A stretch of DNA of 64,000 nucleotides. It comes from Idiomarina sp. (GTDB taxonomy: Bacteria > Pseudomonadota > Gammaproteobacteria > Enterobacterales > Alteromonadaceae). Shown here in pieces: positions 1 to 64,000 of the stretch. The notes under the pieces were generated by a model. It was not told the origin of the DNA and ran no database searches. It worked only from the letters and a program-made list of their open reading frames with translations. The first letter of the stretch is position 1, and the number at the start of each line of letters is the position of its first letter. Location of the stretch: positions 1 through 64,000 of the forward strand of contig JAFIFP010000003.1 in the NCBI GenBank assembly GCA_020831965.1. Reading direction: 5' to 3'. A program made the position numbers and the translations under genes.

Positions 1-2
1 AA

Positions 3-79
3 TGGGGTGGATGATGGGACTCGAACCCACGACAACCGGAATCACAATCCGGGGCTCTACCAACTGAGCTACACCCACC
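3..79 (-). tRNA. tRNA-His (GTG anticodon)
   Basis: The reverse complement folds as a full cloverleaf with anticodon GTG in the loop of a CGGAT/ATTCCG stem. An extra 5' G (position 79) sits opposite the C discriminator, the histidine-specific G-1:C73 pair. The 3' CCA is encoded (3-5). It is the last gene of a Pro-Arg-His tRNA operon. Confidence 0.97.
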
Positions 80-119
80 ACTGATAGGTATTCCTGAGAC
101 CGTTACCGGTCAGTACGTA

Positions 120-196
<77 letters not shown>

Positions 197-241
197 GCGG
201 TATATGCGGTACTTCCTGCTGCGGCATAGCGTTTGAAGAAA

Positions 242-318
242 TGGTCGGCGAGACTGGATTCGAACCAGCGACCCCTTGGACCCAAACCAAGTGCGCTACC
301 AAGCTGCGCTACTCGCCG
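242..318 (-). tRNA. tRNA-Pro (TGG anticodon)
   Basis: Cloverleaf on the minus strand with acceptor CGGCGAG/CTCGCCG, anticodon TGG, discriminator A and encoded CCA (242-244). First gene of the tRNA operon. Confidence 0.97.
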
Positions 319-379
319 ACTAAACTTCTTCTTACGTACTGCCTCCGACCACTTACGCGCCGGGTGACAACGGGGGCGA

Positions 380-408
380 ATATTACCGTTACCCCGACAC
401 ATCGTCAA
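380..408 (-). promoter_or_regulatory. Promoter of the Pro-Arg-His tRNA operon
   Basis: On the minus strand there is TTGACG (403-408), a 17-base spacer, then TAATAT (380-385), immediately followed by a GC-rich discriminator (TCGCCCCC). That is a near-consensus sigma-70 promoter of the stable-RNA type; the GC-rich discriminator is the usual sign of ppGpp/DksA control. The predicted start is about 55 bases before tRNA-Pro. Confidence 0.75.
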
Positions 409-561
409 ACACTTTTTCCGTGAACCCGACTGTTCGCTTAAATTTGCGGCAGCAAGAGGATAAACTGGTCCGAAAATACACAGTCTGCTGTTTTTTCTCT
501 GACTTTTTTGCGAAAATAGCCAGCCATTGATGCACCTTCCTCAACTTCTGGATTTCAGACC

Positions 562-1434
562 ATGACAGATATGTCTCAGGCTCGGCTCATTGATGGTAAA
601 GCCATAGCGGCAGCCATCCGGCAACAGGTGAAACATGGCGTTGAAGAACGTCGAAACCTTGGCTTGCGCCCGCCCTGCCTCGCTGTGGTTCTCGTAGGTG
701 AAGATGCGGCGTCCAGAGTTTACGTTGGTAGCAAACGTAAAGCCTGTGAAGAAGTGGGATTTATCTCCAAAGCCTTCGATTTGCCAGTCACCGCTTCACA
801 AGACACCCTAGAGAATTTGGTCGATACTTTAAATCAGGACCCCGAAGTAGATGGAATTCTTGTCCAGCTGCCACTGCCCGCGGGGCTTGACGCGACTCGA
901 ATCCTCGAACGGATATCCCCAACTAAAGACGTTGATGGTTTCCACCCCTACAACATCGGCCGCCTAGCACAACGCATCCCCTTACTGCGCCCTTGCACGC
1001 CTTATGGCGTAATGAAGCTATTAGAGCACACAGGGATCGACTTACATGGCCTGCATGCAGTTGTTGTCGGCGCCTCAAATATTGTCGGTCGACCAATGAG
1101 TCTGGAGCTTCTGCTCGGCGGTGCAACCACAACAGTATGCCATCGCTTTACCAAAGATCTCGCCTATCACGTAAGCCAAGCAGACATTGTGATTGCTGCT
1201 GTAGGCAAACCAAGCTTCATCCCAGGAGCCTGGATTAAAGAAGGCGCTATCGTCATCGATGTCGGCATTAACCGTCGCAGTGACGGTGCTTTGTGTGGTG
1301 ATGTCGAGTTTGACGTGGCTAGCCAACGCGCAGCGTGGATTACCCCTGTGCCTGGAGGTGTAGGCCCAATGACAGTCGCCTGTTTGATGGAAAATACGCT
1401 AGTTGCGTGCGATCGCTTCCATTCTCCACGCTAA
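562..1434 (+). CDS. folD: Bifunctional methylenetetrahydrofolate dehydrogenase / methenyltetrahydrofolate cyclohydrolase FolD
   Basis: FolD interconverts 5,10-methylene-, 5,10-methenyl- and 10-formyl-tetrahydrofolate with NADP in the cytoplasm, feeding purine and formyl-Met-tRNA synthesis. The 290-residue length is typical. Family signatures are visible: the [13 protein letters not shown] segment with the catalytic Tyr and Lys, [29 protein letters not shown] (NADP-binding) and the C-terminal [14 protein letters not shown] 562 was taken; a second ATG nine bases on (MSQARLIDG) is equally possible and no strong ribosome site decides. The gene points at the pilus cluster, with 18 bases between the converging stop codons. 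Confidence 0.97.
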
Positions 1435-1452
1435 TACACGGCTTTCTTTCGA

Positions 1453-2055
1453 TTAACGCGGCACAGACCATCGTCGCTGACTGCCTCGCCAGGGAACCTT
1501 CACTGTCGTTTGAATCGGCCACATGGGTTTGTGGCCTAGTTGTTGAACTTGGCAATAGGAAAAGTCAGCGAAAGCAGTCCAACGCGCAGCACTTACAAAT
1601 AATTCGCCTATATAGGGGACATGCAGCGGCATACAACCCATAATTTCTAGCTCCAATGTCGCCAAATAAAGCCAATCTCGCAATTCATCATCGGTCAAAG
1701 ACTCCGTTCTGACCGCAGCAAAATCTAAATCCACTTGATATTGACCATCGACAATAGGAGCGATGAGACTCGCGGTCTCCTCATCAGGTTGCAACAAACG
1801 AATACGTGGCAATGTGAGTCCACGGCCAGGAAGCGCCTTCATTCTTGCCGCATAAATCAGCTGCTGATCAACCACCCGTTCGGGTGAAATTGCCACATGA
1901 TTGGCGATATACATCGTTGCGGCTTGTTGGAGCTGTTGTGCTAGCAGAATCCAAAGTAACTGCACAATACCCGCCAGCATCACGAAAGTTAGAGTGAGCG
2001 CAAATAGCGCCTCAATCGTACTTTGACCTTGGTTAGCTCGCACAGTCAGCGACAT
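1453..2055 (-). CDS. TadE-like pseudopilin-type membrane protein at the end of the type IVb pilus cluster
   Basis: A 200-residue protein with a short positively charged start, then GQSTIEALFALTLTFV leading into a hydrophobic segment (about residues 14-38). The G-x(4)-E arrangement before the hydrophobic stretch is how TadE/TadF-type pseudopilins begin, so cleavage after Gly10 is conceivable. The rest is a predicted soluble domain I do not recognise. ATG 2055 was chosen because it overlaps the end of the preceding pilV-like gene by ten bases and follows CCGGTGG; a longer reading from 2082 lies inside the upstream gene. Last gene of the cluster. Family assignment rests on the N-terminus only; a plain type IV minor pilin is the alternative. 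Confidence 0.6.
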   Translation of the reverse strand: MSLTVRANQGQSTIEALFALTLTFVMLAGIVQLLWILLAQQLQQAATMYIANHVAISPERVVDQQLIYAARMKALPGRGLTLPRIRLLQPDEETASLIAPIVDGQYQVDLDFAAVRTESLTDDELRDWLYLATLELEIMGCMPLHVPYIGELFVSAARWTAFADFSYCQVQQLGHKPMWPIQTTVKVPWRGSQRRWSVPR

Positions 2056-2969
2056 CCACCGGAAGCAATACAGATTGACCAAAGTCCCTCAAGAGCATAC
2101 ATGCGATCCCATAGCTCATTGACACTCCCTGCGGGTGTAATAAAGTCGACGGCCGTCACGGTTTCAGCAGTGAGATTCGCAAACACGCCATCCTGAGCAT
2201 CGATACGATTCGCTTCCAACAAACCAGACACTAAAACTTGTTCAGCTTCGAGAACACCCGTACTCAAATGCCCCACCGAAGCAGAAATGACTTCCAATAG
2301 CATCGCCTCCAAGTGATCAGTGACAACTTCTCCAGCATCCAAGTAGCTCACGAACAGGTCATAGATATCGGCCCGATAAACGTTCGCGAAATCGGCCGTT
2401 AGACGATCCGTATACACATGTTCTGCTGTCACTTGCTCGGCAACTAACATTTCCAAGTTTAATTGCCCGACGTTAAGAAGGTCATGGCCTCCCATATCAA
2501 GATGTGTTTCCATCCGGTTCAGTTCAGGCTGTCCGCTCACCATAAAGCGGTGTAACAAGTGGTCCGTTGCTGCACTCTGAATAGGCGGCGAAATATCCAA
2601 ATGGACCCATCGATCATTCAAAATGGCCCAAGGCAGCCGGTCCGCGACACGGCGGGCAATTGCAGTGTTCGGGAATGCCGCTGAAACCCTTAGAGAATTG
2701 GCTTCCGGGGTAAACGAGAACTCAGTGCCCCACGGCGTCAGGACCAATTCTCCATGCATTTCTGAAGGCTGAGTCGGAAACTGACCCTCGCGAGCAAAAT
2801 AGTCATAGACACGCGCTCGTACCTCAAGAAAGTCGGTGGCTGCAAATTCAGTTAATCGCGTCTGATGGCTTACTTGACGATATTGCACAGTTGCAAGCAG
2901 TAACCCGCTTGCAAGTGCAAGTACCAGCACAAACTCGAGCAGACTATAGCCCGACGTTGGACGCCTCAC
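2046..2969 (-). CDS. PilV-like tip/adhesin minor pilin of a type IVb pilus (no shufflon)
   Basis: A 307-residue prepilin-like protein. GTG 2969 was chosen because GGGGAGAGG lies just upstream and it gives a short leader MRRPTSG before the processing site, with mature Glu5 in the YSLLE segment. A pilin-like domain follows (with LTPWGTEF). Residues 151-167 (NRMETHLDMGGHDLLNV) resemble the conserved region of PilV shufflon proteins. Residues about 168-275 are roughly periodic (LTADFANVYRADIYD, VVTDHLEAMLLEVISAS, LEAEQVLVSGLLEANRID), suggesting a beta-solenoid stalk. The C-terminus has WDRMYALEGLW and two Cys (300 and 306). In R64, PilV sits at the pilus tip and selects recipient cells. I see no recombinase or inverted-repeat cassettes here, so the tip looks fixed. 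Its start overlaps the preceding short pilin by 26 bases. Confidence 0.65.
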   Translation of the reverse strand: MRRPTSGYSLLEFVLVLALASGLLLATVQYRQVSHQTRLTEFAATDFLEVRARVYDYFAREGQFPTQPSEMHGELVLTPWGTEFSFTPEANSLRVSAAFPNTAIARRVADRLPWAILNDRWVHLDISPPIQSAATDHLLHRFMVSGQPELNRMETHLDMGGHDLLNVGQLNLEMLVAEQVTAEHVYTDRLTADFANVYRADIYDLFVSYLDAGEVVTDHLEAMLLEVISASVGHLSTGVLEAEQVLVSGLLEANRIDAQDGVFANLTAETVTAVDFITPAGSVNELWDRMYALEGLWSICIASGGCR

Positions 2970-3168
2970 AGCCCTCTCCCCTTCCCGAGCTAAACAGAAA
3001 CTCATTGTCGAATTGCCGTTGTACTTCCTGCAGCGACATCTGACAGAGCTCCAGTTCATTATGTGTCGCATGTCGGGGACTCACGAGTTGTACCAAACTC
3101 ACCATAATTCCTGCCGCCAATGCCAAGACAGACACCAGCTCAAAGAGGCTAAACCCTTTACTATTCAT
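2944..3168 (-). CDS. Very short type IV prepilin-like protein (minor pilin)
   Basis: A 74-residue protein beginning MNSKG then FSLFELVSVLALAAG, a textbook prepilin leader with cleavage after Gly5, mature Phe1 and Glu5, and a hydrophobic helix. Only about 40 residues follow the helix (one Cys pair-like arrangement: Cys42 and a Cys near residue 67), too short for a normal globular pilin head. It lies 17 bases after pilS and overlaps the pilV-like gene. It may be an initiator-type minor pilin of the pilus, or a head-truncated pilin. I see no frameshift that would join it to the next frame convincingly, and the next gene has its own prepilin leader. Confidence 0.65.
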   Translation of the reverse strand: MNSKGFSLFELVSVLALAAGIMVSLVQLVSPRHATHNELELCQMSLQEVQRQFDNEFLFSSGRGEGCEASNVGL

Positions 3169-3185
3169 TTTGTGGAGTTCCTCAG

Positions 3186-3632
3186 CTAACCTTGAAAGCG
3201 AACTTCAAAGTTCGTTCCACTGAACTGCGCTTGATCGGCAATCCCCTCGAAATCACGCAATAGACGCTGACCCTCTTGCTCAACGCGAATATTAGTGAAA
3301 CGCACAATGTAACGAGTCGGGTCGGAACCATCGACTGACACTTGAATGTCACCACCCCATGGGTTGATTTCACGTCCGTCAGCCCATTCTGTTGGCACTG
3401 CTGCCACAGAGGTAAGGTTTTGTACGGAAATACCGTGATAGACACCATTTCTTGGGCGCCATTGCTGAACCCCCGACTGCACTGTCGCAATTTGTGCCTT
3501 TGCTTCAGCGATCCGTGCGTTACTTGCAGCCCAGTCTCTGAGCGCCAGCACGCCTAAGGTAGCTAAAGCAATAATGCTTAGTACCGCTAACACTTCGATA
3601 AAAGTAAAACCTGATGACTTCCGTATTGTCAT
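3186..3632 (-). CDS. pilS: Type IVb major pilin, PilS-like
   Basis: A 148-residue prepilin: leader MTIRKSSG, then FTFIEVLAVLSIIALATLGV, with mature Phe1 and Glu5. The EINPWGGDIQV segment in the head resembles the conserved NPWGG region of the PilS/TcpA type IVb pilin class. It has the best ribosome site of the cluster (AAGGAG, eight bases before ATG), fitting a highly made major subunit, and stands 53 bases after pilR rather than overlapping it. Unusually the mature protein contains no cysteine, so the C-terminal disulfide found in many type IVb pilins is absent. Cleavage would need a prepilin peptidase encoded outside the window. Confidence 0.8.
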   Translation of the reverse strand: MTIRKSSGFTFIEVLAVLSIIALATLGVLALRDWAASNARIAEAKAQIATVQSGVQQWRPRNGVYHGISVQNLTSVAAVPTEWADGREINPWGGDIQVSVDGSDPTRYIVRFTNIRVEQEGQRLLRDFEGIADQAQFSGTNFEVRFQG

Positions 3633-3685
3633 GTCGTGCTCCTTGTTTAAATGAACTCCTATTTACATATTTCTTTTGTTACCGC

Positions 3686-4735
3686 TCATTGCCACTGCTC
3701 CACCAACGTCATCACCATCTGACCTAGGCCAGCAGTTATTAACACAACACTGAAACCAGTCACGCCATAACACAGGATCATGAGGCCACGTAACCGGTGA
3801 CGAATCATATTCGTCGCTCGCTTTGCGAGAAGTGATGCCAACTCACCGAGCGACTTACCACGCGCATAACCTTCACCTTGGCTCATCTGTAATCGAAGAA
3901 TGGAAGCCGAATCGAGCAAGCCGGTGTCGAGTATCCGAGGCATCGAAGTTTCACCAAAGTCCAGTTGTTCCAACATGCGTTTATAGTGATTCTTCGCTAG
4001 GCCTCGCGCTTGCTCAGCGAGCAACGTCGCTGCACGAGTAAGGTTCATCCGCTGTCTCAACAACATATGCAAATGCATCAAAACAGTGACCCCGGTATAA
4101 AGTCGGTAAATCGCAAAGAAACCGAACCGATCGAGATAGCGCAGCTCATAGCGGCTCGCGTGTCCAGCTCGGTGAAAGACAACCCCACTCAACACAATGA
4201 AAGCGCAGACCAAGGTCATTAGCGCGGGGATTAATACCGCACTCACCAAGCTGAGCCAGCGACTTGCTGCGGGCCAAGCGTCGTTCGGTAGCAAGGCAGC
4301 GAACCGTGGCAACATCACTTGTCCTGTCAGCCAAACGCCTATGACACTCACAATCAGCAAGGTGAGTGGATACATCAGCTGCTTGAAACCTGTCGTTAGC
4401 AAGTTACGACGCATGACTTGATGCCCTGCGTAATCTCGTAACAACTGCTCGATATCCAACGGGCTTTGGCCATTTTGAAAAATTAGAAGAATATCCGGAT
4501 GAAACCAGCGTTGCATACTCAGGGCCAGTGAGTGTCCTTGTTGCAAGCCAGATAGAATATCATCCAATACTTTGAGATAGCGCTTGTCCGACTGCTCCGC
4601 AGCCGCAACACGCATCACTTGTAACGCACGGTATGGGCTTAGACCATCGACAAGCCAAGTCACTAAATCATCGGCAAGACTAAGCTGCTGTAGTTGATTA
4701 AACTCGAACGTTCGCAGTAGTTGAGTGTGACTCAT
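3686..4735 (-). CDS. pilR: Type IVb pilus inner-membrane platform protein PilR (GspF family)
   Basis: A 349-residue protein of the GspF/PilC/TadC platform family. It has two cytoplasmic helical halves and hydrophobic segments near residues 118-140, 161-187 and 319-345. In these machines the platform binds the assembly ATPase and passes pilin subunits into the growing fibre. The start codon overlaps the stop of the pilQ gene as ATGA, so the two are translationally coupled. Order (ATPase, then platform, then pilin) matches R64 pilQ-pilR-pilS. Confidence 0.85.
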   Translation of the reverse strand: MSHTQLLRTFEFNQLQQLSLADDLVTWLVDGLSPYRALQVMRVAAAEQSDKRYLKVLDDILSGLQQGHSLALSMQRWFHPDILLIFQNGQSPLDIEQLLRDYAGHQVMRRNLLTTGFKQLMYPLTLLIVSVIGVWLTGQVMLPRFAALLPNDAWPAASRWLSLVSAVLIPALMTLVCAFIVLSGVVFHRAGHASRYELRYLDRFGFFAIYRLYTGVTVLMHLHMLLRQRMNLTRAATLLAEQARGLAKNHYKRMLEQLDFGETSMPRILDTGLLDSASILRLQMSQGEGYARGKSLGELASLLAKRATNMIRHRLRGLMILCYGVTGFSVVLITAGLGQMVMTLVEQWQ

Positions 4736-6231
4736 AGTACTGTGTCCTGAATCACACTTTGTTGCACAATGTCGAGTCCCGGCACCAACTCAGCGACGAT
4801 AGCAGGATCGACCAAACCTGCGCGAATCAACTCGATTGCTTCATTTGCCATCGACCGCCATCCTTGCTGCTGCAACGCCACGAGCCATGCGTGAAAGTTC
4901 TGGTCACGTATCCACTGTGCAGAGTGATAATCCGGGCACACGAGTTCAGACACCGCGATGCGCCCAAACAGCCCTGTATAGCTGCAGTGTTCACACCCCT
5001 GTTGTGAGCGTCGATACGTGTCGCCCCAGACTGCATCGCGTTTGGGTTGCCGGCAATGGGTACACAAGCGCGGAACCAGTCGCTGGGCCAGTAAACCCGC
5101 GAACAAACTCGGTTGACTTAATTGATGAGCACTCAAGCCGAGATCAAGCAGGCGTGACACAATCCCAAGCGCATCGTTGGCATGAATAGTAGACACTACG
5201 AGGTGCCCTGTCAGTGCTGCAGAGATTCCTGCAGAGGCCGTCTGCAAATCCCGAATTTCACTGACTTCGACGAGATCAGGATCCTCTCGCAATACCGTTT
5301 TTATCATTTGCGCGAAAGCGTTTGCATCTTGATCCGTTGGGACGAACTTTTGCTCAACCCGGGGCTGAATAATCTCAACCGGGTCTTCAAGTGAAATTAT
5401 TTTCCGAGTGTGTGGAACCGTCCGATTTAGGGCAGCGAGCGTCGTAGTTTTTCCGTGGCCCGTTGGACCTGAAATCAGGAGCAAACCTGTTGCTTGCGCC
5501 ATAATTCGTCCCAGAGCCTCAATGCGTTGCTGTTGAAAACCAAGCTCTCTTAAGTCCGGTAATTCCCGTTGTTCGCTTCGTTGTAGTCTTAGGGTCACCG
5601 AAAAGCCGTCACGGGTTGGCGACTTTTGCGAGCGAATACGCACAGAGTCGCCAGAGTCAGGCAATACCAGCGTCAAACTTGCACCGGACACTTGCCGTTC
5701 ATCAAACACCTCCCGAAAGTCTTCAGATTGAGTGTTGAGTGCCGCAGCCACGGCTTCAGTCACCGAAGTACGGGAGCGAGACGCTTGCGCGTAGAGCTGA
5801 CCATCGATGCGATAAGCAATGCGCGCTTCCTGACCTGTCATCCGCAAGTGAATATCTGTCGCCTTCATGCTCAAAGCGTCCACCACAATATCGAGTAAGG
5901 CTTGCTTCGCCATACTCTGAGCATCTGGCGCCATTAACTGACGTTTTTCATGATCACGCCGAATCGCATCCGCATCAGCAAGTAATTTACGAATTTCGGC
6001 CGCTTGCCCCTTAGCCCAGCGCAGCTGCGGATAACTTCTGCGCGCCACCACATCGAGATTACAAAGACTTTGCAAGTGACGGTTCCAAGCCTCATGGGAT
6101 GCAAACAAAACGCCATTGTCTAACACCACAGCCCCTTCCTGCGTAGACTCCCAGTACGCCTGCAAACTTAAGCAATGAGCTAGAAGTTTTGGGCACACCT
6201 GGGCATTTCCGGTAATTTCGCTCGCCGCCAT
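4732..6231 (-). CDS. pilQ: Type IVb pilus assembly ATPase PilQ (GspE/VirB11 family)
   Basis: A 499-residue secretion ATPase. Visible motifs: Walker A GPTGHGKTT (residues 255-263), an Asp box around SLEDPVE, Walker B DLVEVSEIRD, HLVVSTIHAND (His box), and a tetracysteine zinc site CTHC...CEHC (390, 393, 413, 416). Two departures from consensus stand out: Walker A has His where GSGKT has Ser, and Walker B reads VSEIRD where most have VGEIRD; the catalytic Lys, Thr and Glu remain. ATG 6231 was chosen because it overlaps the pilP stop as TAATG; an in-frame TTG lies six bases upstream. Probably powers pilus extension; no separate retraction ATPase is seen here. Confidence 0.88.
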   Translation of the reverse strand: MAASEITGNAQVCPKLLAHCLSLQAYWESTQEGAVVLDNGVLFASHEAWNRHLQSLCNLDVVARRSYPQLRWAKGQAAEIRKLLADADAIRRDHEKRQLMAPDAQSMAKQALLDIVVDALSMKATDIHLRMTGQEARIAYRIDGQLYAQASRSRTSVTEAVAAALNTQSEDFREVFDERQVSGASLTLVLPDSGDSVRIRSQKSPTRDGFSVTLRLQRSEQRELPDLRELGFQQQRIEALGRIMAQATGLLLISGPTGHGKTTTLAALNRTVPHTRKIISLEDPVEIIQPRVEQKFVPTDQDANAFAQMIKTVLREDPDLVEVSEIRDLQTASAGISAALTGHLVVSTIHANDALGIVSRLLDLGLSAHQLSQPSLFAGLLAQRLVPRLCTHCRQPKRDAVWGDTYRRSQQGCEHCSYTGLFGRIAVSELVCPDYHSAQWIRDQNFHAWLVALQQQGWRSMANEAIELIRAGLVDPAIVAELVPGLDIVQQSVIQDTVL

Positions 6232-6815
6232 TACCAAGCTTCCAAGCTCAGTGTATGCACCGCTTGATTATCACGCAGACGCACCGACATGCCGTCGAAG
6301 CTTACTCGCACGTCACCAAGTAAGACATCGCCGTGCTTCACCGTGAGAATGTGCTCGCCGTAACCCAAACGGGCGGTCCATTCGCCATGCCGATGCGCCA
6401 AAGCAAGCAGTCGAAAGCGCTGCAGGTCTGCGTGGAAAACTGGGACACTGGGCGCAGAAGATGTGCTTACGGGTACATTTTCTGTCTCGCTATAGCCGTA
6501 AGACAGCTCTCGCATTGCAGCAAGCGCTTCAGCCGCCTGTAACTGAAACTGCAACTGACGAGCCCGAGATTCCGCTTGTTGCTCAAGAATTCGTTGATTA
6601 CGAAGTGACAGGGCTAACTGCTGATGTTGCTGGCCTTCCGCGGGAAACATTGCATGCCGCGTGAGTTGCCGCACTTGCGCGTCACCACTCAATAAGTAAG
6701 GCACCTGAGCTGTCGCATTCCCGTTAGAAGCATTTCCATTAGCAGCATCGGTACTCACAGGGATAGTGATTATGAGTACGCTGCTCAATACGAACCACAT
6801 CCATCGATTTCTCAT
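6231..6815 (-). CDS. pilP: Type IVb pilus biogenesis protein PilP
   Basis: A 194-residue protein with a signal peptide (MRNRWMWFVLSSVLIITIPVSTDA), an Asn-rich linker, a Gln/Ala-rich probable coiled coil (about residues 60-100) and a C-terminal beta domain ending in LSLEAW. Length, signal peptide and position between pilO and the ATPase match PilP of R64-type pili, a periplasmic partner of the secretin/inner-membrane complex. It overlaps pilO (ATGA) upstream and pilQ (TAATG) downstream. Sequence resemblance is weak; context carries much of the call. Confidence 0.7.
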   Translation of the reverse strand: MRNRWMWFVLSSVLIITIPVSTDAANGNASNGNATAQVPYLLSGDAQVRQLTRHAMFPAEGQQHQQLALSLRNQRILEQQAESRARQLQFQLQAAEALAAMRELSYGYSETENVPVSTSSAPSVPVFHADLQRFRLLALAHRHGEWTARLGYGEHILTVKHGDVLLGDVRVSFDGMSVRLRDNQAVHTLSLEAW

Positions 6816-7960
6816 GGCATCACTCCTATAGCATCTAGAATGAGTTGACCCGACACTCGCTGCTGATCGACTCGAAACGCAGCCTGCACAAGCCTCACCG
6901 GCAGCCCGTCAAGCAGCCCAGACAGCGTCAGCAAATCGGGCGCAAAGTGATGATTGAGAAGAATACTCACTCGCTGTTCCTGCCAACTATCAACAATGTG
7001 CGGCGATTGACGGGTTAATTCGCTACCAGGGAGCCAAAGACGAACATTATCATCGAGCCAATCAGTCAGAGTTGCGACGGGACTAAAGGCATTGGGTAGC
7101 CCGTCGGAGTAGAGTGCCGGTGCCACAAATGAGCGCGACAACCAAAGTTCACGACCACTTCCTGTGACCAGAAAATCATGTTGCTGTGCCAACTCGCGCA
7201 ACTCTCGAATTTGTCCTCCATCACGGCTGAGCTGGTATCTTAAACCTTGTGGAGTGTATTCCACTTGACGAATCTGCCACCCCTCGAGCTCCTGCATAAC
7301 CAGTTGCATGTTGTAGTCAAATCGCAGAATAGGAATAGCATTGGCCGGCTGCTCCTGCAGCATCTGGAGCCAGCCGTCTTTTTCTGGCTCACTCCCAATC
7401 TCGGGGGCGGAGGATGGCCATATTAGCGTGCCACTCACAAAGAGTGCGCAGGTTAGAACTAAAGCTGCATACCCCCGCTGACTTTTGCTCTGAATTCGCC
7501 GCAAGGGTTTCAATGGCATTGGAGTGTCAGGCCCTTGGTTCAGATCAGGCAAGCGCTCAGGCACAGCCCCCACCCATCCGGTAAGGGCCACCATAATCCG
7601 TTCTTCGATATACCCTCCGGTAAAGACTCGAGGCGCCTCATGACTTTCGGCTTGCAGGCTCTTGATCACCTGAAAACACTGTTCCGTCGGACCCGCGTAC
7701 AACACATCGAGTTGACTCGGGCGCCATGCCATCACAAGAGTTATTTGTTGATAATTCAGTACGCAGACGACGGACTCAAAAGGCAGCACATTTAAGATCC
7801 AGTTGGGAATGTCCAGCCCCTCTCCTTGAGTCACCACAAGCCATTGTTGCGTATCACGTTGGACCAAGGTTGCAAATGGATCGTCAAAATATGGCAAAGC
7901 AGATTTCACTGTCTTACGAAGCCCTCGACTCGGGACAGGCAGCACCATATAAGGATTCAT
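6812..7960 (-). CDS. pilO: Type IVb pilus inner-membrane protein PilO
   Basis: A 382-residue bitopic protein: a cytoplasmic N-terminal domain of about 160 residues (with VVCVLNYQQITLVMAW), one membrane segment (residues 163-181) and a large periplasmic domain. This is the PilO2/pilin-accessory PilO arrangement, thought to connect the cytoplasmic ATPase side with the periplasmic complex. Coupled to pilN and pilP by ATGA overlaps on both sides. The first in-frame ATG (7960) is the one overlapping the pilN stop. Confidence 0.75.
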   Translation of the reverse strand: MNPYMVLPVPSRGLRKTVKSALPYFDDPFATLVQRDTQQWLVVTQGEGLDIPNWILNVLPFESVVCVLNYQQITLVMAWRPSQLDVLYAGPTEQCFQVIKSLQAESHEAPRVFTGGYIEERIMVALTGWVGAVPERLPDLNQGPDTPMPLKPLRRIQSKSQRGYAALVLTCALFVSGTLIWPSSAPEIGSEPEKDGWLQMLQEQPANAIPILRFDYNMQLVMQELEGWQIRQVEYTPQGLRYQLSRDGGQIRELRELAQQHDFLVTGSGRELWLSRSFVAPALYSDGLPNAFSPVATLTDWLDDNVRLWLPGSELTRQSPHIVDSWQEQRVSILLNHHFAPDLLTLSGLLDGLPVRLVQAAFRVDQQRVSGQLILDAIGVMP

Positions 7961-9450
7961 AGCATGCTACCTGACGGCAGGATTCGAGGAGTCAACAGGA
8001 CAATGGTTTCCGACTGCTGATGCTGCATTTGTCGCCTGCCGCCCGTCAGCCATGACACTAAACCGCGTTGCTGCTGCCACTGGCGACGACTATTCTGTAG
8101 GCCGGTAATCAGGAGCGTTTCTTCATTCCCCACAATAGCTTTCATAAAGAACTTCTTGCGAGTCGTTTGCGGGGTTTGAATCGTCGTGTCGCCCGACCGA
8201 ATCTCATCAATTCCAATCAGGTCACTTAAGCTTGTCGACAACTGCAAGAGGACTTGGTGATTTGCAACTTTCGGCAACATATAAAGCTCGAACCCGGTAC
8301 GAACCACTCCTGGGATAAGTAAATCACTGCTTCCTACATTTGCCGTGGAGCTGCTACCAGCCGAGGCTAGATAGGTCACGTTGTCTTCCAGCACAACCTT
8401 GGAGATTTGATTATTCAACGTCACCATACGTGGATGATTACTAACCTCCACAACACCCTGTTCTTGCAACGCCGCTAGTAATAATTGTGAGCCCGCATAA
8501 CGACCACTTTGACGCTCATACAGCAGTCCTCCAGCTCGATTGAGCAGGGAGCTGGGCGTGGTTGGGCTGAACAGGTTGAGAACGCCGGTTCCCGCTGTCG
8601 CTTGATGAATAAGTTCCCAATCAATACCGGTTTGATTCTGGTCGTTGAATGTCACGTCGATGACTTGAATATCTACCGCCACTTGCCGCGTGAGTCGTTC
8701 GTTTTGTTGCAGCAGATACTCCCGTACAAGCTGCACATGTTGCGGTAGATCGCGCACTAAAATGGACGTGGAGCTCTGATTAATGGCCAAACGCCCTTGT
8801 TCAGAGAGCAGCATTTCGAGTGCATGAGTTAAATCGCTCCACACCGATAAGGACTCACTAACAAAATTTAGATACTGACTAGAATCGTCATTAACGCCGG
8901 CCCCGCTCAGTACAACTTGATTGTTGCCAGTCGCAGTTGTGGCGCTAGAGCCGTCTTCACCAAGAAAGAAATTTGTAACACCGGCAAGAAATGCCACATC
9001 AAACTCAGCAATCTCGAACTGACGCCAAACAACAAGTCGATCATCAGCCTGAAAAGCAAGCCCAGTCATTAATGAGAGATGTTGGAGTGCCTCTCCTAAT
9101 GTGCCGCGATGGCGCAGTGAGATGGCTTGGTCACCATCAATATCATCGAGCAAGCGCACACTAATGCCCTCAACGCCCAATAAATCATGCAAAGCACGAC
9201 GCAATGGATATTGCTCAAACACGAAGTTAACGGGAATTTGCATCCAACTGGGACCTTCTCGCTCAGGCAGATTCAAAGGCGGTACAAAATAGCCTTGTTC
9301 ACGCACCACATGTCGAGGGGCGACCGTTTGGGTCAGACTTTGATGATGCGCCGCCAAACGCTCTCTAGCGTCTCGCTCTGCCTCTTGATAGGTCATGGGT
9401 GACTGACACCCACCAAGCGCCATGAGGGCGCAGAGAATTGCTCCTCTCAT
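7957..9450 (-). CDS. pilN: Type IVb pilus outer-membrane secretin lipoprotein PilN
   Basis: A 497-residue secretin. The N-terminus MRGAILCALMALGGC gives a lipobox with Cys15, as in PilN/BfpB-type secretins that are themselves lipoproteins. An N-terminal secretin/TonB-like region (about residues 70-140), a KH-like N1 region and the C-terminal gate domain (VEVSNHPRMVTLNNQ, then VEDNVTYLAS-like and GNEETLLITGL) follow. It would form the ring through which the pilus leaves the cell. Start overlaps the preceding TcpQ-like gene as ATGA. MshL/PilQ-type secretins are a wider alternative, but the lipobox and neighbours favour PilN. Confidence 0.85.
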   Translation of the reverse strand: MRGAILCALMALGGCQSPMTYQEAERDARERLAAHHQSLTQTVAPRHVVREQGYFVPPLNLPEREGPSWMQIPVNFVFEQYPLRRALHDLLGVEGISVRLLDDIDGDQAISLRHRGTLGEALQHLSLMTGLAFQADDRLVVWRQFEIAEFDVAFLAGVTNFFLGEDGSSATTATGNNQVVLSGAGVNDDSSQYLNFVSESLSVWSDLTHALEMLLSEQGRLAINQSSTSILVRDLPQHVQLVREYLLQQNERLTRQVAVDIQVIDVTFNDQNQTGIDWELIHQATAGTGVLNLFSPTTPSSLLNRAGGLLYERQSGRYAGSQLLLAALQEQGVVEVSNHPRMVTLNNQISKVVLEDNVTYLASAGSSSTANVGSSDLLIPGVVRTGFELYMLPKVANHQVLLQLSTSLSDLIGIDEIRSGDTTIQTPQTTRKKFFMKAIVGNEETLLITGLQNSRRQWQQQRGLVSWLTGGRRQMQHQQSETIVLLTPRILPSGSML

Positions 9451-9887
9451 CGCTGCAGCGCCTGCGGCAGGTAATCCACCACCGCCGTATGGTTGGCATG
9501 CAGAACCACACGCAACTGATAAGGTGTGAGTAACCGCTCAAGCAATGCATCCCAATCCGAGGCAATAAGTTCGAAGTGAGTAGGCCAGAGGTGATCTTGT
9601 GCGGCATACCAAATCACCCGCTGAACCTGCCAATGAGTGGCTAATAGTTCCTCAAGCTGAGGGCGCAATAGCGCAGGTTTCAAAAGAAACGAAACGGTTT
9701 GAGAGGGGCTTGCGGTTAATTCTGCTTGCAGTTGGCTGGGCGACCGCAGCGGCTGAGTAAGCACACCACAGTCCTGCTGCCACTGCATACTTGATATTTT
9801 AACATCACTTGTGGCCATGCCTTGAGCGTTCATACTGAACGTAACAGCACAGGCCGAGAAGACGACTATCCGTGTCGACACACCCAT
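9447..9887 (-). CDS. PilL C-terminal / TcpQ-like periplasmic pilus protein
   Basis: A 146-residue exported protein. ATG 9887 follows GGAG by six bases; four residues more (to 9899) are possible. The N-terminus (MGVSTRIVVFSACAVTFSMNA) is a signal peptide. The C-terminal half (HWQVQRVIWYAAQDHLWP, then LIASDWDALLERLLTPYQL, then ANHTAVVDY) has the shape of the TcpQ / PilL C-terminal domain that binds and stabilises the type IVb secretin. First gene of the pilus cluster, 115 bases after topA, so the operon promoter probably lies in 9888-10002. Confidence 0.6.
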   Translation of the reverse strand: MGVSTRIVVFSACAVTFSMNAQGMATSDVKISSMQWQQDCGVLTQPLRSPSQLQAELTASPSQTVSFLLKPALLRPQLEELLATHWQVQRVIWYAAQDHLWPTHFELIASDWDALLERLLTPYQLRVVLHANHTAVVDYLPQALQR

Positions 9888-10002
9888 AATACACTCCATT
9901 GTATAACGGCTAACATCCTGTCAGCCGATGGCAGTTCTTGTTTCTAAAAGTGATTCCCAGAGCAACTGCTCCATGGAACCTCAATCGTCCTTATTTCTTC
10001 GC

Positions 10003-12702
10003 TTATTTCTTGGTTGTTTTCTTGGTTGCTTTCGTGGTTGCTTTCTTGGCCTTAGCCCGTGGCTTACTCGTAGTTGCTTTACCTTCTACTTCATTCCACT
10101 TGCCATTGTCATAGTATGCTTGCCATCCCGTAGCTTTGCCACTCACTTCAGTCATTACGTACTGAACTTTTGTTTTTCGACTATAACGAACCAAGGCTTC
10201 ATTGCCGTCTTTATCTGCTTCTGGCGCATCCGCAAGATAATGAAACTTCTCCGGCAAACGGTCTTTAAACCGCTTGAGTTCAGCGACCTTAACTGCGCGC
10301 GTTTCTCGTGACCGCGGGAAGGTGTTTGCGGACAAAAAAATGCCAGAGGCGCCGTCTCGGAGCACAAAGTACGCATCAGAGTTTTCGCAAGGCAGTTCTG
10401 GGAAAGGCACCGGATCTTCCTTCGGTGGCGCTGCTTCACCATTCTTCAACAACTTGCGAGTGTTCTTACAGGCTTCGTTAGTACAGCCAAAGTACTTACC
10501 GAACCGCCCGGCTTTAAGTTGCATGTCGGAGCCACATTTATCGCACTCGATAATTGGCCCATCGTATCCCTTAATTCTGAAACTACCTGATTCAACAATA
10601 TGCCCATCGCACACGGGATTATTCCCGCAGACATGCAATTTTCGCTGTTCATCGAGCAAGTAGCTGTCCATCGCCGTACCGCATTTTGGACAACGTTTGC
10701 GCGCGAGGAGTGCTACCGCTTCCGCTTCGCTATCATCGTCATCTTCAGCGATTTTTACGGCTTCATCACCGGGCAGCAAATTCATTGTCTTAGTACAACG
10801 TTCGTCCGCAGGCAGGTTGTAGCCAGAACAACCAAGAAACACGCCTGTCGATGCAGTACGAATACCCATTTTACGACCACAACTCGGGCAGTCGATATCT
10901 GTTTCAACCATGGTGTTACTGCGCATTCCACCCTGGCCTTCATCACCTTCGGCTAGCTCAAGACGCTCTTTAAATTCTTGGTAGAACTGATCGAGTGCCT
11001 CTTGCCACTTTTGCTTCCCTTCTGCAATGTCGTCAAGGCGCTGTTCCATTTCAGCAGTAAAGTTGTAACTCATTAAATCAGAGAAGTTCTCGGACAACCG
11101 GTCGGTGACGATCTCACCCATTTTCTCCGCATAAAATCGACGGTTCTCGACCCGGACATAACCGCGATCTTGAATGGTCGAAATTATAGATGCGTATGTG
11201 GATGGACGACCAATTCCACGTTTCTCGAGTTCTTTCACCAGCGAGGCTTCACTGAAGCGCGCGGGAGGCTTGGTGAAGTGCTGTTGCGGTTCAAGTTCAA
11301 CTAAGGTCAGCGATTCACCTTTTTGAATATCGGGCAACGATGCATCCTCAGCACCTTTGCGTTGAACCTGTGGCTGTACCTTAGTCCAACCATCAAATCG
11401 CAAAACACGACCACGCGCTTTCAATTCATAGTCGCCCGCATTCACGGTCAGACTGGTTGAGTCATACTGCGCAGGAGTCATTTGGCACGCTACAAACTGG
11501 CGCCAAATCAATTCATACAAACGTTCGGCGTCGCGTTCCATGCCATTCAGCTGGCTCGCACGAATACTCACATTCGAAGGACGAATGGCTTCGTGAGCTT
11601 CCTGGGCATTAGACTTGGCCCCATAGAAGTTCGGCTTCTCTGGGATGTACTGACTGCCGAATTCCTTTTCAATAAATGACCGGCAACTCCCCAACGCGTC
11701 TTGGCTTAAGTGCGTCGAGTCGGTTCGCATATAAGTAATGTAACCCGCTTCATAGAGTCGCTGGGCCATCATCATCGTCTTCTTCACACCGTAGCCTAAA
11801 CGCGTACTTGCGGCTTGCTGCAAAGTAGAAGTAATAAATGGCGCACCAGGCCTGCTCTGAGTCGGCTTATCTTCGCGCTCCGCAACGGTGTAACCTGAGT
11901 CCTTCAGCGCGTCGAGTGAAACTTGAACTTGTGACTCGCTCGTGGGGCGATAAGCTTTGCCTTGATACTTGGCAACTTGAAAGCGTACCTCACCTTGAGA
12001 GGCCTTCAGATCCGCAAAGAGATCCCAGTATTCCTCAGGGTTAAACGCTTTTATTTCGCGTTCGCGCTCCACCACCAAGCGCACGGCAACGGACTGCACA
12101 CGCCCGGCGGATAAGCCACGTGCAACCTTCTTCCACAGTAATGGTGACAACATAAAGCCGACCACCCGATCGAGGAAACGTCGGGTCTGCTGCGCATTCA
12201 CACGAGAAATATTGAGCTCTGCAGGTGCTGCGAAGGCACTTTTAATCGCCTTCTGCGTGATTTCATTAAAGACAACGCGTTGATACTGGCTATCGTCGCC
12301 ACCAATCAGCTCGCGCAAATGCCAAGCAATTGCTTCTCCCTCGCGGTCCAAATCCGTTGCGAGATAAATGCGGTCAGCTTTCCGCGCAAGACTCTGTAGC
12401 TCTTTAACTACTTTTTCCTTACCAGGCAGCACTTCATAGTGGGGTTCCCAACCATTTTCTGGGTCGATCCCCATCCGTGCCACAAGATTCAGATAATCGC
12501 GTTCACGTTTATACTTTTCTTTCGCTTCCGGTGACATCTTGCGGACTTCTGCCGGCGGTTTTGATGGTGCTTTCTTTGTCGACTTGGTTGGTAAGTCGCG
12601 CACGTGGCCCACGCTCGATTTCACGATGAAATCGTTGCCTAGGTATTTATTAATCGTTTTTGCTTTTGCGGGGGACTCGACAATTACCAGCGATTTAGCC
12701 AT
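10003..12702 (-). CDS. topA: DNA topoisomerase I
   Basis: An 899-residue type IA topoisomerase that relaxes negative supercoils. The TOPRIM domain is at the N-terminus ([13 protein letters not shown] with Glu9; Asp117, Asp119 and Glu121 in DLDREGE). The active Tyr is residue 324 in [25 protein letters not shown] is the conserved cleavage-core segment. The C-terminal third carries three four-cysteine zinc ribbons (beginning [16 protein letters not shown] and CDKCGSDM) and a Lys-rich tail ([19 protein letters not shown]). It is transcribed from its own promoter (12758-12786) toward the pilus genes. Confidence 0.97.
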
Positions 12703-12757
12703 GAAATCCGTTATCTCTAATTCAAAAATGCATGAGTGAACAATACGAAACAGGCCT

Positions 12758-12786
12758 TATATAAGCGTAAATCAGCTATTGTTCAA
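12758..12786 (-). promoter_or_regulatory. Candidate topA promoter
   Basis: Minus strand: TTGAAC (12781-12786), 17-base spacer, TATATA (12758-12763), giving a transcript start about 50 bases before the topA ATG. Hexamers are four of six matches each with ideal spacing. Confidence 0.45.
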
Positions 12787-12935
12787 GCGTAGTGCGCCGA
12801 AGCACTGCTTATTTACAGATATATCGGGAATCGCACAGTTAAACAACCCGAACGAGACAATGACATAAAAATAAACCCATCATGAATAGCTACCCAGTTT
12901 CCGCGTTATCGCCTGCAAGCCACGAAATTAAAGGC

Positions 12936-12963
12936 TTTTCATCCATCATGGGGCGCGTATAAT
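12936..12963 (+). promoter_or_regulatory. Candidate astB promoter
   Basis: Plus strand: TTTTCA (12936-12941), 16-base spacer and a perfect TATAAT (12958-12963), about 50 bases before the chosen astB start. The -35 is weak (four of six), which could mean an activator is involved. Confidence 0.5.
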
Positions 12964-13019
12964 AAAGTCCATCTCAACGGGGTGCAATCCCTGTGACCAA
13001 TCAGGAGCGATGTATTCTA

Positions 13020-14357
13020 ATGAAGCATTTTGAAGTGAACTTTGACGGTCTGGTGGGACCTACACACAATTACGCGGGTCTTTCATTTGGCAACGTCGCC
13101 TCATTAAGTAATGCGCGCAGCGTATCAAGTCCCCGTTCAGCAGCGAAGCAAGGCCTCGAAAAAATGAAGGCATTGCATGATATGGGAATGGTACAAGGTG
13201 TTCTGGCACCCCAAGAACGCCCAGATATTTATGCACTACGCCGCATTGGTTTTCAAGGTAGCGATCAAGAAGTGTTAGCACGCGCGGCGAAAGAAGCCCC
13301 TGCCATTTTTCAAGCCTGTTGCTCTGCGTCTAGTATGTGGACGGCGAACGCGGCGACTGTTTCACCTGGCGCGGACACAGCAGATGGTAAAGTACACTTT
13401 ACTCCCGCAAATTTAACGAATAAGTTTCATCGCTCGTTAGAGCCCCAAACGACGGGGCGTATTCTACGCGCAATGTTTAATAACTCGCGCTACTTTGCTC
13501 ATCATGATCACCTGCCAAATAACGAACATTTTGGAGACGAAGGTGCGGCAAATCATACTCGGTTCTGCTCAGAGTATGGCCACGCTGGTGTCGAAATGTT
13601 TGTATACGGGCGTTACGCTTTTGACGGCAGTAAGCCAGCTCCAACCAAATACCCAGCTCGCCAAACTTATGAAGCATCCTTGGCGGTTGCTCGGCTCCAC
13701 GGCTTAAGCGATGAGAACACCGTTTTTGTTCAGCAAAACCCGGATGTGATCGACCAAGGTGTCTTCCACAATGACGTCATTGCGGTAGGTAACCAAAACG
13801 TATTGTTTTTCCATGAAGAGGCATTTTTAAATACGGCACAAGCTATCGAAGAGCTGCAAAGTAAAGTGGCTACAGAGATGCATTTTATTGAAGTGCCAAC
13901 CGCACGAGTTCCAGTTGCGGAAGCCGTTCGGACCTACTTGTTTAACACCCAGCTAATCACACTGAAGAATGGTCATATGGTGATTGTTGCGCCGACCGAG
14001 TGCCGCGACAGTGAAATCGTATCGAGTTACCTCAGCGAGCTGGTGACACAGAATACGCCCATCAAAGAAGTGCGCTATTTTGACGTGAAACAGAGTATGC
14101 GAAATGGTGGTGGTCCCGCCTGCTTGCGTTTGCGGGTGGCGTTAAAAGACCAAGAACTTGCAGCAGTAAACCCTGCCTGTATTATGAATGATACTCTCTT
14201 CGCTACGCTCAATACTTGGGTCGACAAGCACTATCGCGAGGAGTTAAGCAGTGACGATTTAGCCGATCCGCAACTACTTATTGAATCGCGCACAGCGTTA
14301 GATGAACTGACACAGATCCTCAAGCTAGGTTCGGTCTACCGGTTCCAACGAGATTAA
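13020..14357 (+). CDS. astB: N-succinylarginine dihydrolase AstB
   Basis: AstB hydrolyses N2-succinylarginine to succinylornithine, CO2 and two ammonia, step two of the arginine succinyltransferase catabolic pathway. At 445 residues it matches the E. coli length (447). Signatures: [21 protein letters not shown] at the start and [13 protein letters not shown] near residue 365 with the catalytic Cys of the guanidino-group-modifying fold. ATG 13020 aligns with the family; an in-frame GTG at 12993 would add nine residues, and the GGAG upstream is rather far (12 bases). No astA, astC, astD or astE is adjacent; the gene stands alone between topA and a TraB-like gene. Confidence 0.93.
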
Positions 14358-14365
14358 ATCAGGTC

Positions 14366-14399
14366 GCAGACTAGTGGGCACTCTTTCCCGCTAGTCTGC
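14366..14399. terminator. Bidirectional hairpin between astB and the TraB-like gene
   Basis: GCAGACTAGTGGG pairs with CCCGCTAGTCTGC (13 bp, one G-T pair, 8-base loop). It begins eight bases after the astB stop and ends three bases from the stop of the opposing gene. T-runs are short, so efficiency is uncertain. Confidence 0.65.
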
Positions 14400-14402
14400 T
14401 TG

Positions 14403-15290
14403 TTATTCTACTTGATGTAACATCGCTTCAGCTCTTGAAATCGTCGCACCCTGACGTTCAAAGAGAGCGAGTAAGCCTTGATCGCCAGCCAAATGTTCTG
14501 CCCCAACCGCGACAAAATATTCGCCTTCTGCGCCCATCGCACCCAGTACCGAACGATACCAGCGTTGATTCCGCTCCACTAAAAGAATGTGCTGGTCATA
14601 CTCAGTCAAAGATTCACGCACACGATAGTTGAGACTGTTCAAATCACCATTCCGCCAGAATATTTCCATTTCGGTAAGTAGACGGGGGGCTTGTCGAACC
14701 GAGTCCAGTAGTGCTTGAATACGTGCTTCAGGCTCCTTCTCCACATGGGCCTCTTGCAGCACTTGCAACAGATCCTCTGCACGTTCTAAACCCTCGATAT
14801 CACGATGATGCATGACCGCGTGTCGTGTGACTTGATGATCGACACCCAAACGAGTGTCAAAGCCCTCAGCCCGCAGTGCCAATAAGGTCACTACATAGTC
14901 GACCAACCAGGGATCCATGCGATCAATAACTGATGGCGCCAGTCCTAAACGTGCAGTAATTGCAGCTAACTCCGCCCAAGTGTCAGGTTCTAACTCTTCT
15001 TTTAAGAAGGGCTCATCCCGTAATCCTGCTCGAAATAACACGTCAGAACTGCGACTCAACTCGTCGGAGGTCATTTCCAGCCAAACGCGATAGCTACTCA
15101 CAATCGCGCCTTTCGCGAGGTCACTCAATGCAGAATTGGATTGATTTGATATTTTCACGGTACCGAGTAACCAGAGCGTTCGCTCTGGCCAATCAGCACG
15201 AAAAAGAAGTTCGGACTGTGCCGGTGGGATCAGCACAACCCATGCGAATACAGTGGCTACGAAAGCGTTGCAAACCCATCCTTTTGCCAT
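14403..15290 (-). CDS. TraB/GumN-like exported protein with altered first motif
   Basis: A 295-residue protein with a signal peptide (MAKGWVCNAFVATVFAWVVLIPPAQS). The overall pattern is TraB/GumN/TIKI: LWLLGTVKIS near the start, LGVDHQV in the middle and FVAVGAEHLAGDQGLLALFERQGA near the end. The family normally has a conserved His in the first motif (GT-x-H) matching the His in the C-terminal GAEHL; here the first position is Lys46. If the family's proposed metal-dependent hydrolase site uses that His, this copy may be inactive or use another residue. Function unknown. Lies 22 bases after purF on the same strand, so may be co-transcribed with it. Confidence 0.65.
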   Translation of the reverse strand: MAKGWVCNAFVATVFAWVVLIPPAQSELLFRADWPERTLWLLGTVKISNQSNSALSDLAKGAIVSSYRVWLEMTSDELSRSSDVLFRAGLRDEPFLKEELEPDTWAELAAITARLGLAPSVIDRMDPWLVDYVVTLLALRAEGFDTRLGVDHQVTRHAVMHHRDIEGLERAEDLLQVLQEAHVEKEPEARIQALLDSVRQAPRLLTEMEIFWRNGDLNSLNYRVRESLTEYDQHILLVERNQRWYRSVLGAMGAEGEYFVAVGAEHLAGDQGLLALFERQGATISRAEAMLHQVE

Positions 15291-15312
15291 TGAAATCCTT
15301 AATGGTCAGTTT

Positions 15313-16824
15313 TTAATCACCTTCATTATAGAGCTCAAGATTGGATTCGTCTTGTTCGTTTGCATCGCGGGCTGAATCATTTCGGGCAGCATGTAAACGG
15401 TCAAGATAAGATTGATTAATATCGCCGGTGACATATTGACCGCTAAATACTGAAGTCTCGAATTGTTTCACCGCAGGGTTTTCTTCCTGCACAGACGCAA
15501 TTAAATCTTCTAGGTCCTGATAAATCAGCGCATCCGCTTTAATGATCTGTCCAATTTCATCAGCCTCACGGCCGTAACCAATTAATTCATTGGCGCTCGG
15601 CATATCGATACCGTAGACATTTGGAAAGCGAATTTCTGGTGCTGCTGAAGCGAAAAAGACTTTCTTTGCACCGGCTTCGCGGGCCATTTCGATAATCTGT
15701 TCAGACGTGGTACCACGAACAATTGAATCGTCAACCAGAAGAACATTTTTATCTCTAAACTCAGCACCAATTGCGTTGAGTTTACGACGAACTGATTTTC
15801 TCCGCTGTGTTTGGCCTGGCATGATGAAGGTACGGCCAATATAACGGTTTTTCACAAAGCCCTGACGGTACGGAATACTCAGTTCACGCGAAATTTCCAA
15901 GGCGATATCACACGCGGTCTCGGGAATGGGAATCACAACATCAATATCAAGGTGAGAGAACTGCTCTTGAATCTTTTTACCGAGCTTCTTGCCCATATTG
16001 ATTCGGCTGGCATAGACCGAAATACCATCCAAGAATGAATCAGGGCGGGCAAAGTAAACATACTCAAAAATACAGGGGCAATGGACTGGCTTCTCTGCAC
16101 ACTGACGACTAAAGAGTTGTCCATCTTCGGTGATATAGAGCGCTTCACCCGGCTCCACATCACGCACATAATTAAAGCCAGTACCGTCAATCGCCACACT
16201 CTCTGAGGCGACCATATACTCAGTACCTTGTGGGGTCTCACGCTTGCCTAGCGCCAAAGGGCGAATACCCCACGGGTCACGAAACGCGACTAAACCATGA
16301 CCAATAATCATCGTAACTACGGCGTAAGCGCCCTTCACTTGCTGATGAACACGCCCAATTGACGCAAAAATATCATCGGCATCCAAATGCAGTTGATCAC
16401 GAGACAACAGTTCATGAGCAAAAATGTTCAAAAGAATCTCGGAATCTGAAGAGGTATTAATGTGTCGCTTAGCCACCTCAAACAAACTTTTCTGTAAGTC
16501 ATCGGCGTTCGTTAGATTACCGTTATGCGCCATGGCAATACCGAAAGGCGAATTCACATAAAACGGTTGAGCTTCGGCAGAACTCGAGCTGCCTGCAGTT
16601 GGATAGCGCACATGGCCGATACCAATATTGCCACTCAAACGCCGCATATGACGAGTATGAAAAACGTCACGAACTAACCCGTTGCCTTTGCGCAGGCGCA
16701 AAGAATGCCCATCAATGGTCATGATACCTGCGGCATCTTGGCCCCGATGCTGAAGCATAGTTAAGCCATCATAAAGCGCCTGGTTGACCGGCTGGTTGCC
16801 GACGATACCGACTACACCACACAT
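15313..16824 (-). CDS. purF: Amidophosphoribosyltransferase
   Basis: First committed enzyme of purine synthesis: glutamine + PRPP to phosphoribosylamine. ATG 16824 was chosen because it puts the N-terminal nucleophile at Cys2 (MCGVVGIVG), which must be exposed by Met removal; AGAGG precedes it. Glutaminase domain at the N-terminus ([20 protein letters not shown]), phosphoribosyltransferase domain with the PRPP loop [17 protein letters not shown]. 503 residues, like E. coli (505). It follows cvpA by one base, the conserved gammaproteobacterial cvpA-purF pair. Confidence 0.97.
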
Positions 16825-16825
16825 A

Positions 16826-17326
16826 CTAACCTCTGTATTCGTTTGGCTGCAGGAAACTCGATGAGTTTTGCAGATAATCAAAAAACCATTGAATATAAAC
16901 CCCAAAATGCGGGATTAATTGCGAATTTTGCCACCAAGCTTCCTTGGGAAACGGTGTAAATGAGTCCGCTAAGAACAGCAAGGCACTGATGATAAGAACG
17001 CCACGAAGAGCTCCGAAAATAACCCCTAGCAGACGGTCAGTTCCAGAAAGTCCGGTGCGCTGTACAAGTTGGCTCACGATATAAGTCACAAGCGCACCAA
17101 TGACCAGCGTGGTAATAAATAAGATGGTGACCGAGATGCTATTGCGGATGACGGGATCTTCGATACCGTCAAAAAATACTGCGAGATCAGCATAGAAAAA
17201 GCTAGCGACGAAAAAGGCCGCAATCCATACGGCTAGAGAAAGTGCTTCACGAACGAAGCCGCGGATAAGGCTTATCACTATCGATAAACCAATGACCGCA
17301 AGAATCGCGTAATCAATCCATTCCAT
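16826..17326 (-). CDS. cvpA: CvpA family inner-membrane protein
   Basis: A 166-residue four-helix membrane protein, required for colicin V production in E. coli; its normal role is not settled. [31 protein letters not shown] is near-identical in pattern to E. coli CvpA. ATG 17326 was taken for that reason; an in-frame GTG at 17338 adds four residues. Coupled to purF downstream. Confidence 0.93.
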
Positions 17327-17392
17327 AGTTTCAGTCACTGATGAAAAATCGGGCGAATTCTATCAGAATCCACGCCGAAAGTATGGATAAAT

Positions 17393-17980
17393 TTACTCAC
17401 CGGCAGGTCGATATGGTACCACCCGACCTTGTAACCCAGTGAGTTCCTGTAACGGCGTTATTTGTGTTTCTAGGTTGGTCTGGCTCAAATCTGGGCCGAC
17501 CATTAAGAGGTGCAGTTCACCATCACCACGGCGCATTACTCGGCTATAAGCCGAAAACCCGGCCGCATCAAGTTCCGATAATAGTGCCGCAACTGTATCC
17601 GCATTTCGAAAGGCACCTAATTGAATCACCCAGGCGTCGCGCCCCTCTAACTCCCGAGACTCGGGGGCTGCAGGTGTTGCTTCTGCGTTACTACCATTAT
17701 TACCAAGATCAACAGTCGGTGCGACTTCTCTAATATTCAGAGAGTCCTCAACAATAGGCACCGCAACCACTGAACGCTGCTCACCCATGTTGACCGAGAA
17801 GTCACTTGGAAATGAGGCGTGTTGCGAGTCGTGTTGTAAATGGGGACGCAAAGGTGTTACGTGAAACTCATCGTCTCGCGTTTGGCGGTTGTCACTTAAT
17901 AGATCGGGTAGCACGATAACGGCTACGGCAAGCACAATGAGTGTGCCAACGATACGATTTTGCATAGGACTGCTAGCCAC
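17393..17980 (-). CDS. dedD: DedD-like SPOR-domain cell-division protein
   Basis: A 195-residue bitopic protein: short cytoplasmic start, membrane helix (RIVGTLIVLAVAVIVLPDLL), variable periplasmic linker and a C-terminal SPOR domain (WVIQLGAFRNADTVAALLSELDAAG...) that binds septal peptidoglycan lacking stem peptides. GTG 17980 was chosen: GGGAGAGAG precedes it, it overlaps folC by eight bases, and it yields MASSPMQNRIVGT, parallel to E. coli MASKFQNRLVGT. Confidence 0.9.
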   Translation of the reverse strand: MASSPMQNRIVGTLIVLAVAVIVLPDLLSDNRQTRDDEFHVTPLRPHLQHDSQHASFPSDFSVNMGEQRSVVAVPIVEDSLNIREVAPTVDLGNNGSNAEATPAAPESRELEGRDAWVIQLGAFRNADTVAALLSELDAAGFSAYSRVMRRGDGELHLLMVGPDLSQTNLETQITPLQELTGLQGRVVPYRPAGE

Positions 17981-19247
17981 AGATCTCTCTCCCTTCGAGC
18001 GCGTAGATAGCGGCAACGGTATAGAATGAACCGAAACATAGTATCACATCATCCGGATGCGCAGCATCTCTCGCGGCTGTAAAGGCAGCTTCAATTGAAT
18101 CAAAACATTCTGCTTTGTCGCTGTGACCAATGCCATGGGCAAGATCAAAGGCAGTAGCAGCTCGAGGCCCACTTAACGTACCGAAATACCAAGCATCAAC
18201 ATAAGGAACAAGTTCCGCTAGCGTGCCTTGAATATCTTTGTCGCCCAGCATCCCGCACACAGCGGTGAGTCTGCCTCGATAAGGTAAATCTGCGAGTTGC
18301 AAAGCGAGATACTTCGCAGCATGAGGATTATGCCCGACGTCGAGAATAATCGTTGGCGTGCCAGGCCAGATATCAAAACGACCTGCCATAGTTGCTTGAC
18401 GAAGTCCTTGCGCTATCAATTCGTAGTTCGGAGCCAGTCCCAACGCCAAAACGGCAGCGACCGCGGTTGCTGCGTTAGGGAGTGGCAACTTGGGTCGTGG
18501 TAGACTTTCTAAAACAATATCTGCGTGATGAAAAGACCATCCTTGTACCTCGAGAGAGCTTTGATAATCACGCCCCACGCAGGACAGCTTAGCGCCAACG
18601 GACTCTGCATGTTTGAGGAGTTGGAGAGGTGGCTCCGGATCTCCACAAATTGCCGGACGACCGCTACGGAAAATTCCCGCTTTCTCATAACCAATCACCT
18701 CACGGTCATTACCAAGAAAGCTGACATGATCAATGCCAATACTCGTCACAACGCTTACATCCGCATCGACAATATTGACTGCGTCAAGCCGACCACCGAG
18801 TCCAACTTCAAGAATTGCCACATCTACTTGTTGCTCGCGCATTAACCACAGCGCCGCAAGAGTACCGAATTCAAAGTAGGTTAGCGTAATATCTTGACGT
18901 GCAGCTTCCACCGCGGCGAATGCGCGACAATGCTCTTCCGCCGTCAACTGTGCGCCGTCAACACGAACGCGCTCGCGATATTGCAGAATGTGAGGGGAGG
19001 TATAAGTCGCAGTACGTAAGCCTGCAGCCCGGAGAATCTCTTCGATCATCCGCACTGTGGAGCCTTTACCATTCGTACCGCCGACCATCACTACCCGTGG
19101 GGCCGGCTGCAAGACGGCAAGACGCTCAGCTACTTCTCTGGTGCGCTCAAGCCCCATATCAATGACTTGAGCATGCACCGTTTCGAGGTAGCTTAGCCAT
19201 TCATCGAGCGTCCGCTCAACCTGATGTTGCGCCATTCCTGTGTTCAC
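17973..19247 (-). CDS. folC: Bifunctional folylpolyglutamate synthase / dihydrofolate synthase
   Basis: Adds glutamate to dihydropteroate (making dihydrofolate) and to folates. 424 residues. Family features: WLSYLETVHAQVIDMGLERTREVAERL, the ATP loop VGGTNGKGSTVRMIEEIL, EVGLGGRLDAVN, SIGIDHVSFLG and DVGHNPHAA. Two starts are possible: GTG 19247 (used here) and ATG 19235 (MAQHQVER); ribosome sites do not decide. It begins five bases after accD ends, as in the E. coli accD-folC-dedD-cvpA-purF order. Confidence 0.95.
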   Translation of the reverse strand: MNTGMAQHQVERTLDEWLSYLETVHAQVIDMGLERTREVAERLAVLQPAPRVVMVGGTNGKGSTVRMIEEILRAAGLRTATYTSPHILQYRERVRVDGAQLTAEEHCRAFAAVEAARQDITLTYFEFGTLAALWLMREQQVDVAILEVGLGGRLDAVNIVDADVSVVTSIGIDHVSFLGNDREVIGYEKAGIFRSGRPAICGDPEPPLQLLKHAESVGAKLSCVGRDYQSSLEVQGWSFHHADIVLESLPRPKLPLPNAATAVAAVLALGLAPNYELIAQGLRQATMAGRFDIWPGTPTIILDVGHNPHAAKYLALQLADLPYRGRLTAVCGMLGDKDIQGTLAELVPYVDAWYFGTLSGPRAATAFDLAHGIGHSDKAECFDSIEAAFTAARDAAHPDDVILCFGSFYTVAAIYALEGREICG

Positions 19248-19252
19248 TGCGC

Positions 19253-20128
19253 TTAATCAGCGCTCATGATTTCAGTTTCTGGTGTCGGCAAATGTTGGAA
19301 CTTGGCTAGCAAGCTCGCGATGCGATTACGCATTTCACGACGGTCAACAATCATATCGATTGCACCATGCTCGAGTAAAAACTCACTGCGTTGGAATCCA
19401 GGAGGCAGAGTTTCGCGAACTGTCTGTTCAATAACGCGAGGGCCTGCGAAACCTATCAATGCTTTTGGTTCGGCAATATGAATATCGCCCAACATTGCCA
19501 AACTCGCAGAAACACCACCCATAGTAGGGTCAGTGAGAACAGAAATATAAGGTAACCCTTTCTCGCTCATCTTCGCCAAGGCTGCGGACGTCTTGGCCAT
19601 CTGCATCAGTGAAAGTAACGCTTCTTGCATCCGTGCTCCGCCAGATGCAGAGAAACAGACCAAAGGAAGGTTATGTTCCAAACATTCTTCAGCAGCTCGC
19701 ACAAAACGAGCTCCAACCACCGACGCCATACTGCCGCCAAGGAAGTTAAATTCAAATGCTACCGCAACAATAGGGTTGCCCTTTAACTTGCCACGCATTG
19801 CCACAAGCGCATCTTTCTCACCCGTCGCTTTCTGCGCCGCGGCGATGCGGTCTTTATATTTTTTGGAGTCTTTAAACTTCAAAATATCTTGCGGTTCGAG
19901 CTCTGCACCAAGTTCTTCCCGATGTTCGGAATCGAGGAAGCTGTCCAAACGCTCGCGCGCAGTCAGGCGCATGTGGTGACCACATTTTGGGCAGACGTTG
20001 AGGTTTCGTTCTAAATCGGCACGGTAAAGAATAGCCTCACAGCCACCACACTTACTCCACACTCCCTCAGGGATGTTTCGGCGTTTGCTTGACTGTGGTT
20101 TCGCGAGAATTTTTTCAATCCAGCTCAT
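19253..20128 (-). CDS. accD: Acetyl-CoA carboxylase carboxyltransferase subunit beta
   Basis: Transfers the carboxyl group from carboxybiotin to acetyl-CoA with AccA, the first step of fatty acid synthesis. 291 residues. The N-terminal zinc ribbon uses Cys27, Cys30, Cys46 and Cys49 (CGGC...CPKC), exactly the family spacing. The crotonase-fold body has [36 protein letters not shown] and [16 protein letters not shown]. First gene of the accD-folC-dedD-cvpA-purF run. Confidence 0.97.
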
Positions 20129-20233
20129 AATTACCTGTCACTGTTGGGTAAACTGCTACAAAGGAGTCGATGTCCCCGAAATTGACCGTCATTAAAGCAC
20201 AATTCACAGCATGATTGCAGCAGATAAGTGGTC

Positions 20234-21037
20234 TTAGCTGTACTCACTCAAGTCATTAGAGAGAAATACAGGGCCTAGCGGCATTCTTGGAATAGCCAAC
20301 TCTTCAGGGTATATAACATCGACAAGATATAAACCATTTGGTTTCGCCGTCGCTGCAGCAAGCTTGCGATCTCGTGCTTGCAACAGTTCAGCCATCCATG
20401 TTTCAGGTTGCTCACCACAACCAATTACTAGCAATGAGCCAACAATATTACGAACCATGTGATGCACAAACGCATTGGCCTGAATATCAACTAGGATGAA
20501 GTCGCCTAGGCGCACAATTTCAACGTGATGAATATTACGAAACGGAGTATGAGATTGACATTGCGAGGCACGAAACGACGTAAAGTCATGCTCTCCGATG
20601 AGGACTTGTGCAGCGCGCTGCATCGCTTCACTATCAAGTGGTTGGTGGATATGCGTCACACCACCACTCAAAATAGCCGCCTTGGTTGGCGAATTGAAAA
20701 TAATGTAGCGATACCGGCGTGCTTTAGCACTAAACCGCGCACTAAAGTCTTGGTCTACTGTGCGTACCCAGCGCACCGCGATATCGTCCGGTAAGTGAGT
20801 GTTAACACCTAACGTCCATGCTCGCTCAGGTCGATGAACCTCAGTGTCAAAATGCACGACCTGATGGGTTGCATGCACACCCGCGTCGGTGCGTCCGGCA
20901 CACACTACGCTAATCTTATGATTCGCTATCTTCTCTAACGCTGGTTCTAAAGTCGCCTGAATACTGGGGACTTCTTGCTGGCGTTGCCAGCCAAAATAGG
21001 CCGCGCCATTGTATTCAATTCCAAGGGCAATACGCAT
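20234..21037 (-). CDS. truA: tRNA pseudouridine(38-40) synthase TruA
   Basis: Converts U38-40 of the tRNA anticodon arm to pseudouridine. 267 residues. [20 protein letters not shown] start and [18 protein letters not shown] with the catalytic Asp; C-terminal [15 protein letters not shown] strong fimV terminator lies upstream, so truA needs its own promoter in the short gap after it. A 105-base gap separates it from accD. Confidence 0.97.
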
Positions 21038-21056
21038 CCGAGACTCATCGTGAAAT

Positions 21057-21091
21057 AAAAAACGCGGCGATTATAACAGAATCGCCGCGTT
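21057..21091 (-). terminator. Intrinsic terminator of fimV
   Basis: AACGCGGCGATT and AATCGCCGCGTT form a perfect 12-bp stem with a 7-base loop; on the minus strand it ends in a run of six T. It sits 44 bases past the fimV stop and upstream of truA. Confidence 0.88.
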
Positions 21092-21135
21092 AAATTTAAT
21101 GCCAAAGCAGATCAGGGCCCGTTGACGCCTGTTCC

Positions 21136-23721
21136 CTATTCCATACTCTTCAATCGCTCGAGTAGGGCTTGCGCTTCTTCCTGTAGTGCAGGATCATCGG
21201 CGGCTAAAGCCTTCTCAATCGCAATGCGCGCCTCATCCAAATCACCCATTTCCATATATACGCGGGCTAAGTCTAGCTGTTCAGCAAGTGGGTCTTCGCC
21301 ACGTTCGCCGTCATCATCATCCGCATCATCTTTACCAATAGGATCACTGTCTTCGTCCACTTCAGCGAGGATCTCATCAATATCACGGAAGTTCTCAGTA
21401 GGAGCGCCATCGCTCGACTCCCCTACTCCTTCTTTATTATCTTCCTCGTCAGCCTCACCAAACAGTGCACCAAGTTCATCGTCAGCTGCTTGTTCGGCCT
21501 CGCGCAGTTCATCTTCGTCTAAAGTGAACAGCTCTTCGTCTAATTCTTCGTCAGCAGCCAACGCAGACAAATCTGTCTTAACGTCATCTTGTTCGGTATC
21601 CAGCGGCGTCTTTAAGTCTTCTGCGCCCGGTAATTCTTCATCCGCATCAATAGTAAGATCAGGAACCTCGTAATCTTCCTCGTCAGCATCCTCTTCACCA
21701 ACCAACGCGTCTACAATTTCATCAGTATCCTCGTCATCCACTTCATCTTCGACAGCGTCTAGCTCATCGTCAACGTCGACTAAATGCTCATCACCCTCTT
21801 CTTCTTCATCAAAGGTAAAGAGCTCGTCGTCATCTAAATCATCGTCGTCTTCATCGTCATCTTCAAACACCAAATCGTCCGCTTCGATACTGTCATCTTC
21901 GTCTACTTGCTCAGTAACTGCAGGCTCCTCCGCTACTGTTGACGCTTCGGCTTCTGCAGTAACAGGTGAATCCTCAGTCAAACCTTCGTCATCTTCTTCA
22001 TTTACTAAGCTGTCTTCATCAGACTCCTCAACTGAGGTGACGAGCTCATCATCATCAAGCTCAAAGCCGTCATCGTCGTGCGCTTCGGCGAGCAGAGCAT
22101 CAATATCATCAGGATCAAATTCACCATCATCGTCTTCGTCGTTTACGCCCAACCCGTCGAAAACTTCATTAATATCAATATCTTCGTCGTTTTCTTCAAC
22201 GGCGACTTCTTTAGCCTCGTCCAACATGGCATCAGGATCGAGTGGGTCAGTGGTTTCATCAGGCTTGGGCGTTTCAGGAGCTGCATTTTCTCCTTCTGCC
22301 TCAGCAAAGGCAGCGTCCCAGTCTGGTTCATCGTCTTCAACGATTGCCGCCGGCTTATCTTCTTCACCTTCTTCCGCAAATAAGTCGACATCGTCATCAT
22401 CACCAGCAAGGAGACGATCTAACTCATCTTGATCAAGCTGGTCACTCGCAGGTTCTTCTACTTCCGTCGCGGTATCATCATCTTCATCCAACTCAGAGAA
22501 GGCGTCACCGGCGACCTCGTCATCGTCCAATTGGACGCCAAAATCATCATCGTCGTCAGCTTCGGCAGCACTAGAGCCGCTATCATCGGGAACAAGCATT
22601 TCATCGGTGAGACTATCAAGGTCATCACCGTCATCGTCGTCGAACCCTTCGAAAACATCATCCGACATCAAATCGTCATCATCTTGATCCGGAATATCCC
22701 CCAACAACTCGCGATCAAGGGCGGCGCGAGCCTCTTCGTCGGTTAAATCATTTTGCTTACTCGTTGATGAAGTTTCTGCCGCTGCAAACGCAACCAAGTT
22801 GCTTTGACTACGCCGTGTCATCCACAGACCAAAGATCACGATAAGTAGGGGAAGTAAGGCGATGAGTGCGACCTGGACAAAGAAATTATCGAAGATACGC
22901 TGTAGGGTGGTTTCTTCTTCGGCTAGCGCACGCACTACTTCTTGTTCCCGTCGCAATGAATCCTGCGCAGCACGGAGGTCTGTAATCTCTTGCTGGTACT
23001 CAGATGCGCTCACCACTCCCGCTTGCAGGTCGACAAGCAATTGCTCTAACCGGTCGAGGCGCTCACGCATCTCGTTATTGTCACGGAACACGGCTTCCGT
23101 TCCTTCGATTGAGCTTCTCAGCGCATCGCGCAATTCGAGGAACTCTCGTTCGTGTTCAGCTCTCACTTCAGCAACGGCTTGTTCTGCCCGTTGACGTGCT
23201 TCGCCAATGACTGTTTGCTGTTCTTGCTGTGCCTGCCGTGTTTGCTCTTGCTGCTGGGCCAATGCTTGTCGCTGCCTTTCAACTTGCGCGTCTAACTCGA
23301 TCTGCCGGCGCGCAGCCTCAGGGTTTAACATTTGCACTTCTTGCAGACTTGGAATCCGCAGATAGAAACCATTAAGCATTTCGTTTGCATTACCGTCACG
23401 GAATGCTTGAGGATTTGCCTGCACAATGGCAGCCATCATTTGATTAACAGTCACACTGGAATGAGGGCGATAACGAGAAGCGATGGACCAGAGGGTGTCG
23501 GTTGACTGAATAGGCCCGTAACGTTCAGTACCTAACCGAACGTCTTGACGCTCCGAACCTTCAGGGCCAAGAATAACAATAGGGTCTCGCTCTTGTGCAA
23601 GGGCAGCCTGAGCGCTCGAAACCACAAGAATGGCTAAGAAAACACTACGCATCAGCCCATAACACCATGCTATTAAAGGCATAGCCTTACGGTTTTGGCT
23701 TCCCTGAAAAGAATTCGTCAT
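21136..23721 (-). CDS. fimV: FimV/HubP-like polar peptidoglycan-binding protein with acidic cytoplasmic region
   Basis: A large bitopic protein of the FimV/TspA/HubP family, which organises the cell pole (chemotaxis, type IV pili, flagella). From ATG 23721 it has a signal region ending SSAQAALAQ, a LysM-like domain (about residues 65-108), a Gln/Glu/Arg-rich coiled coil (about 135-265), a membrane helix (about 278-298), an extremely Asp/Glu-rich low-complexity cytoplasmic stretch (about 340-805), and the C-terminal FimV domain with a TPR (AEQLDLARVYMEMGDLDEARIAIEKAL). Start is uncertain: 27 residues more are open upstream and ATG 23682 (MPLIAWCYGL) gives a tidier signal peptide. 861 residues. 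Has its own terminator. Confidence 0.9.
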   Translation of the reverse strand: MTNSFQGSQNRKAMPLIAWCYGLMRSVFLAILVVSSAQAALAQERDPIVILGPEGSERQDVRLGTERYGPIQSTDTLWSIASRYRPHSSVTVNQMMAAIVQANPQAFRDGNANEMLNGFYLRIPSLQEVQMLNPEAARRQIELDAQVERQRQALAQQQEQTRQAQQEQQTVIGEARQRAEQAVAEVRAEHEREFLELRDALRSSIEGTEAVFRDNNEMRERLDRLEQLLVDLQAGVVSASEYQQEITDLRAAQDSLRREQEVVRALAEEETTLQRIFDNFFVQVALIALLPLLIVIFGLWMTRRSQSNLVAFAAAETSSTSKQNDLTDEEARAALDRELLGDIPDQDDDDLMSDDVFEGFDDDDGDDLDSLTDEMLVPDDSGSSAAEADDDDDFGVQLDDDEVAGDAFSELDEDDDTATEVEEPASDQLDQDELDRLLAGDDDDVDLFAEEGEEDKPAAIVEDDEPDWDAAFAEAEGENAAPETPKPDETTDPLDPDAMLDEAKEVAVEENDEDIDINEVFDGLGVNDEDDDGEFDPDDIDALLAEAHDDDGFELDDDELVTSVEESDEDSLVNEEDDEGLTEDSPVTAEAEASTVAEEPAVTEQVDEDDSIEADDLVFEDDDEDDDDLDDDELFTFDEEEEGDEHLVDVDDELDAVEDEVDDEDTDEIVDALVGEEDADEEDYEVPDLTIDADEELPGAEDLKTPLDTEQDDVKTDLSALAADEELDEELFTLDEDELREAEQAADDELGALFGEADEEDNKEGVGESSDGAPTENFRDIDEILAEVDEDSDPIGKDDADDDDGERGEDPLAEQLDLARVYMEMGDLDEARIAIEKALAADDPALQEEAQALLERLKSME

Positions 23722-23872
23722 CGTAAGTATCCTGACCTGGCGCACATCTAGTTTTGGTTTTCGGCAGTTAGCGCTGTTTGCTAACACAGGTATCACTGCC
23801 ACTATAAACCATCCTAATCTATAACGGCAGTGAGATTATTTTCTTTACGTGCTCAAAACCAAAATATCTGTT

Positions 23873-24889
23873 TTACCAGTAGTTTTCTAGTAAATGCTCG
23901 GCGATTTGCACACTATTTGTTGCGGCACCCTTGCGGATGTTGTCAGCAGTCACCCACAAATTAATCCCTTGAGGGTGAGAAATATCTTGCCGTACTCGTC
24001 CCACGAATACCTCATCATGCCCAGCGGCATTACCCACTTGAGTTGGGAAGTCAGCTCGGTCTTCCAGCAATACGACTCCAGGAGCATTGGCTAATACGTC
24101 CTTCACCGCACTCACATCAGCGGGTTGACGAAGCTCCAAGTGAATAGCTTCCGCATGACCATAAAACACCGGTACACGCACAGCCGTTGCATTCACGCGA
24201 ATGTCCGGGTCTCCGAGGATCTTCTGCGTTTCCCACACCATCTTCATTTCTTCTTTGGTGTAATCGTTATCGAGAAACACGTCAATTTGCGGAATACAGT
24301 TAAAAGCAATTTGGCGACTGAAGGCTTCGGTTTCTACTGGACGCCCATTGAGTAGTGATGCGGTTTGCTTCACGAGTTCTTCAACCGCATTGGCGCCAGC
24401 ACCTGACACTGACTGGTACGTCGCTACATTTATTCGATCAATGCCAAACGCATCATGAATCGGTTTTAACGCTACAAGCATTTGAATCGTTGAGCAGTTC
24501 GGATTGGCGATGATGTTGCGATTGCGAAAATCAGCTAAGGCATGCCCGTTTACTTCGGGCACCACTAATGGAATATCATGCTCGTAACGGAACTGAGAGG
24601 TATTGTCGATCACCACACATCCTGCATCCGCCGCACGAGGCGCATACTTTGCTGAAATGCTGCCACCGGCAGAAAAGAATGCAATATCTACCTGACTCCA
24701 ATCGAATTCTTCCGCATCGAGTACTTCAATATCGTCACCGCGGAACTGAATTTCGGTCCCTGCCGACCGGCTGCTGGCGAGCGGATAAAGCGATTTCACC
24801 GGGAAATTACGCTCCTCAAGGCACTCAATCATTTGCTTACCAACAAGACCTGTTGCGCCCAAAACCGCAACATTCAGTTCAATACTCAT
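23873..24889 (-). CDS. asd: Aspartate-semialdehyde dehydrogenase
   Basis: Reduces aspartyl phosphate to aspartate semialdehyde (NADPH), leading to Lys, Met, Thr and diaminopimelate. ATG 24889 is fixed by GGAG six bases upstream. 338 residues. VAVLGATGLVGKQMIECL (nucleotide loop), FFSAGGSISAKYA, NPNCSTIQM with the catalytic Cys, and YQSVSGAGANAVEEL are visible. Follows pdxB by 16 bases, as in many gammaproteobacteria, and would share its transcript. Confidence 0.96.
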   Translation of the reverse strand: MSIELNVAVLGATGLVGKQMIECLEERNFPVKSLYPLASSRSAGTEIQFRGDDIEVLDAEEFDWSQVDIAFFSAGGSISAKYAPRAADAGCVVIDNTSQFRYEHDIPLVVPEVNGHALADFRNRNIIANPNCSTIQMLVALKPIHDAFGIDRINVATYQSVSGAGANAVEELVKQTASLLNGRPVETEAFSRQIAFNCIPQIDVFLDNDYTKEEMKMVWETQKILGDPDIRVNATAVRVPVFYGHAEAIHLELRQPADVSAVKDVLANAPGVVLLEDRADFPTQVGNAAGHDEVFVGRVRQDISHPQGINLWVTADNIRKGAATNSVQIAEHLLENYW

Positions 24890-24905
24890 GTTTTCTCCTA
24901 AAATT

Positions 24906-26036
24906 TTAACTGAGCTCGACCGGCACAAAACCTAGATCAAGAATACGAGCATGCAGGCCGCTCGGGGCTCTGACTGCAAGCGAGGAAAACTCACGTCGCA
25001 GTGGGTAATTGCGCCGTAACCGGTCAAATCCATCCGGCGTTAAACCATCCATCCGAAAGTCGTGGTCATCTGAGCGCACAGGGTAAACAGACTGGCATAA
25101 TTGCGCAATATCCGCTTGTCCTAAAATACCCTCCACTTGCACCATTTTTTCCGCACGTGCCGGTAATATAGACAATTCATCCTGTTTTTTCGTTTGCCAA
25201 TTAAAGTATTCATACGCCGCCGCATACAGGTGATAAACACCCCGTAATTTTCCTTCAATGCTATGACCCGCAATATGCGGCGTCGCAATCGCGACTTTCG
25301 GCACCAGTGGCGCGAGAATACTCGGCTCTCCTTCCCAAACGTCTAACACCACCTGCAACGAGGCGCCATCCGTTAACCGATGTAATAATGCTTGGTTATC
25401 AACAACCGCTCCGCGACTCGCATTGACGAGAAGACAATTTGTTTTCAGGGCCTTTAGTCGCTCGGCATTGAGTAAATGATGAGTGCTATGCCGTCCTGTT
25501 GACACGAATGGTACATGGCAACTCACCAAATCAAACCGCCCGAGCTCGGCCCAATCCACATACGGCAGCTCGTCTCCTACCTGTTGACGCAGCGGATCAA
25601 TCACAGACACCTGCATACCCAGTGCCTGTAAACGTTTCATCACCTGGCTACCGGTATGTCCCGCGCCAATAATGAGTGCCTCTTTTCGTGCTAATTCAAT
25701 TCCTTGCTCCTGCGCCACTGTTAACACAGCGGTAAGCACATACTCGCCCACAGAGCAGGCGTTTGAGCCCGGCGCACTGGTAAAGAAGACTCCGCGCTCA
25801 GACAAGGCCGCCTGATCCACATGTTCCATGCCAATGGTGGCTGTACCTATCATTTTTAGGCAAGGCGCTTGGGCTAATAGAGCACGGTCGACAGGTGTCA
25901 CGGAGCGAATAAAAAGGACATCCGCATTGGCTAGCTGGTTCGCTGGCGGCATGCGACCCGTGAAAGTTGAAACTTCACCATGAGGCCCAAGTAACTCTGC
26001 GGCGTTAGGAAGATTTTCGTCAATGAGAAAGTGCAT
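24906..26036 (-). CDS. pdxB: 4-phosphoerythronate dehydrogenase
   Basis: Oxidises 4-phospho-D-erythronate in the DXP-dependent pyridoxal phosphate pathway. 376 residues; MHFLIDENLPNAAELLG parallels E. coli MKILVDENMPYA. A D-2-hydroxyacid dehydrogenase core is visible: ALIIGAGHTGSQVMKRLQALG (NAD), NASRGAVVDNQAL, and ATPHIAGHSIEGK with the catalytic His. C-terminal dimerisation region present. ATG 26036 chosen; an in-frame TTG lies 15 bases upstream. Confidence 0.94.
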   Translation of the reverse strand: MHFLIDENLPNAAELLGPHGEVSTFTGRMPPANQLANADVLFIRSVTPVDRALLAQAPCLKMIGTATIGMEHVDQAALSERGVFFTSAPGSNACSVGEYVLTAVLTVAQEQGIELARKEALIIGAGHTGSQVMKRLQALGMQVSVIDPLRQQVGDELPYVDWAELGRFDLVSCHVPFVSTGRHSTHHLLNAERLKALKTNCLLVNASRGAVVDNQALLHRLTDGASLQVVLDVWEGEPSILAPLVPKVAIATPHIAGHSIEGKLRGVYHLYAAAYEYFNWQTKKQDELSILPARAEKMVQVEGILGQADIAQLCQSVYPVRSDDHDFRMDGLTPDGFDRLRRNYPLRREFSSLAVRAPSGLHARILDLGFVPVELS

Positions 26037-26081
26037 GCTTGCGCGACTCAACTAACCAAAGAATGGGAGAAAGTATGCCAC

Positions 26082-26114
26082 AAAAAAGCCGGAGTGGGCT
26101 TCCCTACTCCGGCT
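26082..26114 (-). terminator. Intrinsic terminator of fabB
   Basis: AGCCGGAGT pairs with ACTCCGGCT (perfect 9-bp stem, 10-base loop), followed on the minus strand by six T. It lies 20 bases after the fabB stop and separates fabB from pdxB. Confidence 0.9.
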
Positions 26115-26133
26115 ACTTCTGACCACTTCTGTA

Positions 26134-27351
26134 TTACTTCTCGAAGCGACGGAATACCAATGATGCGTTGGTGCCACCAAATCCGAAGCTATTCGACATC
26201 ACAACATTCAAAGTCTTGTTCGTCGGTTCACGAACAATATTCATGCCGGCTGCTTTCTCATCAAGCGTTTCGATGTTAATTGAAGGAGCAACGAAACCGT
26301 CACGCATCATTAACAAAGAGAATACCGCTTCATGCACACCAGCCGCGCCAAGTGCGTGACCTGTCATTGCTTTAGTCGCACTTAATAACGGCGTATTGTC
26401 ACCAAATACTTCGCGGATTGCTTCCAATTCTTTCACGTCACCCACTGGGGTACTGGTACCGTGAGTATTCAAGTAATCAATGGGGCCATCCAGATCGGCC
26501 ATCGCCATTTTCATACAGCGCACGGCACCCTCGCCCGAAGGCGCTACCATGTCATAGCCGTCAGAGGTTGCGCCATAGCCTACGATCTCTGCGTAAATGG
26601 TCGCACCACGCGCAAGTGCGGTTTCCAGTTCTTCAACCACCAACATACCGCCACCACCAGAAGGTACAAAACCATCACGGTCGGCATCATAGGTACGAGA
26701 TGCTTTCTCAGGCGTGTCATTATACTTGGTACTCAGCGCACCCATGGCATCGAATTCCATGCCGAGTGTCCAATGCAGTTCCTCTCCACCACCGGCAAAT
26801 ACGCGGTCTTGCTTACCTAGTTGAATCAGCTCGAGGGCGTGACCAATACAATGCGCACTTGTTGCGCAAGCTGAACTGATAGAATAATTCACACCTTTAA
26901 TCTTCTTCGGTGTGGCAAGGCATGCTGACGTGGTAGACGCCATGCAACGCGGAACCATATATGGCCCCACCCGCTTCACGCCTTTCTCACGCAAGATATC
27001 CGCAGCAGCCACTTGATGCTCACCAGACGCACCGCCTGAGCCGACTACCAGACCTGTACGCTCATTGGAGACTTCATCGTCCGTCAAGCCAGCGTCAGCG
27101 ATCGCTTGTTCTAACGCAATATACGCATATGCAGCAGCATCACCCATAAAGCGCATCGCCTTACGGTCAATATGCTCAGACACATCAATCTTCAGGTCGC
27201 CCCATACTTGGCAGCGTAGGCCCATCTCGGCAAAGCTCTCCGAACGGGTAATTCCAGAGCGGCCTGCACGCAACGCGTCAGCCACTTCCTGTTGATTGTT
27301 GCCGATACTCGATACAATGCCGATACCGGTCACAACAGCTCGTCTCATCAT
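26134..27351 (-). CDS. fabB: 3-oxoacyl-ACP synthase I
   Basis: Elongating condensing enzyme of fatty acid synthesis, needed for unsaturated fatty acids. 405 residues. Catalytic Cys162 in [12 protein letters not shown], with active His in [11 protein letters not shown] and [18 protein letters not shown] carries the conserved Lys. [12 protein letters not shown] near the end. ATG 27351 has AGGA five bases upstream; GTG 27354 and ATG 27348 are neighbours in frame. Unlike many genomes no fabA is adjacent. Confidence 0.96.
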
Positions 27352-27477
27352 CACTATCCTATGTTAAAATTTGGGGTATCATAACGCGTAACACAGTAAA
27401 CGAGAATCCACCTCACAAGTGGTCAGCTTAGCTGCGCTGCTGTTACGATCCGCTTTCAATGCCCTGGAGTTTGAAAC

Positions 27478-29394
27478 ATGAGCATGTCTCCATCGCTGTC
27501 TAACATGCTAACTCATGCGCAGCTCGAGTTCGACCCAGAAGGCACACCCAGTTCAAATTTACACGGCGATGTTTACTTCTCGCGTGGCCAAGGTCCTGCC
27601 GAAAGTCGTTACGTTTTTCTTCAACAAAACGATTTATTCCAACGCTGGCAAAAGCTTTCCCCACACCAAAGCTTTTCCATTGCGGAGACCGGCTTCGGCA
27701 CCGGTCTCAATTTCTTCTTGGCCGCTGAAGAGTTTTTAAAGCATGCGCCAACAACATGTCATCTTTATTTCGTTTCCTTCGAAAAATATCCACTAAGCCC
27801 GAGTGATTTTTCTCAAGCTGTCGCTCAATGGCCGGAGTTTAGAGCACTTGCAAACCGTTTACAGGATATCTACCCAGTTTTGTTACCCGGACTTCATCGA
27901 CTAAAGATTCATCCACGCATCACGCTCGACTTAGTTTTTGGCGATGTTTTAACGACCTTGCCTGATTGGAGTCAAGCCAACCAGGAGCGCATTGATGCCT
28001 GGTTTCTCGACGGCTTCGCACCAAGCAAGAACCCCGACATGTGGCAAAAGCCGCTTTACCAAGGAGTATGCGCAAGCTTAAAACCAGCAGGAACCTTTGC
28101 CACCTTTACCGCGACTGGTGAAGTGCGACGAGGCCTCATTGCTGCTGGATTACGAGTGTATAAGGTACCGGGATTCGGCACAAAACGGGAAATGTCGAGA
28201 GGACACAAACTCAGTCTTGGTAAGCCAACCGAGCGCTCTCCAACAGTCACGATAATTGGTGGTGGCATCGCCGCCGCATCCTGTTTCCTTGAGCTTATTG
28301 ATCACCCAGCTGCGCTGACCTTAGTTCATCCGCTGGCACGGCCTGCTGATGGTGCATCAGGTAATCCACAAGCGGCGGTGTATCCGGCGCTGCAGGCGCA
28401 ATGGAATCGTTTTAGCGAATTCTACGGACAGGCTTTCTTGTATGCGCGTCAGCGCTATAACGACATTGCTCCCGAGTTCAGTCACTGGACAGGGGTCGAG
28501 TTTCACCCCAAAACAGCGAACGATGAAGCTCGACTTAAGAAGCTTTCCGAAATGCCAGAGTATCCGGACAGTATCTTTCAACATGAAGCTAATCCTAGCA
28601 AAAGCCAGTTTAGCTATCCGCTCGGAGGTTGGGTCGAGCCCACCCAATTAGTCGCGCGGATGATCGAATACGTGATGGCACAGCGTTCGGCAAAGGGGCT
28701 GAGTACAACGCTACATGAAAACACTCATATTAATCAGCTCGAGCGTGAGGGTCGCCAATGGCGGTTAATTTCAGATTCCGTGCAATGGCTATCCGAGACG
28801 GTGATTATCTGTGCGGCAGAGCAAACTTCAGCACTCTTACAAGGCAGTGTTCAGGCTGCGTTACCGATACGCCCAGTCAGAGGCCAAGTTACCCTACTCG
28901 ATAGCAATGCGTCAGCACCACTCTCGCATGTTCATTGTCAGAAAGGGTATGCACTGCCAACGCACAACAATGCGCTTTGTATCGGTGCGACTTTTGACAA
29001 GACGCATCAAACCAGTGCAGTAAATAGCCAAGACGATGAAGAAAATATTAAGCAATTTAATCAGATGCTGGGCCGGTCAGTGCAACTGAAGGACGTCGTC
29101 GGTTCACGCGCCTCCATTCGAGCAACGACCCCAGACCACCTGCCCATGTCGGGTCCTGTGGTTCGGGGCCACGAGCAGCTTCAATGTGCGCCGGTTCCGG
29201 GGTTGTGGGTGTTATCAGGATTAGGTTCTCGAGGTTTCACGAGTGCCCCACTCTCAGCGGCCATTTTAGCGGGGCAACTCCAAGGTACTCCGCTGCCATG
29301 CGGGCAATCTGTGCTGGAAGGACTGCTACCTCAACGCTTTATCGAGCGCAGCATCAAACGGCAGCCCGCTCCAAGCGCTCCATCATCGCCGTGA
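27478..29394 (+). CDS. mnmC: Bifunctional tRNA 5-methylaminomethyl-2-thiouridine synthase MnmC
   Basis: Completes mnm5s2U at tRNA position 34: the C-terminal FAD domain demodifies cmnm5s2U and the N-terminal SAM domain methylates the product. 638 residues, usual for the fused form. N-terminal domain: DVYFSRGQGPAESRYVFL, SIAETGFGTGLNFFLA (SAM) and DAWFLDGFAPSKNPDMW. C-terminal domain: VTIIGGGIAAASCFLEL (FAD), DGASGNPQAAVYP, and LSGLGSRGFTSAPLSA. GGAG stands eight bases before the ATG. Its last 41 bases overlap the 3' end of yfcL on the other strand. Confidence 0.96.
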   Translation: MSMSPSLSNMLTHAQLEFDPEGTPSSNLHGDVYFSRGQGPAESRYVFLQQNDLFQRWQKLSPHQSFSIAETGFGTGLNFFLAAEEFLKHAPTTCHLYFVSFEKYPLSPSDFSQAVAQWPEFRALANRLQDIYPVLLPGLHRLKIHPRITLDLVFGDVLTTLPDWSQANQERIDAWFLDGFAPSKNPDMWQKPLYQGVCASLKPAGTFATFTATGEVRRGLIAAGLRVYKVPGFGTKREMSRGHKLSLGKPTERSPTVTIIGGGIAAASCFLELIDHPAALTLVHPLARPADGASGNPQAAVYPALQAQWNRFSEFYGQAFLYARQRYNDIAPEFSHWTGVEFHPKTANDEARLKKLSEMPEYPDSIFQHEANPSKSQFSYPLGGWVEPTQLVARMIEYVMAQRSAKGLSTTLHENTHINQLEREGRQWRLISDSVQWLSETVIICAAEQTSALLQGSVQAALPIRPVRGQVTLLDSNASAPLSHVHCQKGYALPTHNNALCIGATFDKTHQTSAVNSQDDEENIKQFNQMLGRSVQLKDVVGSRASIRATTPDHLPMSGPVVRGHEQLQCAPVPGLWVLSGLGSRGFTSAPLSAAILAGQLQGTPLPCGQSVLEGLLPQRFIERSIKRQPAPSAPSSP

Positions 29395-29632
29395 CTAAAG
29401 CAATGTCATCCGGTTTCAATTCATCGGCATGATTCTCAAGATTGAATTTCAATTCAGGCCAGAATTTCTCTTGGTCTTCTATTCCCGCCATAGTCAAACG
29501 CGCAACAACCAAATCAAAATGACCTCGTAAGTAACCACTCGCAAAGAGCTCGTCGTCCGAACCACTCGCGATAATTTCGTCAAATACGGCATCGAGCTGA
29601 TCTGACATTTCGGTGATACTTTGCTTACTCAT
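29354..29632 (-). CDS. yfcL: YfcL family protein
   Basis: A 92-residue acidic protein of the YfcL family (function unknown), commonly near mnmC and fabB in gammaproteobacteria. YFDL-like features: LFASGYLRGHFDLVVARL and EKFWPELKFNLENHADEL. No signal peptide or membrane segment. Its end runs 41 bases into mnmC on the opposite strand, so both C-termini share sequence. Confidence 0.85.
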   Translation of the reverse strand: MSKQSITEMSDQLDAVFDEIIASGSDDELFASGYLRGHFDLVVARLTMAGIEDQEKFWPELKFNLENHADELKPDDIALVTAMMERLERAAV

Positions 29633-29812
29633 AATACGTCGCTCCGAGTTCGGTCAATCCAAACATAAAGGCGGGCAGTATACAGGTCTGTAAGTAAGTT
29701 TTCGAGCGCACAGGAAGTGGACTTTTGATACACTACGCGCTCAACAAGCTGTGCCTCACAGTTCTCATAACCAGCGTGATTTACACTTAATTAGCGACGG
29801 AGACTTTGCCCC

Positions 29813-30334
29813 ATGAGTGATTTTCGTATCGGATTGTTCTATGGCTCATCGACCTGCTACACCGAAATGGCTGCCGAGAAAATTCGAGATATCATTGGCG
29901 AAGACATTGTCGAGTTACACAATATCAAGGATGTGCCGTTAGCCAAGACCGCCGAATACGACTTTTTGATCTTCGGCATCTCCACGTGGGACTTTGGTGA
30001 AATTCAAGATGACTGGGAAAATCACTGGCAGGACGCAAGTACACTCAACTTAGCTGGCAAAACCCTCGCCATGTATGGCATGGGCGACCAGCAGGGCTAT
30101 GCAGAGTGGTTTCAAGATGCTTTAGGGATGTTACATGATGCTGTGGCACAACCCGGTTTAAAGCGGATTGGCTTTTGGCCGAATGAAGGTTACGAATTCA
30201 TCGCGTCGAAAGCACTCAGCAGCGATCAATCTACTTTTGTCGGCTTGGCGCTCGACGAAGACACTCAGTATGAACTGTCTGACGAACGCTTAGCCACTTG
30301 GTGTACTCAAATTCTCGAAGAGTACGCCGGTTAA
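29813..30334 (+). CDS. fldB: Flavodoxin 2
   Basis: A long-chain FMN flavodoxin, 173 residues. [28 protein letters not shown] with the FMN phosphate loop [21 protein letters not shown] and [19 protein letters not shown] are close in pattern to E. coli FldB rather than FldA (note Cys in the phosphate loop). A low-potential electron carrier; FldB is a SoxRS member in E. coli. Stop overlaps the convergent HIT gene by four bases. Confidence 0.93.
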
Positions 30335-30750
30335 CGCAATCCTAAGCCTTCGCGCAACGCTTGGATAAGATCTTCTGCGGCCTCGGCTGAATAGCCTTTC
30401 ATTGGTAACTTACCCCAAATAGGCGCGGGCCATGCTGGATCCCCTTCAAATCGCACCACATGATGTAGGTGCAACTGCGGCACCATATTGCCAAGTGCGG
30501 CGACATTAAATTTGTCGCCGGCAAAATGGCGCATCATCCACATGGCTGTGCGTGATGATTCTTGATTGAGTTGCTGCTGCAGCATTGCGTCCAGTTCATA
30601 AATCTCACGCACACCGGCAACCCGAGGCACTAAAACAACCCACGGATATTGTTGGTCATTCATCACCAACACCCGGCATAGAGGTAAGTCACCCGCATGC
30701 CAAGTATCCGCCGCGAGCTGTTCATGGAGCGTCCAGTCATGGTCAATCAT
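30331..30750 (-). CDS. HIT-family nucleotide hydrolase/transferase-like protein
   Basis: A 139-residue histidine-triad protein. The active motif is [16 protein letters not shown] (His94, His96, His97), a variant of His-x-His-x-His in which the third His is shifted one position. It is followed by PAWPAPIWG, a combination I associate with a gammaproteobacterial HIT subfamily. Substrate unknown. The ATG overlaps the stop of the M28 peptidase gene (TAATG), so the two are coupled. Confidence 0.85.
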
Positions 30751-32429
30751 TAGTGGCGAATACTCCCTTCACCACCCGCAAATACCTGACCAAAGTAGCT
30801 CTCTGGCAACCATTCAGGGCGCTCAGGATTATTTGCTACATTGCGACCGATGGCGTAATTAATATCCGTAAAGATAGCGCCAAAGTCATAACGAATCTCG
30901 CCATAAACCTCAGTTAAGGTGCTTATCTCATCGCCCGGACGATGATACTGCTCGGCAAAGAACTGTGACCAGATAGCGCCACCATCTTGTTCCGGATCTT
31001 GTGACTCAAACCCCGTCATCAGGAATACCGCAGGAATACCTTTCTGCACTAGTGCATAGTGGTCTGAGCGCGTAAAAATTGCTTGCTCTGGCATTGGATC
31101 AGGACTCAGCTTAATACCGAATTCACCCGCGGCTTCTGCGACGACATCTTTCATGGTCGAGTGGTTTGCACCAAAAGCGATAATGTCAGCAAAAGGATAA
31201 AGCAACACTGGCATATCTAAATTGACGTTTGCGACAATGTTTTCAATCGGCACAGTTGGGTTATTGGCGAAGTAGTCCGCGCCCAACAAGCCCTTCTCTT
31301 CCGCTGTAAGCGCAGCAAACATGATGGAGCGTTTAGGTTGGTCGCCTCGTGCAACCGCATCAGCAAACATGCGAGCAGTTTCAATCATGATTGCCACACC
31401 GGCGGCATTATCGAGGGCGCCATTGTTGAACTGTGGCTCGCCTTCGACACTGCGCACACGCCCAATATGGTCCGAGTGCGCGGTAAAGAGCACAAACTCA
31501 TCCTTCAGTTCAGGATCGCTGCCCTCAATCATGCCAATGACATTAGGGCTTGTGACCTCGTCGTGGGTTGACTTACGTTCCATCGTGACACTGACATTCA
31601 ATGCGCCACCACGCGGCATTTCACCAGCTTCCATTGCGGCCCACACATCGTCTAACAGGATGTCTGAATGGGCGAAAAGCGGCGCTGCTTCTTGATAGTT
31701 CAGCGAGGCGGCGCCTTGAATCTGCGGATCTTCGCCATGCGGTAGTCCATCTTCACCCAACCAACGCATGCGGGTCGCATTGAGGAAGAGCATCGAGCGC
31801 TCCCACGGGCGAGTTTCTTCTGCCTTTGGAGTGTGCAGCGTAATGATACCCACCGCGCCACGTTCCAAAGCAAGCTCTGTTTTAATCCGGCCTAGATGAG
31901 CCGCTTCTTCACTAGGCAGCCCTTCTGGCAGGCCAGAAAGCATCATGACAATGGCACCTTCCACATCGAGTCCTGCATAGTCGTCAAAACCGAATTGGTC
32001 TGACACCATCCCGTAACCAACAAAAACCACGGGCGCGGTCACGCTTTGTTCTTCAGCGAGCGCACTCGGACCTGTCATAAAAGCTCGTGGATAGGCGAGT
32101 TCTTGGCTTTCGCCATTCGCATGTACGATGAACTTGGGACTATTTGCGACAATCCGCGCGGTCCGAAAGGTAATCCGCTGGAAATATCCGTCTGTTCCGG
32201 CAGGCTCAATACCCATCAGCTTAAATTGCGTGGCAATGTATGATGAAGCAATTTCGTGTCCACGAGTCCCGGTATCACGGCCTTCGAGCAGATCATCAGC
32301 GAGAAACTCTAAATGCGCTTGGATCGCTTCTGCACGGGCACCAACAGCAGAAGTATCGGCCGTTTGGGGGGTGCAAGCAGCAAGTGAAAATAGGGCGAAG
32401 AACCCACAGGAAAGTAACAACCTTTTCAT
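30750..32429 (-). CDS. M28-family metallopeptidase lipoprotein with PA insert
   Basis: A 559-residue secreted zinc aminopeptidase-like protein. ATG 32429 gives MKRLLLSCGFFALFSLAAC, a lipobox with Cys19. A PA domain-like insert (APVVFVGYGM...GAIVMMLSGLPEG) precedes the second half of the catalytic domain. Co-catalytic zinc ligands are present: TAHSDHIG near residue 315, ALDNAAGVA near 340, TAEEKGLLG near 375, NVNLDMP near 400 and RSDHYALV near 455. It would trim peptides at the outer membrane or periplasm. Divergent from the znuD-like gene with a Zur-like box between; coupled to the HIT gene. Confidence 0.9.
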   Translation of the reverse strand: MKRLLLSCGFFALFSLAACTPQTADTSAVGARAEAIQAHLEFLADDLLEGRDTGTRGHEIASSYIATQFKLMGIEPAGTDGYFQRITFRTARIVANSPKFIVHANGESQELAYPRAFMTGPSALAEEQSVTAPVVFVGYGMVSDQFGFDDYAGLDVEGAIVMMLSGLPEGLPSEEAAHLGRIKTELALERGAVGIITLHTPKAEETRPWERSMLFLNATRMRWLGEDGLPHGEDPQIQGAASLNYQEAAPLFAHSDILLDDVWAAMEAGEMPRGGALNVSVTMERKSTHDEVTSPNVIGMIEGSDPELKDEFVLFTAHSDHIGRVRSVEGEPQFNNGALDNAAGVAIMIETARMFADAVARGDQPKRSIMFAALTAEEKGLLGADYFANNPTVPIENIVANVNLDMPVLLYPFADIIAFGANHSTMKDVVAEAAGEFGIKLSPDPMPEQAIFTRSDHYALVQKGIPAVFLMTGFESQDPEQDGGAIWSQFFAEQYHRPGDEISTLTEVYGEIRYDFGAIFTDINYAIGRNVANNPERPEWLPESYFGQVFAGGEGSIRH

Positions 32430-32535
32430 TCTTTTTCTTATCCTTCTAGACCGGCTTGAAAACTCAATCATCGCAGTCTACATGCTTCTGGTCGAACACT
32501 CCATATCCGCCTCTTGCCCCGAATTCCCAATTCAT

Positions 32536-32558
32536 GTAATGTTATATTATCACATTAA
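32536..32558. promoter_or_regulatory. Candidate Zur-binding site
   Basis: A 23-base palindrome: half-site TAATGTTATA, centre T, half-site TATCACATTA (nine of ten positions complementary). This matches the gammaproteobacterial Zur consensus (AATGTTATA-N-TATAACATT). It lies 28 bases before the znuD-like ATG and 107 before the M28 peptidase start, so zinc-bound Zur would be expected to shut off the receptor and possibly the peptidase. Confidence 0.8.
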
Positions 32559-32585
32559 CAAACTAAGAACGGGATGAAGTAAACC

Positions 32586-34868
32586 ATGCTCAAAAGAACT
32601 CCTGTAGCTATTGCAGTCGCGACTCTCCTTTCGCCAATGGCGGTGTCGGCAGACACCAGCGCCACTGAAAAAGAATATGAGCGTATCGTCGTAACGGCTT
32701 CTCCTTTAGAGAAAGCTCCAATTGATAGCGCCCAACCGATTTATGTTTTAAGCGGTGATTTACTGCGCCAGCTGCAAGCCGCTACTTTGGGCGAAACGCT
32801 CCGTAGCTTGCCTGGTATCAACGCCAACTACTTTGGCCCAACCGCTTCAAGCCCTGTTATTCGTGGCTTGGATGGCCCTCGCGTGAAGATTCTTCAAAAC
32901 GGTATCGACGTTGGAGACATTTCACGGGGTGGTCCCGATCACGCCGTGACAACTGAAAGCACCACAGCACAACAAATCGAAGTATTCCGCGGCCCGAGCA
33001 CCCTGCTTTTTGGTAGCGGCGCGAATGGCGGTGTTGTGAACGTTGTTGACAACCGGATTCCTCGGCAGCCAGTTGATGGCGTAACCGGTAGCTATGGCGC
33101 TGGCATCAGCAGTGTTGCCAATGAGCGTTATACCAATGCGTCAGTAGACGCTGGCAACGGCACTTTCGCTTGGCACTTAGACGCGTTTAAACGTGACTCT
33201 GATGACTACGCAGCACCTTCATTTGTGGACCCAGATGGCGATCGTACACAAACTATCGACAACAGCTTCACTGACGATTTAGGTTTTACGTTCGGGACCA
33301 GCTTCTTCTTCAATGGTGGCTTCATTGGCGCTTCTTATGGTCGACTTGAGCGTGACTACGGAATTCCTGGGCATGATCATGCACATGGTCATGATGATCA
33401 CGACGACCATGATGGTCATGACCATGGTCACGATCATGGACATAGCCACGGGCACGATCACGGTCATGATCACGGCCACGGACATGATGACGGAATATTT
33501 GCGCGTTTCCGCCAAGACCGCTTCCAAGTGCTCGGCTCTATCCTGAATCCAATTCAAGGCATTGAGCGTTTCGACCTGAACTTCGGTTTTACCGACCTTG
33601 AGCATTTTGAAATTGAAGACGACTTCGTCGAGTCTGGTTTTACCCAAGAGCAAATTGAACTTCGTTTAACTGCAGTTCATGCGCCGATTATGGGATGGAG
33701 TGGTGCATTTGGTGTCCAATTCCAACATCAAGACTATGACTCATTCGGTGTCGAAGCCTACACCCCGCACACAGACACTGACCTCCTGGGAGCATTCTGG
33801 TTACTAGAGCGCACCTTCGATGACGTTACTCTAGAACTGGGTGCTCGCGTCGAGCAAGTCGAACTCGATAGTGCTGGCTTCAACACCCTTACGTATCGTC
33901 CTGTGAGTGCTTCTTTTGGCGCAACCTACCGCGCGTCCAATGAATTCAAATACAGCGTGAGCCTAAGCTACAGTGAGCGTGCTCCGCAGGCGAACGAGCT
34001 ATTTGCTAATGGTGCACATTTTGCGACCCGTACATATGAAGTTGGTGGTGTTTACGAGATTCATGAAGACCATGATCACGGCGGCCATGACCACGGTGGA
34101 CATAGTCATGGACATGATCATGGGCACGACCATGGACACGGCGATGAGTACCATCTCGCACTCCGCCATCATGCGTTGGATAAAGAGCGTTCGTTAAACT
34201 TCGATGTGGGCTTCCATTACGAAGCAGATCGTCTCCATTTAGACGCAAACTTCTACATCAACCGGATCAACGACTTTATCTACCTCCGTAACACCGGAGT
34301 TATGAGCGGTCAGTTAGATGGCGACATTGATCTCGGCCACGATCATCATGGACACGACCATGACCATGGGCACGATCACGGTCATGACCACGGCCATGAT
34401 CATGGCTCAAGCAATCTGCCTGTGTATGCTTACACTCAGCAAAACGCAGAACTGATTGGTTATGAGCTTGCGGCACGCTATGTCTTCAATGAGCGCTGGC
34501 AAGTGCGTGCGTTCTCAGACTACACGCGCGCTACTTTCCGCTCTGGCGGTGACGTACCACGCATTCCAGCGCAGCGCGCAGGTTTCAGTGCAACCTTTAC
34601 TGAGCAACAGTGGGATGCCACTTTGGGATACACTCAGTATTTTGCACAGAATAGCGTTGGCGAAAACGAAACGCCTACTGATGCCTTCGGGATGTTGAAT
34701 GCCTATATCAACTACTACCCGGGAACGTTCCGCAATCAGGATGTGTCGATTTACCTGAAAGCAGAAAACATCAACAACCGTTTAGGCTATGTACATAACT
34801 CGTTTATTCGTGATTATGCGCCACTGCCAGGACGTAACTTCGGTATCGGTGTTCGCGCTCGATTCTAA
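32586..34868 (+). CDS. znuD: TonB-dependent zinc receptor, ZnuD-like, with three His/Asp-rich loops
   Basis: A 760-residue outer-membrane TonB receptor. Signal peptide (MLKRTPVAIAVATLLSPMAVSA), TonB box-like region YERIVVTAS, plug domain (VIRGLDGPRVKILQNGIDVGD; VFRGPSTLLFGSGANGGVVNVVDN), then a beta-barrel ending in aromatic-basic RNFGIGVRARF. Three His/Asp/Gly stretches at about residues 261-301, 494-519 and 583-606 fall where extracellular loops are expected and would gather zinc. This loop feature, the family profile and the Zur-like box just upstream support zinc uptake. A clean terminator follows. Confidence 0.92.
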   Translation: MLKRTPVAIAVATLLSPMAVSADTSATEKEYERIVVTASPLEKAPIDSAQPIYVLSGDLLRQLQAATLGETLRSLPGINANYFGPTASSPVIRGLDGPRVKILQNGIDVGDISRGGPDHAVTTESTTAQQIEVFRGPSTLLFGSGANGGVVNVVDNRIPRQPVDGVTGSYGAGISSVANERYTNASVDAGNGTFAWHLDAFKRDSDDYAAPSFVDPDGDRTQTIDNSFTDDLGFTFGTSFFFNGGFIGASYGRLERDYGIPGHDHAHGHDDHDDHDGHDHGHDHGHSHGHDHGHDHGHGHDDGIFARFRQDRFQVLGSILNPIQGIERFDLNFGFTDLEHFEIEDDFVESGFTQEQIELRLTAVHAPIMGWSGAFGVQFQHQDYDSFGVEAYTPHTDTDLLGAFWLLERTFDDVTLELGARVEQVELDSAGFNTLTYRPVSASFGATYRASNEFKYSVSLSYSERAPQANELFANGAHFATRTYEVGGVYEIHEDHDHGGHDHGGHSHGHDHGHDHGHGDEYHLALRHHALDKERSLNFDVGFHYEADRLHLDANFYINRINDFIYLRNTGVMSGQLDGDIDLGHDHHGHDHDHGHDHGHDHGHDHGSSNLPVYAYTQQNAELIGYELAARYVFNERWQVRAFSDYTRATFRSGGDVPRIPAQRAGFSATFTEQQWDATLGYTQYFAQNSVGENETPTDAFGMLNAYINYYPGTFRNQDVSIYLKAENINNRLGYVHNSFIRDYAPLPGRNFGIGVRARF

Positions 34869-34898
34869 ACGCGCATTCCAACCGTTGAACCACTCAAA

Positions 34899-34931
34899 AA
34901 CCTCGCTAACTTTAGCGAGGTTTTTTCTTTT
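34899..34931 (+). terminator. Intrinsic terminator of the znuD-like gene
   Basis: AACCTCGCTAA and TTAGCGAGGTT form an 11-bp perfect inverted repeat with a tight loop, followed by TTTTTTCTTTT. 30 bases after the stop. Confidence 0.92.
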
Positions 34932-34997
34932 CTATCTTAAGGTTAATTGCGCAAAATCACTTATAATTGAGGAAGGATTAACTTAACAGGAGTCGCT

Positions 34998-35393
34998 ATG
35001 CGCTTTTTGTCTCGTCGCTTGGTCATGCCCAATGATTTAAATTTTGCAGGTTCTCTATTTGGAGGACGGATTCTCGAATGGATTGATGAAGAAGCTTATA
35101 TTTATGCGGCTTGCCAATTAGAAGCAAAAAGCTTGGTGACTAAGCACATCGGCGCAATTACCTTTGAGGCCTCTGCATTTCAAGGCGACGTTGTAGAATT
35201 CGGTCTGGCCACTAAAAATGTGGGCACCACCTCACTGACTGTTACTTGTATCGTTCGTAACAAGCGGACTAAAGACTCTATCTGTGTCGCTGATGACATT
35301 GTGTTTGTGCACATCGATAGCGAAACACGTAAACCACAACCCCATGGAAAAACCAAAGAAGAGCTCGATAACCTGAAACTGGAAACCTTATGA
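34998..35393 (+). CDS. Acyl-CoA thioesterase, YciA-like hotdog fold
   Basis: A 131-residue single hotdog thioesterase. MPNDLNFAGSLFGGRILEWIDEEAYIYA is the YciA/BACH-type core, with the usual Asn and the Asp/Glu in IDEEA, and TFEASAFQGDVVEFG. It hydrolyses acyl-CoA esters; chain preference cannot be told. AGGAG stands seven bases before the ATG. Stop overlaps the next gene as ATGA. Confidence 0.9.
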   Translation: MRFLSRRLVMPNDLNFAGSLFGGRILEWIDEEAYIYAACQLEAKSLVTKHIGAITFEASAFQGDVVEFGLATKNVGTTSLTVTCIVRNKRTKDSICVADDIVFVHIDSETRKPQPHGKTKEELDNLKLETL

Positions 35394-35644
35394 AGACCCT
35401 AATCATCGCCGCGGTCGCGATGATAATCTTGACCGCATGTGGAGATAGAAAACTCACACGTAGCAACTACAATCTGATCGACGTGGGTATGAGGTATTCA
35501 GAAGTGACGAATATTCTCGGAGAACCTACTTGGTGTGATGATATGCAGCGCCCAAACGAATGTATGTGGGGCAAGGAAGAGAAACATATCAAAGTGTACT
35601 TCATCTCACGCCGGGTGATTAATACAGAAAGCCGCGGCATTTAG
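35390..35644 (+). CDS. Small lipoprotein with SmpA/OmlA-like (BamE-type) pattern
   Basis: An 84-residue lipoprotein: MKTLIIAAVAMIILTAC with Cys17 in a lipobox. The mature part has LTRSNYNLIDVGMRYSEVTNILGEPTWC, the Gly-Met-x(5)-V-x(2)-[IL]-LGEP pattern of BamE/OmlA-like domains, then three Cys in a short stretch (DDMQRPNECMWG). Function unknown. Translationally coupled to the thioesterase and closed by a terminator. Confidence 0.75.
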   Translation: MKTLIIAAVAMIILTACGDRKLTRSNYNLIDVGMRYSEVTNILGEPTWCDDMQRPNECMWGKEEKHIKVYFISRRVINTESRGI

Positions 35645-35656
35645 CCACGGCTTTTT
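35628..35656 (+). terminator. Intrinsic terminator after the small lipoprotein gene
   Basis: AAAGCCGCGGC pairs with GCCACGGCTTT (one mismatch), followed by TTTTT. The stem begins inside the last codons of the gene. Confidence 0.8.
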
Positions 35657-35683
35657 CGTCTAGCACTGCAACATCCTAACCTA

Positions 35684-37216
35684 TTAGCGGGTTAGGAATG
35701 TTCCGGCAAAAGCTAACACCGGCGCTGCCGATGGCTTCCCATGCTGCCAATTTCCGCCCTCGACGCCACTGCCTGCGATATCCACATGCGTATAAGGCAG
35801 CGGCTGTGAGCTATTCTGCCCATGCTTGTCCAAGCCAGAAACCAGTACCAGAAATGCCATCGGGAACTGATGCCCACGCACTGTCGTTGCCGAGGGACCA
35901 TTGTTTGAGGACAAAACATCATCGGCTTTCGTACGCCCTTTCACAAAGTCAAAATCTTCACGACGGCTCGGTGACAATTCAGTTGGGTCGCCCCATAGTT
36001 CGCCAGCATTTTGTAGCTGACTTACCACACCAGATTTCATTGCTGGAGTGTTCGGCACCAGCGCGGAATAGGGACCTTTGGCCAATGCCGCATGGCCCGT
36101 CAAAGTTGCCACGGTAAAGAGAGCCGGATTTGTTGCTGTTAAAGCTTCATCCTTCAACTTGGCTAAACAGTCCGCCATGACTAAACGCCCTTCCGCATCG
36201 GTGTTACCGATTCGCACGCGCACACCGGAGCGGCCAGTAATAATTTCGTCCGCGACAAATGCATGACTATCAATATTGTTGCGTACCATGGCTAACTCGG
36301 CCACCACATGGAGTCCTGCCGGCTTAGTTTCCGCCAATGCTTTCACAAACCCAGCAACTGCCGCCGCACCGCCTTTATCACGGCTCATGCCGGCCATATG
36401 ACCACCGGTTTTGAGGTCTGCACCACCGGTATCGTAGGTGATTCCTTTACCCACCATAAACAGGCTTTGCTCCACAGGTACTTCGCCTTTGTATTCAAGA
36501 CGAATCACGCAAGGACGTTGATGCTCTATTTGATATGAAGCCCGAGCAACCGCAGATAACAGTGGATATTCATGATCAAGCTGCATGCGGTCATCGATAA
36601 TTTGGACGCTTACACCCGTACCGGCAAAAGCTTGTTGGCAGTACTCCGCAGCACGCAATGGCGCCATACGTTCTGGCTCAGTACCGCAGATATCCCGTGC
36701 GACACGGCGCCCGGCCTCAACGGCGCCTAGCCATGAAGCATTGTCCGCACCAATCAAGCCAAGCTCAGTAATGGATTCAACCGATTCCCCTAAATGCTCA
36801 CGAGCCTCCAGTGGCTCATAGGCGCCTTGACTAAAGCCGAAATAAGCTAGCGCCAGCGCCTGCTGCCAAGCATCACCTGCGGGCACATCTGTAACCATCA
36901 GAACAGGACGTTTTGCACCACTTGCGACAACACGAGCGACAGCGTCACGAGCCGCATCAAAGAAGCGACGCACATCATCAAAATCGCGATCCAGTGGCCC
37001 CGTTGGCGCTAATACCAAACGTCCGCCTGGAACATTCGAGCAGTTGACTAAACTCAGTTGTTTACCCACTGCGGCATCTACCTTCTGTGCCTGCTGAATG
37101 GCTTGCTGACAGCCCTCGGGCAATGCCGCAAAACTCGGGCCTACAACAACTAAGGCGTCCCAGTCTTGAGTGCTTGCCTGCTCCCAACTCGTGGTCTGCG
37201 GTATAAGTAGTGCCAT
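35684..37216 (-). CDS. M17-family leucyl aminopeptidase
   Basis: A 510-residue M17 aminopeptidase. The catalytic C-terminal domain has LFMVGKGITYDTGGADLKTGGHM (metal Lys and Asp), MSRDKGGAAAVAGF and NTDAEGRLVMADCL near residue 337. Each motif deviates slightly from PepA (ITYDTGG instead of ITFDSGG, SRDKGG instead of KGDMGG), marking a diverged branch. The N-terminal domain is poorly conserved. Cytoplasmic peptide turnover is the expected role; PepA-like DNA binding is not evident. 40 bases after cysS, on the same strand. Confidence 0.9.
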   Translation of the reverse strand: MALLIPQTTSWEQASTQDWDALVVVGPSFAALPEGCQQAIQQAQKVDAAVGKQLSLVNCSNVPGGRLVLAPTGPLDRDFDDVRRFFDAARDAVARVVASGAKRPVLMVTDVPAGDAWQQALALAYFGFSQGAYEPLEAREHLGESVESITELGLIGADNASWLGAVEAGRRVARDICGTEPERMAPLRAAEYCQQAFAGTGVSVQIIDDRMQLDHEYPLLSAVARASYQIEHQRPCVIRLEYKGEVPVEQSLFMVGKGITYDTGGADLKTGGHMAGMSRDKGGAAAVAGFVKALAETKPAGLHVVAELAMVRNNIDSHAFVADEIITGRSGVRVRIGNTDAEGRLVMADCLAKLKDEALTATNPALFTVATLTGHAALAKGPYSALVPNTPAMKSGVVSQLQNAGELWGDPTELSPSRREDFDFVKGRTKADDVLSSNNGPSATTVRGHQFPMAFLVLVSGLDKHGQNSSQPLPYTHVDIAGSGVEGGNWQHGKPSAAPVLAFAGTFLTR

Positions 37217-37256
37217 AATTGATTACCTCATTTCATAAGTGACTTGTGTGCTTGGA

Positions 37257-38633
37257 TTACTGACGACGCCAACGCGTTCCTTCAGCAGAGTCTTCCAGCA
37301 CAATCCCGCGAGCCGTGAGAGCCTCACGAGCAGCGTCTGCCCGTGACCAATCCTTAGCGGCACGCGCATCATTACGCTCTTTAATCAGCGCTTCAATCTC
37401 GGCGACATCGTCCACATCGCCTTGTAAAAAAGCCTCAGGGGGTTGCTCAAGAATACCAAGTACGGCTCCGTATTCTCGCATTAAGCCAGCCAACTCCTGA
37501 GCTTTGTCTATATTCACATCCCGCTCGCGGTTCACTTCCCGTGCTAAATCAAACAACACCGACATGACTTCCGGGACATTAAAGTCGTCATCTAGAGCCT
37601 TCGTAAAACGGCCCTGATACTGGTTACGCATCGCATCACTCGGAACACTCGGCTCCAAATCCCGAAGTGCTGTGTACAAGCGCTCTAACGCAGCGTGGGC
37701 TTGTTCCAAATGCGACTCAGAGTAATTTAACTGACTCCGGTAATGCCCGCTCAATAGGAAGAAGCGCACAGTTTCTGCATCGTAGACTTTCAACACGTCT
37801 CGAATGGTAAAGAAATTACCGAGCGACTTAGACATTTTCTCTTGATTGACCTGCACCATTCCTGAGTGCATCCAATAATTCACATACGGAGTGCCATGGG
37901 CACAACAGGACTGAGCTATCTCATTCTCATGATGAGGAAACTGCAAGTCAGAACCTCCGCCATGAATATCGAAATGAGTCCCTAAGTGCTTACCATTCAT
38001 GGCAGAACACTCAATATGCCAGCCCGGACGACCATCACCCCATGGCGACTCCCAGCTTGGCTCATTTGCTTTGGCACGTTTCCATAAAACGAAATCGAGT
38101 GGATCGTCCTTTCCTTCAGCCACAGTGACCCGTGCGCCAGCTTGCAATTGATCCAGAGCTTGCCCACTTAAACGACCATAATCCGGATAGCTACTCACAT
38201 CGAACAACACATCACCCGACTCAGCGACGTAGGCATGTTTCTTCGCAAGCAGAGTTTCAATAAGTGCGATAATTTCGTTCATATGTGTCGTCACGCGCGG
38301 CTCGATATCGGGACGCGTCAGATTTAATGCATCGAAGTCTTCGTGCATATAGGTCAGATACCGCTCAGTCACCGCATCGATGTCTTCACTGATTTCGTTA
38401 GCGCGTTTAATAATCTTGTCATCCACATCGGTTACGTTGCGAACGAAGGTCACGTCGTAGCCGCTGTAGCGTAAGTAGCGAACCACCACATCGAACGCCA
38501 CATAAGTGCGCGCATGACCAATGTGACAGAAGTCATAAATTGTCACACCACACACATACAGGCCGACTTTTCCTGGAACCAGAGGTTTAAATTCTTCTTT
38601 TTGCTGAGTGAGCGTGTTGTATATCTGCAGCAT
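37257..38633 (-). CDS. cysS: Cysteinyl-tRNA synthetase
   Basis: Class I synthetase, 458 residues. HIGH motif at residues 37-40 ([11 protein letters not shown]), Zn ligands including the Cys in [10 protein letters not shown] and the [16 protein letters not shown] region, and [12 protein letters not shown] 38633 ([12 protein letters not shown]) matches the family; a TTG 18 bases upstream is in frame. Divergent from the LOG gene with about 130 bases between. Confidence 0.96.
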
Positions 38634-38763
38634 GAATGAGGTGCTCTCCAAAATGATTCTTTTCAGGGAAATCGTCGTGCTCTGTTACCATGAATTCGTT
38701 GCCATGCAAACGAGGCAACATAAGCCTAGAATTGTAACATCGTTACAGAATACGAGGAACCGT

Positions 38764-39531
38764 ATGACCGAGAAAGAGCGCGATACCACAGAGCAAAATT
38801 TGAAAGTTGGCGCGGAAGTTCCGAGTCCCAGCAAAGAGCAAGCTGAGCGACTTGCGCATGAATGGCAGCTTGCTGAAGACACTTTTAGTAACGAGCTCGT
38901 TGAGCACACCATTTCTATTTTCGGTAGCGCCCGTATTCCAGCCCCCGACCAGGAAGCGCCCCCTGGCTGTGAGATCATGTCGCACTTTTATCAAGAGGCT
39001 CGCGATCTAGCATTTCGCTTAGGTGAATACCTGCAGCAGCAAAACCGCAGCGATACTCGTTTAATTACCGGTGGTGGTCCGGGGATTATGGAAGCCGCAA
39101 GCCGCGGCGCCTTTGATGCTGGCCATGCCAGTATTGGCCTGAATATTGTAATTCCGCGTGAGCAACGCTTGAACCCCTTCATTGCCGCAAAGCACAGTAT
39201 TGAGTTTCAGTATTTCGCGCTACGTAAAATGCACTTTCTAAAACGGGCTCGTGCATTGATTGTGTTTCCAGGCGGATTTGGTACGCTCGACGAGCTATTT
39301 GAAACCCTGACTCTCATTCAAACCAAGAAAATGCCGCGTATCCCTGTCTTTTTATACGGACAAGACTTTTGGTCACGGTTGATGGATTTGTACGTGCTTG
39401 CCGACTGCGGACTGATCGATAGTCATGACAAAAACCTTTACCATATCGTGGATTCTGTCGACGAAGCCTTTATTGCCATTCAGCCGATTATCGACGCGTT
39501 AGATCACGTATCAGATCACGTAGCAGAGTAA
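38764..39531 (+). CDS. LOG-family protein (possible nucleotide-monophosphate phosphoribohydrolase)
   Basis: 255 residues from ATG 38764, chosen for AGGA six bases upstream. LOG/Rossmann features: TISIFGSARIP, ITGGGPGIMEAASRGAFDAG and IVFPGGFGTLDELFETLTL (the PGGxGTxxE motif). Related enzymes remove ribose 5-phosphate from nucleotides (PpnN and plant LOG). The N-terminal ~50 residues are polar and charged. Substrate cannot be told from sequence. Confidence 0.87.
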   Translation: MTEKERDTTEQNLKVGAEVPSPSKEQAERLAHEWQLAEDTFSNELVEHTISIFGSARIPAPDQEAPPGCEIMSHFYQEARDLAFRLGEYLQQQNRSDTRLITGGGPGIMEAASRGAFDAGHASIGLNIVIPREQRLNPFIAAKHSIEFQYFALRKMHFLKRARALIVFPGGFGTLDELFETLTLIQTKKMPRIPVFLYGQDFWSRLMDLYVLADCGLIDSHDKNLYHIVDSVDEAFIAIQPIIDALDHVSDHVAE

Positions 39532-39604
39532 TCTGACGATTTCGCTGAGAGCCGAATTCCGCTAAACTAGGCATTACTTTAATTGTACTAAAATAGGTAA
39601 ACAT

Positions 39605-40105
39605 ATGTTCGTTACGCTACACACGAATCACGGTGATATCCGCATTGAATTATTCGCCGACAAAGCGCCAGAAACGGTCGCAAACTTTATTCGCTACGCC
39701 GAAGCCGACTTTTACGCGAACACCATCTTTCACCGAGTCATTCCAGACTTCATGATTCAAGGTGGCGGCTTCGAGCCAGGCATGGAGCAGAAGCCAACTG
39801 AAGCCCCAATTCAAAACGAAGCCAACAACGGTGTATCGAACAAACGCGGCACTATTGCCATGGCTCGAACCAATGACCCGCATTCGGCAACCTGCCAGTT
39901 TTTTATTAATGTGAAAGACAATTCACCGCTCGACTTTACTGGTGAGAACCCCTATGGCTGGGGCTACTGTGTCTTTGGCGAAGTCGTCGACGGCATGGAC
40001 GTGGTAGATGCCATTCGCGCGGTGAAAACCGGTCGTTCAGGCTATCACGCAGATGTCCCAGTTGAAGATGTCGTTATCGAACACACAACCGTCGAGAAAG
40101 CATGA
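39605..40105 (+). CDS. ppiB: Cytoplasmic peptidyl-prolyl isomerase B (cyclophilin)
   Basis: 166-residue single-domain cyclophilin with no signal peptide. [43 protein letters not shown] (catalytic Arg), [17 protein letters not shown] and [14 protein letters not shown]. Overlaps lpxH by four bases (ATGA), the gene pair seen in E. coli. Confidence 0.96.
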
Positions 40106-40854
40106 TTACCCGCTTCATCTCTGACTTACATTTGAGTCAAAGCAGGCCAGATATTACTGGCCTGTTCACTGATTTTTTGCGTGGTGAAGCTCGCGAAAGT
40201 GATGCGCTCTACATTCTCGGTGATCTCTTCGATTACTGGATTGGTGACGACGACCTCACGCAGTTTCATCGACATATCATGACAGAGCTGCGATTAGTGG
40301 TAGAGAGTGGCGTACCAGTCTACTTTATGGCGGGCAACCGCGACTTCCTCGTGGGGGATGGTTTCGCGCAAGTAACCGGCGTACAAATCCTTAATGACCC
40401 GACTGTCATTGATTTATATGGAACCCCGACGTTACTGCTGCATGGCGATACTTTATGCACCGATGATATTGGCTACCAGCGATTCCGCAAAATTATTCGC
40501 AACCCGCTTTTACTCGCTATCGCCAAACGCTTTCCCCTGAGTTGGCGTCGAGGTATTGCGAATAAGCTCCGAGCTGGCAGCAAGAGTAAGCAGCCACTTA
40601 CCGAGCAACAGCTAAAAGCGATGGATGCCACGGACACTGCTGTCTTGAAGGCTTTCAAACGTCATAACGTAACACAGATGATTCATGGACATACTCATCA
40701 ACCCGATGTGCATGAGCACCCTCTTCCGGCAGACGACTCAGAAGACAACAAAGTTGCTTTGCGTATTGTGCTTGGCGACTGGTACGAGCAAGGCTCGATT
40801 TTGGAATTTACTGTCGACACCTTTCTATTGCGTGAAGAGTCCCTCAAGGATTAA
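40102..40854 (+). CDS. lpxH: UDP-2,3-diacylglucosamine diphosphatase LpxH
   Basis: Calcineurin-type metallophosphoesterase of lipid A synthesis, cleaving UDP-2,3-diacylglucosamine to lipid X and UMP at the inner membrane. 250 residues. Metal ligands: ISDLHLS (Asp8, His10), [26 protein letters not shown] and [12 protein letters not shown]. Stop overlaps the convergent miaE by four bases. Confidence 0.95.
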
Positions 40855-41633
40855 TAAGCGGGCACCCCGCTGTGGAAGCGAAGGTGCTCGTCTTGCCCCA
40901 ATATCAACTCGGCCTCGATCGTCCGCAAACGCTCAATATCTTCATTGACGGAACGGCCCGCGACCATTTCAGCCAGCTTCAAATAGTCCTCAAAGTGGCG
41001 CGCCTCTGAGCGCAACAAGGAGACATAGAAGCGCTCTAACTCTGGGTCTAGATAAGGTGCTAAAGCAGCAAAACGCTCACATGACCGCGCTTCAATTAAA
41101 GCACCGATGATAAGTTTGTCGATCAATAGCCCCGGTTCGCTGGTGCGAGCATTACGAATTAATCCAGCGGCGTACCGCGAGGCGCTCACCGGATACAACG
41201 CAATCCCTCGCGCCTTAAGAATATCGAGTACTTGCACAAAATGATGCAGCTCTTCCTTCATCAACAGCAGCATACGATCTTGCAAACGCTCCTTCCAGGG
41301 ACTGTCTGTTGGCAACTTAATCCGTGGAATAGCCCCCGAAACTGGAGGAACTTCCTGGCACTCCAGCGGCCGATACACAGCGAATTCATAAGGACGAAGC
41401 CATGCAAGGACTTGGTCCGAGCCTTCGTCGTCTAACACGTAACGACGTAACAACAGAGCCGCACTTTGAGCTGCTTTCAACTCGCAGTGTAAATGGTCGA
41501 TCAATAACAAGTCACGAGACTCTGGCGCGGCAGCACGCTCGAGCCAAGCTTGAGGTGTTTGCACCTTTAGAAAACTATGAATCGGTTCCAATAAGGTGTC
41601 ATATTCAGTGCGTGCTGCAACTTCAGAGTGCAT
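40851..41633 (-). CDS. miaE: tRNA-(2-methylthio-N6-isopentenyladenosine-37) hydroxylase MiaE
   Basis: Non-haem di-iron monooxygenase converting ms2i6A37 to ms2io6A37 in tRNA, O2-dependent. 260 residues from ATG 41633 (MHSEVAARTEYD). Ferritin-like four-helix pattern with iron ligands in KEELHHFVQVL and SEARHFEDYLKL. Upstream frame to 41744 is open but starts poorly and has no family match. Confidence 0.93.
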   Translation of the reverse strand: MHSEVAARTEYDTLLEPIHSFLKVQTPQAWLERAAAPESRDLLLIDHLHCELKAAQSAALLLRRYVLDDEGSDQVLAWLRPYEFAVYRPLECQEVPPVSGAIPRIKLPTDSPWKERLQDRMLLLMKEELHHFVQVLDILKARGIALYPVSASRYAAGLIRNARTSEPGLLIDKLIIGALIEARSCERFAALAPYLDPELERFYVSLLRSEARHFEDYLKLAEMVAGRSVNEDIERLRTIEAELILGQDEHLRFHSGVPAY

Positions 41634-41798
41634 AAAGCGTCTCGCTTTGATAACGTTTATATAACAAAACGGTCTGAACAGAAATTGTTCAGAACCTTTC
41701 ATTCTTGATTTAAAAGCCGATTCGGCTCCTATAATGGAGCACACAACATTCGTGTTGTTTTATATGTTTAACGAGGCGATGCGCTTCAAGGAGTAGTT

Positions 41799-42398
41799 AT
41801 GATACTAAATCATATCTGGGGTCTCTACGCCCACCCGCTAGAAGAATGGAAAACAATTGATGAGCGTCACGAGAGTCTTCGCTACTCACTGTCTCATATT
41901 TTAATCGTCGCGCTAATACCCTGCATTTTTGCGTATTACGCGTCAGCTCATTTAGGCTGGAGCATTGGTGCGCGTGAGAGTATTTACCTGACCCAAAGCA
42001 GCGCTATTTATATGGCTGTATTCATGTATTTTGGTTTGATTGGTGGTGTCTTGGCACTCTCTTACCTCATCCATTGGATGGCGAAGACATTTGGTGCAGC
42101 CCCAACCTTCACTCAGTCACTTGAGCTCGCGGCCTACACTGCAACACCTGTGCTGATGGCTGGCGTTGGAGCCCTCTATCCAGAATTGTGGTTCGTCTCT
42201 ATGGTGTTCTTAGGAGGCGTTGCCTATTCGGTGTACTTACTCTACACCGGTGTACCAATCCTCATGCATATTCCAGAAGAACGCGGATTCATGTATGCCA
42301 GCTCCGTGGTGACTGCAGGACTGATCTTAATGGTGGTGTTAATGGTTACCACCGCTATGGCTTGGACGAACGGCTTTATGCCAGTGTTTGTGGGTTAA
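41799..42398 (+). CDS. Yip1-family inner-membrane protein
   Basis: 199-residue membrane protein with five or six hydrophobic segments (about residues 30-50, 65-90, 105-130, 135-155, 165-190). The start MILNHIWGLYAHPLEEWKTIDER is a recognised YIP1 family opening. Function unknown. Has its own strong terminator. Confidence 0.85.
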   Translation: MILNHIWGLYAHPLEEWKTIDERHESLRYSLSHILIVALIPCIFAYYASAHLGWSIGARESIYLTQSSAIYMAVFMYFGLIGGVLALSYLIHWMAKTFGAAPTFTQSLELAAYTATPVLMAGVGALYPELWFVSMVFLGGVAYSVYLLYTGVPILMHIPEERGFMYASSVVTAGLILMVVLMVTTAMAWTNGFMPVFVG

Positions 42399-42433
42399 CT
42401 TTACAGACACCTAGTTTTCGTAATTCCATGAAC

Positions 42434-42468
42434 AAGAAGCCGAACAGATCTGTTCGGCTTCTTTTTTT
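42434..42468 (+). terminator. Intrinsic terminator after the Yip1-family gene
   Basis: AAGAAGCCGAACA and TGTTCGGCTTCTT form a perfect 13-bp stem with a 4-base GATC loop and a run of T. One of the strongest terminators in the window. Confidence 0.95.
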
Positions 42469-42528
42469 GTATTCTGAAACACTATTCTTAAACAGTACCC
42501 TGAAAACCTCTGAGTGTCTTAATTCAAC

Positions 42529-43179
42529 ATGCTAAATATGAAGTTTAATGAACGCGTCGTGATCCACACTCCAACTTTGGCTTGGGAGCCGAGCCCCATG
42601 GTGGGAGTTGAACGGAAAAAGCTCGAACGTGAGGCCGCCGAGCATGGCAGAGCCACCAGTGTTGTGCGCTATGCGCCAAACTCGCGATTCTCTGCTCATG
42701 AACATCCGGGAGGTGAGGAGATTCTTGTTCTAGAGGGCGTATTCTCCGATGAGCACCGCGACTATCCTGCAGGCACTTACTTCAGAAATCCACCCGGTAC
42801 ATCTCATAGTCCGCACTCGGAAGAAGGCTGCACCCTTTTTGTTAAGCTCTGCCAATTCCGACCCGGCGACTCAGCTCAATTTCAAATCAACACCAATGAA
42901 CAACCTTGGCTTCCCGGACATGGCGGCTTGCAAGTCATGCCCTTGCATAGTTTTGAACATGAGCATGTGGCTCTCGTAAAATGGCCGAAAAATGAGATAT
43001 TCAAAGCTCACCGCCATTTCGGCGGTGAGGAAATATTTGTACTTTCAGGGTGTTTTCAGGACGAGCATGGCAAGTACCCTGCGGGGTCATGGCTACGCAG
43101 CCCACACCTGAGTCAGCATACGCCCTTTGTCGAGGAAGAGACCATCATCTGGGTTAAGACGGGTCATCTTCCTCTCTAA
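42529..43179 (+). CDS. Double-cupin ChrR-like protein
   Basis: 216 residues with two tandem cupin domains of the ChrR C-terminal class: SAHEHPGGEEILVLEGVF and KAHRHFGGEEIFVLSGCF each supply a His/His/Glu metal site. The N-terminal anti-sigma part of ChrR (with its HxxxCxxC zinc site) is missing, so this is not a classical anti-sigma factor. ATG 42529 or 42538 is the start; ribosome sites do not decide. No sigma factor is nearby. Confidence 0.75.
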   Translation: MLNMKFNERVVIHTPTLAWEPSPMVGVERKKLEREAAEHGRATSVVRYAPNSRFSAHEHPGGEEILVLEGVFSDEHRDYPAGTYFRNPPGTSHSPHSEEGCTLFVKLCQFRPGDSAQFQINTNEQPWLPGHGGLQVMPLHSFEHEHVALVKWPKNEIFKAHRHFGGEEIFVLSGCFQDEHGKYPAGSWLRSPHLSQHTPFVEEETIIWVKTGHLPL

Positions 43180-43182
43180 GAG

Positions 43183-45207
43183 CTACTCAGCTTGCGCACG
43201 GAAGCGTTCGAACCAATAGATCACGTAGGCGGGCTTGGCCATATGATTACTTGGTCGAGTGTGCAGTGCATGTGACGCCCCGGGTACACGTACCATGGCA
43301 GTCTCAATGCCTCGTAACTGCAATGCCTGATAATACTGCTCCGTTTCTGAAATCGGCGTACGGTAGTCCGCCTCTCCAGTAAACAGTAGCGTCGGCGTCG
43401 TCACATTCCCCACATAGGAAATAGGTGAATGCTTCAGGTAATGATCTGGCATATCCCAAGGCAAACCCGGGAACCAGTACTGAGTGAAGTAGTTGTACAT
43501 GTCGGCATTTAGCACGAAGCTATACCAATTGATTACTGGATTAATGGCAGCCGCTGCTGCAAAACGGTCCGTATGACCGATAGTCCAAGTTGTCAGTACA
43601 CCACCGCCACTGCCACCAGTAACAAAGAGTTCCGCTTCATTAATAAAACCACGCGCCAGTAAGTTATCAACGCCATCCATTAAATCATCGTAATCATGAC
43701 TTGGGTAATTATGATGAATCAGATTCGCAAAATCTTCACCATAGCTCGTGCTGCCTCGCGGGTTGGTGTACAGCACGACATAGCCTTGTGCTGCCATCAA
43801 CTGAAGCTCCATGGCGAAAATCGGCCCATAAGCAGTATGTGGCCCACCATGGATTTCAAGAATAAGCGGGTATTCTTTGTTTTCATCAAAGCCTGGTGGA
43901 TAGATAATCCAGCCCTGAATTGGCTTTTCATCCACGCTTGAGTTGTACCAAAACTCTTCAACTTGACCGATTTCTCGCTTCAGCAATAAATCACGATTTA
44001 ACTGAGTAATAGTTTGGCTTCTGCCACGTCTTAGCACAGCTAATTCAGCAGGATGCTGAGTGCTCAATTGGGTGTAGGCAATCAAGCCATTGGGTGCCAT
44101 TGCAAACTGACCGCCGCTATAGGGACGGCTGTAAGAAACACCACCCAAATCATTCGTTAGCACTCGTCGATTACCGCGCAGCGGCTGTTCCGCCAAATGA
44201 CCGCGACCTTCATGGTCATACTGAATGATCAAGCCTCGACTGTTAGCTTGCCATGCAAAGTCAGCAATGGCGCGATCTAAGTCTTCGGTAAGGTTGCGTG
44301 CGTTCGAGCCATCCAAGTTCATCACATAGAGGCGATTGGCTTGATGAGCTAAACGCCGATCATCGTAGCCTAAATAAGCCACCATGCGACCGTCTGGAGA
44401 GATCATTGGCGCGCTATCGGGGCCATCTCTGTCGGTTAACTTCGTCAGCTGACGTGACTCAATGTCGAGCCGAAAAATACCAGAGTTCTGAGGTTGCGAC
44501 TGCCAGTCTTCTTGACGATTTGCCGAGAACAACAGCCCCGACGAATCAGGCAACCAACTCAACTGGCCGGAATGATTAAACTCCCCCGTGGTTAATTGAA
44601 TGGCTGAGCCACCGTCGGCAGCCACCATATAAAGTTGGCGGTAGCCATGTGGCAGATAGCCAGCGCCATCCGCCCGATAATTCATGCGATCAATATAGAT
44701 TGGTGCAGGTGCCCATTCCGCACCACTAGGACGTCCGGGCAATTGCACTGGTGCACTCTGGGGCTCTGGCGTGAACATAGAAAACGCTATCCACTGACTA
44801 TCCGGCGACCATGTGATGTTGCCCGGAGCTGCGGTCAAAGTAGATATTTGCGCCATACGGCCCGTATCGAGCCAAAGCATCTGAATCTGTCCATCTGCCA
44901 CGAATGCGATCCGCTTCATATCTGGCGACCACCGTGGCGATGATGCATTGATATTGCGGTCGGTCAGAGGTTGCAGATCGGAACCATCGGCATTCACAAT
45001 CCACAAACTACTGCGCCGACGATCCGTCTGTCTATCCATCCAATTACGGACGAAAACAATTCGCTCACCGCGAGCATCGGGCTGAGGATCGGAAACAAAC
45101 TCCAATTCAAAGACATCATCATATTGTAGCGGTTGTTTACTGAATTCAGCCTGTGCAGCACTAACCCACAACAGGGTAAACGCCATCGCAATAGCTAGGT
45201 AACGCAT
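43183..45207 (-). CDS. Exported S9-family prolyl oligopeptidase-type peptidase
   Basis: 674 residues. ATG 45207 with AGGAG eight bases upstream gives a signal peptide (MRYLAIAMAFTLLWVSAAQA). N-terminal WD40-like beta-propeller repeats (SSLWIVNADGSDLQPLTDR, SPRWSPDMKRIAFVAD and others) then an alpha/beta hydrolase with nucleophile Ser in VTGGSGGGVLTT (near residue 532), LEIHGGPHTAYG and catalytic His in VPGASHALHTRP. The GGSGGG elbow varies from the usual GGSYGG. Periplasmic oligopeptide degradation is likely. Confidence 0.9.
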   Translation of the reverse strand: MRYLAIAMAFTLLWVSAAQAEFSKQPLQYDDVFELEFVSDPQPDARGERIVFVRNWMDRQTDRRRSSLWIVNADGSDLQPLTDRNINASSPRWSPDMKRIAFVADGQIQMLWLDTGRMAQISTLTAAPGNITWSPDSQWIAFSMFTPEPQSAPVQLPGRPSGAEWAPAPIYIDRMNYRADGAGYLPHGYRQLYMVAADGGSAIQLTTGEFNHSGQLSWLPDSSGLLFSANRQEDWQSQPQNSGIFRLDIESRQLTKLTDRDGPDSAPMISPDGRMVAYLGYDDRRLAHQANRLYVMNLDGSNARNLTEDLDRAIADFAWQANSRGLIIQYDHEGRGHLAEQPLRGNRRVLTNDLGGVSYSRPYSGGQFAMAPNGLIAYTQLSTQHPAELAVLRRGRSQTITQLNRDLLLKREIGQVEEFWYNSSVDEKPIQGWIIYPPGFDENKEYPLILEIHGGPHTAYGPIFAMELQLMAAQGYVVLYTNPRGSTSYGEDFANLIHHNYPSHDYDDLMDGVDNLLARGFINEAELFVTGGSGGGVLTTWTIGHTDRFAAAAAINPVINWYSFVLNADMYNYFTQYWFPGLPWDMPDHYLKHSPISYVGNVTTPTLLFTGEADYRTPISETEQYYQALQLRGIETAMVRVPGASHALHTRPSNHMAKPAYVIYWFERFRAQAE

Positions 45208-45231
45208 GAACACTACTCCTTTCCTAAATGA

Positions 45232-46008
45232 TCAACACCTCAGTAACCTGCGAGTGTTGCATGTAATCTGTTGAATCACCTGGTCAGCGGCTTCAGGCCT
45301 CAGCGCCAACAGCGCTTCTAGTACCTGCTTTACATGCACTGGCTCGTTGCGCTCCCCTTGATGTCCTGCCACAGGCATATCAGGACTATCGGTTTCTAGC
45401 ACTAATGCGCTTAGAGGAACCCTAGCAACAGCATCTCGGGTTTTACGTGCACGCTCATAAGTAATGGTGCCACCAATGCCTAGCGCGAAACCGAGGGCAT
45501 GCCATCGCATCGCCTGCTCGTAGCTACCGCTAAAGGCATGTAACACGCCACCAGGACATCCACGACTGACAGCATTCTTCACCAGTGGGTACATAATGTC
45601 TTGTGATTTACGATGATGCAGAATAATTGGGCGATGAAATGCGGAAGCTAAGTCGAGCTGTCCCTGGAAGAGTAATTGCTGCAAAGGCCAGTTCTCACAG
45701 GTGACATCGAGACCAATTTCACCCACTAAAGCCGTGGGATGCGCCTTCAAATGTTCGTGTAAATGCATCAAGTCTGCGGGTACATGCTCCTGCGTAAAGT
45801 ATGGGTGCAAACCAAATGCCAGATACCATTGCGGGTAGTGCTTGGCTAACTCGAGTAGACGCGTCCATTGGAGGCGAGCTACGCCGGGAACGACGAAGCG
45901 CTGAATTCCTTGGCTGACCGCTCGCGCCATAACCTCCGATCGATCCACATCAAATATAGGGAAATCGAGGTGACAATGACTGTCAATCAGCGCTGGTGGG
46001 GTTGTCAT
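45232..46008 (-). CDS. TatD-family hydrolase
   Basis: 258-residue TIM-barrel metal-dependent hydrolase. IDSHCHLDF (metal His11, His13), GEIGLD, PIILHHRKSQ, GVLHAFSGSYEQA and ETDSPDMP are family motifs; TatD proteins are 3'-5' DNases/RNases, closest in style to YjjV. It overlaps the end of the YtjB-like gene by 26 bases; ATG 46008 gives MTTPPALIDSHCHLDF. Confidence 0.88.
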   Translation of the reverse strand: MTTPPALIDSHCHLDFPIFDVDRSEVMARAVSQGIQRFVVPGVARLQWTRLLELAKHYPQWYLAFGLHPYFTQEHVPADLMHLHEHLKAHPTALVGEIGLDVTCENWPLQQLLFQGQLDLASAFHRPIILHHRKSQDIMYPLVKNAVSRGCPGGVLHAFSGSYEQAMRWHALGFALGIGGTITYERARKTRDAVARVPLSALVLETDSPDMPVAGHQGERNEPVHVKQVLEALLALRPEAADQVIQQITCNTRRLLRC

Positions 46009-46630
46009 CACGAGGAGCTCGAATAACCGCGGGTTTGCGTCGGCGAACGATGGCTGTCGCGAGCATACCGCCAGCAATAAAAGCAATCACCATCAAGTAG
46101 GCTTGGTCATTCATTAAGCCTCGATGGAACGGACGCGATTCCGCCATAATGCGATCATAATCAAATGTAATGCGCACAAAACCAAGCAACTCAGCACCGG
46201 GACCCTCGCGATCCATGACCGCTTCAACCATGGGAACAGCCCAAATCACCTCAGGCAAGCTCAGCAGATATTCATGCACTGGCAATTGATGTCCTACGCG
46301 CACAAGGGATCGCCCGCGCTCGTCTTGGATCGCTACCTCTAAAATAGCATCCTGTTGCTGTAGATGCCGAGCCAGACTTTCAAGTGCATTTTGATTATCT
46401 TCAATGAACCAAATCTGAGCTTCATGACGCGCTTGCGCCAGGATCAGGCGGGCAAGCCGCTCTGTATGATCCACCAGTGCCTGTTGCCCACGCTGATTTG
46501 ACTGAACCCACGCATGCACAATGATTCCGGAAAGGAAGATTGCAACGACGACATAAAGGCCGCGGCGAATCCATCGATCGCTACGGAAATGCCACCTGAG
46601 GAATTGAAAATTAGGAGAATCTTTCAGCAT
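45983..46630 (-). CDS. AhpA/YtjB (SMP)-like inner-membrane protein
   Basis: 215 residues with two membrane segments (about 24-44 and 176-194) enclosing a periplasmic domain (ALVDHTERLARLILAQARHEAQIW...). In E. coli ytjB lies divergent from serB, as here. Function unsettled. Overlaps tatD. Confidence 0.75.
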   Translation of the reverse strand: MLKDSPNFQFLRWHFRSDRWIRRGLYVVVAIFLSGIIVHAWVQSNQRGQQALVDHTERLARLILAQARHEAQIWFIEDNQNALESLARHLQQQDAILEVAIQDERGRSLVRVGHQLPVHEYLLSLPEVIWAVPMVEAVMDREGPGAELLGFVRITFDYDRIMAESRPFHRGLMNDQAYLMVIAFIAGGMLATAIVRRRKPAVIRAPRDDNPTSAD

Positions 46631-46714
46631 TCGATCACTTTAGCGGAAGCCCTCTGGAGTGACAACGATAATCTGATAACATAGGAGGTCATTTGGTTGC
46701 TTTAGGTATCGGTC

Positions 46715-47422
46715 ATGTCGCTCAAATCACCGCCGGTTTTACCACAAATGGATGCTCCGGGACTTGCTGTATTTGACCTTGATTCAACGCTAGTCCAACT
46801 TGAAAGTATTGACGCAATTGCAGCGCTAGCCGGCTGTGAAGCTGAGGTTGCAGCCATTACGGCGGCGGCAATGCGGGGCGAAATTGAGTTTACTGAAGCA
46901 CTCCAACAGCGCGTTGCCAAGCTGACGGGTATCCGAGAAGCCGATATTCTTGCTCATAGTGAAGCACTGCCTTGGACGCCTGGCGCAAGCCAATTAATTC
47001 AGTGGCTGAAGAGTTATCGTTGGCGGATTGCGATCGTGTCGGGTGGTTTTACCTGGTTTGCTGACGAGGCCGCACGTAAGTTCAATGCGGATGTTGTGGT
47101 ATGCAATCAGCTCGAAGTAAGGGATGGGCGCCTGACGGGCCGACTAATCGGCCCGGTCATTGACGCGCAAGCAAAGCAAAACACCCTCATACAATTGCGT
47201 GCCCAATACAGTCTGCCTGAGAGGCAAGTCATTGCAGTCGGTGACGGTGCAAATGATATCCCCATGATTCAGGCTGCAGGCACAGGGATTGGCTTTATGC
47301 CTAAACCCGCATTGCGTGCAGTCGCAGACATTTGTATTGATGAACCTGACCTAAGCTTGGTCATCGCTGCACTCAATAGCATAAGAGTTTTACCTGACCC
47401 GATTGATGGAGTCGCAAGTTAA
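46715..47422 (+). CDS. serB: Phosphoserine phosphatase
   Basis: Last step of serine synthesis. 235 residues, with the HAD nucleophile in AVFDLDSTLVQLESID (Asp21, Asp23), IVSGGF and VIAVGDGANDIPMIQAAGTGIGF. It lacks the extra N-terminal domain of the 322-residue E. coli enzyme, so is a short form. Stop codon and holD start overlap by a base. Confidence 0.93.
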   Translation: MSLKSPPVLPQMDAPGLAVFDLDSTLVQLESIDAIAALAGCEAEVAAITAAAMRGEIEFTEALQQRVAKLTGIREADILAHSEALPWTPGASQLIQWLKSYRWRIAIVSGGFTWFADEAARKFNADVVVCNQLEVRDGRLTGRLIGPVIDAQAKQNTLIQLRAQYSLPERQVIAVGDGANDIPMIQAAGTGIGFMPKPALRAVADICIDEPDLSLVIAALNSIRVLPDPIDGVAS

Positions 47423-47796
47423 TGTGGAATGATCGTCAACGGGCATGTCTAGCAGCACTCGGAATACCGGTATATGAAGCCAACCGTCAGGTGGTGAACT
47501 CTCCCGAGAGCCTACCGGAGCCTGCGCAAACCCATGCGGAATCATTTGAAACAGCACTTGAGAATGCAGTCCTCTACCGACTTGGTCCATGGGTGCTGCG
47601 TTTTCCGGAACCTCTCCCAGTGACCAGCTTCACTTGGTTACGCGACCTTGCTGTGTTCGTCGAATCACGCCCAACTCAAATCAATGACGCAGGAACGACT
47701 CCGATTATTGATTGTAGTCATGTGGCGAAGGAACAACTCGCTCCAGAAGAGAAACGAATGCTCTGGCAACAACTCAAACCTGCCTTGAACACATGA
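47422..47796 (+). CDS. holD: Diverged DNA polymerase III psi subunit (HolD-like)
   Basis: 124 residues. N-terminal WNDRQRACLAALGIPVYEANRQ matches the layout of HolD (basic, then LGI) and the C-terminal EEKRMLWQQLKPAL resembles the end of HolD. It sits directly before rimI, as holD does in E. coli, and overlaps both neighbours. Psi links the clamp loader to chi and SSB. The middle is not recognisable; the call depends mainly on context and the short N-terminal pattern. Confidence 0.6.
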   Translation: MWNDRQRACLAALGIPVYEANRQVVNSPESLPEPAQTHAESFETALENAVLYRLGPWVLRFPEPLPVTSFTWLRDLAVFVESRPTQINDAGTTPIIDCSHVAKEQLAPEEKRMLWQQLKPALNT

Positions 47797-48257
47797 TTTT
47801 TGCCCCACTCCACCGCTGCACCGACGCACTTCTCTCCATCGAGCAAGCCAGTCATGAGATTCCTTGGACTCGCCAACTGCTCGAGGGCTGTTTTGGTCCT
47901 GGCTATCGCGTGGTCGGCGCTTATGAAAACCAAGAGCTCATTGGTTTTTACGTACTCCACGAAGTCGCCGGCGAAGCAACATTAATGAACATCGCGGTCG
48001 CTCCACAGCATCGTGGAAAAGGGCTAGGAAGCGCTCTATTGAACGATTTATTGTATCGCCTGAGCCACTACCACCATGGCAAGCTGCAGCTAGCGGCACC
48101 GGTATTTCTTGAAGTAAGAGAAAGTAACGAAAGTGCGATTCGACTTTATGAGCGTTTTGGTTTCAAACAACTTGGCGTCCGGCCCAATTACTATCCAACC
48201 CAAGTCGATGGAATGAAAGAAGCGGCTCTCGTCTATATGAAGTCGTTCGAAGGCTAA
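47793..48257 (+). CDS. rimI: Ribosomal-protein-alanine N-acetyltransferase RimI
   Basis: 154-residue GNAT acetyltransferase that modifies the N-terminus of ribosomal protein S18. IAVAPQHRGKGLGSALLNDLLYRL is the acetyl-CoA loop and EVRESNESAIRLYERFGFKQLGVRPNYY the C-terminal signature. ATGA overlap with holD. Confidence 0.92.
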   Translation: MIFAPLHRCTDALLSIEQASHEIPWTRQLLEGCFGPGYRVVGAYENQELIGFYVLHEVAGEATLMNIAVAPQHRGKGLGSALLNDLLYRLSHYHHGKLQLAAPVFLEVRESNESAIRLYERFGFKQLGVRPNYYPTQVDGMKEAALVYMKSFEG

Positions 48258-48299
48258 CCCCATAGGGTTCGATTTGATAGAAGGTACGGTTTGATAAAA

Positions 48300-48376
48300 T
48301 GGCAGGGGTGGAGGGATTCGAACCCCCAACCGTCGGTTTTGGAGACCGCTGTTCTACCAATTGGAACTACACCCCT
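48300..48376 (-). tRNA. tRNA-Trp (CCA anticodon)
   Basis: Minus-strand cloverleaf with acceptor AGGGGTG/CACCCCT, anticodon CCA in the CTCCAAA loop, discriminator G and encoded CCA (48300-48302). A strong promoter lies upstream. It marks the edge between the rimI end of the housekeeping block and the surface-glycan region. Confidence 0.96.
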
Positions 48377-48405
48377 GCAGAGCGTCACGAACAGCAACGG
48401 CCCGC

Positions 48406-48433
48406 ATTATACCGAGCCCCATTAGGCTGGCAA
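48406..48433 (-). promoter_or_regulatory. Promoter of tRNA-Trp
   Basis: Minus strand: TTGCCA (48428-48433), 16-base spacer, perfect TATAAT (48406-48411), then a GC-rich discriminator (GCGGGCC). A stringent-type stable-RNA promoter about 30 bases before the gene. Confidence 0.8.
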
Positions 48434-48554
48434 GAAATTTCTTAAGGCAAACGAACAGGTGCATAATTGTTGAACAGTTAACGCTCCTCGCTTGTTCCAT
48501 GTATGGGCATCGGCTAGGATGAGTTTGTTAAAGCACTCGTTACCCTGGACTCAC

Positions 48555-50024
48555 ATGAACAATAACTCCAAGCGTGTTTCCTTGGCTGGGTTGAGCGTTT
48601 ATGTTGCGCCTGCTAACCCAGCCGCTCGCCTGCTCGCTCATGAATTTGCTCAGCAAGGAGCCCATGTCCTCGGCTTCATTGACAATTTAAAGTCAGGTGA
48701 GGGTATTGTGAATCACCCCGAAGAACTGTCGACTCATGATTATATTGTGGTCGCAGTCGGTGCTTATCAGCAGGCCATCTGTAAAACTTTGGTACAGCGC
48801 GGCTTCCCTCACCATAACGTCCTCTTAGCAAGTTCCTCTGGCCTAAAGGCCTTTCGCTATGGTTGGACTGAGCGTATCCGAGATCAATTGCATTCAGCCA
48901 GTCTTAAAGTCTTACATTGGCTTGTCTCATGCTTACCCAAAGTAGCACCATGCAAACGCGTGGTGTATTACACCGAAGACTTTATCGACAACAATATTCT
49001 CGTGGCCTGGCAATATCATGTTTCAGTGTCACCTGAATCAGTGCAGCTCGTGACCCGTAATCTTTCACGAGTGTCTGGAGCTTCGGGTTCGGTACTTGAT
49101 GTGGGCTCACTTCGTGGACGCCTAGAACTCATGCGCGCGAAATGCATTGTTCTCGATCATGAATATCAGGGCATGCTGTTTGACGTAGTGCGCGAACATC
49201 GACCCTGCATTCAGCTCTACCACGGCCTACCCTATAAGTTTCTCGCGGGTAATCGGCACTTTAAGCATATTCAGGACGAGGCTTTTGTTTCAAGCTCAGA
49301 TTACTTTAACCAAGCTATTTTTCCTCAGCTGTTTCGGGCTAAGCGGTTCCTCGCTCTTGGTTACCCTCGTAATGATGCGTTTTTGCAAGCAGCAGCGGAA
49401 CGTTGCTGGGCGAATACCCCTGCCACACAGCGACCACAGGATGTGATTAACGCGACGGGAAACCTGTGGGTCTATATGCCAACCTATCGCGACAGTGGCG
49501 AGTTTGTAATGCCCTTCTCGCTCGATGCGATGCAAGCTTTGTGTGAGAGCCATCAGCGTACCTTGCTGCTTAAGTTCCATCCTTTCGTTGCGACAAAGGT
49601 TATCTCAGAGTTTAATCTCACAGCGGCAGAGCATCAGGTCACTCCGCTCCCTCAGCATCCCAATATTTTGCTGTTTCCGACGCGTATGAATGTGTACCCA
49701 TGGTTAGCCGAGGCAGACTTACTTATTACCGATTATTCAAGTGTCGCCTTTGACTTCTTGTTGGCAGACAAACCCATACTGTTTTTTCAATATGACCGTG
49801 ACGCCTATTACGCAAGCCGTGGCGAGTTCACCGTGCCCGCCACAGACTTTGCCGCAGGTCCTGTTGTTGAAGACGAAACAACGCTTTTTCAGGAACTGAC
49901 TCAAATTGCAGACGGCAGCGCCGATACACATAAAGAACAACGGCATCAGCTCATCAGCAAACTTGGTATCCGCAAGGTACTTGCAAGCCCAGCACTCGAA
50001 CAGCTAACGCGAGAGATTACATGA
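48555..50024 (+). CDS. CDP-glycerol:glycerophosphotransferase-like enzyme with N-terminal Rossmann-like domain
   Basis: 489 residues from ATG 48555 (MNNNSKRVSLAG). N-terminus: a Rossmann-like stretch (SVYVAPANPAARLLAHEF, VLGFIDN). C-terminal two-thirds: TagB/TagF-type glycerophosphotransferase with LYHGLPYKFL, YMPTYRDSGEF, LLKFHPF and ITDYSSVAFDFLLADKPILFF. Such enzymes add glycerol phosphate from CDP-glycerol to polymers or sugars; here the acceptor is unknown. Followed, with an ATGA overlap, by the cytidylyltransferase that would supply its substrate. An unusual gene in a Gram-negative. Confidence 0.82.
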   Translation: MNNNSKRVSLAGLSVYVAPANPAARLLAHEFAQQGAHVLGFIDNLKSGEGIVNHPEELSTHDYIVVAVGAYQQAICKTLVQRGFPHHNVLLASSSGLKAFRYGWTERIRDQLHSASLKVLHWLVSCLPKVAPCKRVVYYTEDFIDNNILVAWQYHVSVSPESVQLVTRNLSRVSGASGSVLDVGSLRGRLELMRAKCIVLDHEYQGMLFDVVREHRPCIQLYHGLPYKFLAGNRHFKHIQDEAFVSSSDYFNQAIFPQLFRAKRFLALGYPRNDAFLQAAAERCWANTPATQRPQDVINATGNLWVYMPTYRDSGEFVMPFSLDAMQALCESHQRTLLLKFHPFVATKVISEFNLTAAEHQVTPLPQHPNILLFPTRMNVYPWLAEADLLITDYSSVAFDFLLADKPILFFQYDRDAYYASRGEFTVPATDFAAGPVVEDETTLFQELTQIADGSADTHKEQRHQLISKLGIRKVLASPALEQLTREIT

Positions 50025-50434
50025 AAACAGTCATTACCTACGGCACTTTCGACCTATTTCATATCGGTCATGTGAACCTACTCAAGCGGGCGAAAAGCCT
50101 CGGTGATCGCCTTATTGTGGCCGTATCCACCGATGAATTTAACCAAGGGAAAGGTAAAACGACGCTGGTACCTTATGATCATCGGGTCGCTATTCTTGAA
50201 AGCTGTCGCTACGTAGACCAGGTAATTCCAGAGAGCGATTGGGCACAAAAGCGCACCGACATTGCGAAACACAACGTCGACGTGTTCGTAATTGGTGACG
50301 ATTGGAAAGGCAAGTTCGATGAACTCTCTGACCTATGCGAAGTCGTCTACTTAGAGCGTACGACTGATATCTCATCAACGGCCATGAAGCAGGCGATTCT
50401 GGTGTTCACGCAGCTGCAGAAAGATCTACTTTAG
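50021..50434 (+). CDS. CTP:glycerol-3-phosphate cytidylyltransferase (TagD/GCT family)
   Basis: 137 residues, full family length. MKTVITYGTFDLFHIGHVNLLKRAK carries the HxGH motif (His14, His17) and ERTTDISSTAMK parallels the RTxGISTT signature. It makes CDP-glycerol from sn-glycerol 3-phosphate and CTP for the two CDP-glycerol transferases in the region. Start overlaps the preceding transferase. FAD synthetase-like or other nucleotidyltransferases are less likely given the neighbours. Confidence 0.9.
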   Translation: MKTVITYGTFDLFHIGHVNLLKRAKSLGDRLIVAVSTDEFNQGKGKTTLVPYDHRVAILESCRYVDQVIPESDWAQKRTDIAKHNVDVFVIGDDWKGKFDELSDLCEVVYLERTTDISSTAMKQAILVFTQLQKDLL

Positions 50435-50444
50435 TCTTTCTGCG

Positions 50445-51869
50445 CTACTCTTCGTTATCCATAATCTGAGTAATGAGCTTTGCGACTCGCAAGGAGGACT
50501 CATTGTCTCGGTGCTCATGCACAATGGCGGTGACGCGCTCCCTTTCTTGCGCATATTCACCAGGGTTATCGAGCTGCTGCATAATCACTGTTTGCAAGCT
50601 TTGCTGCTGATAACATTTCGGCCCCGGCGCCCAAAACTCATAGGGCTCAATTAAGAATCCGCGAGTTTCTTTGTACTCTTGCGAATCAGACGGCGTAAAA
50701 ACCATCGGCTTATCTAACAGCAAGTAATCAAAATAAACTGATGAGTAATCCGTAATCAACAAATCTGCAGCTGCGAGCATTTCATAGAAATCAAATTCAT
50801 GCGCCATCAGTGGCTGATCGGTAATCACCCATACGTTTTCCGGTAAATCGTCCTTGTTGCCGAGTCCAAAATCATCCTCATGATAAGGGTGGGGTTTGAC
50901 AACCAGCACTAATTGATTCGTCTCCAGATACTTGAAGAATTCATCTCGATCAAAGTTGGGCAAACCAAACATGCCAAGCTCACCATCGCCATTGACTTGG
51001 CCGTACATCGTTTTTCGAAAAGTAGGCATATACAAAATAACCTGACGACCATTGAGCTTCTTCCCAACGAGCTGTTCCAGCTTCTGCTCCGCCCCTGGTG
51101 CAAATAACAAATCATTCCTTGGCATGCCGGTCACTTGATACTGTTCCGCGTGAATGCCGTAACACGCGTTCATCAAACTCGTATATGTGGCCGAATAAGA
51201 GGTAACTGCGGCGTACTTTAACCAGCGTTGGCGGGTAAGCTCTCGCGTTTCTGGTGGCTGAAAACGACTCATGTAATTGAGCCCTTTCATGGGAAAGCCA
51301 TGCCACAGCTGAATAGACTTCACATCAGAACGCACAGTTTTATCGTGCGTGACAACCACCGCTTCGCTTTTTAAAAGATCTTCGATGTAGGCGTTTGATT
51401 TCACCATATCGTGATGAAACACCGCATTTAGCCCTGAGGACTCAAGCACCTTCATTTTCTTTAGTGCGAGGGTATTTGACCCCGAATTATTGCGAATAAA
51501 GAGTGCCAACCTGCCTTTTTGAATATCTGCAGAACCTTCTAAGTTAAACGTTTGAAAGTCGTCACTCGTGTCATTCTGCTCAAGCTTCGAACGGAATACC
51601 GGCCAATATAACTGGAAATGTTGAATACCGTTTTCGATCAGCTGCTCAATAATTTCCATCTGATACTGCGACGCAATCACAATCGGAACTGCTGCATGAT
51701 TCTTAAGGTAAGTCTCCAGTGACATCACCGGCAAACCGCAAAACTCAGTACCCCACTTGCGAGAATCATTATCGATAAAGCCAATCCATTGCCGCTGAGG
51801 TTCAGCTGCGATCGCAGTTTCTCCTCGCTTAGAGGCGCCAAAAATTATCCAAGATCCATCATTTATCAT
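50445..51869 (-). CDS. Second CDP-glycerol:glycerophosphotransferase-like enzyme with N-terminal Rossmann-like domain
   Basis: 474 residues. N-terminal Rossmann-like part: SWIIFGASKRGETAIAA, WIGFIDNDSRKWG. C-terminal transferase: IQLWHGFPMKGLNYM, VTGMPRNDLLFAP, ILYMPTFRKTMYG, VLVVKPHPYHEDDFG and LLITDYSSVYFDYLLLDKPMVF. Same layout as the gene at 48555-50024 but clearly different sequence, so likely a different acceptor or linkage. Stands on the opposite strand, ten bases from the end of the cytidylyltransferase, downstream of the TPR/sialyltransferase-like gene. Confidence 0.82.
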   Translation of the reverse strand: MINDGSWIIFGASKRGETAIAAEPQRQWIGFIDNDSRKWGTEFCGLPVMSLETYLKNHAAVPIVIASQYQMEIIEQLIENGIQHFQLYWPVFRSKLEQNDTSDDFQTFNLEGSADIQKGRLALFIRNNSGSNTLALKKMKVLESSGLNAVFHHDMVKSNAYIEDLLKSEAVVVTHDKTVRSDVKSIQLWHGFPMKGLNYMSRFQPPETRELTRQRWLKYAAVTSYSATYTSLMNACYGIHAEQYQVTGMPRNDLLFAPGAEQKLEQLVGKKLNGRQVILYMPTFRKTMYGQVNGDGELGMFGLPNFDRDEFFKYLETNQLVLVVKPHPYHEDDFGLGNKDDLPENVWVITDQPLMAHEFDFYEMLAAADLLITDYSSVYFDYLLLDKPMVFTPSDSQEYKETRGFLIEPYEFWAPGPKCYQQQSLQTVIMQQLDNPGEYAQERERVTAIVHEHRDNESSLRVAKLITQIMDNEE

Positions 51870-51887
51870 GCAATCTTCCTTTTGGAA

Positions 51888-53717
51888 TTAGTGTTCACCG
51901 TGCGGTGTCCTCAAGCTTGCTTGCACACGCTTTTCAACGCGCGCTAAAAAATCTGATTCCGACAGTGCGAGAATATTAGCCAAGGGTTCATCCACCTGAA
52001 CCGCCCCGCTCGTTTCCAGCACTTTTAATCGCCGATAAGCCTCCAGCACATCATGTTTAATATAGGCTTCTCGCGGATCCACCCTTTGTGTGAAGTAGCC
52101 TTCTAAATGGGGCTGTTCACCAAGAAAAAAGTCCATGTTGAAAAGCTTAATCCGCCCCGCTGAAGTCAAAAGGATATCAAAGAGTATATGGCTCACCGCA
52201 AAGCTTAACCCTGTTACCGCAGAAGGCTCAGCAAAGAACTGTACGCGACTCTTGATATTCGAGCTGACGCAACGGAACAATCTTTGATCGGCAACATTCC
52301 TCAAAACCAGAATGTCGATAGGGGCTTCGCGAGCGCCACTAACAAACTTGGCTGGATTACTTCGCAAATTACCAATGTTGTAATATGACACATGAGTCAG
52401 CGAGCCAAGCTGCTCTTTCCTCTCGTCTAGCCAATTTTGACCGCTGAAATTGGGACGAACAACAATATCGAACTCATCGATCTCTACTCCCGACTTTTCA
52501 CCCGTTGCTGCAGGTCCAACGATAGCGACCGATTTACCGTCAAAGTAATTCAAATAATCTTGATAGCCAGACTCTTGCAGCCACGAGGGGTTTGTCATTT
52601 TTTGAAACGCTCTAGCCTCAACAAGCTTACTCTGCCGTTGCAGCGCATCGAGCGTAATGGCGATCAATCGATCCCTCTGGTGCTTCTCCATCGAACTCGA
52701 GTCGAGAATGACATTTTTAAGTACTTCACTGACAACTGCACATTGATTACCTTGTAACCCCATGAAGGCCCAGTGCTCATAAGCTGATAAGGGGTCTTGT
52801 GCCTTCCAAAAATGTTGGGTTGCGAAATGCTTCAAAGCATAAGCGTCGACGACTAGGCCCTGGCCAATCAAACGGCCATAAACATATAACCAAGCCCGCC
52901 AATCATCCGCAGACAAACTAATTGTCTGCTCTCCGTAAGTAAGTTCATAAACAAATGATTGCAACTTTTCTGTCAATATCTGCTCTCGCCCTTCACGTAC
53001 CATTAGCCTCGGAGACCAGTCGACATTTGCGCTCGCCTCCCATGCTAATCTTGCTGATGGCTCGCGCTCCAGTAGCACTTGAGCTCGGCTTAAATCGCCA
53101 ATAGCTAAACTATGATTGAGTAAGCACCCTAGCCAGTAATCTTTGTCATTATCGATCGTGATGAGTAAATCTAAGCAGTGGCGAAAATCAGCTTCCCAAG
53201 GAGTACCTTGTAACTCAGTTTTGGAAAATGAACTGGTGAGGTATTGAAGATTACGATACCAACAGCGAGCAGCTCCAACATCTCTGGGCTTTCGATGAAG
53301 AGCTCCTTTCGCATAGCGTACGGCCTGTTCAAACGAAAGCAATGACTCTGCAGTGTAAGCTGCACGCAAAAACCAGTTGCTTACAGGGTTCTCCGACGAG
53401 GAAATGGCTTGCTCATAAAGTTGTAGGGCACGATCCAAGAGAGCAAGTTGCTCGGAGGCAAATCCGGCACGAAAAAAAGCTTCTGGTCTATACGTCACAT
53501 ATTGGTTTACCGAGGAGAAGAACTTGTACGCATCACACCATTGTTCGGTAACATGGCAACACATGCCTAGTTCAAACCTAATATTCGCAACAAGCGGCCC
53601 ACGGCGAATTGATGGAATTAGTGTCACCAACAACAATGCAAATCTCAGCACCGCAGTATAAGCAACTGACCACCGATACTTTCTGTGAGCAAAATATGTG
53701 CGAAAACCAGATCTCAT
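51888..53717 (-). CDS. TPR-containing protein with C-terminal sialyltransferase-like domain
   Basis: 609 residues. ATG 53717 is preceded by GAGG at six bases. N-terminal about 395 residues are helical TPR-like repeats (for example EQLALLDRALQLYEQAI) with a hydrophobic stretch near residues 20-35. About residues 396-430 read SVAIVGPAATGEKSGVEIDEF then DIVVRPN, the pattern of the donor-binding L-motif of GT29-type sialyltransferases (VVGNxxx...G..ID..D.ViRxN). With pse genes nearby, a pseudaminic acid or other nonulosonic acid transferase is a reasonable guess. No close family is certain. Confidence 0.55.
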   Translation of the reverse strand: MRSGFRTYFAHRKYRWSVAYTAVLRFALLLVTLIPSIRRGPLVANIRFELGMCCHVTEQWCDAYKFFSSVNQYVTYRPEAFFRAGFASEQLALLDRALQLYEQAISSSENPVSNWFLRAAYTAESLLSFEQAVRYAKGALHRKPRDVGAARCWYRNLQYLTSSFSKTELQGTPWEADFRHCLDLLITIDNDKDYWLGCLLNHSLAIGDLSRAQVLLEREPSARLAWEASANVDWSPRLMVREGREQILTEKLQSFVYELTYGEQTISLSADDWRAWLYVYGRLIGQGLVVDAYALKHFATQHFWKAQDPLSAYEHWAFMGLQGNQCAVVSEVLKNVILDSSSMEKHQRDRLIAITLDALQRQSKLVEARAFQKMTNPSWLQESGYQDYLNYFDGKSVAIVGPAATGEKSGVEIDEFDIVVRPNFSGQNWLDERKEQLGSLTHVSYYNIGNLRSNPAKFVSGAREAPIDILVLRNVADQRLFRCVSSNIKSRVQFFAEPSAVTGLSFAVSHILFDILLTSAGRIKLFNMDFFLGEQPHLEGYFTQRVDPREAYIKHDVLEAYRRLKVLETSGAVQVDEPLANILALSESDFLARVEKRVQASLRTPHGEH

Positions 53718-53739
53718 CAATCGCCTCAACACTGACTGT

Positions 53740-54720
53740 TCAATTCGAAGTTAATCGTCGCACCTGCCCAAAGAAATCTTGTGTCGTAGCGGTAAGCTCT
53801 TCAATGTAACTGTCAATTTGGGTAACCTCGCGCTCAGTGAAAGGAGGTATATCTTCCAACCTTAAAGTATCGAGATTCTCTGGCGAGATACACCGATCGC
53901 TATTCCCAAACACTTCCGTGAGTAACCGAGAAATTTTAGGCGTATTGGACTCGACAGCGACAAAAGGTGTCCGTGCCAACAAACATAGAGTGACACAATG
54001 ATAGCGGCCGGTAACCACGCGCTGAATCCTCGCTAGGTAAGCTAGCATTGAGAATCCGGGGTTCGAGTCAAATAGCTGCTGAAAATCGACTAAATCATTC
54101 GTTTCACTGCGAATTTGATTCGGAAGCAGCCCCTTGTGAGTAAGATTCATATATCTTAAGTTCAAACGTTTTGCAGTTTCCAACAAAGAACGCTTCACGT
54201 CACCAATCACACTATCAGTCACTAATCCAGGAATATAGCGTTCGAAATTCGTGTCACTGTGCCAATCAGTAGTCAGTGTCAAATCCCCAGTAACCACTGG
54301 CGTAAAATGACCGGACTTAATGTAAGACTGACTCTGGCTATCGCGAACAGAGCATAGGTTAAACTTTTGAATTAGCTCAATTTCCTGGTTCCTAAGCGCA
54401 TAGAGTGTTGAATTAAGCAATACAACCGGCACTCCCCATTGCTCCCGAGTGAAGGTAGACAGCATCGGCAAAAATTGAGCTCGAGGACGAGATTCCGAGT
54501 GATGAATACTTCCCTCACCATTTACAATCACCAGATCGGGTTTCTGACGTGCAGCGATAGTTGCACGATACTCCCTCCAATCCTCTGCAACTGGCCACGT
54601 CCAAATAATCTCCCCACCTATACCCTCAACAAAATGACGAATTTGGTGCATGACTAAGTCACAACCAAAATGCAGAGAAGGTGAAGTGTCATTAAAAATA
54701 GCCACAGAGAAACGTTTCAT
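53740..54720 (-). CDS. Polysaccharide pyruvyl transferase family protein
   Basis: 326 residues. VIVNGEGSIHHSESRPR and ARIQRVVTGRYHCVTLCLLARTPFVAVESNTPKI are the hallmark segments of PF04230-type pyruvyltransferases (ketal pyruvate from PEP onto sugars). Upstream 288 bases contain no gene; the next gene downstream (TPR/sialyltransferase-like) begins 22 bases after its stop. First gene of a three-gene minus-strand set ending at 50445. Confidence 0.82.
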   Translation of the reverse strand: MKRFSVAIFNDTSPSLHFGCDLVMHQIRHFVEGIGGEIIWTWPVAEDWREYRATIAARQKPDLVIVNGEGSIHHSESRPRAQFLPMLSTFTREQWGVPVVLLNSTLYALRNQEIELIQKFNLCSVRDSQSQSYIKSGHFTPVVTGDLTLTTDWHSDTNFERYIPGLVTDSVIGDVKRSLLETAKRLNLRYMNLTHKGLLPNQIRSETNDLVDFQQLFDSNPGFSMLAYLARIQRVVTGRYHCVTLCLLARTPFVAVESNTPKISRLLTEVFGNSDRCISPENLDTLRLEDIPPFTEREVTQIDSYIEELTATTQDFFGQVRRLTSN

Positions 54721-55008
54721 TCAAACTCCAATGTAACAAAGACAATACTTTACATAGCTAATCGGCCTGCAAAAAATTGACTTTACTAGTTTCGACCATC
54801 CCGTTAGCAGTGTGCCATGTTGGCTTAGAGAAAGTAAGTTAGTACAGTTCAGGAAAAGGGTAAGGCATTTAGATAATAAAAGTCATTTGAGTGGTAAGGG
54901 ATACTGGCCATCTAAGCCCTAAATATTTGAATATGTGTCTATGTCCGAGTAATACTGGGGGCACATAGAATTCTTTATTTCCAAATAAATCAGGATACAC
55001 TCTCACCC

Positions 55009-55446
55009 ATGCCAAACATGAAGCTAACAGAGCTCCAATTCGTAGTCATGTTAGTCAGCGCTGATACCACCTCGCTCGGTGACATAGCGGCCTATATTCA
55101 GAAAGAGTCCCATCAAGTGTTTGTTGACCATCCAGAGTTGAATGAAGGCGAGATCATGCCTGATGACCTAGGCTCCGACAACTACGTAAAGGTACCGAAA
55201 CTGCAAGAGTTGCTGGACGAAAAGGCGCTGCTACAAGCATTTGCGGAACGACACCTGTCGAAACAGCAGCAAACCGAACTTTTCGACACACTCTCACTGG
55301 AGAACAATAAAAGGTTAGCCAACGAATACTTATGTAAAATACAGAAACTTTCAGCATGGCGAACCCTTCGGGAACATGCGGAACTGAAAGTACTGACTAA
55401 TTGGGCAACGGCAAATGGGATTGCGCTGGAAGATTCATTGGAATGA
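55009..55446 (+). CDS. Uncharacterised acidic protein
   Basis: 145 residues, no signal peptide or membrane segment, largely helical and charged (for example LSKQQQTELFDTLSLENNKRLANEYLCKIQKL). Not recognised. It stands alone on the plus strand between two minus-strand operons, with a 288-base AT-rich gap before it. The stop is 14 bases from the convergent DHH gene. A second ATG at 55018 is a possible start. Confidence 0.6.
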   Translation: MPNMKLTELQFVVMLVSADTTSLGDIAAYIQKESHQVFVDHPELNEGEIMPDDLGSDNYVKVPKLQELLDEKALLQAFAERHLSKQQQTELFDTLSLENNKRLANEYLCKIQKLSAWRTLREHAELKVLTNWATANGIALEDSLE

Positions 55447-55460
55447 AAGTGAAGAATTTT

Positions 55461-56447
55461 TTAGCTTCCTCTATATCTCGCTTCGACTTGCGCAACTACC
55501 TCATCGAAACGTTCATTAGGTAGTCCTGTAATACCACCCGCACCGGCACGACCGCCGCCACCCGGAAATTGACTGCAGAGTTCGCCTGCACCTTCATTAT
55601 TTGTTCTGGGAGCTCTCAAGCTCACTAACAGTTCACCTACTTGCCATGGAGTGGCTACGAGCACCGCCTTGTTTGGCTGTTGCTCCATGAGCTGATTTGC
55701 AATAGTGCCACTAATACGCCGAGCCCAATCTGCATCTGGCAATAAAAGCACTATGAGCGACTCATTCTCAAGATAGGGAATTTCATTCTGCGCACGTTGG
55801 ATATCCGCATTGAATTGCTCTCGCAGCTTCACTACGGAAGCGTTCTGAGCCGCAATTAACTCGAATGGGTCTTCAAAGTTTATAAGCTGCGCAAAAAGTG
55901 CCGTTGGAGGAATCATCAAGTCAGCTAAGTTGCGGCCATAGCCATTGTAATTCAGCAAGGTCCCTAGCTCGCATAACTCTGCCCGTTGCGCATGTGCTAG
56001 ACCAAGCTCATCAGCTTCTGCATTTGCCTGAGCCATAAGGCCATCACCGAAGAGAGCAGCAATAGCCCAACAATGAAGCGCCTTGTTGCCCCCTGCAAAC
56101 TCTCGAAAAACAAGAAGCGCAGTGCAGCAGTTAGCAGATTCATCAATGACGGTCGTTAACTTCGGATGAGGAAGCGCATGCCTTGCTTGATGATGATCGC
56201 AGCACAGTACTTCAACGCCTTTTGCAAGCAAGCGGTCAATCGCTTTTGCATTCGCATCATAGGACAAATCAAGAACAGTGACTTTATCGCCGGGCTCTGC
56301 CTGCACACGCTCAACGAGTTGAATATGACGCTTAACATCACTAATGAGGGTGTGCTGTTCTGCGCCCACCGGATAAACTCTGCGTAAAATAACCAAAGCC
56401 AAAATACCATCGGCGTCACCATTGAACACGTCGATGTAGCGCGACAT
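55461..56447 (-). CDS. DHH-family phosphoesterase
   Basis: 328 residues. DHH domain: VFNGDADGILALVIL (Asp11, Asp13), VTVLDLSYD (Asp60), LCCDHHQARH (Asp84, His85, His86), then a DHHA1-like C-terminus with FPGGGGRAGAGGI. Related enzymes hydrolyse nanoRNA, pAp, cyclic dinucleotide breakdown products or sugar-linked phosphates. ATG overlaps the stop of the luxC-like gene (TAATG), so it is translated as part of the Pse/acyl operon; it is the last gene. Function in this setting unknown. Confidence 0.8.
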   Translation of the reverse strand: MSRYIDVFNGDADGILALVILRRVYPVGAEQHTLISDVKRHIQLVERVQAEPGDKVTVLDLSYDANAKAIDRLLAKGVEVLCCDHHQARHALPHPKLTTVIDESANCCTALLVFREFAGGNKALHCWAIAALFGDGLMAQANAEADELGLAHAQRAELCELGTLLNYNGYGRNLADLMIPPTALFAQLINFEDPFELIAAQNASVVKLREQFNADIQRAQNEIPYLENESLIVLLLPDADWARRISGTIANQLMEQQPNKAVLVATPWQVGELLVSLRAPRTNNEGAGELCSQFPGGGGRAGAGGITGLPNERFDEVVAQVEARYRGS

Positions 56448-57613
56448 TACCAGCGACTCTCGCGTGAGAATGCACGAACCAGGTCAACGCCATCCCACAA
56501 CGTATCGAACTCAAGCGCTTGGCCTACCGGCACCACCCGGTCAATGCCGCAGAGTTGGTTTTTCGCCCAGTCTTGCACGTTCTCCACGCCGAAATAACTC
56601 AAGGTTTGGTGAGCGCTCACTAACTGATGACTCAGCTCATCTACGTGTTGCACCGACATTTGCACAAACAGCCCACAACCTTGGTGGCCATCAATAAAAA
56701 ATGGTGATAGCGAGTCCGTCTGTGCCACAGAAAACTGACCAAAGCGCTGAATGTCTGACACCGCGCTGGCCATCGCGAGATTTTGTTGATTGTTCACCGA
56801 CCGGTACTGCTCACTCTCCGTCATTTGTAGCTGCGTTGCCGAAGGTAATTCCACATAAGCAGCTAACGCTTGCCAAAATTGGGTGGCCGCCGTGTGAATA
56901 GCTTCACTATTGCCTTGCCACACCACTAACTTTGCAGAAGAGCAGGCCTGCTGAGCGAAGGTAAGATTGTCTCGCGCAAAGCCTTCCACAAGCTTGTGTA
57001 GTGCATCATTGTTCGCCTGAAGCAGGGCCTCTGCCCCTAAAACACAAAACGACAGCTTGTGAGCAAAGGTTAACTCGCGGGCATGTGCTGGCATCGGTAC
57101 TTGCCGTAATGCTTGGATACCTTCGTTCGAGCCCCACAGTACGCGAGCATCAATCCTTGCCTGCAATTCTTTGAGTTCTGGAGCATCACGCTCACAGCGA
57201 ATCAACTGGAAACGGGCAGCGACAGTCGGAAAGTCAGCACTAAGCTCCCGAATCATATTGCACAACAACTGTGCACTACCGCCCATGCGGGTAGACAATC
57301 GAATTGTATTACGATTACCACAAAGCAAACTCAACATGCCAGAATAGACGAATAGGCTGTCCACATTACCCGGTGCGGCATGAAAAATATGCCCTATGGG
57401 ACGCAATGCCAATGCATGGTAAGGCTGCAAAATCTGCTCAATATGGGATTTGCGTAGCCAAAAACCGAGCGCAACTAAGTCAGGGTAATCACGGCTCGCA
57501 GGGTCACTCAAGAGTCGCTTAGAGAGAGTTTGAGTAAACGCCAAGGCGGCTGCGTCAGCGAAAGGCGCCAAGGTCGGCTCAGCTGTTACGGGATTGACGA
57601 CTGTCCAACTCAT
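56447..57613 (-). CDS. LuxC-like acyl-CoA/acyl-protein reductase
   Basis: 388 residues, shorter than classical LuxC (about 480). LuxC family pattern: GHIFHAAPGNVDSLFVYSGML (nucleotide/substrate region), RNTIRLSTRMG, VLWGSNEGI and FAQQACSSAKLVV with Cys224 as the aldehyde-dehydrogenase-type catalytic residue. LuxC accepts an acyl group from LuxE, passes it through Cys and reduces it with NADPH to an aldehyde. ATGA overlap with luxE and TAATG with the DHH gene. No luciferase genes are near. Confidence 0.8.
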   Translation of the reverse strand: MSWTVVNPVTAEPTLAPFADAAALAFTQTLSKRLLSDPASRDYPDLVALGFWLRKSHIEQILQPYHALALRPIGHIFHAAPGNVDSLFVYSGMLSLLCGNRNTIRLSTRMGGSAQLLCNMIRELSADFPTVAARFQLIRCERDAPELKELQARIDARVLWGSNEGIQALRQVPMPAHARELTFAHKLSFCVLGAEALLQANNDALHKLVEGFARDNLTFAQQACSSAKLVVWQGNSEAIHTAATQFWQALAAYVELPSATQLQMTESEQYRSVNNQQNLAMASAVSDIQRFGQFSVAQTDSLSPFFIDGHQGCGLFVQMSVQHVDELSHQLVSAHQTLSYFGVENVQDWAKNQLCGIDRVVPVGQALEFDTLWDGVDLVRAFSRESRW

Positions 57614-58692
57614 TGGCTTCCCCCTGCATTCTCAAAGGTATCGCTGCACCCGCGAGCTTCAACCTTTGCCATACGCCCTAGCGCCTCAAAGTACTTCCCT
57701 GTACGACCACAAGGGCAATCATCCTCGCCCAGAATTCGCCCCCGATCTTCGGTTAGCAAACTATGTCCTGGGTAGCTAGTCGGAAGTACTGAAAGTACTT
57801 GCAGTACTCCGGCCTGCTGATGCGGCAGTACCCGCCAACTGCCCGGCTCACGCACTAAGATATCCGCATATGACGGACAATGAAGATGGCCATGTTCGCA
57901 CGCTACAAAGATAGAGCCGACTTGTTCTACCATGCCATAAAAGTTGTGCACGCTAAGGTTGCCGAGTTGGTTTCTTGCCGTTTCATTGAATATCCTTGCG
58001 CTGACTGCTTCAGCCTCGAGCTTTTTCCAACCCCCACTGTGCAATAACACCGCGTCTTCGAACGGCAAGTGAATCTCTTGCGCCTGCAATGCTTGTAAAC
58101 CATAGCGCCACACCATAAAGGTAAAGCCAAACATAAAGACGGGCGTCCCCGCAAAACGCTTGTGAAACGTGCGAATGGCCTCAAGGTTCAAGGTCATATC
58201 GTCATGGAGCGCGTAGGTGTGATGTCGGCCCAAAAATGAAAGGCCTTGGATCCCCGCGCCGCGCGCAGAAAATGATGCTCGATTCTGAATCACGCTCGGA
58301 TGATCCCAAATCAACATGGGACGTCGCTGTTTGCCAAGCCACTCCTGCATGATTCGAACTAACACTTGGCTTTGGCGTTTGGCTGTGTCGTTATCGAGAA
58401 AGATACGCGAAGGCACACTACCGGTGGTGCCAGAAGAGGTCAAAACTTTAAAAACTGCGTCATCGGGAATGCTGCGCAATTCACGTTGCTTAAATAAAGG
58501 CACCGTGAGCCAGGGTAGCTGGGCTAAGTCGTTCGCGTCACTCGACTCCCACTGGCCCTCTGCGGAAAGCACTCGCGCATAAGCTGGGCAAGCCTGCCGA
58601 TGATGCTCGGTCAAAGCCTTCAGCTCATGCAATAAACGAGGAGCCTTCTCATTATGTGACAAACCATAGGGTGGTTGTTCAATAAGATTCAT
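57610..58692 (-). CDS. LuxE-like acyl-protein synthetase
   Basis: 360 residues of the LuxE/adenylate-forming family. VLTSSGTTGSVPSRIFLD is the ATP loop; GFTFMVWRYGLQ, YGMVEQVGSIFVACEHGHLH and EDDCPCGRTGKYFEALGR follow. LuxE activates a fatty acid as acyl-AMP and hands it to LuxC. GAGAGG precedes the ATG. It begins nine bases after the ligase gene ends. Confidence 0.82.
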   Translation of the reverse strand: MNLIEQPPYGLSHNEKAPRLLHELKALTEHHRQACPAYARVLSAEGQWESSDANDLAQLPWLTVPLFKQRELRSIPDDAVFKVLTSSGTTGSVPSRIFLDNDTAKRQSQVLVRIMQEWLGKQRRPMLIWDHPSVIQNRASFSARGAGIQGLSFLGRHHTYALHDDMTLNLEAIRTFHKRFAGTPVFMFGFTFMVWRYGLQALQAQEIHLPFEDAVLLHSGGWKKLEAEAVSARIFNETARNQLGNLSVHNFYGMVEQVGSIFVACEHGHLHCPSYADILVREPGSWRVLPHQQAGVLQVLSVLPTSYPGHSLLTEDRGRILGEDDCPCGRTGKYFEALGRMAKVEARGCSDTFENAGGSQ

Positions 58693-58701
58693 AGGCCTCT
58701 C

Positions 58702-60132
58702 TCAGTCCTTCTCACTATTCAAGCACAGCGTAAGCAAACGAGGATAATCAATTTTACCGCTACTCAAACGCGGTATTGCTGGCACTGCGACAAGCGACCA
58801 TAGCGAATGGTGAATGCCTAAATCCTTTGTCATCAATTGCATCACCTTGGCGTCGGTGCTCTGCTCTGGACTGACGACAACGAACAGCTTGTCATCGATG
58901 CCACAGCAATAGGCGGGCTGAATCCCACATTCATCAAGCAGCTGCTCAAGATGATCGAGCTGAAGGCGTTTACCACGAACCTTCAAAAACCGAGACATTC
59001 GACCCGTGATACGCAGCCAACCGTCAGTTGTCCAATGCGCGAGATCACCCGTTGCTAGCTCCGTCAGACAAGGCCCCTGCTGCTGCCAATCTGCGGCGCA
59101 TTGCGCGTAGCCTAGCATAATGTTGTCGCCCAAATAACAAAGCTCTCCATCTACGTTTGGCTCAGTAATCTCTTCTCTTGATTCAGGGTCGCGAACGATA
59201 AAGCGACCACCGGGAATCGCACGGCCAATAATATCTGGATTATCACGAATCGCTTCTGGCGGCACAAATGCCATGCGAGCCGTTGCTTCAGTTTGTCCGT
59301 ACATCACGTACAACTGCCACCCTTTAGCGGCGCAAAGCGCACTAAAGTGCTTTACCTGAGCCGCCTCAAGCCTACCTCCGGCCTGCGTTAGATAACGCAG
59401 TGCAGGCAGTTCCATCCGCTCCAAACGTAGCATTCGTAACATCTGATAATGGAACGGCACCCCAGACAACGAGGTGACCCCCTGTGCTTTCACCAAATCC
59501 CAAAAGCCTCGCTCCATCATGCCTAAATTGGTCAAAACAATTTTCGCGCCCGCCGCAAGATGGGTATTTAACACAGATAAACCAAAACTATAATGCAACG
59601 GTAAGCTGGTAATCGCTGTATCGCGTTCGCTGATGGGCAAGTACGCGAGGATCGCCTGCGCATTCGCTTCGAGGTTATTACGAGACAACATTACAGCCTT
59701 GGGACTACCGCTACTGCCCGAGGTACTCATAAGTACCGCCAGATCAGCACGAGCCGCTTGCGTATGTGAAGGACGCAATCGCGCAAGCTCAGATCCCGCT
59801 GTTGTCAGAGTCACACCCAACGCTCGCCACATACTGTCTCGCAATGTATCAGGCTGGTCTGGATCACTTAAAAGTAAAGGAAGTCCTACACGAACACATG
59901 CCAAATAGTCGACGATAGCGTCGACAGATGTTTCAAAACACAGTCCTAATACTTCACGACGCACATCAACGCCGGCTAACTGTTCTGTCACCGCCAACAT
60001 ACGGCTCTGAATCAGTGTTTCTAACTCGCGATAAGTAATTGACTCTTGGTCAGTGCAAAAAGCGACACCTTCGAACTTAGATAGATCGCTAAAAATAGTA
60101 ACTTTTCGACGATTTTCAGCACTTAATGTCAT
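58702..60132 (-). CDS. AMP-dependent acyl ligase (ANL family)
   Basis: 476 residues. LMSTSGSSGSPKAVMLSRNN is the ANL A3 loop; LSGVPFHYQML, YGQTEATARMAF (A5), TGDLAHWTTDGWLRITGR (A7) and VKGKRLQ-like VRGKRL (A8) with the C-terminal Lys in SSGKIDYP. Acyl-AMP/acyl-CoA/ACP ligase activity is expected; its partner may be the acyl carrier protein just upstream, whose stop overlaps this start by 17 bases. Confidence 0.85.
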   Translation of the reverse strand: MTLSAENRRKVTIFSDLSKFEGVAFCTDQESITYRELETLIQSRMLAVTEQLAGVDVRREVLGLCFETSVDAIVDYLACVRVGLPLLLSDPDQPDTLRDSMWRALGVTLTTAGSELARLRPSHTQAARADLAVLMSTSGSSGSPKAVMLSRNNLEANAQAILAYLPISERDTAITSLPLHYSFGLSVLNTHLAAGAKIVLTNLGMMERGFWDLVKAQGVTSLSGVPFHYQMLRMLRLERMELPALRYLTQAGGRLEAAQVKHFSALCAAKGWQLYVMYGQTEATARMAFVPPEAIRDNPDIIGRAIPGGRFIVRDPESREEITEPNVDGELCYLGDNIMLGYAQCAADWQQQGPCLTELATGDLAHWTTDGWLRITGRMSRFLKVRGKRLQLDHLEQLLDECGIQPAYCCGIDDKLFVVVSPEQSTDAKVMQLMTKDLGIHHSLWSLVAVPAIPRLSSGKIDYPRLLTLCLNSEKD

Positions 60133-60352
60133 ACTTTCTCAAAATTTCACGAGCCTTAGCCACAGAGCTCATGTCAATGATGTCATCCGTGTCCAGCATG
60201 ACATCAAAAACATCCTCGAGCTCAGCAATAAGCACCATATGTGCCGTTGAATCCCACTCTTTTATCGAACCATAAGCTAAGTGCTCAGTAATATCCGACT
60301 CAGGAAGTCCTAATGACTTCGCAAATGCCGCGGTAACTTGATCTGTGGCCAT
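60116..60352 (-). CDS. Acyl carrier protein
   Basis: 78 residues, acidic, four-helix carrier layout. KEWDSTAHMVLIAELEDVF holds the phosphopantetheine attachment Ser35. Not AcpP: it differs from the housekeeping DSLD-type motif and sits in a dedicated operon. ATG 60352 is supported by GGAAG upstream; GTG 60358 would add two residues. Confidence 0.85.
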   Translation of the reverse strand: MATDQVTAAFAKSLGLPESDITEHLAYGSIKEWDSTAHMVLIAELEDVFDVMLDTDDIIDMSSVAKAREILRKYDIKC

Positions 60353-60395
60353 GGACACTCTTCCTTTTCCTAATTCAGACTAACAATGCCATTAT

Positions 60396-61145
60396 TTAAA
60401 TAAGCATTCCGCCATCGACACCCAACACCTGTCCGGTGACATAGCTACTCAAATCGCTCGCCAGAAACAATGCCGCATTCGCAATGTCTTTCGGTTCGCC
60501 AATCCGGCCCATACCGATGGACTGGAGCCTTGCTTGATACTTCTCTTCAGGGAGCTTGCGCGTCATATCCGTGTCGATAAATCCCGGAGCAATAGCATTC
60601 ACACGAATATTCTGTGCTGCTAGCTCTTTTGCCAGCGACTGAGTCACTCCGATCACTGCCGCTTTACTGCCACCATAAACAGCCTGCCCCACATTACCAA
60701 CCCGGCCAATAATGGAAGAAACGTTGACGATACTCCCTCCACCGTTACGCTGCATAAGTCTGGCTGCATATTGGCAGCAATAAATCACACCGAAGGTGTT
60801 GGTTGCAAAGGTTTGCTCAACTTGCTGAGGGGACACCATGCCTATTAATGCGTCGTCTAACACGCCTGCATTGTTAATGAGTACATCAAGTCGCTTCGTT
60901 AATTTAAATAGTGCCTGAAAACCTTGCTTGACCGAATCTGCATCGCTCACATCGAAAACGCAAGCGTGCGCGCTAACGCCATAGTCATCGTGCAGCTGCG
61001 AGCAGAGCTCTGCAAGCTCATCCGCACGTCGGCCATTCAGGTACAATGTTGCGCCTGCAGCCGCGAAACGTTCAGCCATTGCTCGGCCAATACCGCGACT
61101 CGCGCCGGTGATTAGTACATGTTTGTCGGTCAAGTTCAGATCCAT
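60396..61145 (-). CDS. SDR oxidoreductase, FabG-like
   Basis: 249 residues. LITGASRGIG (NADP loop), NNAGV, Ser144, Tyr157 and Lys161 (YGGSK) make a complete catalytic set, and the end TGQVLGVDGGMLI is FabG-like. Possibly reduces a 3-oxoacyl-ACP on the operon's own carrier protein, or a sugar. ATG 61145 was used; a GTG nine bases upstream is in frame. Eleven bases follow pseH. Confidence 0.9.
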   Translation of the reverse strand: MDLNLTDKHVLITGASRGIGRAMAERFAAAGATLYLNGRRADELAELCSQLHDDYGVSAHACVFDVSDADSVKQGFQALFKLTKRLDVLINNAGVLDDALIGMVSPQQVEQTFATNTFGVIYCCQYAARLMQRNGGGSIVNVSSIIGRVGNVGQAVYGGSKAAVIGVTQSLAKELAAQNIRVNAIAPGFIDTDMTRKLPEEKYQARLQSIGMGRIGEPKDIANAALFLASDLSSYVTGQVLGVDGGMLI

Positions 61146-61156
61146 GATCAGCACTC

Positions 61157-61693
61157 TTAATAGCGAATAAAGCGCGCGAGCGGAGCTCGTGCAGCCACAT
61201 AATCGTCGTAGTTCAACTCATAGAACAATAGATTATCGTCTCGACCTGTGTAGCGATAACCACATTTCTCATGAAACCGTTTCGAGGCATCGTTGTCTTC
61301 AAAAATCTTGCCCTTCAAACAGGACAGCTGAAGTTCTTCGAAGGCTACATCATTGAGCGCAAAAGCCACACAAAAAGGGACGATGTTGTTCCGATATTGT
61401 TCAGGATAAATATACATGCCTGGCTCAACCGTGCCCGCATCATGATGAATCGCAGTGAGTGACGCAACACCAATGGGCTCATCTTTAAACCAGGCCACCC
61501 AATAGGCACGCGTCTGATCCCCCTGTAGTCCCGCAAACCACTTCAGCTGCATTTCATGGGTAATATGCGTCTGGTCCAACATATGCTGGGCAATATCTGA
61601 TGAATTCCGCCATTGTCGTACACGCTCTAAATCGTCTTTCGACAAAGGCTTTAGCCTAATACCGTAACGCTGAAAGGCTGGAGGCCAATTCAT
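61157..61693 (-). CDS. pseH: UDP-4-amino-4,6-dideoxy-AltNAc N4-acetyltransferase PseH-like
   Basis: 178-residue GNAT protein. IRLKPLSKDDLERVRQWRNS start, IGVASLTAIHHDAGTVEPGMYI, LNDVAFEELQLSCLKGKIFEDNDASKRFHEKCGY. In the Pse pathway PseH makes UDP-2,4-diacetamido-2,4,6-trideoxy-L-altropyranose (acetyl transfer). ATGA-coupled to pseI. With acyl-transfer machinery nearby, the acyl donor might be other than acetyl-CoA; that cannot be told. Confidence 0.85.
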   Translation of the reverse strand: MNWPPAFQRYGIRLKPLSKDDLERVRQWRNSSDIAQHMLDQTHITHEMQLKWFAGLQGDQTRAYWVAWFKDEPIGVASLTAIHHDAGTVEPGMYIYPEQYRNNIVPFCVAFALNDVAFEELQLSCLKGKIFEDNDASKRFHEKCGYRYTGRDDNLLFYELNYDDYVAARAPLARFIRY

Positions 61694-62730
61694 ATCAGGT
61701 CCCAGCTTAGCGGAGTGCCCTTTTTCGCATCCCGCTTAATTGTCTTGCCCAAGAAGTGACTCAGATACTTTGGTGCCAACCCCAAACCAGGTCGCACGGA
61801 ACGTAAATTCGCTTCGGTAAACCGCTCTCCCGCCTTCATATCGAGAGCCACATAAAGTGAACGCCGGTGTACACGAGAAGCCACTTCTTTCTCGGTACAG
61901 CCATAATGAACACGGCCTAATGCGTCTTTCGCGCGTCGGCACTCATCGACCAAGGCCTTAAATTCATTGGGTTCCATCGAGAAGTCTGCGTCCACGCCAC
62001 CTTCAGAACGGTCGAGAACAAAGTGTTTCTCAATCACGGACGCCCCCATGGCAACGGCAGCTACAGACACACCTATACCCGTTGTATGATCAGACAACCC
62101 TACTTCACACTGAAACAACTCACGTAAATGTGGAATGGTCCGTAGGTTTGCGTCGCGCGGACGAGCCGGATATTGGCTTGTGCATTTCAATAAAACGAAG
62201 TCCTCACAACCATTTGCCCTCAGTACTTCAACCGTTTCTGCCAACTCTGCTTGGGAAGCCATACCAGTTGAGACAATCACGGGTTTACCCGTTTGCGCCA
62301 CGCGCGCAATTAAGCCGTGATCGATATTCTCGAACGAGGCGATTTTGTAGCACGGCACATCGAGGTCTTCGAGGTAATCCACCGCAGATAAGTCAAATGG
62401 CGAGCTAAAGGCAATCATTCCTAACTGGCGTGCGCGATCGAAAATTGGTTTATGCCATTCCCAAGGCGTCATGGCCTTTTGGTACAACTGATGAAGTGAA
62501 TAGCCATGCCAAAGACTCTCAGGATTGTCGATATAAAACTCGCCCTCATGCACATCGAGAGTAATGGTATCTGCCGTATATGTTTGCAGCTTCAGCGCGT
62601 CAGCGCCCGTCGCAGCGGCCGCATCCACCATCGCCAAGGCTTTGTCCAAGGACTGGTCATGATTTCCTGACAGTTCTGCGATAATAAACGGCGCTTGGTC
62701 TGCACCAATACGTTTGTCACCAATCTTCAT
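61690..62730 (-). CDS. pseI: Pseudaminic acid synthase PseI
   Basis: 346 residues, NeuB family: condenses PEP with 6-deoxy-AltdiNAc to pseudaminic acid. FIIAELSGNHDQSLDKALAMVDAA, TGADALKLQTYTADTIT, YKIASFENIDHGLIARVAQTGKPVIVSTGMA, HFVLDRSEGGVDADFSMEP, and a C-terminal SAF (antifreeze-like) domain. The LSGNH-type start is that of PseI rather than NeuB. ATGA overlaps on both sides. Confidence 0.93.
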   Translation of the reverse strand: MKIGDKRIGADQAPFIIAELSGNHDQSLDKALAMVDAAAATGADALKLQTYTADTITLDVHEGEFYIDNPESLWHGYSLHQLYQKAMTPWEWHKPIFDRARQLGMIAFSSPFDLSAVDYLEDLDVPCYKIASFENIDHGLIARVAQTGKPVIVSTGMASQAELAETVEVLRANGCEDFVLLKCTSQYPARPRDANLRTIPHLRELFQCEVGLSDHTTGIGVSVAAVAMGASVIEKHFVLDRSEGGVDADFSMEPNEFKALVDECRRAKDALGRVHYGCTEKEVASRVHRRSLYVALDMKAGERFTEANLRSVRPGLGLAPKYLSHFLGKTIKRDAKKGTPLSWDLI

Positions 62731-63821
62731 TTCGCGATCTCCTGTCCTGTTGCTAGCCTAGCCATGATCACATCCACCACACGTGCTAATCCTTGTCCAT
62801 CTACCAAGGATAACGCAGCTTGGGACATTTGTTCGAGTCGTTTAGGTTCATTTGCCAGCACAGTAACGACCTGCGGTAACTCAGTAGCGATCTGGTGACG
62901 TTGCATGGCGATTGCCGCACCTGTCTCTGCAAGCCCCCGAATCGCCGTTTTCTGGTTGTCCGCAAGCTCAATTGCGACAGTTGGCAACCCTAGACAACAA
63001 CGTTCCCAGGAAGTTGTTCCCGCGCCGCCGATAGCTAAATCTGCGACTACCATATACTCATGCATATTGGTCACGTTACGTACTACCGAAACGTCTAACT
63101 GCAAGCGCCCAAGCAGGTCTTCGAGCTCAGCTTGGTATGCATAACCAGCACCAAGGACTACAGTCACCTGAATCCTGTTGGTCAGTGTTGTGCTAGCTAG
63201 GGCTTCTAAAACGGTTGCCGTAACATTATCTGGATCAACGCCGCCCATACTCACAAGCAAACGACGTAACTCGCGCCTGGTCATCACGCTTTTCCGTGCT
63301 CTAGCATATATCGGCTTCAGTAGGGAGAAGTTCACTCCAGTGAGTAGAGCGGCCTCGTCAGCGACTAAACCGGAGTAATCGGCGGGCGTTCTACCTAAGT
63401 TCTGATCAAGCAGAATGGCGCTTTTATGCTCGCGATCAGCCAAGTCATCAATCACCATTACCTGCTGACATGTTCCGTGAAGTTGGCTTTCCCATGCGCG
63501 ATCCAGCGCGTAATGGTCAACGACTATGAGATCCCAAGGGTCATCACCAAGAAGCGTAAGACACTCTTGCGCATCGAGTGTTTGAGTTGTTCCTAACCAA
63601 TCGCGGTGGGCAAGCGTGCCAGAGGGCGGCGCACTGCTGCGTAGAGTTTGCCATGGCAAGTGTTCACGTTCGAGTACGGCGACGGAATCTCCACGTTGAG
63701 GTCGTGTAAGAAAAAGAATCTCTGCTCCCTGCTCCTTCAGAGCTTGCGCCAGTGTGACACATCGCATGATGTGACCACTGCCCATACGATGACCTGAATC
63801 AACACGAAACGCTATTCTCAT
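62727..63821 (-). CDS. pseG: UDP-2,4-diacetamido-2,4,6-trideoxy-beta-L-altropyranose hydrolase PseG
   Basis: 364 residues from ATG 63821, which overlaps the pseF stop as ATGA (an earlier ATG-like frame to 63878 lies inside pseF). GT-B-like: IAFRVDSGHRMGSGHIMRC and DLAIGGAGTTSWERCCLGLPTVAIELADNQ. Removes UDP to release 6-deoxy-AltdiNAc for PseI. Confidence 0.92.
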   Translation of the reverse strand: MRIAFRVDSGHRMGSGHIMRCVTLAQALKEQGAEILFLTRPQRGDSVAVLEREHLPWQTLRSSAPPSGTLAHRDWLGTTQTLDAQECLTLLGDDPWDLIVVDHYALDRAWESQLHGTCQQVMVIDDLADREHKSAILLDQNLGRTPADYSGLVADEAALLTGVNFSLLKPIYARARKSVMTRRELRRLLVSMGGVDPDNVTATVLEALASTTLTNRIQVTVVLGAGYAYQAELEDLLGRLQLDVSVVRNVTNMHEYMVVADLAIGGAGTTSWERCCLGLPTVAIELADNQKTAIRGLAETGAAIAMQRHQIATELPQVVTVLANEPKRLEQMSQAALSLVDGQGLARVVDVIMARLATGQEIAK

Positions 63822-64000
63822 TCGCAACGCGTTCCCGACTGTTGCAACGCCAAGTACATCAACTCTGCGCGATCCCAATCCTCAGGCGTATCGATATCCT
63901 GTACGCGATGGCGTGGCAATAGAAATGGGATTGATGTCGTCTGGAATACACCGACCTTTTCTAACCACGCTCGGGTTTTGCCCCAGTAAAACTGTCCCGC
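63818..64000 (-). CDS. pseF: Pseudaminic acid cytidylyltransferase PseF, C-terminal part (cut by window end)
   Basis: The last 60 residues of a minus-strand gene that continues past the window edge. Reading AGQFYWGKTRAWLEK, then PFLLPRHRVQDIDTPEDW, then RAELMYLAL. The R-x-Q-DIDTPEDW segment is the C-terminal signature of CMP-sugar synthetases of the NeuA/PseF type. Makes CMP-Pse5Ac7Ac for transfer. Its stop overlaps pseG. pseB and pseC are expected beyond the window. Confidence 0.88.
   Translation of the reverse strand, partial: AGQFYWGKTRAWLEKVGVFQTTSIPFLLPRHRVQDIDTPEDWDRAELMYLALQQSGTRCE

Follow-up and report, generated by a model that had tools for sequence, protein, structure and literature searches.

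A LuxE/LuxC gene cassette in a pseudaminic acid operon of Idiomarina sp.: a probable tetronate-type acyl supply

What would enzymes resembling LuxE and LuxC, with a carrier protein, an acid ligase and a reductase, be doing among genes for pseudaminic acid (Pse) biosynthesis? The question is raised by one end of the window, the 64,000-nucleotide stretch of an Idiomarina sp. contig (JAFIFP010000003.1) analyzed here. Profile searches assigned the genes as follows, with scores and cut-offs in bits.

63818..64000, minus strand: pseF, CMP-pseudaminic acid synthetase, 3′ part (TIGR03584, 333; cut-off 205.7)
62727..63821, minus strand: pseG, UDP-sugar hydrolase (TIGR03590, 288; cut-off 153.6)
61690..62730, minus strand: pseI, pseudaminic acid synthase, NeuB family (TIGR03586, 505; cut-off 340)
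61157..61693, minus strand: pseH-type GNAT acyltransferase (TIGR03585, 93.8; cut-off 93.1, marginal)
60396..61154, minus strand: SDR reductase, FabG-like (PF13561, 231; cut-off 27)
60116..60358, minus strand: acyl carrier protein (ACP), WDS attachment site (PF00550, 20.6, E 5.5e-4)
58702..60132, minus strand: ANL acid ligase, 476 aa (PF00501, 145; cut-off 29.9)
57610..58692, minus strand: LuxE-like acyl-protein synthetase (PF04443, 146; cut-off 24.9)
56447..57613, minus strand: LuxC-like acyl reductase (PF05893, 102; cut-off 21)
55461..56447, minus strand: DHH/DHHA1 phosphoesterase (DHH, 30, cut-off 28.1; DHHA1, 33, cut-off 25.9)

All ten genes lie on the minus strand, and the ORF table gives nine tight junctions between them. 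pseF runs past the window end, to about 64525 (TIGR03584 match at L003:1821-2525). We set the start of pseG at the ATG at 63821 (the first start in the ORF table is a TTG at 63878, and the profile search was done on the frame from 63833); given that start, pseF and pseG overlap by 4 nucleotides, as do pseG and pseI, and pseI and pseH. The gap between pseH and the SDR gene is 2 or 14 nucleotides, depending on whether a GTG or an ATG start is used, and that between the SDR and ACP genes is 37. The ACP and ligase genes overlap by 17, 9 nucleotides separate the ligase gene from luxE, luxE and luxC overlap by 4, and the luxC stop overlaps the DHH start by 1. On the 3′ side of DHH there is a 145 aa ORF on the opposite strand without a family match. 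The profile identities and these junctions bear out the one-strand run of pse, LuxC, LuxE, ACP, ligase and SDR genes reported in a preliminary description. Its ten-gene operon holds from pseF to luxC; the DHH gene, judged by its distribution among relatives, apparently falls outside the set.

At E 1e-30 DHH matches were found in 13 of 38 relatives, and LuxE at E 1e-10 in 4 of 17 genus members. Apart from the genome studied here (G000), three genus members carry LuxE. In two of them DHH was not matched at E 1e-30, and in G509, the only other genus member with both genes, these are far apart on one contig (C1:11021 and C1:2542415). DHH was rejected as a cassette member on this basis and is probably a bystander. 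The rejection is slightly weakened by L065, the one locus of 115 annotated in which the DHH profile matched; the match is a partial ORF some 9 kb away from LuxE.

The ACP falls just under the Pfam cut-off (20.6 vs 20.8), but an alignment of 106 rows shows its attachment motif W35-D36-S37 in at least 95% of them. LuxE proteins carry the acyl group on a C-terminal cysteine. In the window LuxE, Cys349 is invariant in 13 rows and shared by at least 95% of 106; Cys224 of LuxC is shared by at least 95% of 98 rows. The best NCBIfam match of the SDR is a 3-oxoacyl-ACP reductase (261 bits, under the cut-off of 298). For the ligase, the 25 NCBIfam matches listed of 90 are all under cut-off and include AmcH, a 2-oxoglutaryl-ACP ligase; among its PDB relatives NRPS adenylation domains come first, followed by oxalate- and malonyl-CoA ligases among others. 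A substrate marker sought among these NCBIfam and PDB relatives was not found, and the relatives only hint at small acids. Pfam and NCBIfam profile searches detected no ketosynthase among the genes of the operon.

A role in bioluminescence is not suggested by the genome. The likeness to that system consists of the Pfam families LuxC and LuxE and the match of the LuxE profile to a solved LuxE (7xc6_E). In contrast to it, the proteins score far under the NCBIfam cut-offs (LuxC 32 vs 750 bits, LuxE 35 vs 550 bits), a dedicated ACP and ligase are present, and the luciferase family PF00296 has no match in the genome, which is 97.8% complete (the search control was positive in 10 of 14). The earlier statement that luxA and luxB are missing thus extends to the whole genome.

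We then considered 94 distinct loci with at least 4 kb on both LuxE flanks, drawn from the nearest relatives of the window LuxE. ACP, ligase, LuxE and LuxC occur together in 89 of them, so the grouping is not due to chance. PseI and PseG are both present in 57, and no more than 120 bases separate PseH from ACP, SDR or ligase in 56, which indicates that cassette and PseH go together. The preliminary description had counted lux-like genes scattered away from pse as a point against its reading. Taken literally such loci exist, as 37 of 94 do not have PseI plus PseG in the stretch, but 20 of the 37 carry another amino-sugar gene (by our labels); the cassette thus seems to supply acyl groups generally and not to accompany pse by chance. 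Neighbouring genes for other amino sugars were identified by Pfam in L045, L092 and L128 and by labels in L130 and L148; 11 of the 37 loci show none of the amino-sugar or chain-building labels.

If the cassette supplies an acyl group, PseH would be the enzyme to use it. In H. pylori PseH the main chain of Gly103 binds the CoA pyrophosphate (PMC4363471), and Asn131 binds pantetheine. The residue aligned with Gly103 is glycine in all 20 over-cut-off PseH proteins from LuxE-free genomes. It is not glycine in 59 of 61 cassette-linked PseH rows (the exceptions are L036 and L155) and is proline in the window protein, whereas Asn131 is retained in 61 of 61. Judged from these alignments, loss of Gly103 with Asn131 kept would fit an acyl-ACP donor for the cassette PseH. 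Lys133 was rejected as a second marker, being unconserved in LuxE-free PseH too. Compared with canonical PseH acetyltransferases, the window protein passes the TIGR03585 cut-off marginally and does not have the Gly103-type contact. When an AlphaFold2 model of it was searched with Foldseek, PseH 4ri1 ranked first by E-value among the 50 PDB rows listed, and the highest query TM-score among them (0.85, rank 13) belonged to FdhC, a sugar N-(3-hydroxybutanoyl)transferase. FdhC was solved with CoA, so hydroxyacyl transfer by a GNAT does not require ACP.

The size of the group is indicated by a flagellin sugar. Aeromonas piscicola AH-3, whose island contains this cassette, has a Pse derivative of 376.14 Da, reported without explanation. 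By calculation a mono-N-acetyl Pse residue plus C4H6O3 gives 376.148, and the reported two-decimal value is 8 mDa under this mass. Within 0.015 Da, C4H6O3 is the only plausible addition to the mono-N-acetyl Pse core made of C, H, N and O; the same total formula is also given by O-methylglyceryl, by two hydroxypropionyls or by formyl plus C5H8O3, and if S or P is allowed C4H6OS (376.130) and three others fit as well. The unexplained terminal unit of the AH-3 glycan, 102 Da, has the nominal mass of C4H6O3. A. caviae Sch3, grouped by the authors with single-sugar strains, has plain Pse5Ac7Ac (m/z 317.1), and the flagellin sugar of AH-1 is 403 Da.

This mass bears on the other explanations. According to the available text of PMC7874193, the Aeromonas authors suggested a liposugar component; fatty acids would be converted to long-chain aldehydes or alcohols that give the flagellin glycan a lipid portion. 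The names LuxE, LuxC, ACP and FabG agree with this, as does a section heading with "lipoylation" in the available part of PMC4875605. Nevertheless, we regard it as very unlikely, as the AH-3 linking sugar has room for about C4H6O3, the other reported units of that glycan are hexoses, HexNAc, phosphate, methyl and the 102 Da unit, and the cassette also occurs in amino-sugar loci without pse genes. The preliminary description had allowed for an N-acyl variant or a lipid anchor: the evidence favours the former and leaves the latter unsupported, because the one measured linking sugar found from a cassette strain has space for about four carbons.

Another explanation is that the PseH route still ends in Pse5Ac7Ac, while the cassette serves to acylate a different sugar or position. 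This could account for the second 102 Da unit, which sits at the distal end of the AH-3 chain, and for cassettes found next to genes for other amino sugars. We nevertheless find it improbable: in AH-3 the 376 mass belongs to the linking sugar and persists when fgi-1 is deleted, the gene adjoining the cassette is pseH, whose product has an altered donor loop, and a search of G000 for PseH at E 1e-10 gave one match.

The FabG-like SDR could alternatively make 3-hydroxybutyryl-ACP for transfer by PseH, with LuxE and LuxC doing something else. The SDR is indeed closest to 3-oxoacyl-ACP reductases, FdhC is structurally near PseH, and N-3-hydroxybutyryl sugars are known in marine bacterial polysaccharides (available text of PMC3210612). 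However, the operon has no ketosynthase, and the expected mass, 274.12 + 86.04 = 360.15, is not 376.14. Furthermore, an SDR is absent from 4 (counting any labelled ORF) to 6 of 57 pse loci, and the 4 have LuxE and LuxC without an SDR label, the opposite of what is needed. The pse loci without an SDR also tell against the tetronate-type pathway proposed below. This explanation is therefore quite unlikely.

A parallel in gene roles is found in Vibrio cholerae O1, where VC0248-VC0252 (RfbK, RfbL, an Fe-ADH, RfbN with a LuxE domain, and an acetyltransferase) are described as tetronate biosynthesis, a pathway itself putative by the title of Morona 1995. Likened by description, the set shares with the window a carrier protein, an ANL ligase (WbeL, 471 aa vs 476 aa here), an alcohol dehydrogenase, a LuxE/LuxC reductase and a sugar-amine acyltransferase. 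All five roles are present in the window operon by family, the SDR being assumed to act as the dehydrogenase. The window differs in having an SDR in place of Fe-ADH, unfused LuxE and LuxC, the GNAT PseH as acyltransferase and Pse in place of perosamine. ACP, ligase, Fe-ADH and a LuxE/LuxC fusion stand in this order beside NeuB- and NeuD-type genes in five genomes (L065 and L204-L207; the Pfam search for Fe-ADH was run for L065 only), and profiles identified LegC, NeuC, NeuB and NeuD in L065. The tetronate-type LuxE is 32% identical to the window LuxE and forms its own long branch in the LuxE tree, so the match is one of roles and order, not of close kinship. Since the tree places it outside the cassette group, LuxE kinship was rejected as proof of tetronate function. 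Among the best title and abstract matches, with subscription journals outside the search, no paper joined dihydroxybutyrate or tetronate with pseudaminic or legionaminic acid and LuxE, a weak negative.

Three lines thus agree on a hydroxyacyl group: the tetronate-type order of roles, the loss of the PseH glycine and the AH-3 mass of 376.14 Da. We consider it probable, with some reserve, that the SDR, ACP, ANL ligase, LuxE and LuxC genes form a tetronate-type acyl-supply cassette serving the Pse pathway, and its product is most likely a small hydroxy-acid group on flagellin Pse, replacing the usual acetyl. In such a pathway the ligase would charge the dedicated ACP with a short acid, most probably a C4 dicarboxylate, malate for example. 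From there the acyl group would move to the C-terminal cysteine of LuxE and on to LuxC, which would reduce the thioester to an aldehyde. Conversion of this aldehyde to a primary alcohol by the SDR would yield a hydroxylated butyrate (2,4-dihydroxybutyrate, were malate the starting acid), and one of the two activating enzymes would return the hydroxy acid to ACP. PseH may use it to acylate the 4-amino group of UDP-4-amino-4,6-dideoxy-AltNAc, later N7 of Pse, for PseG, PseI and PseF to form CMP-Pse5Ac7(hydroxyacyl), and Maf proteins would attach this Pse to flagellin.

The window PseH loop is RNNIVPF, unlike the RHPML kind in 7 of 9 distinct Aeromonadaceae loci, and the acyl group here may for that reason differ from that of AH-3. 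The same pathway could start from succinate or another acid and give 4-hydroxybutyryl or another omega-hydroxyacyl group instead of dihydroxybutyryl; a 4-hydroxybutyramido sugar is known from Pseudoalteromonas (available text of PMC3210612). As the sole mass at hand, that of AH-3, matches a dihydroxy acid, we regard this variant as unlikely, though deserving some weight.

The rest of the pathway is encoded elsewhere. PseB, C, F, G, H and I are all in the genome, each over its profile cut-off. pseB, pseC (554 and 541 bits on L160), two maf genes and the flagellin genes are grouped on a contig other than that of the cassette (PseC at C3:333340, Maf at C3:335634 and C3:337381, five PF00669 matches at C3:342703-348719), which links maf and flagellin to pseBC and not to the window cassette.

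A broader view, which we put forward tentatively, is that LuxE/LuxC cassettes could be a widespread, interchangeable hydroxyacyl line for nonulosonic acids and other amino sugars, from Gammaproteobacteria to Bacillota and spirochaetes, with PseH changed from acetyl-CoA to acyl-ACP. The simple form would give C4 groups; in others, TPP enzymes of the transketolase or acetolactate type, with an additional NeuB, would lengthen the aldehyde before its reduction. If true, this would explain larger nitrogen-free substituents of other flagellin sugars, for example in Shewanella. Flagellin of S. oneidensis carries a 274 Da mono-N-acetyl nonulosonic acid with a nitrogen-free 236-264 Da substituent, and its sfmABCDE operon shares an SDR gene with the window; the operon was rejected as the same gene set, as it has NeuB, a TPP enzyme, a methyltransferase and ATP-grasp, and no LuxE or LuxC (PMC3765264). 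Arithmetically, 236, 250 and 264 Da are C8H14O7 plus one to three methyls, and C8H14O7 equals C4H6O3 plus two C2H4O2. The 450 Da sugar of Treponema denticola, with a methoxy-trihydroxyhexanoyl group, would fit the series. If the proposed pathway is correct, the Pse pathway gains a likely acyl-ACP-dependent branch, the 376 Da mass becomes a testable structure, and the acyl group of a nonulosonic acid becomes predictable from genome sequence.

The gene set itself is not new. According to the available text of PMC7874193, the Aeromonas group II flagellin glycosylation island has orf1-3, luxE and luxC beside pseFGHI, and available passages of PMC4875605 describe enterobacterial flagellin islands with Acp, LuxE, LuxC, CaiC and FabG, each in 71 to 80 strains and, likened by description, of the same kinds as the window cassette; the pse/luxC/luxE flagellin islands mentioned in the preliminary description are thus in print. 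The Aeromonas authors interpreted these genes as fatty acid synthesis, and the pathway proposed here would, if true, give a chemical meaning to a set so interpreted in the Aeromonas and enterobacterial papers, as far as their available text goes. PseH, ACP, SDR, ligase, LuxE and LuxC occur in this order in all seven Aeromonas loci (L097, L098, L100, L104, L108, L110 and L136), whereas the window has pseH-SDR-ACP. As far as that island is described in the available text, it shares with the window the five cassette genes beside pse, a flagellin target and pseBC apart from the rest; it differs in having the fgi-1 glycosyltransferase 3′ of luxC, where the window has DHH, and the window cassette, unlike it, is not near flagellin genes.

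The operon lies on the minus strand, and it and its surroundings are composed as follows.

55461-64000, minus strand: in order of transcription, pseF (extending beyond the window, to about 64525), pseG, pseI, pseH, SDR, ACP, ANL ligase, LuxE-like, LuxC-like and DHH/DHHA1 genes
55461-56447, minus strand: the DHH protein, its start sharing one base with the luxC stop (TAATG)
48492-54720, near the cassette: two CDP-glycerol glycerophosphotransferase-like proteins (PF04464), a cytidylyltransferase-like protein (PF01467) and a polysaccharide pyruvyl transferase (PF04230)
about 64627-66252 (2627-4252 of L003, the stretch beyond the window end): directly upstream of pseF, a methyl-accepting chemotaxis-like protein, called by eye from the translation

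The preliminary description had read the pse and lux-like genes as one operon on a single strand, and this holds: with the pseG start taken as the ATG at 63821, the longest overlap among the nine junctions is 17 bases and the longest gap 37 bases. The absence of luxA and luxB, also noted there, extends to the whole genome, in which a profile search found no PF00296 match. As the LuxC and LuxE of the window score far under the NCBIfam LuxC and LuxE cut-offs as well, the operon is not one for bioluminescence. The presumed functional residues are conserved, each in at least 95% of aligned rows: W35-D36-S37 of the ACP (106 rows), Cys224 of LuxC (98 rows) and Cys349 of LuxE (106 rows). In all three genus relatives having LuxE the DHH gene is unlinked to it, and the DHH protein may merely be co-expressed with the cassette. 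The genes at 48492-54720 perhaps decorate a surface glycan with glycerol-phosphate or pyruvate.

Of the 295 genomes of the order, 36 have a match to the LuxE of the window, a few of these matches being distant, as do 4 of the 17 genomes of the genus; in the named genome collection at least 592 stretches match, of which the best 80 were retained. Annotation covered 115 loci (L034-L068, 35 loci, and L080-L159, 80 loci), labelled roughly with 14 query proteins and, for a few proteins only, with Pfam. Removal of eight duplicates left 107 distinct loci; 13 in which one flank of LuxE fell short of 4 kb were dropped, leaving 94. ACP, ligase, LuxE and LuxC occur together in 89 of these, 77 of which have an SDR somewhere in the stretch. 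PseI and PseG were found in 57 of the 94, a share biased by the choice of the nearest LuxE relatives; in 56, no more than 120 bases separate PseH from ACP, SDR or ligase. Among the 37 loci without PseI and PseG, 20 carry blast labels for an aminotransferase, dTDP-sugar isomerase, NeuC, hexapeptide acyltransferase or PseC, and six have transketolase, ketosynthase or GNAT labels only; the other 11 have no amino-sugar, transketolase, ketosynthase or GNAT label, and in three of them (L047, L048, L144) PseH is still adjacent. Natural fusions were also observed, one of ligase and LuxE (877 aa, L054:9838-12471) and two of LuxE and LuxC (773 and 825 aa, L059:13598-15919 and L065:7773-10250), which would be in line with a hand-over between ligase, LuxE and LuxC.

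The contig carrying the window, C12, ends at 67532, and PseB (554 bits) and PseC (541 bits) are both located on another contig, C3. Beside them are two Maf proteins and five matches to PF00669, the flagellin family, at 342703-348719; a sixth such match is on C9. The cassette itself is unlinked to flagellin genes in this genome. Its PseH is the single PseH match in the genome at E 1e-10 or better. Because PseB and PseC lie with Maf and flagellin genes and the only such PseH match is that of the cassette, flagellin is the likely target of the sugar. In another locus, a Maf-type flagellin glycosyltransferase of 1205 aa is placed between the ligase and LuxE of the cassette (L051:5418-9035), an arrangement that would tie the cassette directly to flagellin glycosylation.

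The donor loop of PseH was compared, in H. pylori numbering, between two sets. Twenty-three PseH pass the family cut-off; the canonical set consists of the 20 from genomes without a LuxE match, G000 (the genome of the window), G253 and G127 having LuxE. The cassette-linked set has 61 rows, namely 59 ORFs lying at most 400 bases from ACP or ligase, the window PseH and that of G253; five pairs of rows represent the same locus and one row is partial. PseH ORFs further from ACP, or with SDR between, fall outside this count, and three of them (L080, L081, L106) share the loop type of the window. Gly103, which contacts the CoA pyrophosphate, is Gly in 20/20 canonical sequences, and in the cassette-linked rows its position holds Ala (49), Pro (6), Ser (4) or Gly (2). 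Asn131, the pantetheine contact, is kept in 20/20 and 61/61, and Lys133 is conserved in neither set. At the position of Tyr138, the proposed general acid, cassette-linked rows have Asn (52), His (8) or Asp (1) and canonical sequences His (10), Tyr (5), Arg (3) or Gln (2). Retention of the pantetheine contact with loss of the pyrophosphate contact would be expected of a carrier-protein donor. The 56 cassette rows not from Bacillota form one clade (support 100/99), and so the loss of Gly103 may have been a single event. An AlphaFold2 model of the window PseH has a GNAT fold (mean pLDDT 94.9); the nearest structure by E-value is PseH 4ri1, and FdhC, an N-(3-hydroxybutanoyl)transferase, comes first by query TM-score within the 50 structures listed. 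FdhC was crystallised with CoA, which weakens the carrier-protein argument.

According to passages of PMC7874193, the flagellin linking sugar of Aeromonas piscicola AH-3 has a mass of 376.14 Da, is derived from Pse and persists after fgi-1 deletion; further out, the glycan has a 102 Da unit (parts of PMC7874193, PMC4284686). The computed mass of Pse5Ac7Ac is 316.127, and exchange of one acetyl for C4H6O3 gives 376.148. A formula scan on the mono-N-acetyl core, within 0.015 Da, returned four other increments of C, H, N and O, all odd-electron or nearly hydrogen-free, and four more when S or P was allowed, C4H6OS (376.130) being a conceivable one. C4H6O3 corresponds to either dihydroxybutyryl or O-methylglyceryl; the methyltransferase needed for the latter is absent from the operon. 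Other strains differ: A. caviae Sch3 has Pse5Ac7Ac (m/z 317.1, PMC9290775) and A. hydrophila AH-1 a 403 Da sugar (PMC4691044), both strains being ranked with those carrying a single sugar (PMC7874193). The Aeromonas authors suggested a liposugar (PMC7874193, in part); the cassette is unlikely to supply such a lipid part of the flagellin glycan, and the evidence best supports a short hydroxyacyl group on N7 of Pse.

For this hydroxyacyl group, the ligase would load an acid onto ACP, LuxE and LuxC would convert the thioester to an aldehyde and the SDR would convert the aldehyde to an alcohol. The acid would then be reactivated onto ACP, and PseH would transfer the acyl to the amine destined to become N7, with PseG, PseI, PseF and then Maf acting afterwards. 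We infer all cassette steps of this pathway; for H. pylori PseH, the 4-amino group of the UDP-sugar is known to be the site of action (PMC4363471, in part). Since the window PseH has the loop RNNIVPF vs RHPML in 7 of 9 distinct Aeromonadaceae loci, the acyl group of the window organism may be another of the same kind than that of AH-3.

Some cassettes are longer. Ketosynthase III and split transketolase genes are added in L116 by Pfam, and in L131, L143, L145 and L146 by label; labels also give transketolase-type genes, some with ketosynthase III, in the LuxE/LuxC cassettes of L055, L118, L149 and L158. These transketolase-bearing cassettes span Pseudomonadota, Bacillota and Spirochaetota. L208 adds an acetolactate-synthase-type TPP enzyme and a second NeuB (Pfam), the TPP enzyme is also in L063 and L147, and L209 has a FabA-like dehydratase. 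An ORF of about 591-601 aa with a NeuB-like synthase beside it was seen in the LuxE/LuxC cassettes of L208, L209, L063, L117, L133, L147, L152 and L156; in L208, L063 and L147 Pfam identifies this ORF as the TPP enzyme. This pair resembles Shewanella sfmA, a NeuB-domain protein, and sfmB, a TPP enzyme (sections of PMC3765264). A NeuB within an acyl-chain pathway would suggest condensation of PEP with the LuxC aldehyde. In these sections the Shewanella flagellin sugar has the same mono-N-acetyl core of 274 Da, to which units lacking nitrogen (C9H16O7, C10H18O7 and C11H20O7) are attached. They fit C4H6O3 with two C2H4O2 and one to three methyls, and other splits between chain and methyls fit equally. 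A bold reading would have the extended cassettes make larger nitrogen-free substituents such as these.

The gene set is already known: A. piscicola AH-3 shares the cassette as five ORFs downstream of pseH (PMC7874193, in part). A search of PMC7371886 for cassette terms gave no match. The perosamine of V. cholerae O1 bears 3-deoxy-L-glycero-tetronyl, that is, 2,4-dihydroxybutyryl, whose synthesis is assigned to VC0248-VC0252 (passages of PMC3441752). ACP, ligase, Fe-ADH and a LuxE-LuxC fusion occur in this order in L065 and L204-L207 (gene families checked in L065 only; L204-L207 come from a single genus, 4 of its 227 genomes). As they stand there beside NeuB- and NeuD-type genes, a tetronate-type set occurs in nonulosonic acid loci too. 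The window cassette covers these roles as well, an SDR standing in the slot of the Fe-ADH and PseH serving as acyltransferase. LuxE of the window type and of the tetronate type are 32% identical and are separated in the tree, and the resemblance between the two sets is therefore one of pathway rather than of close kinship.
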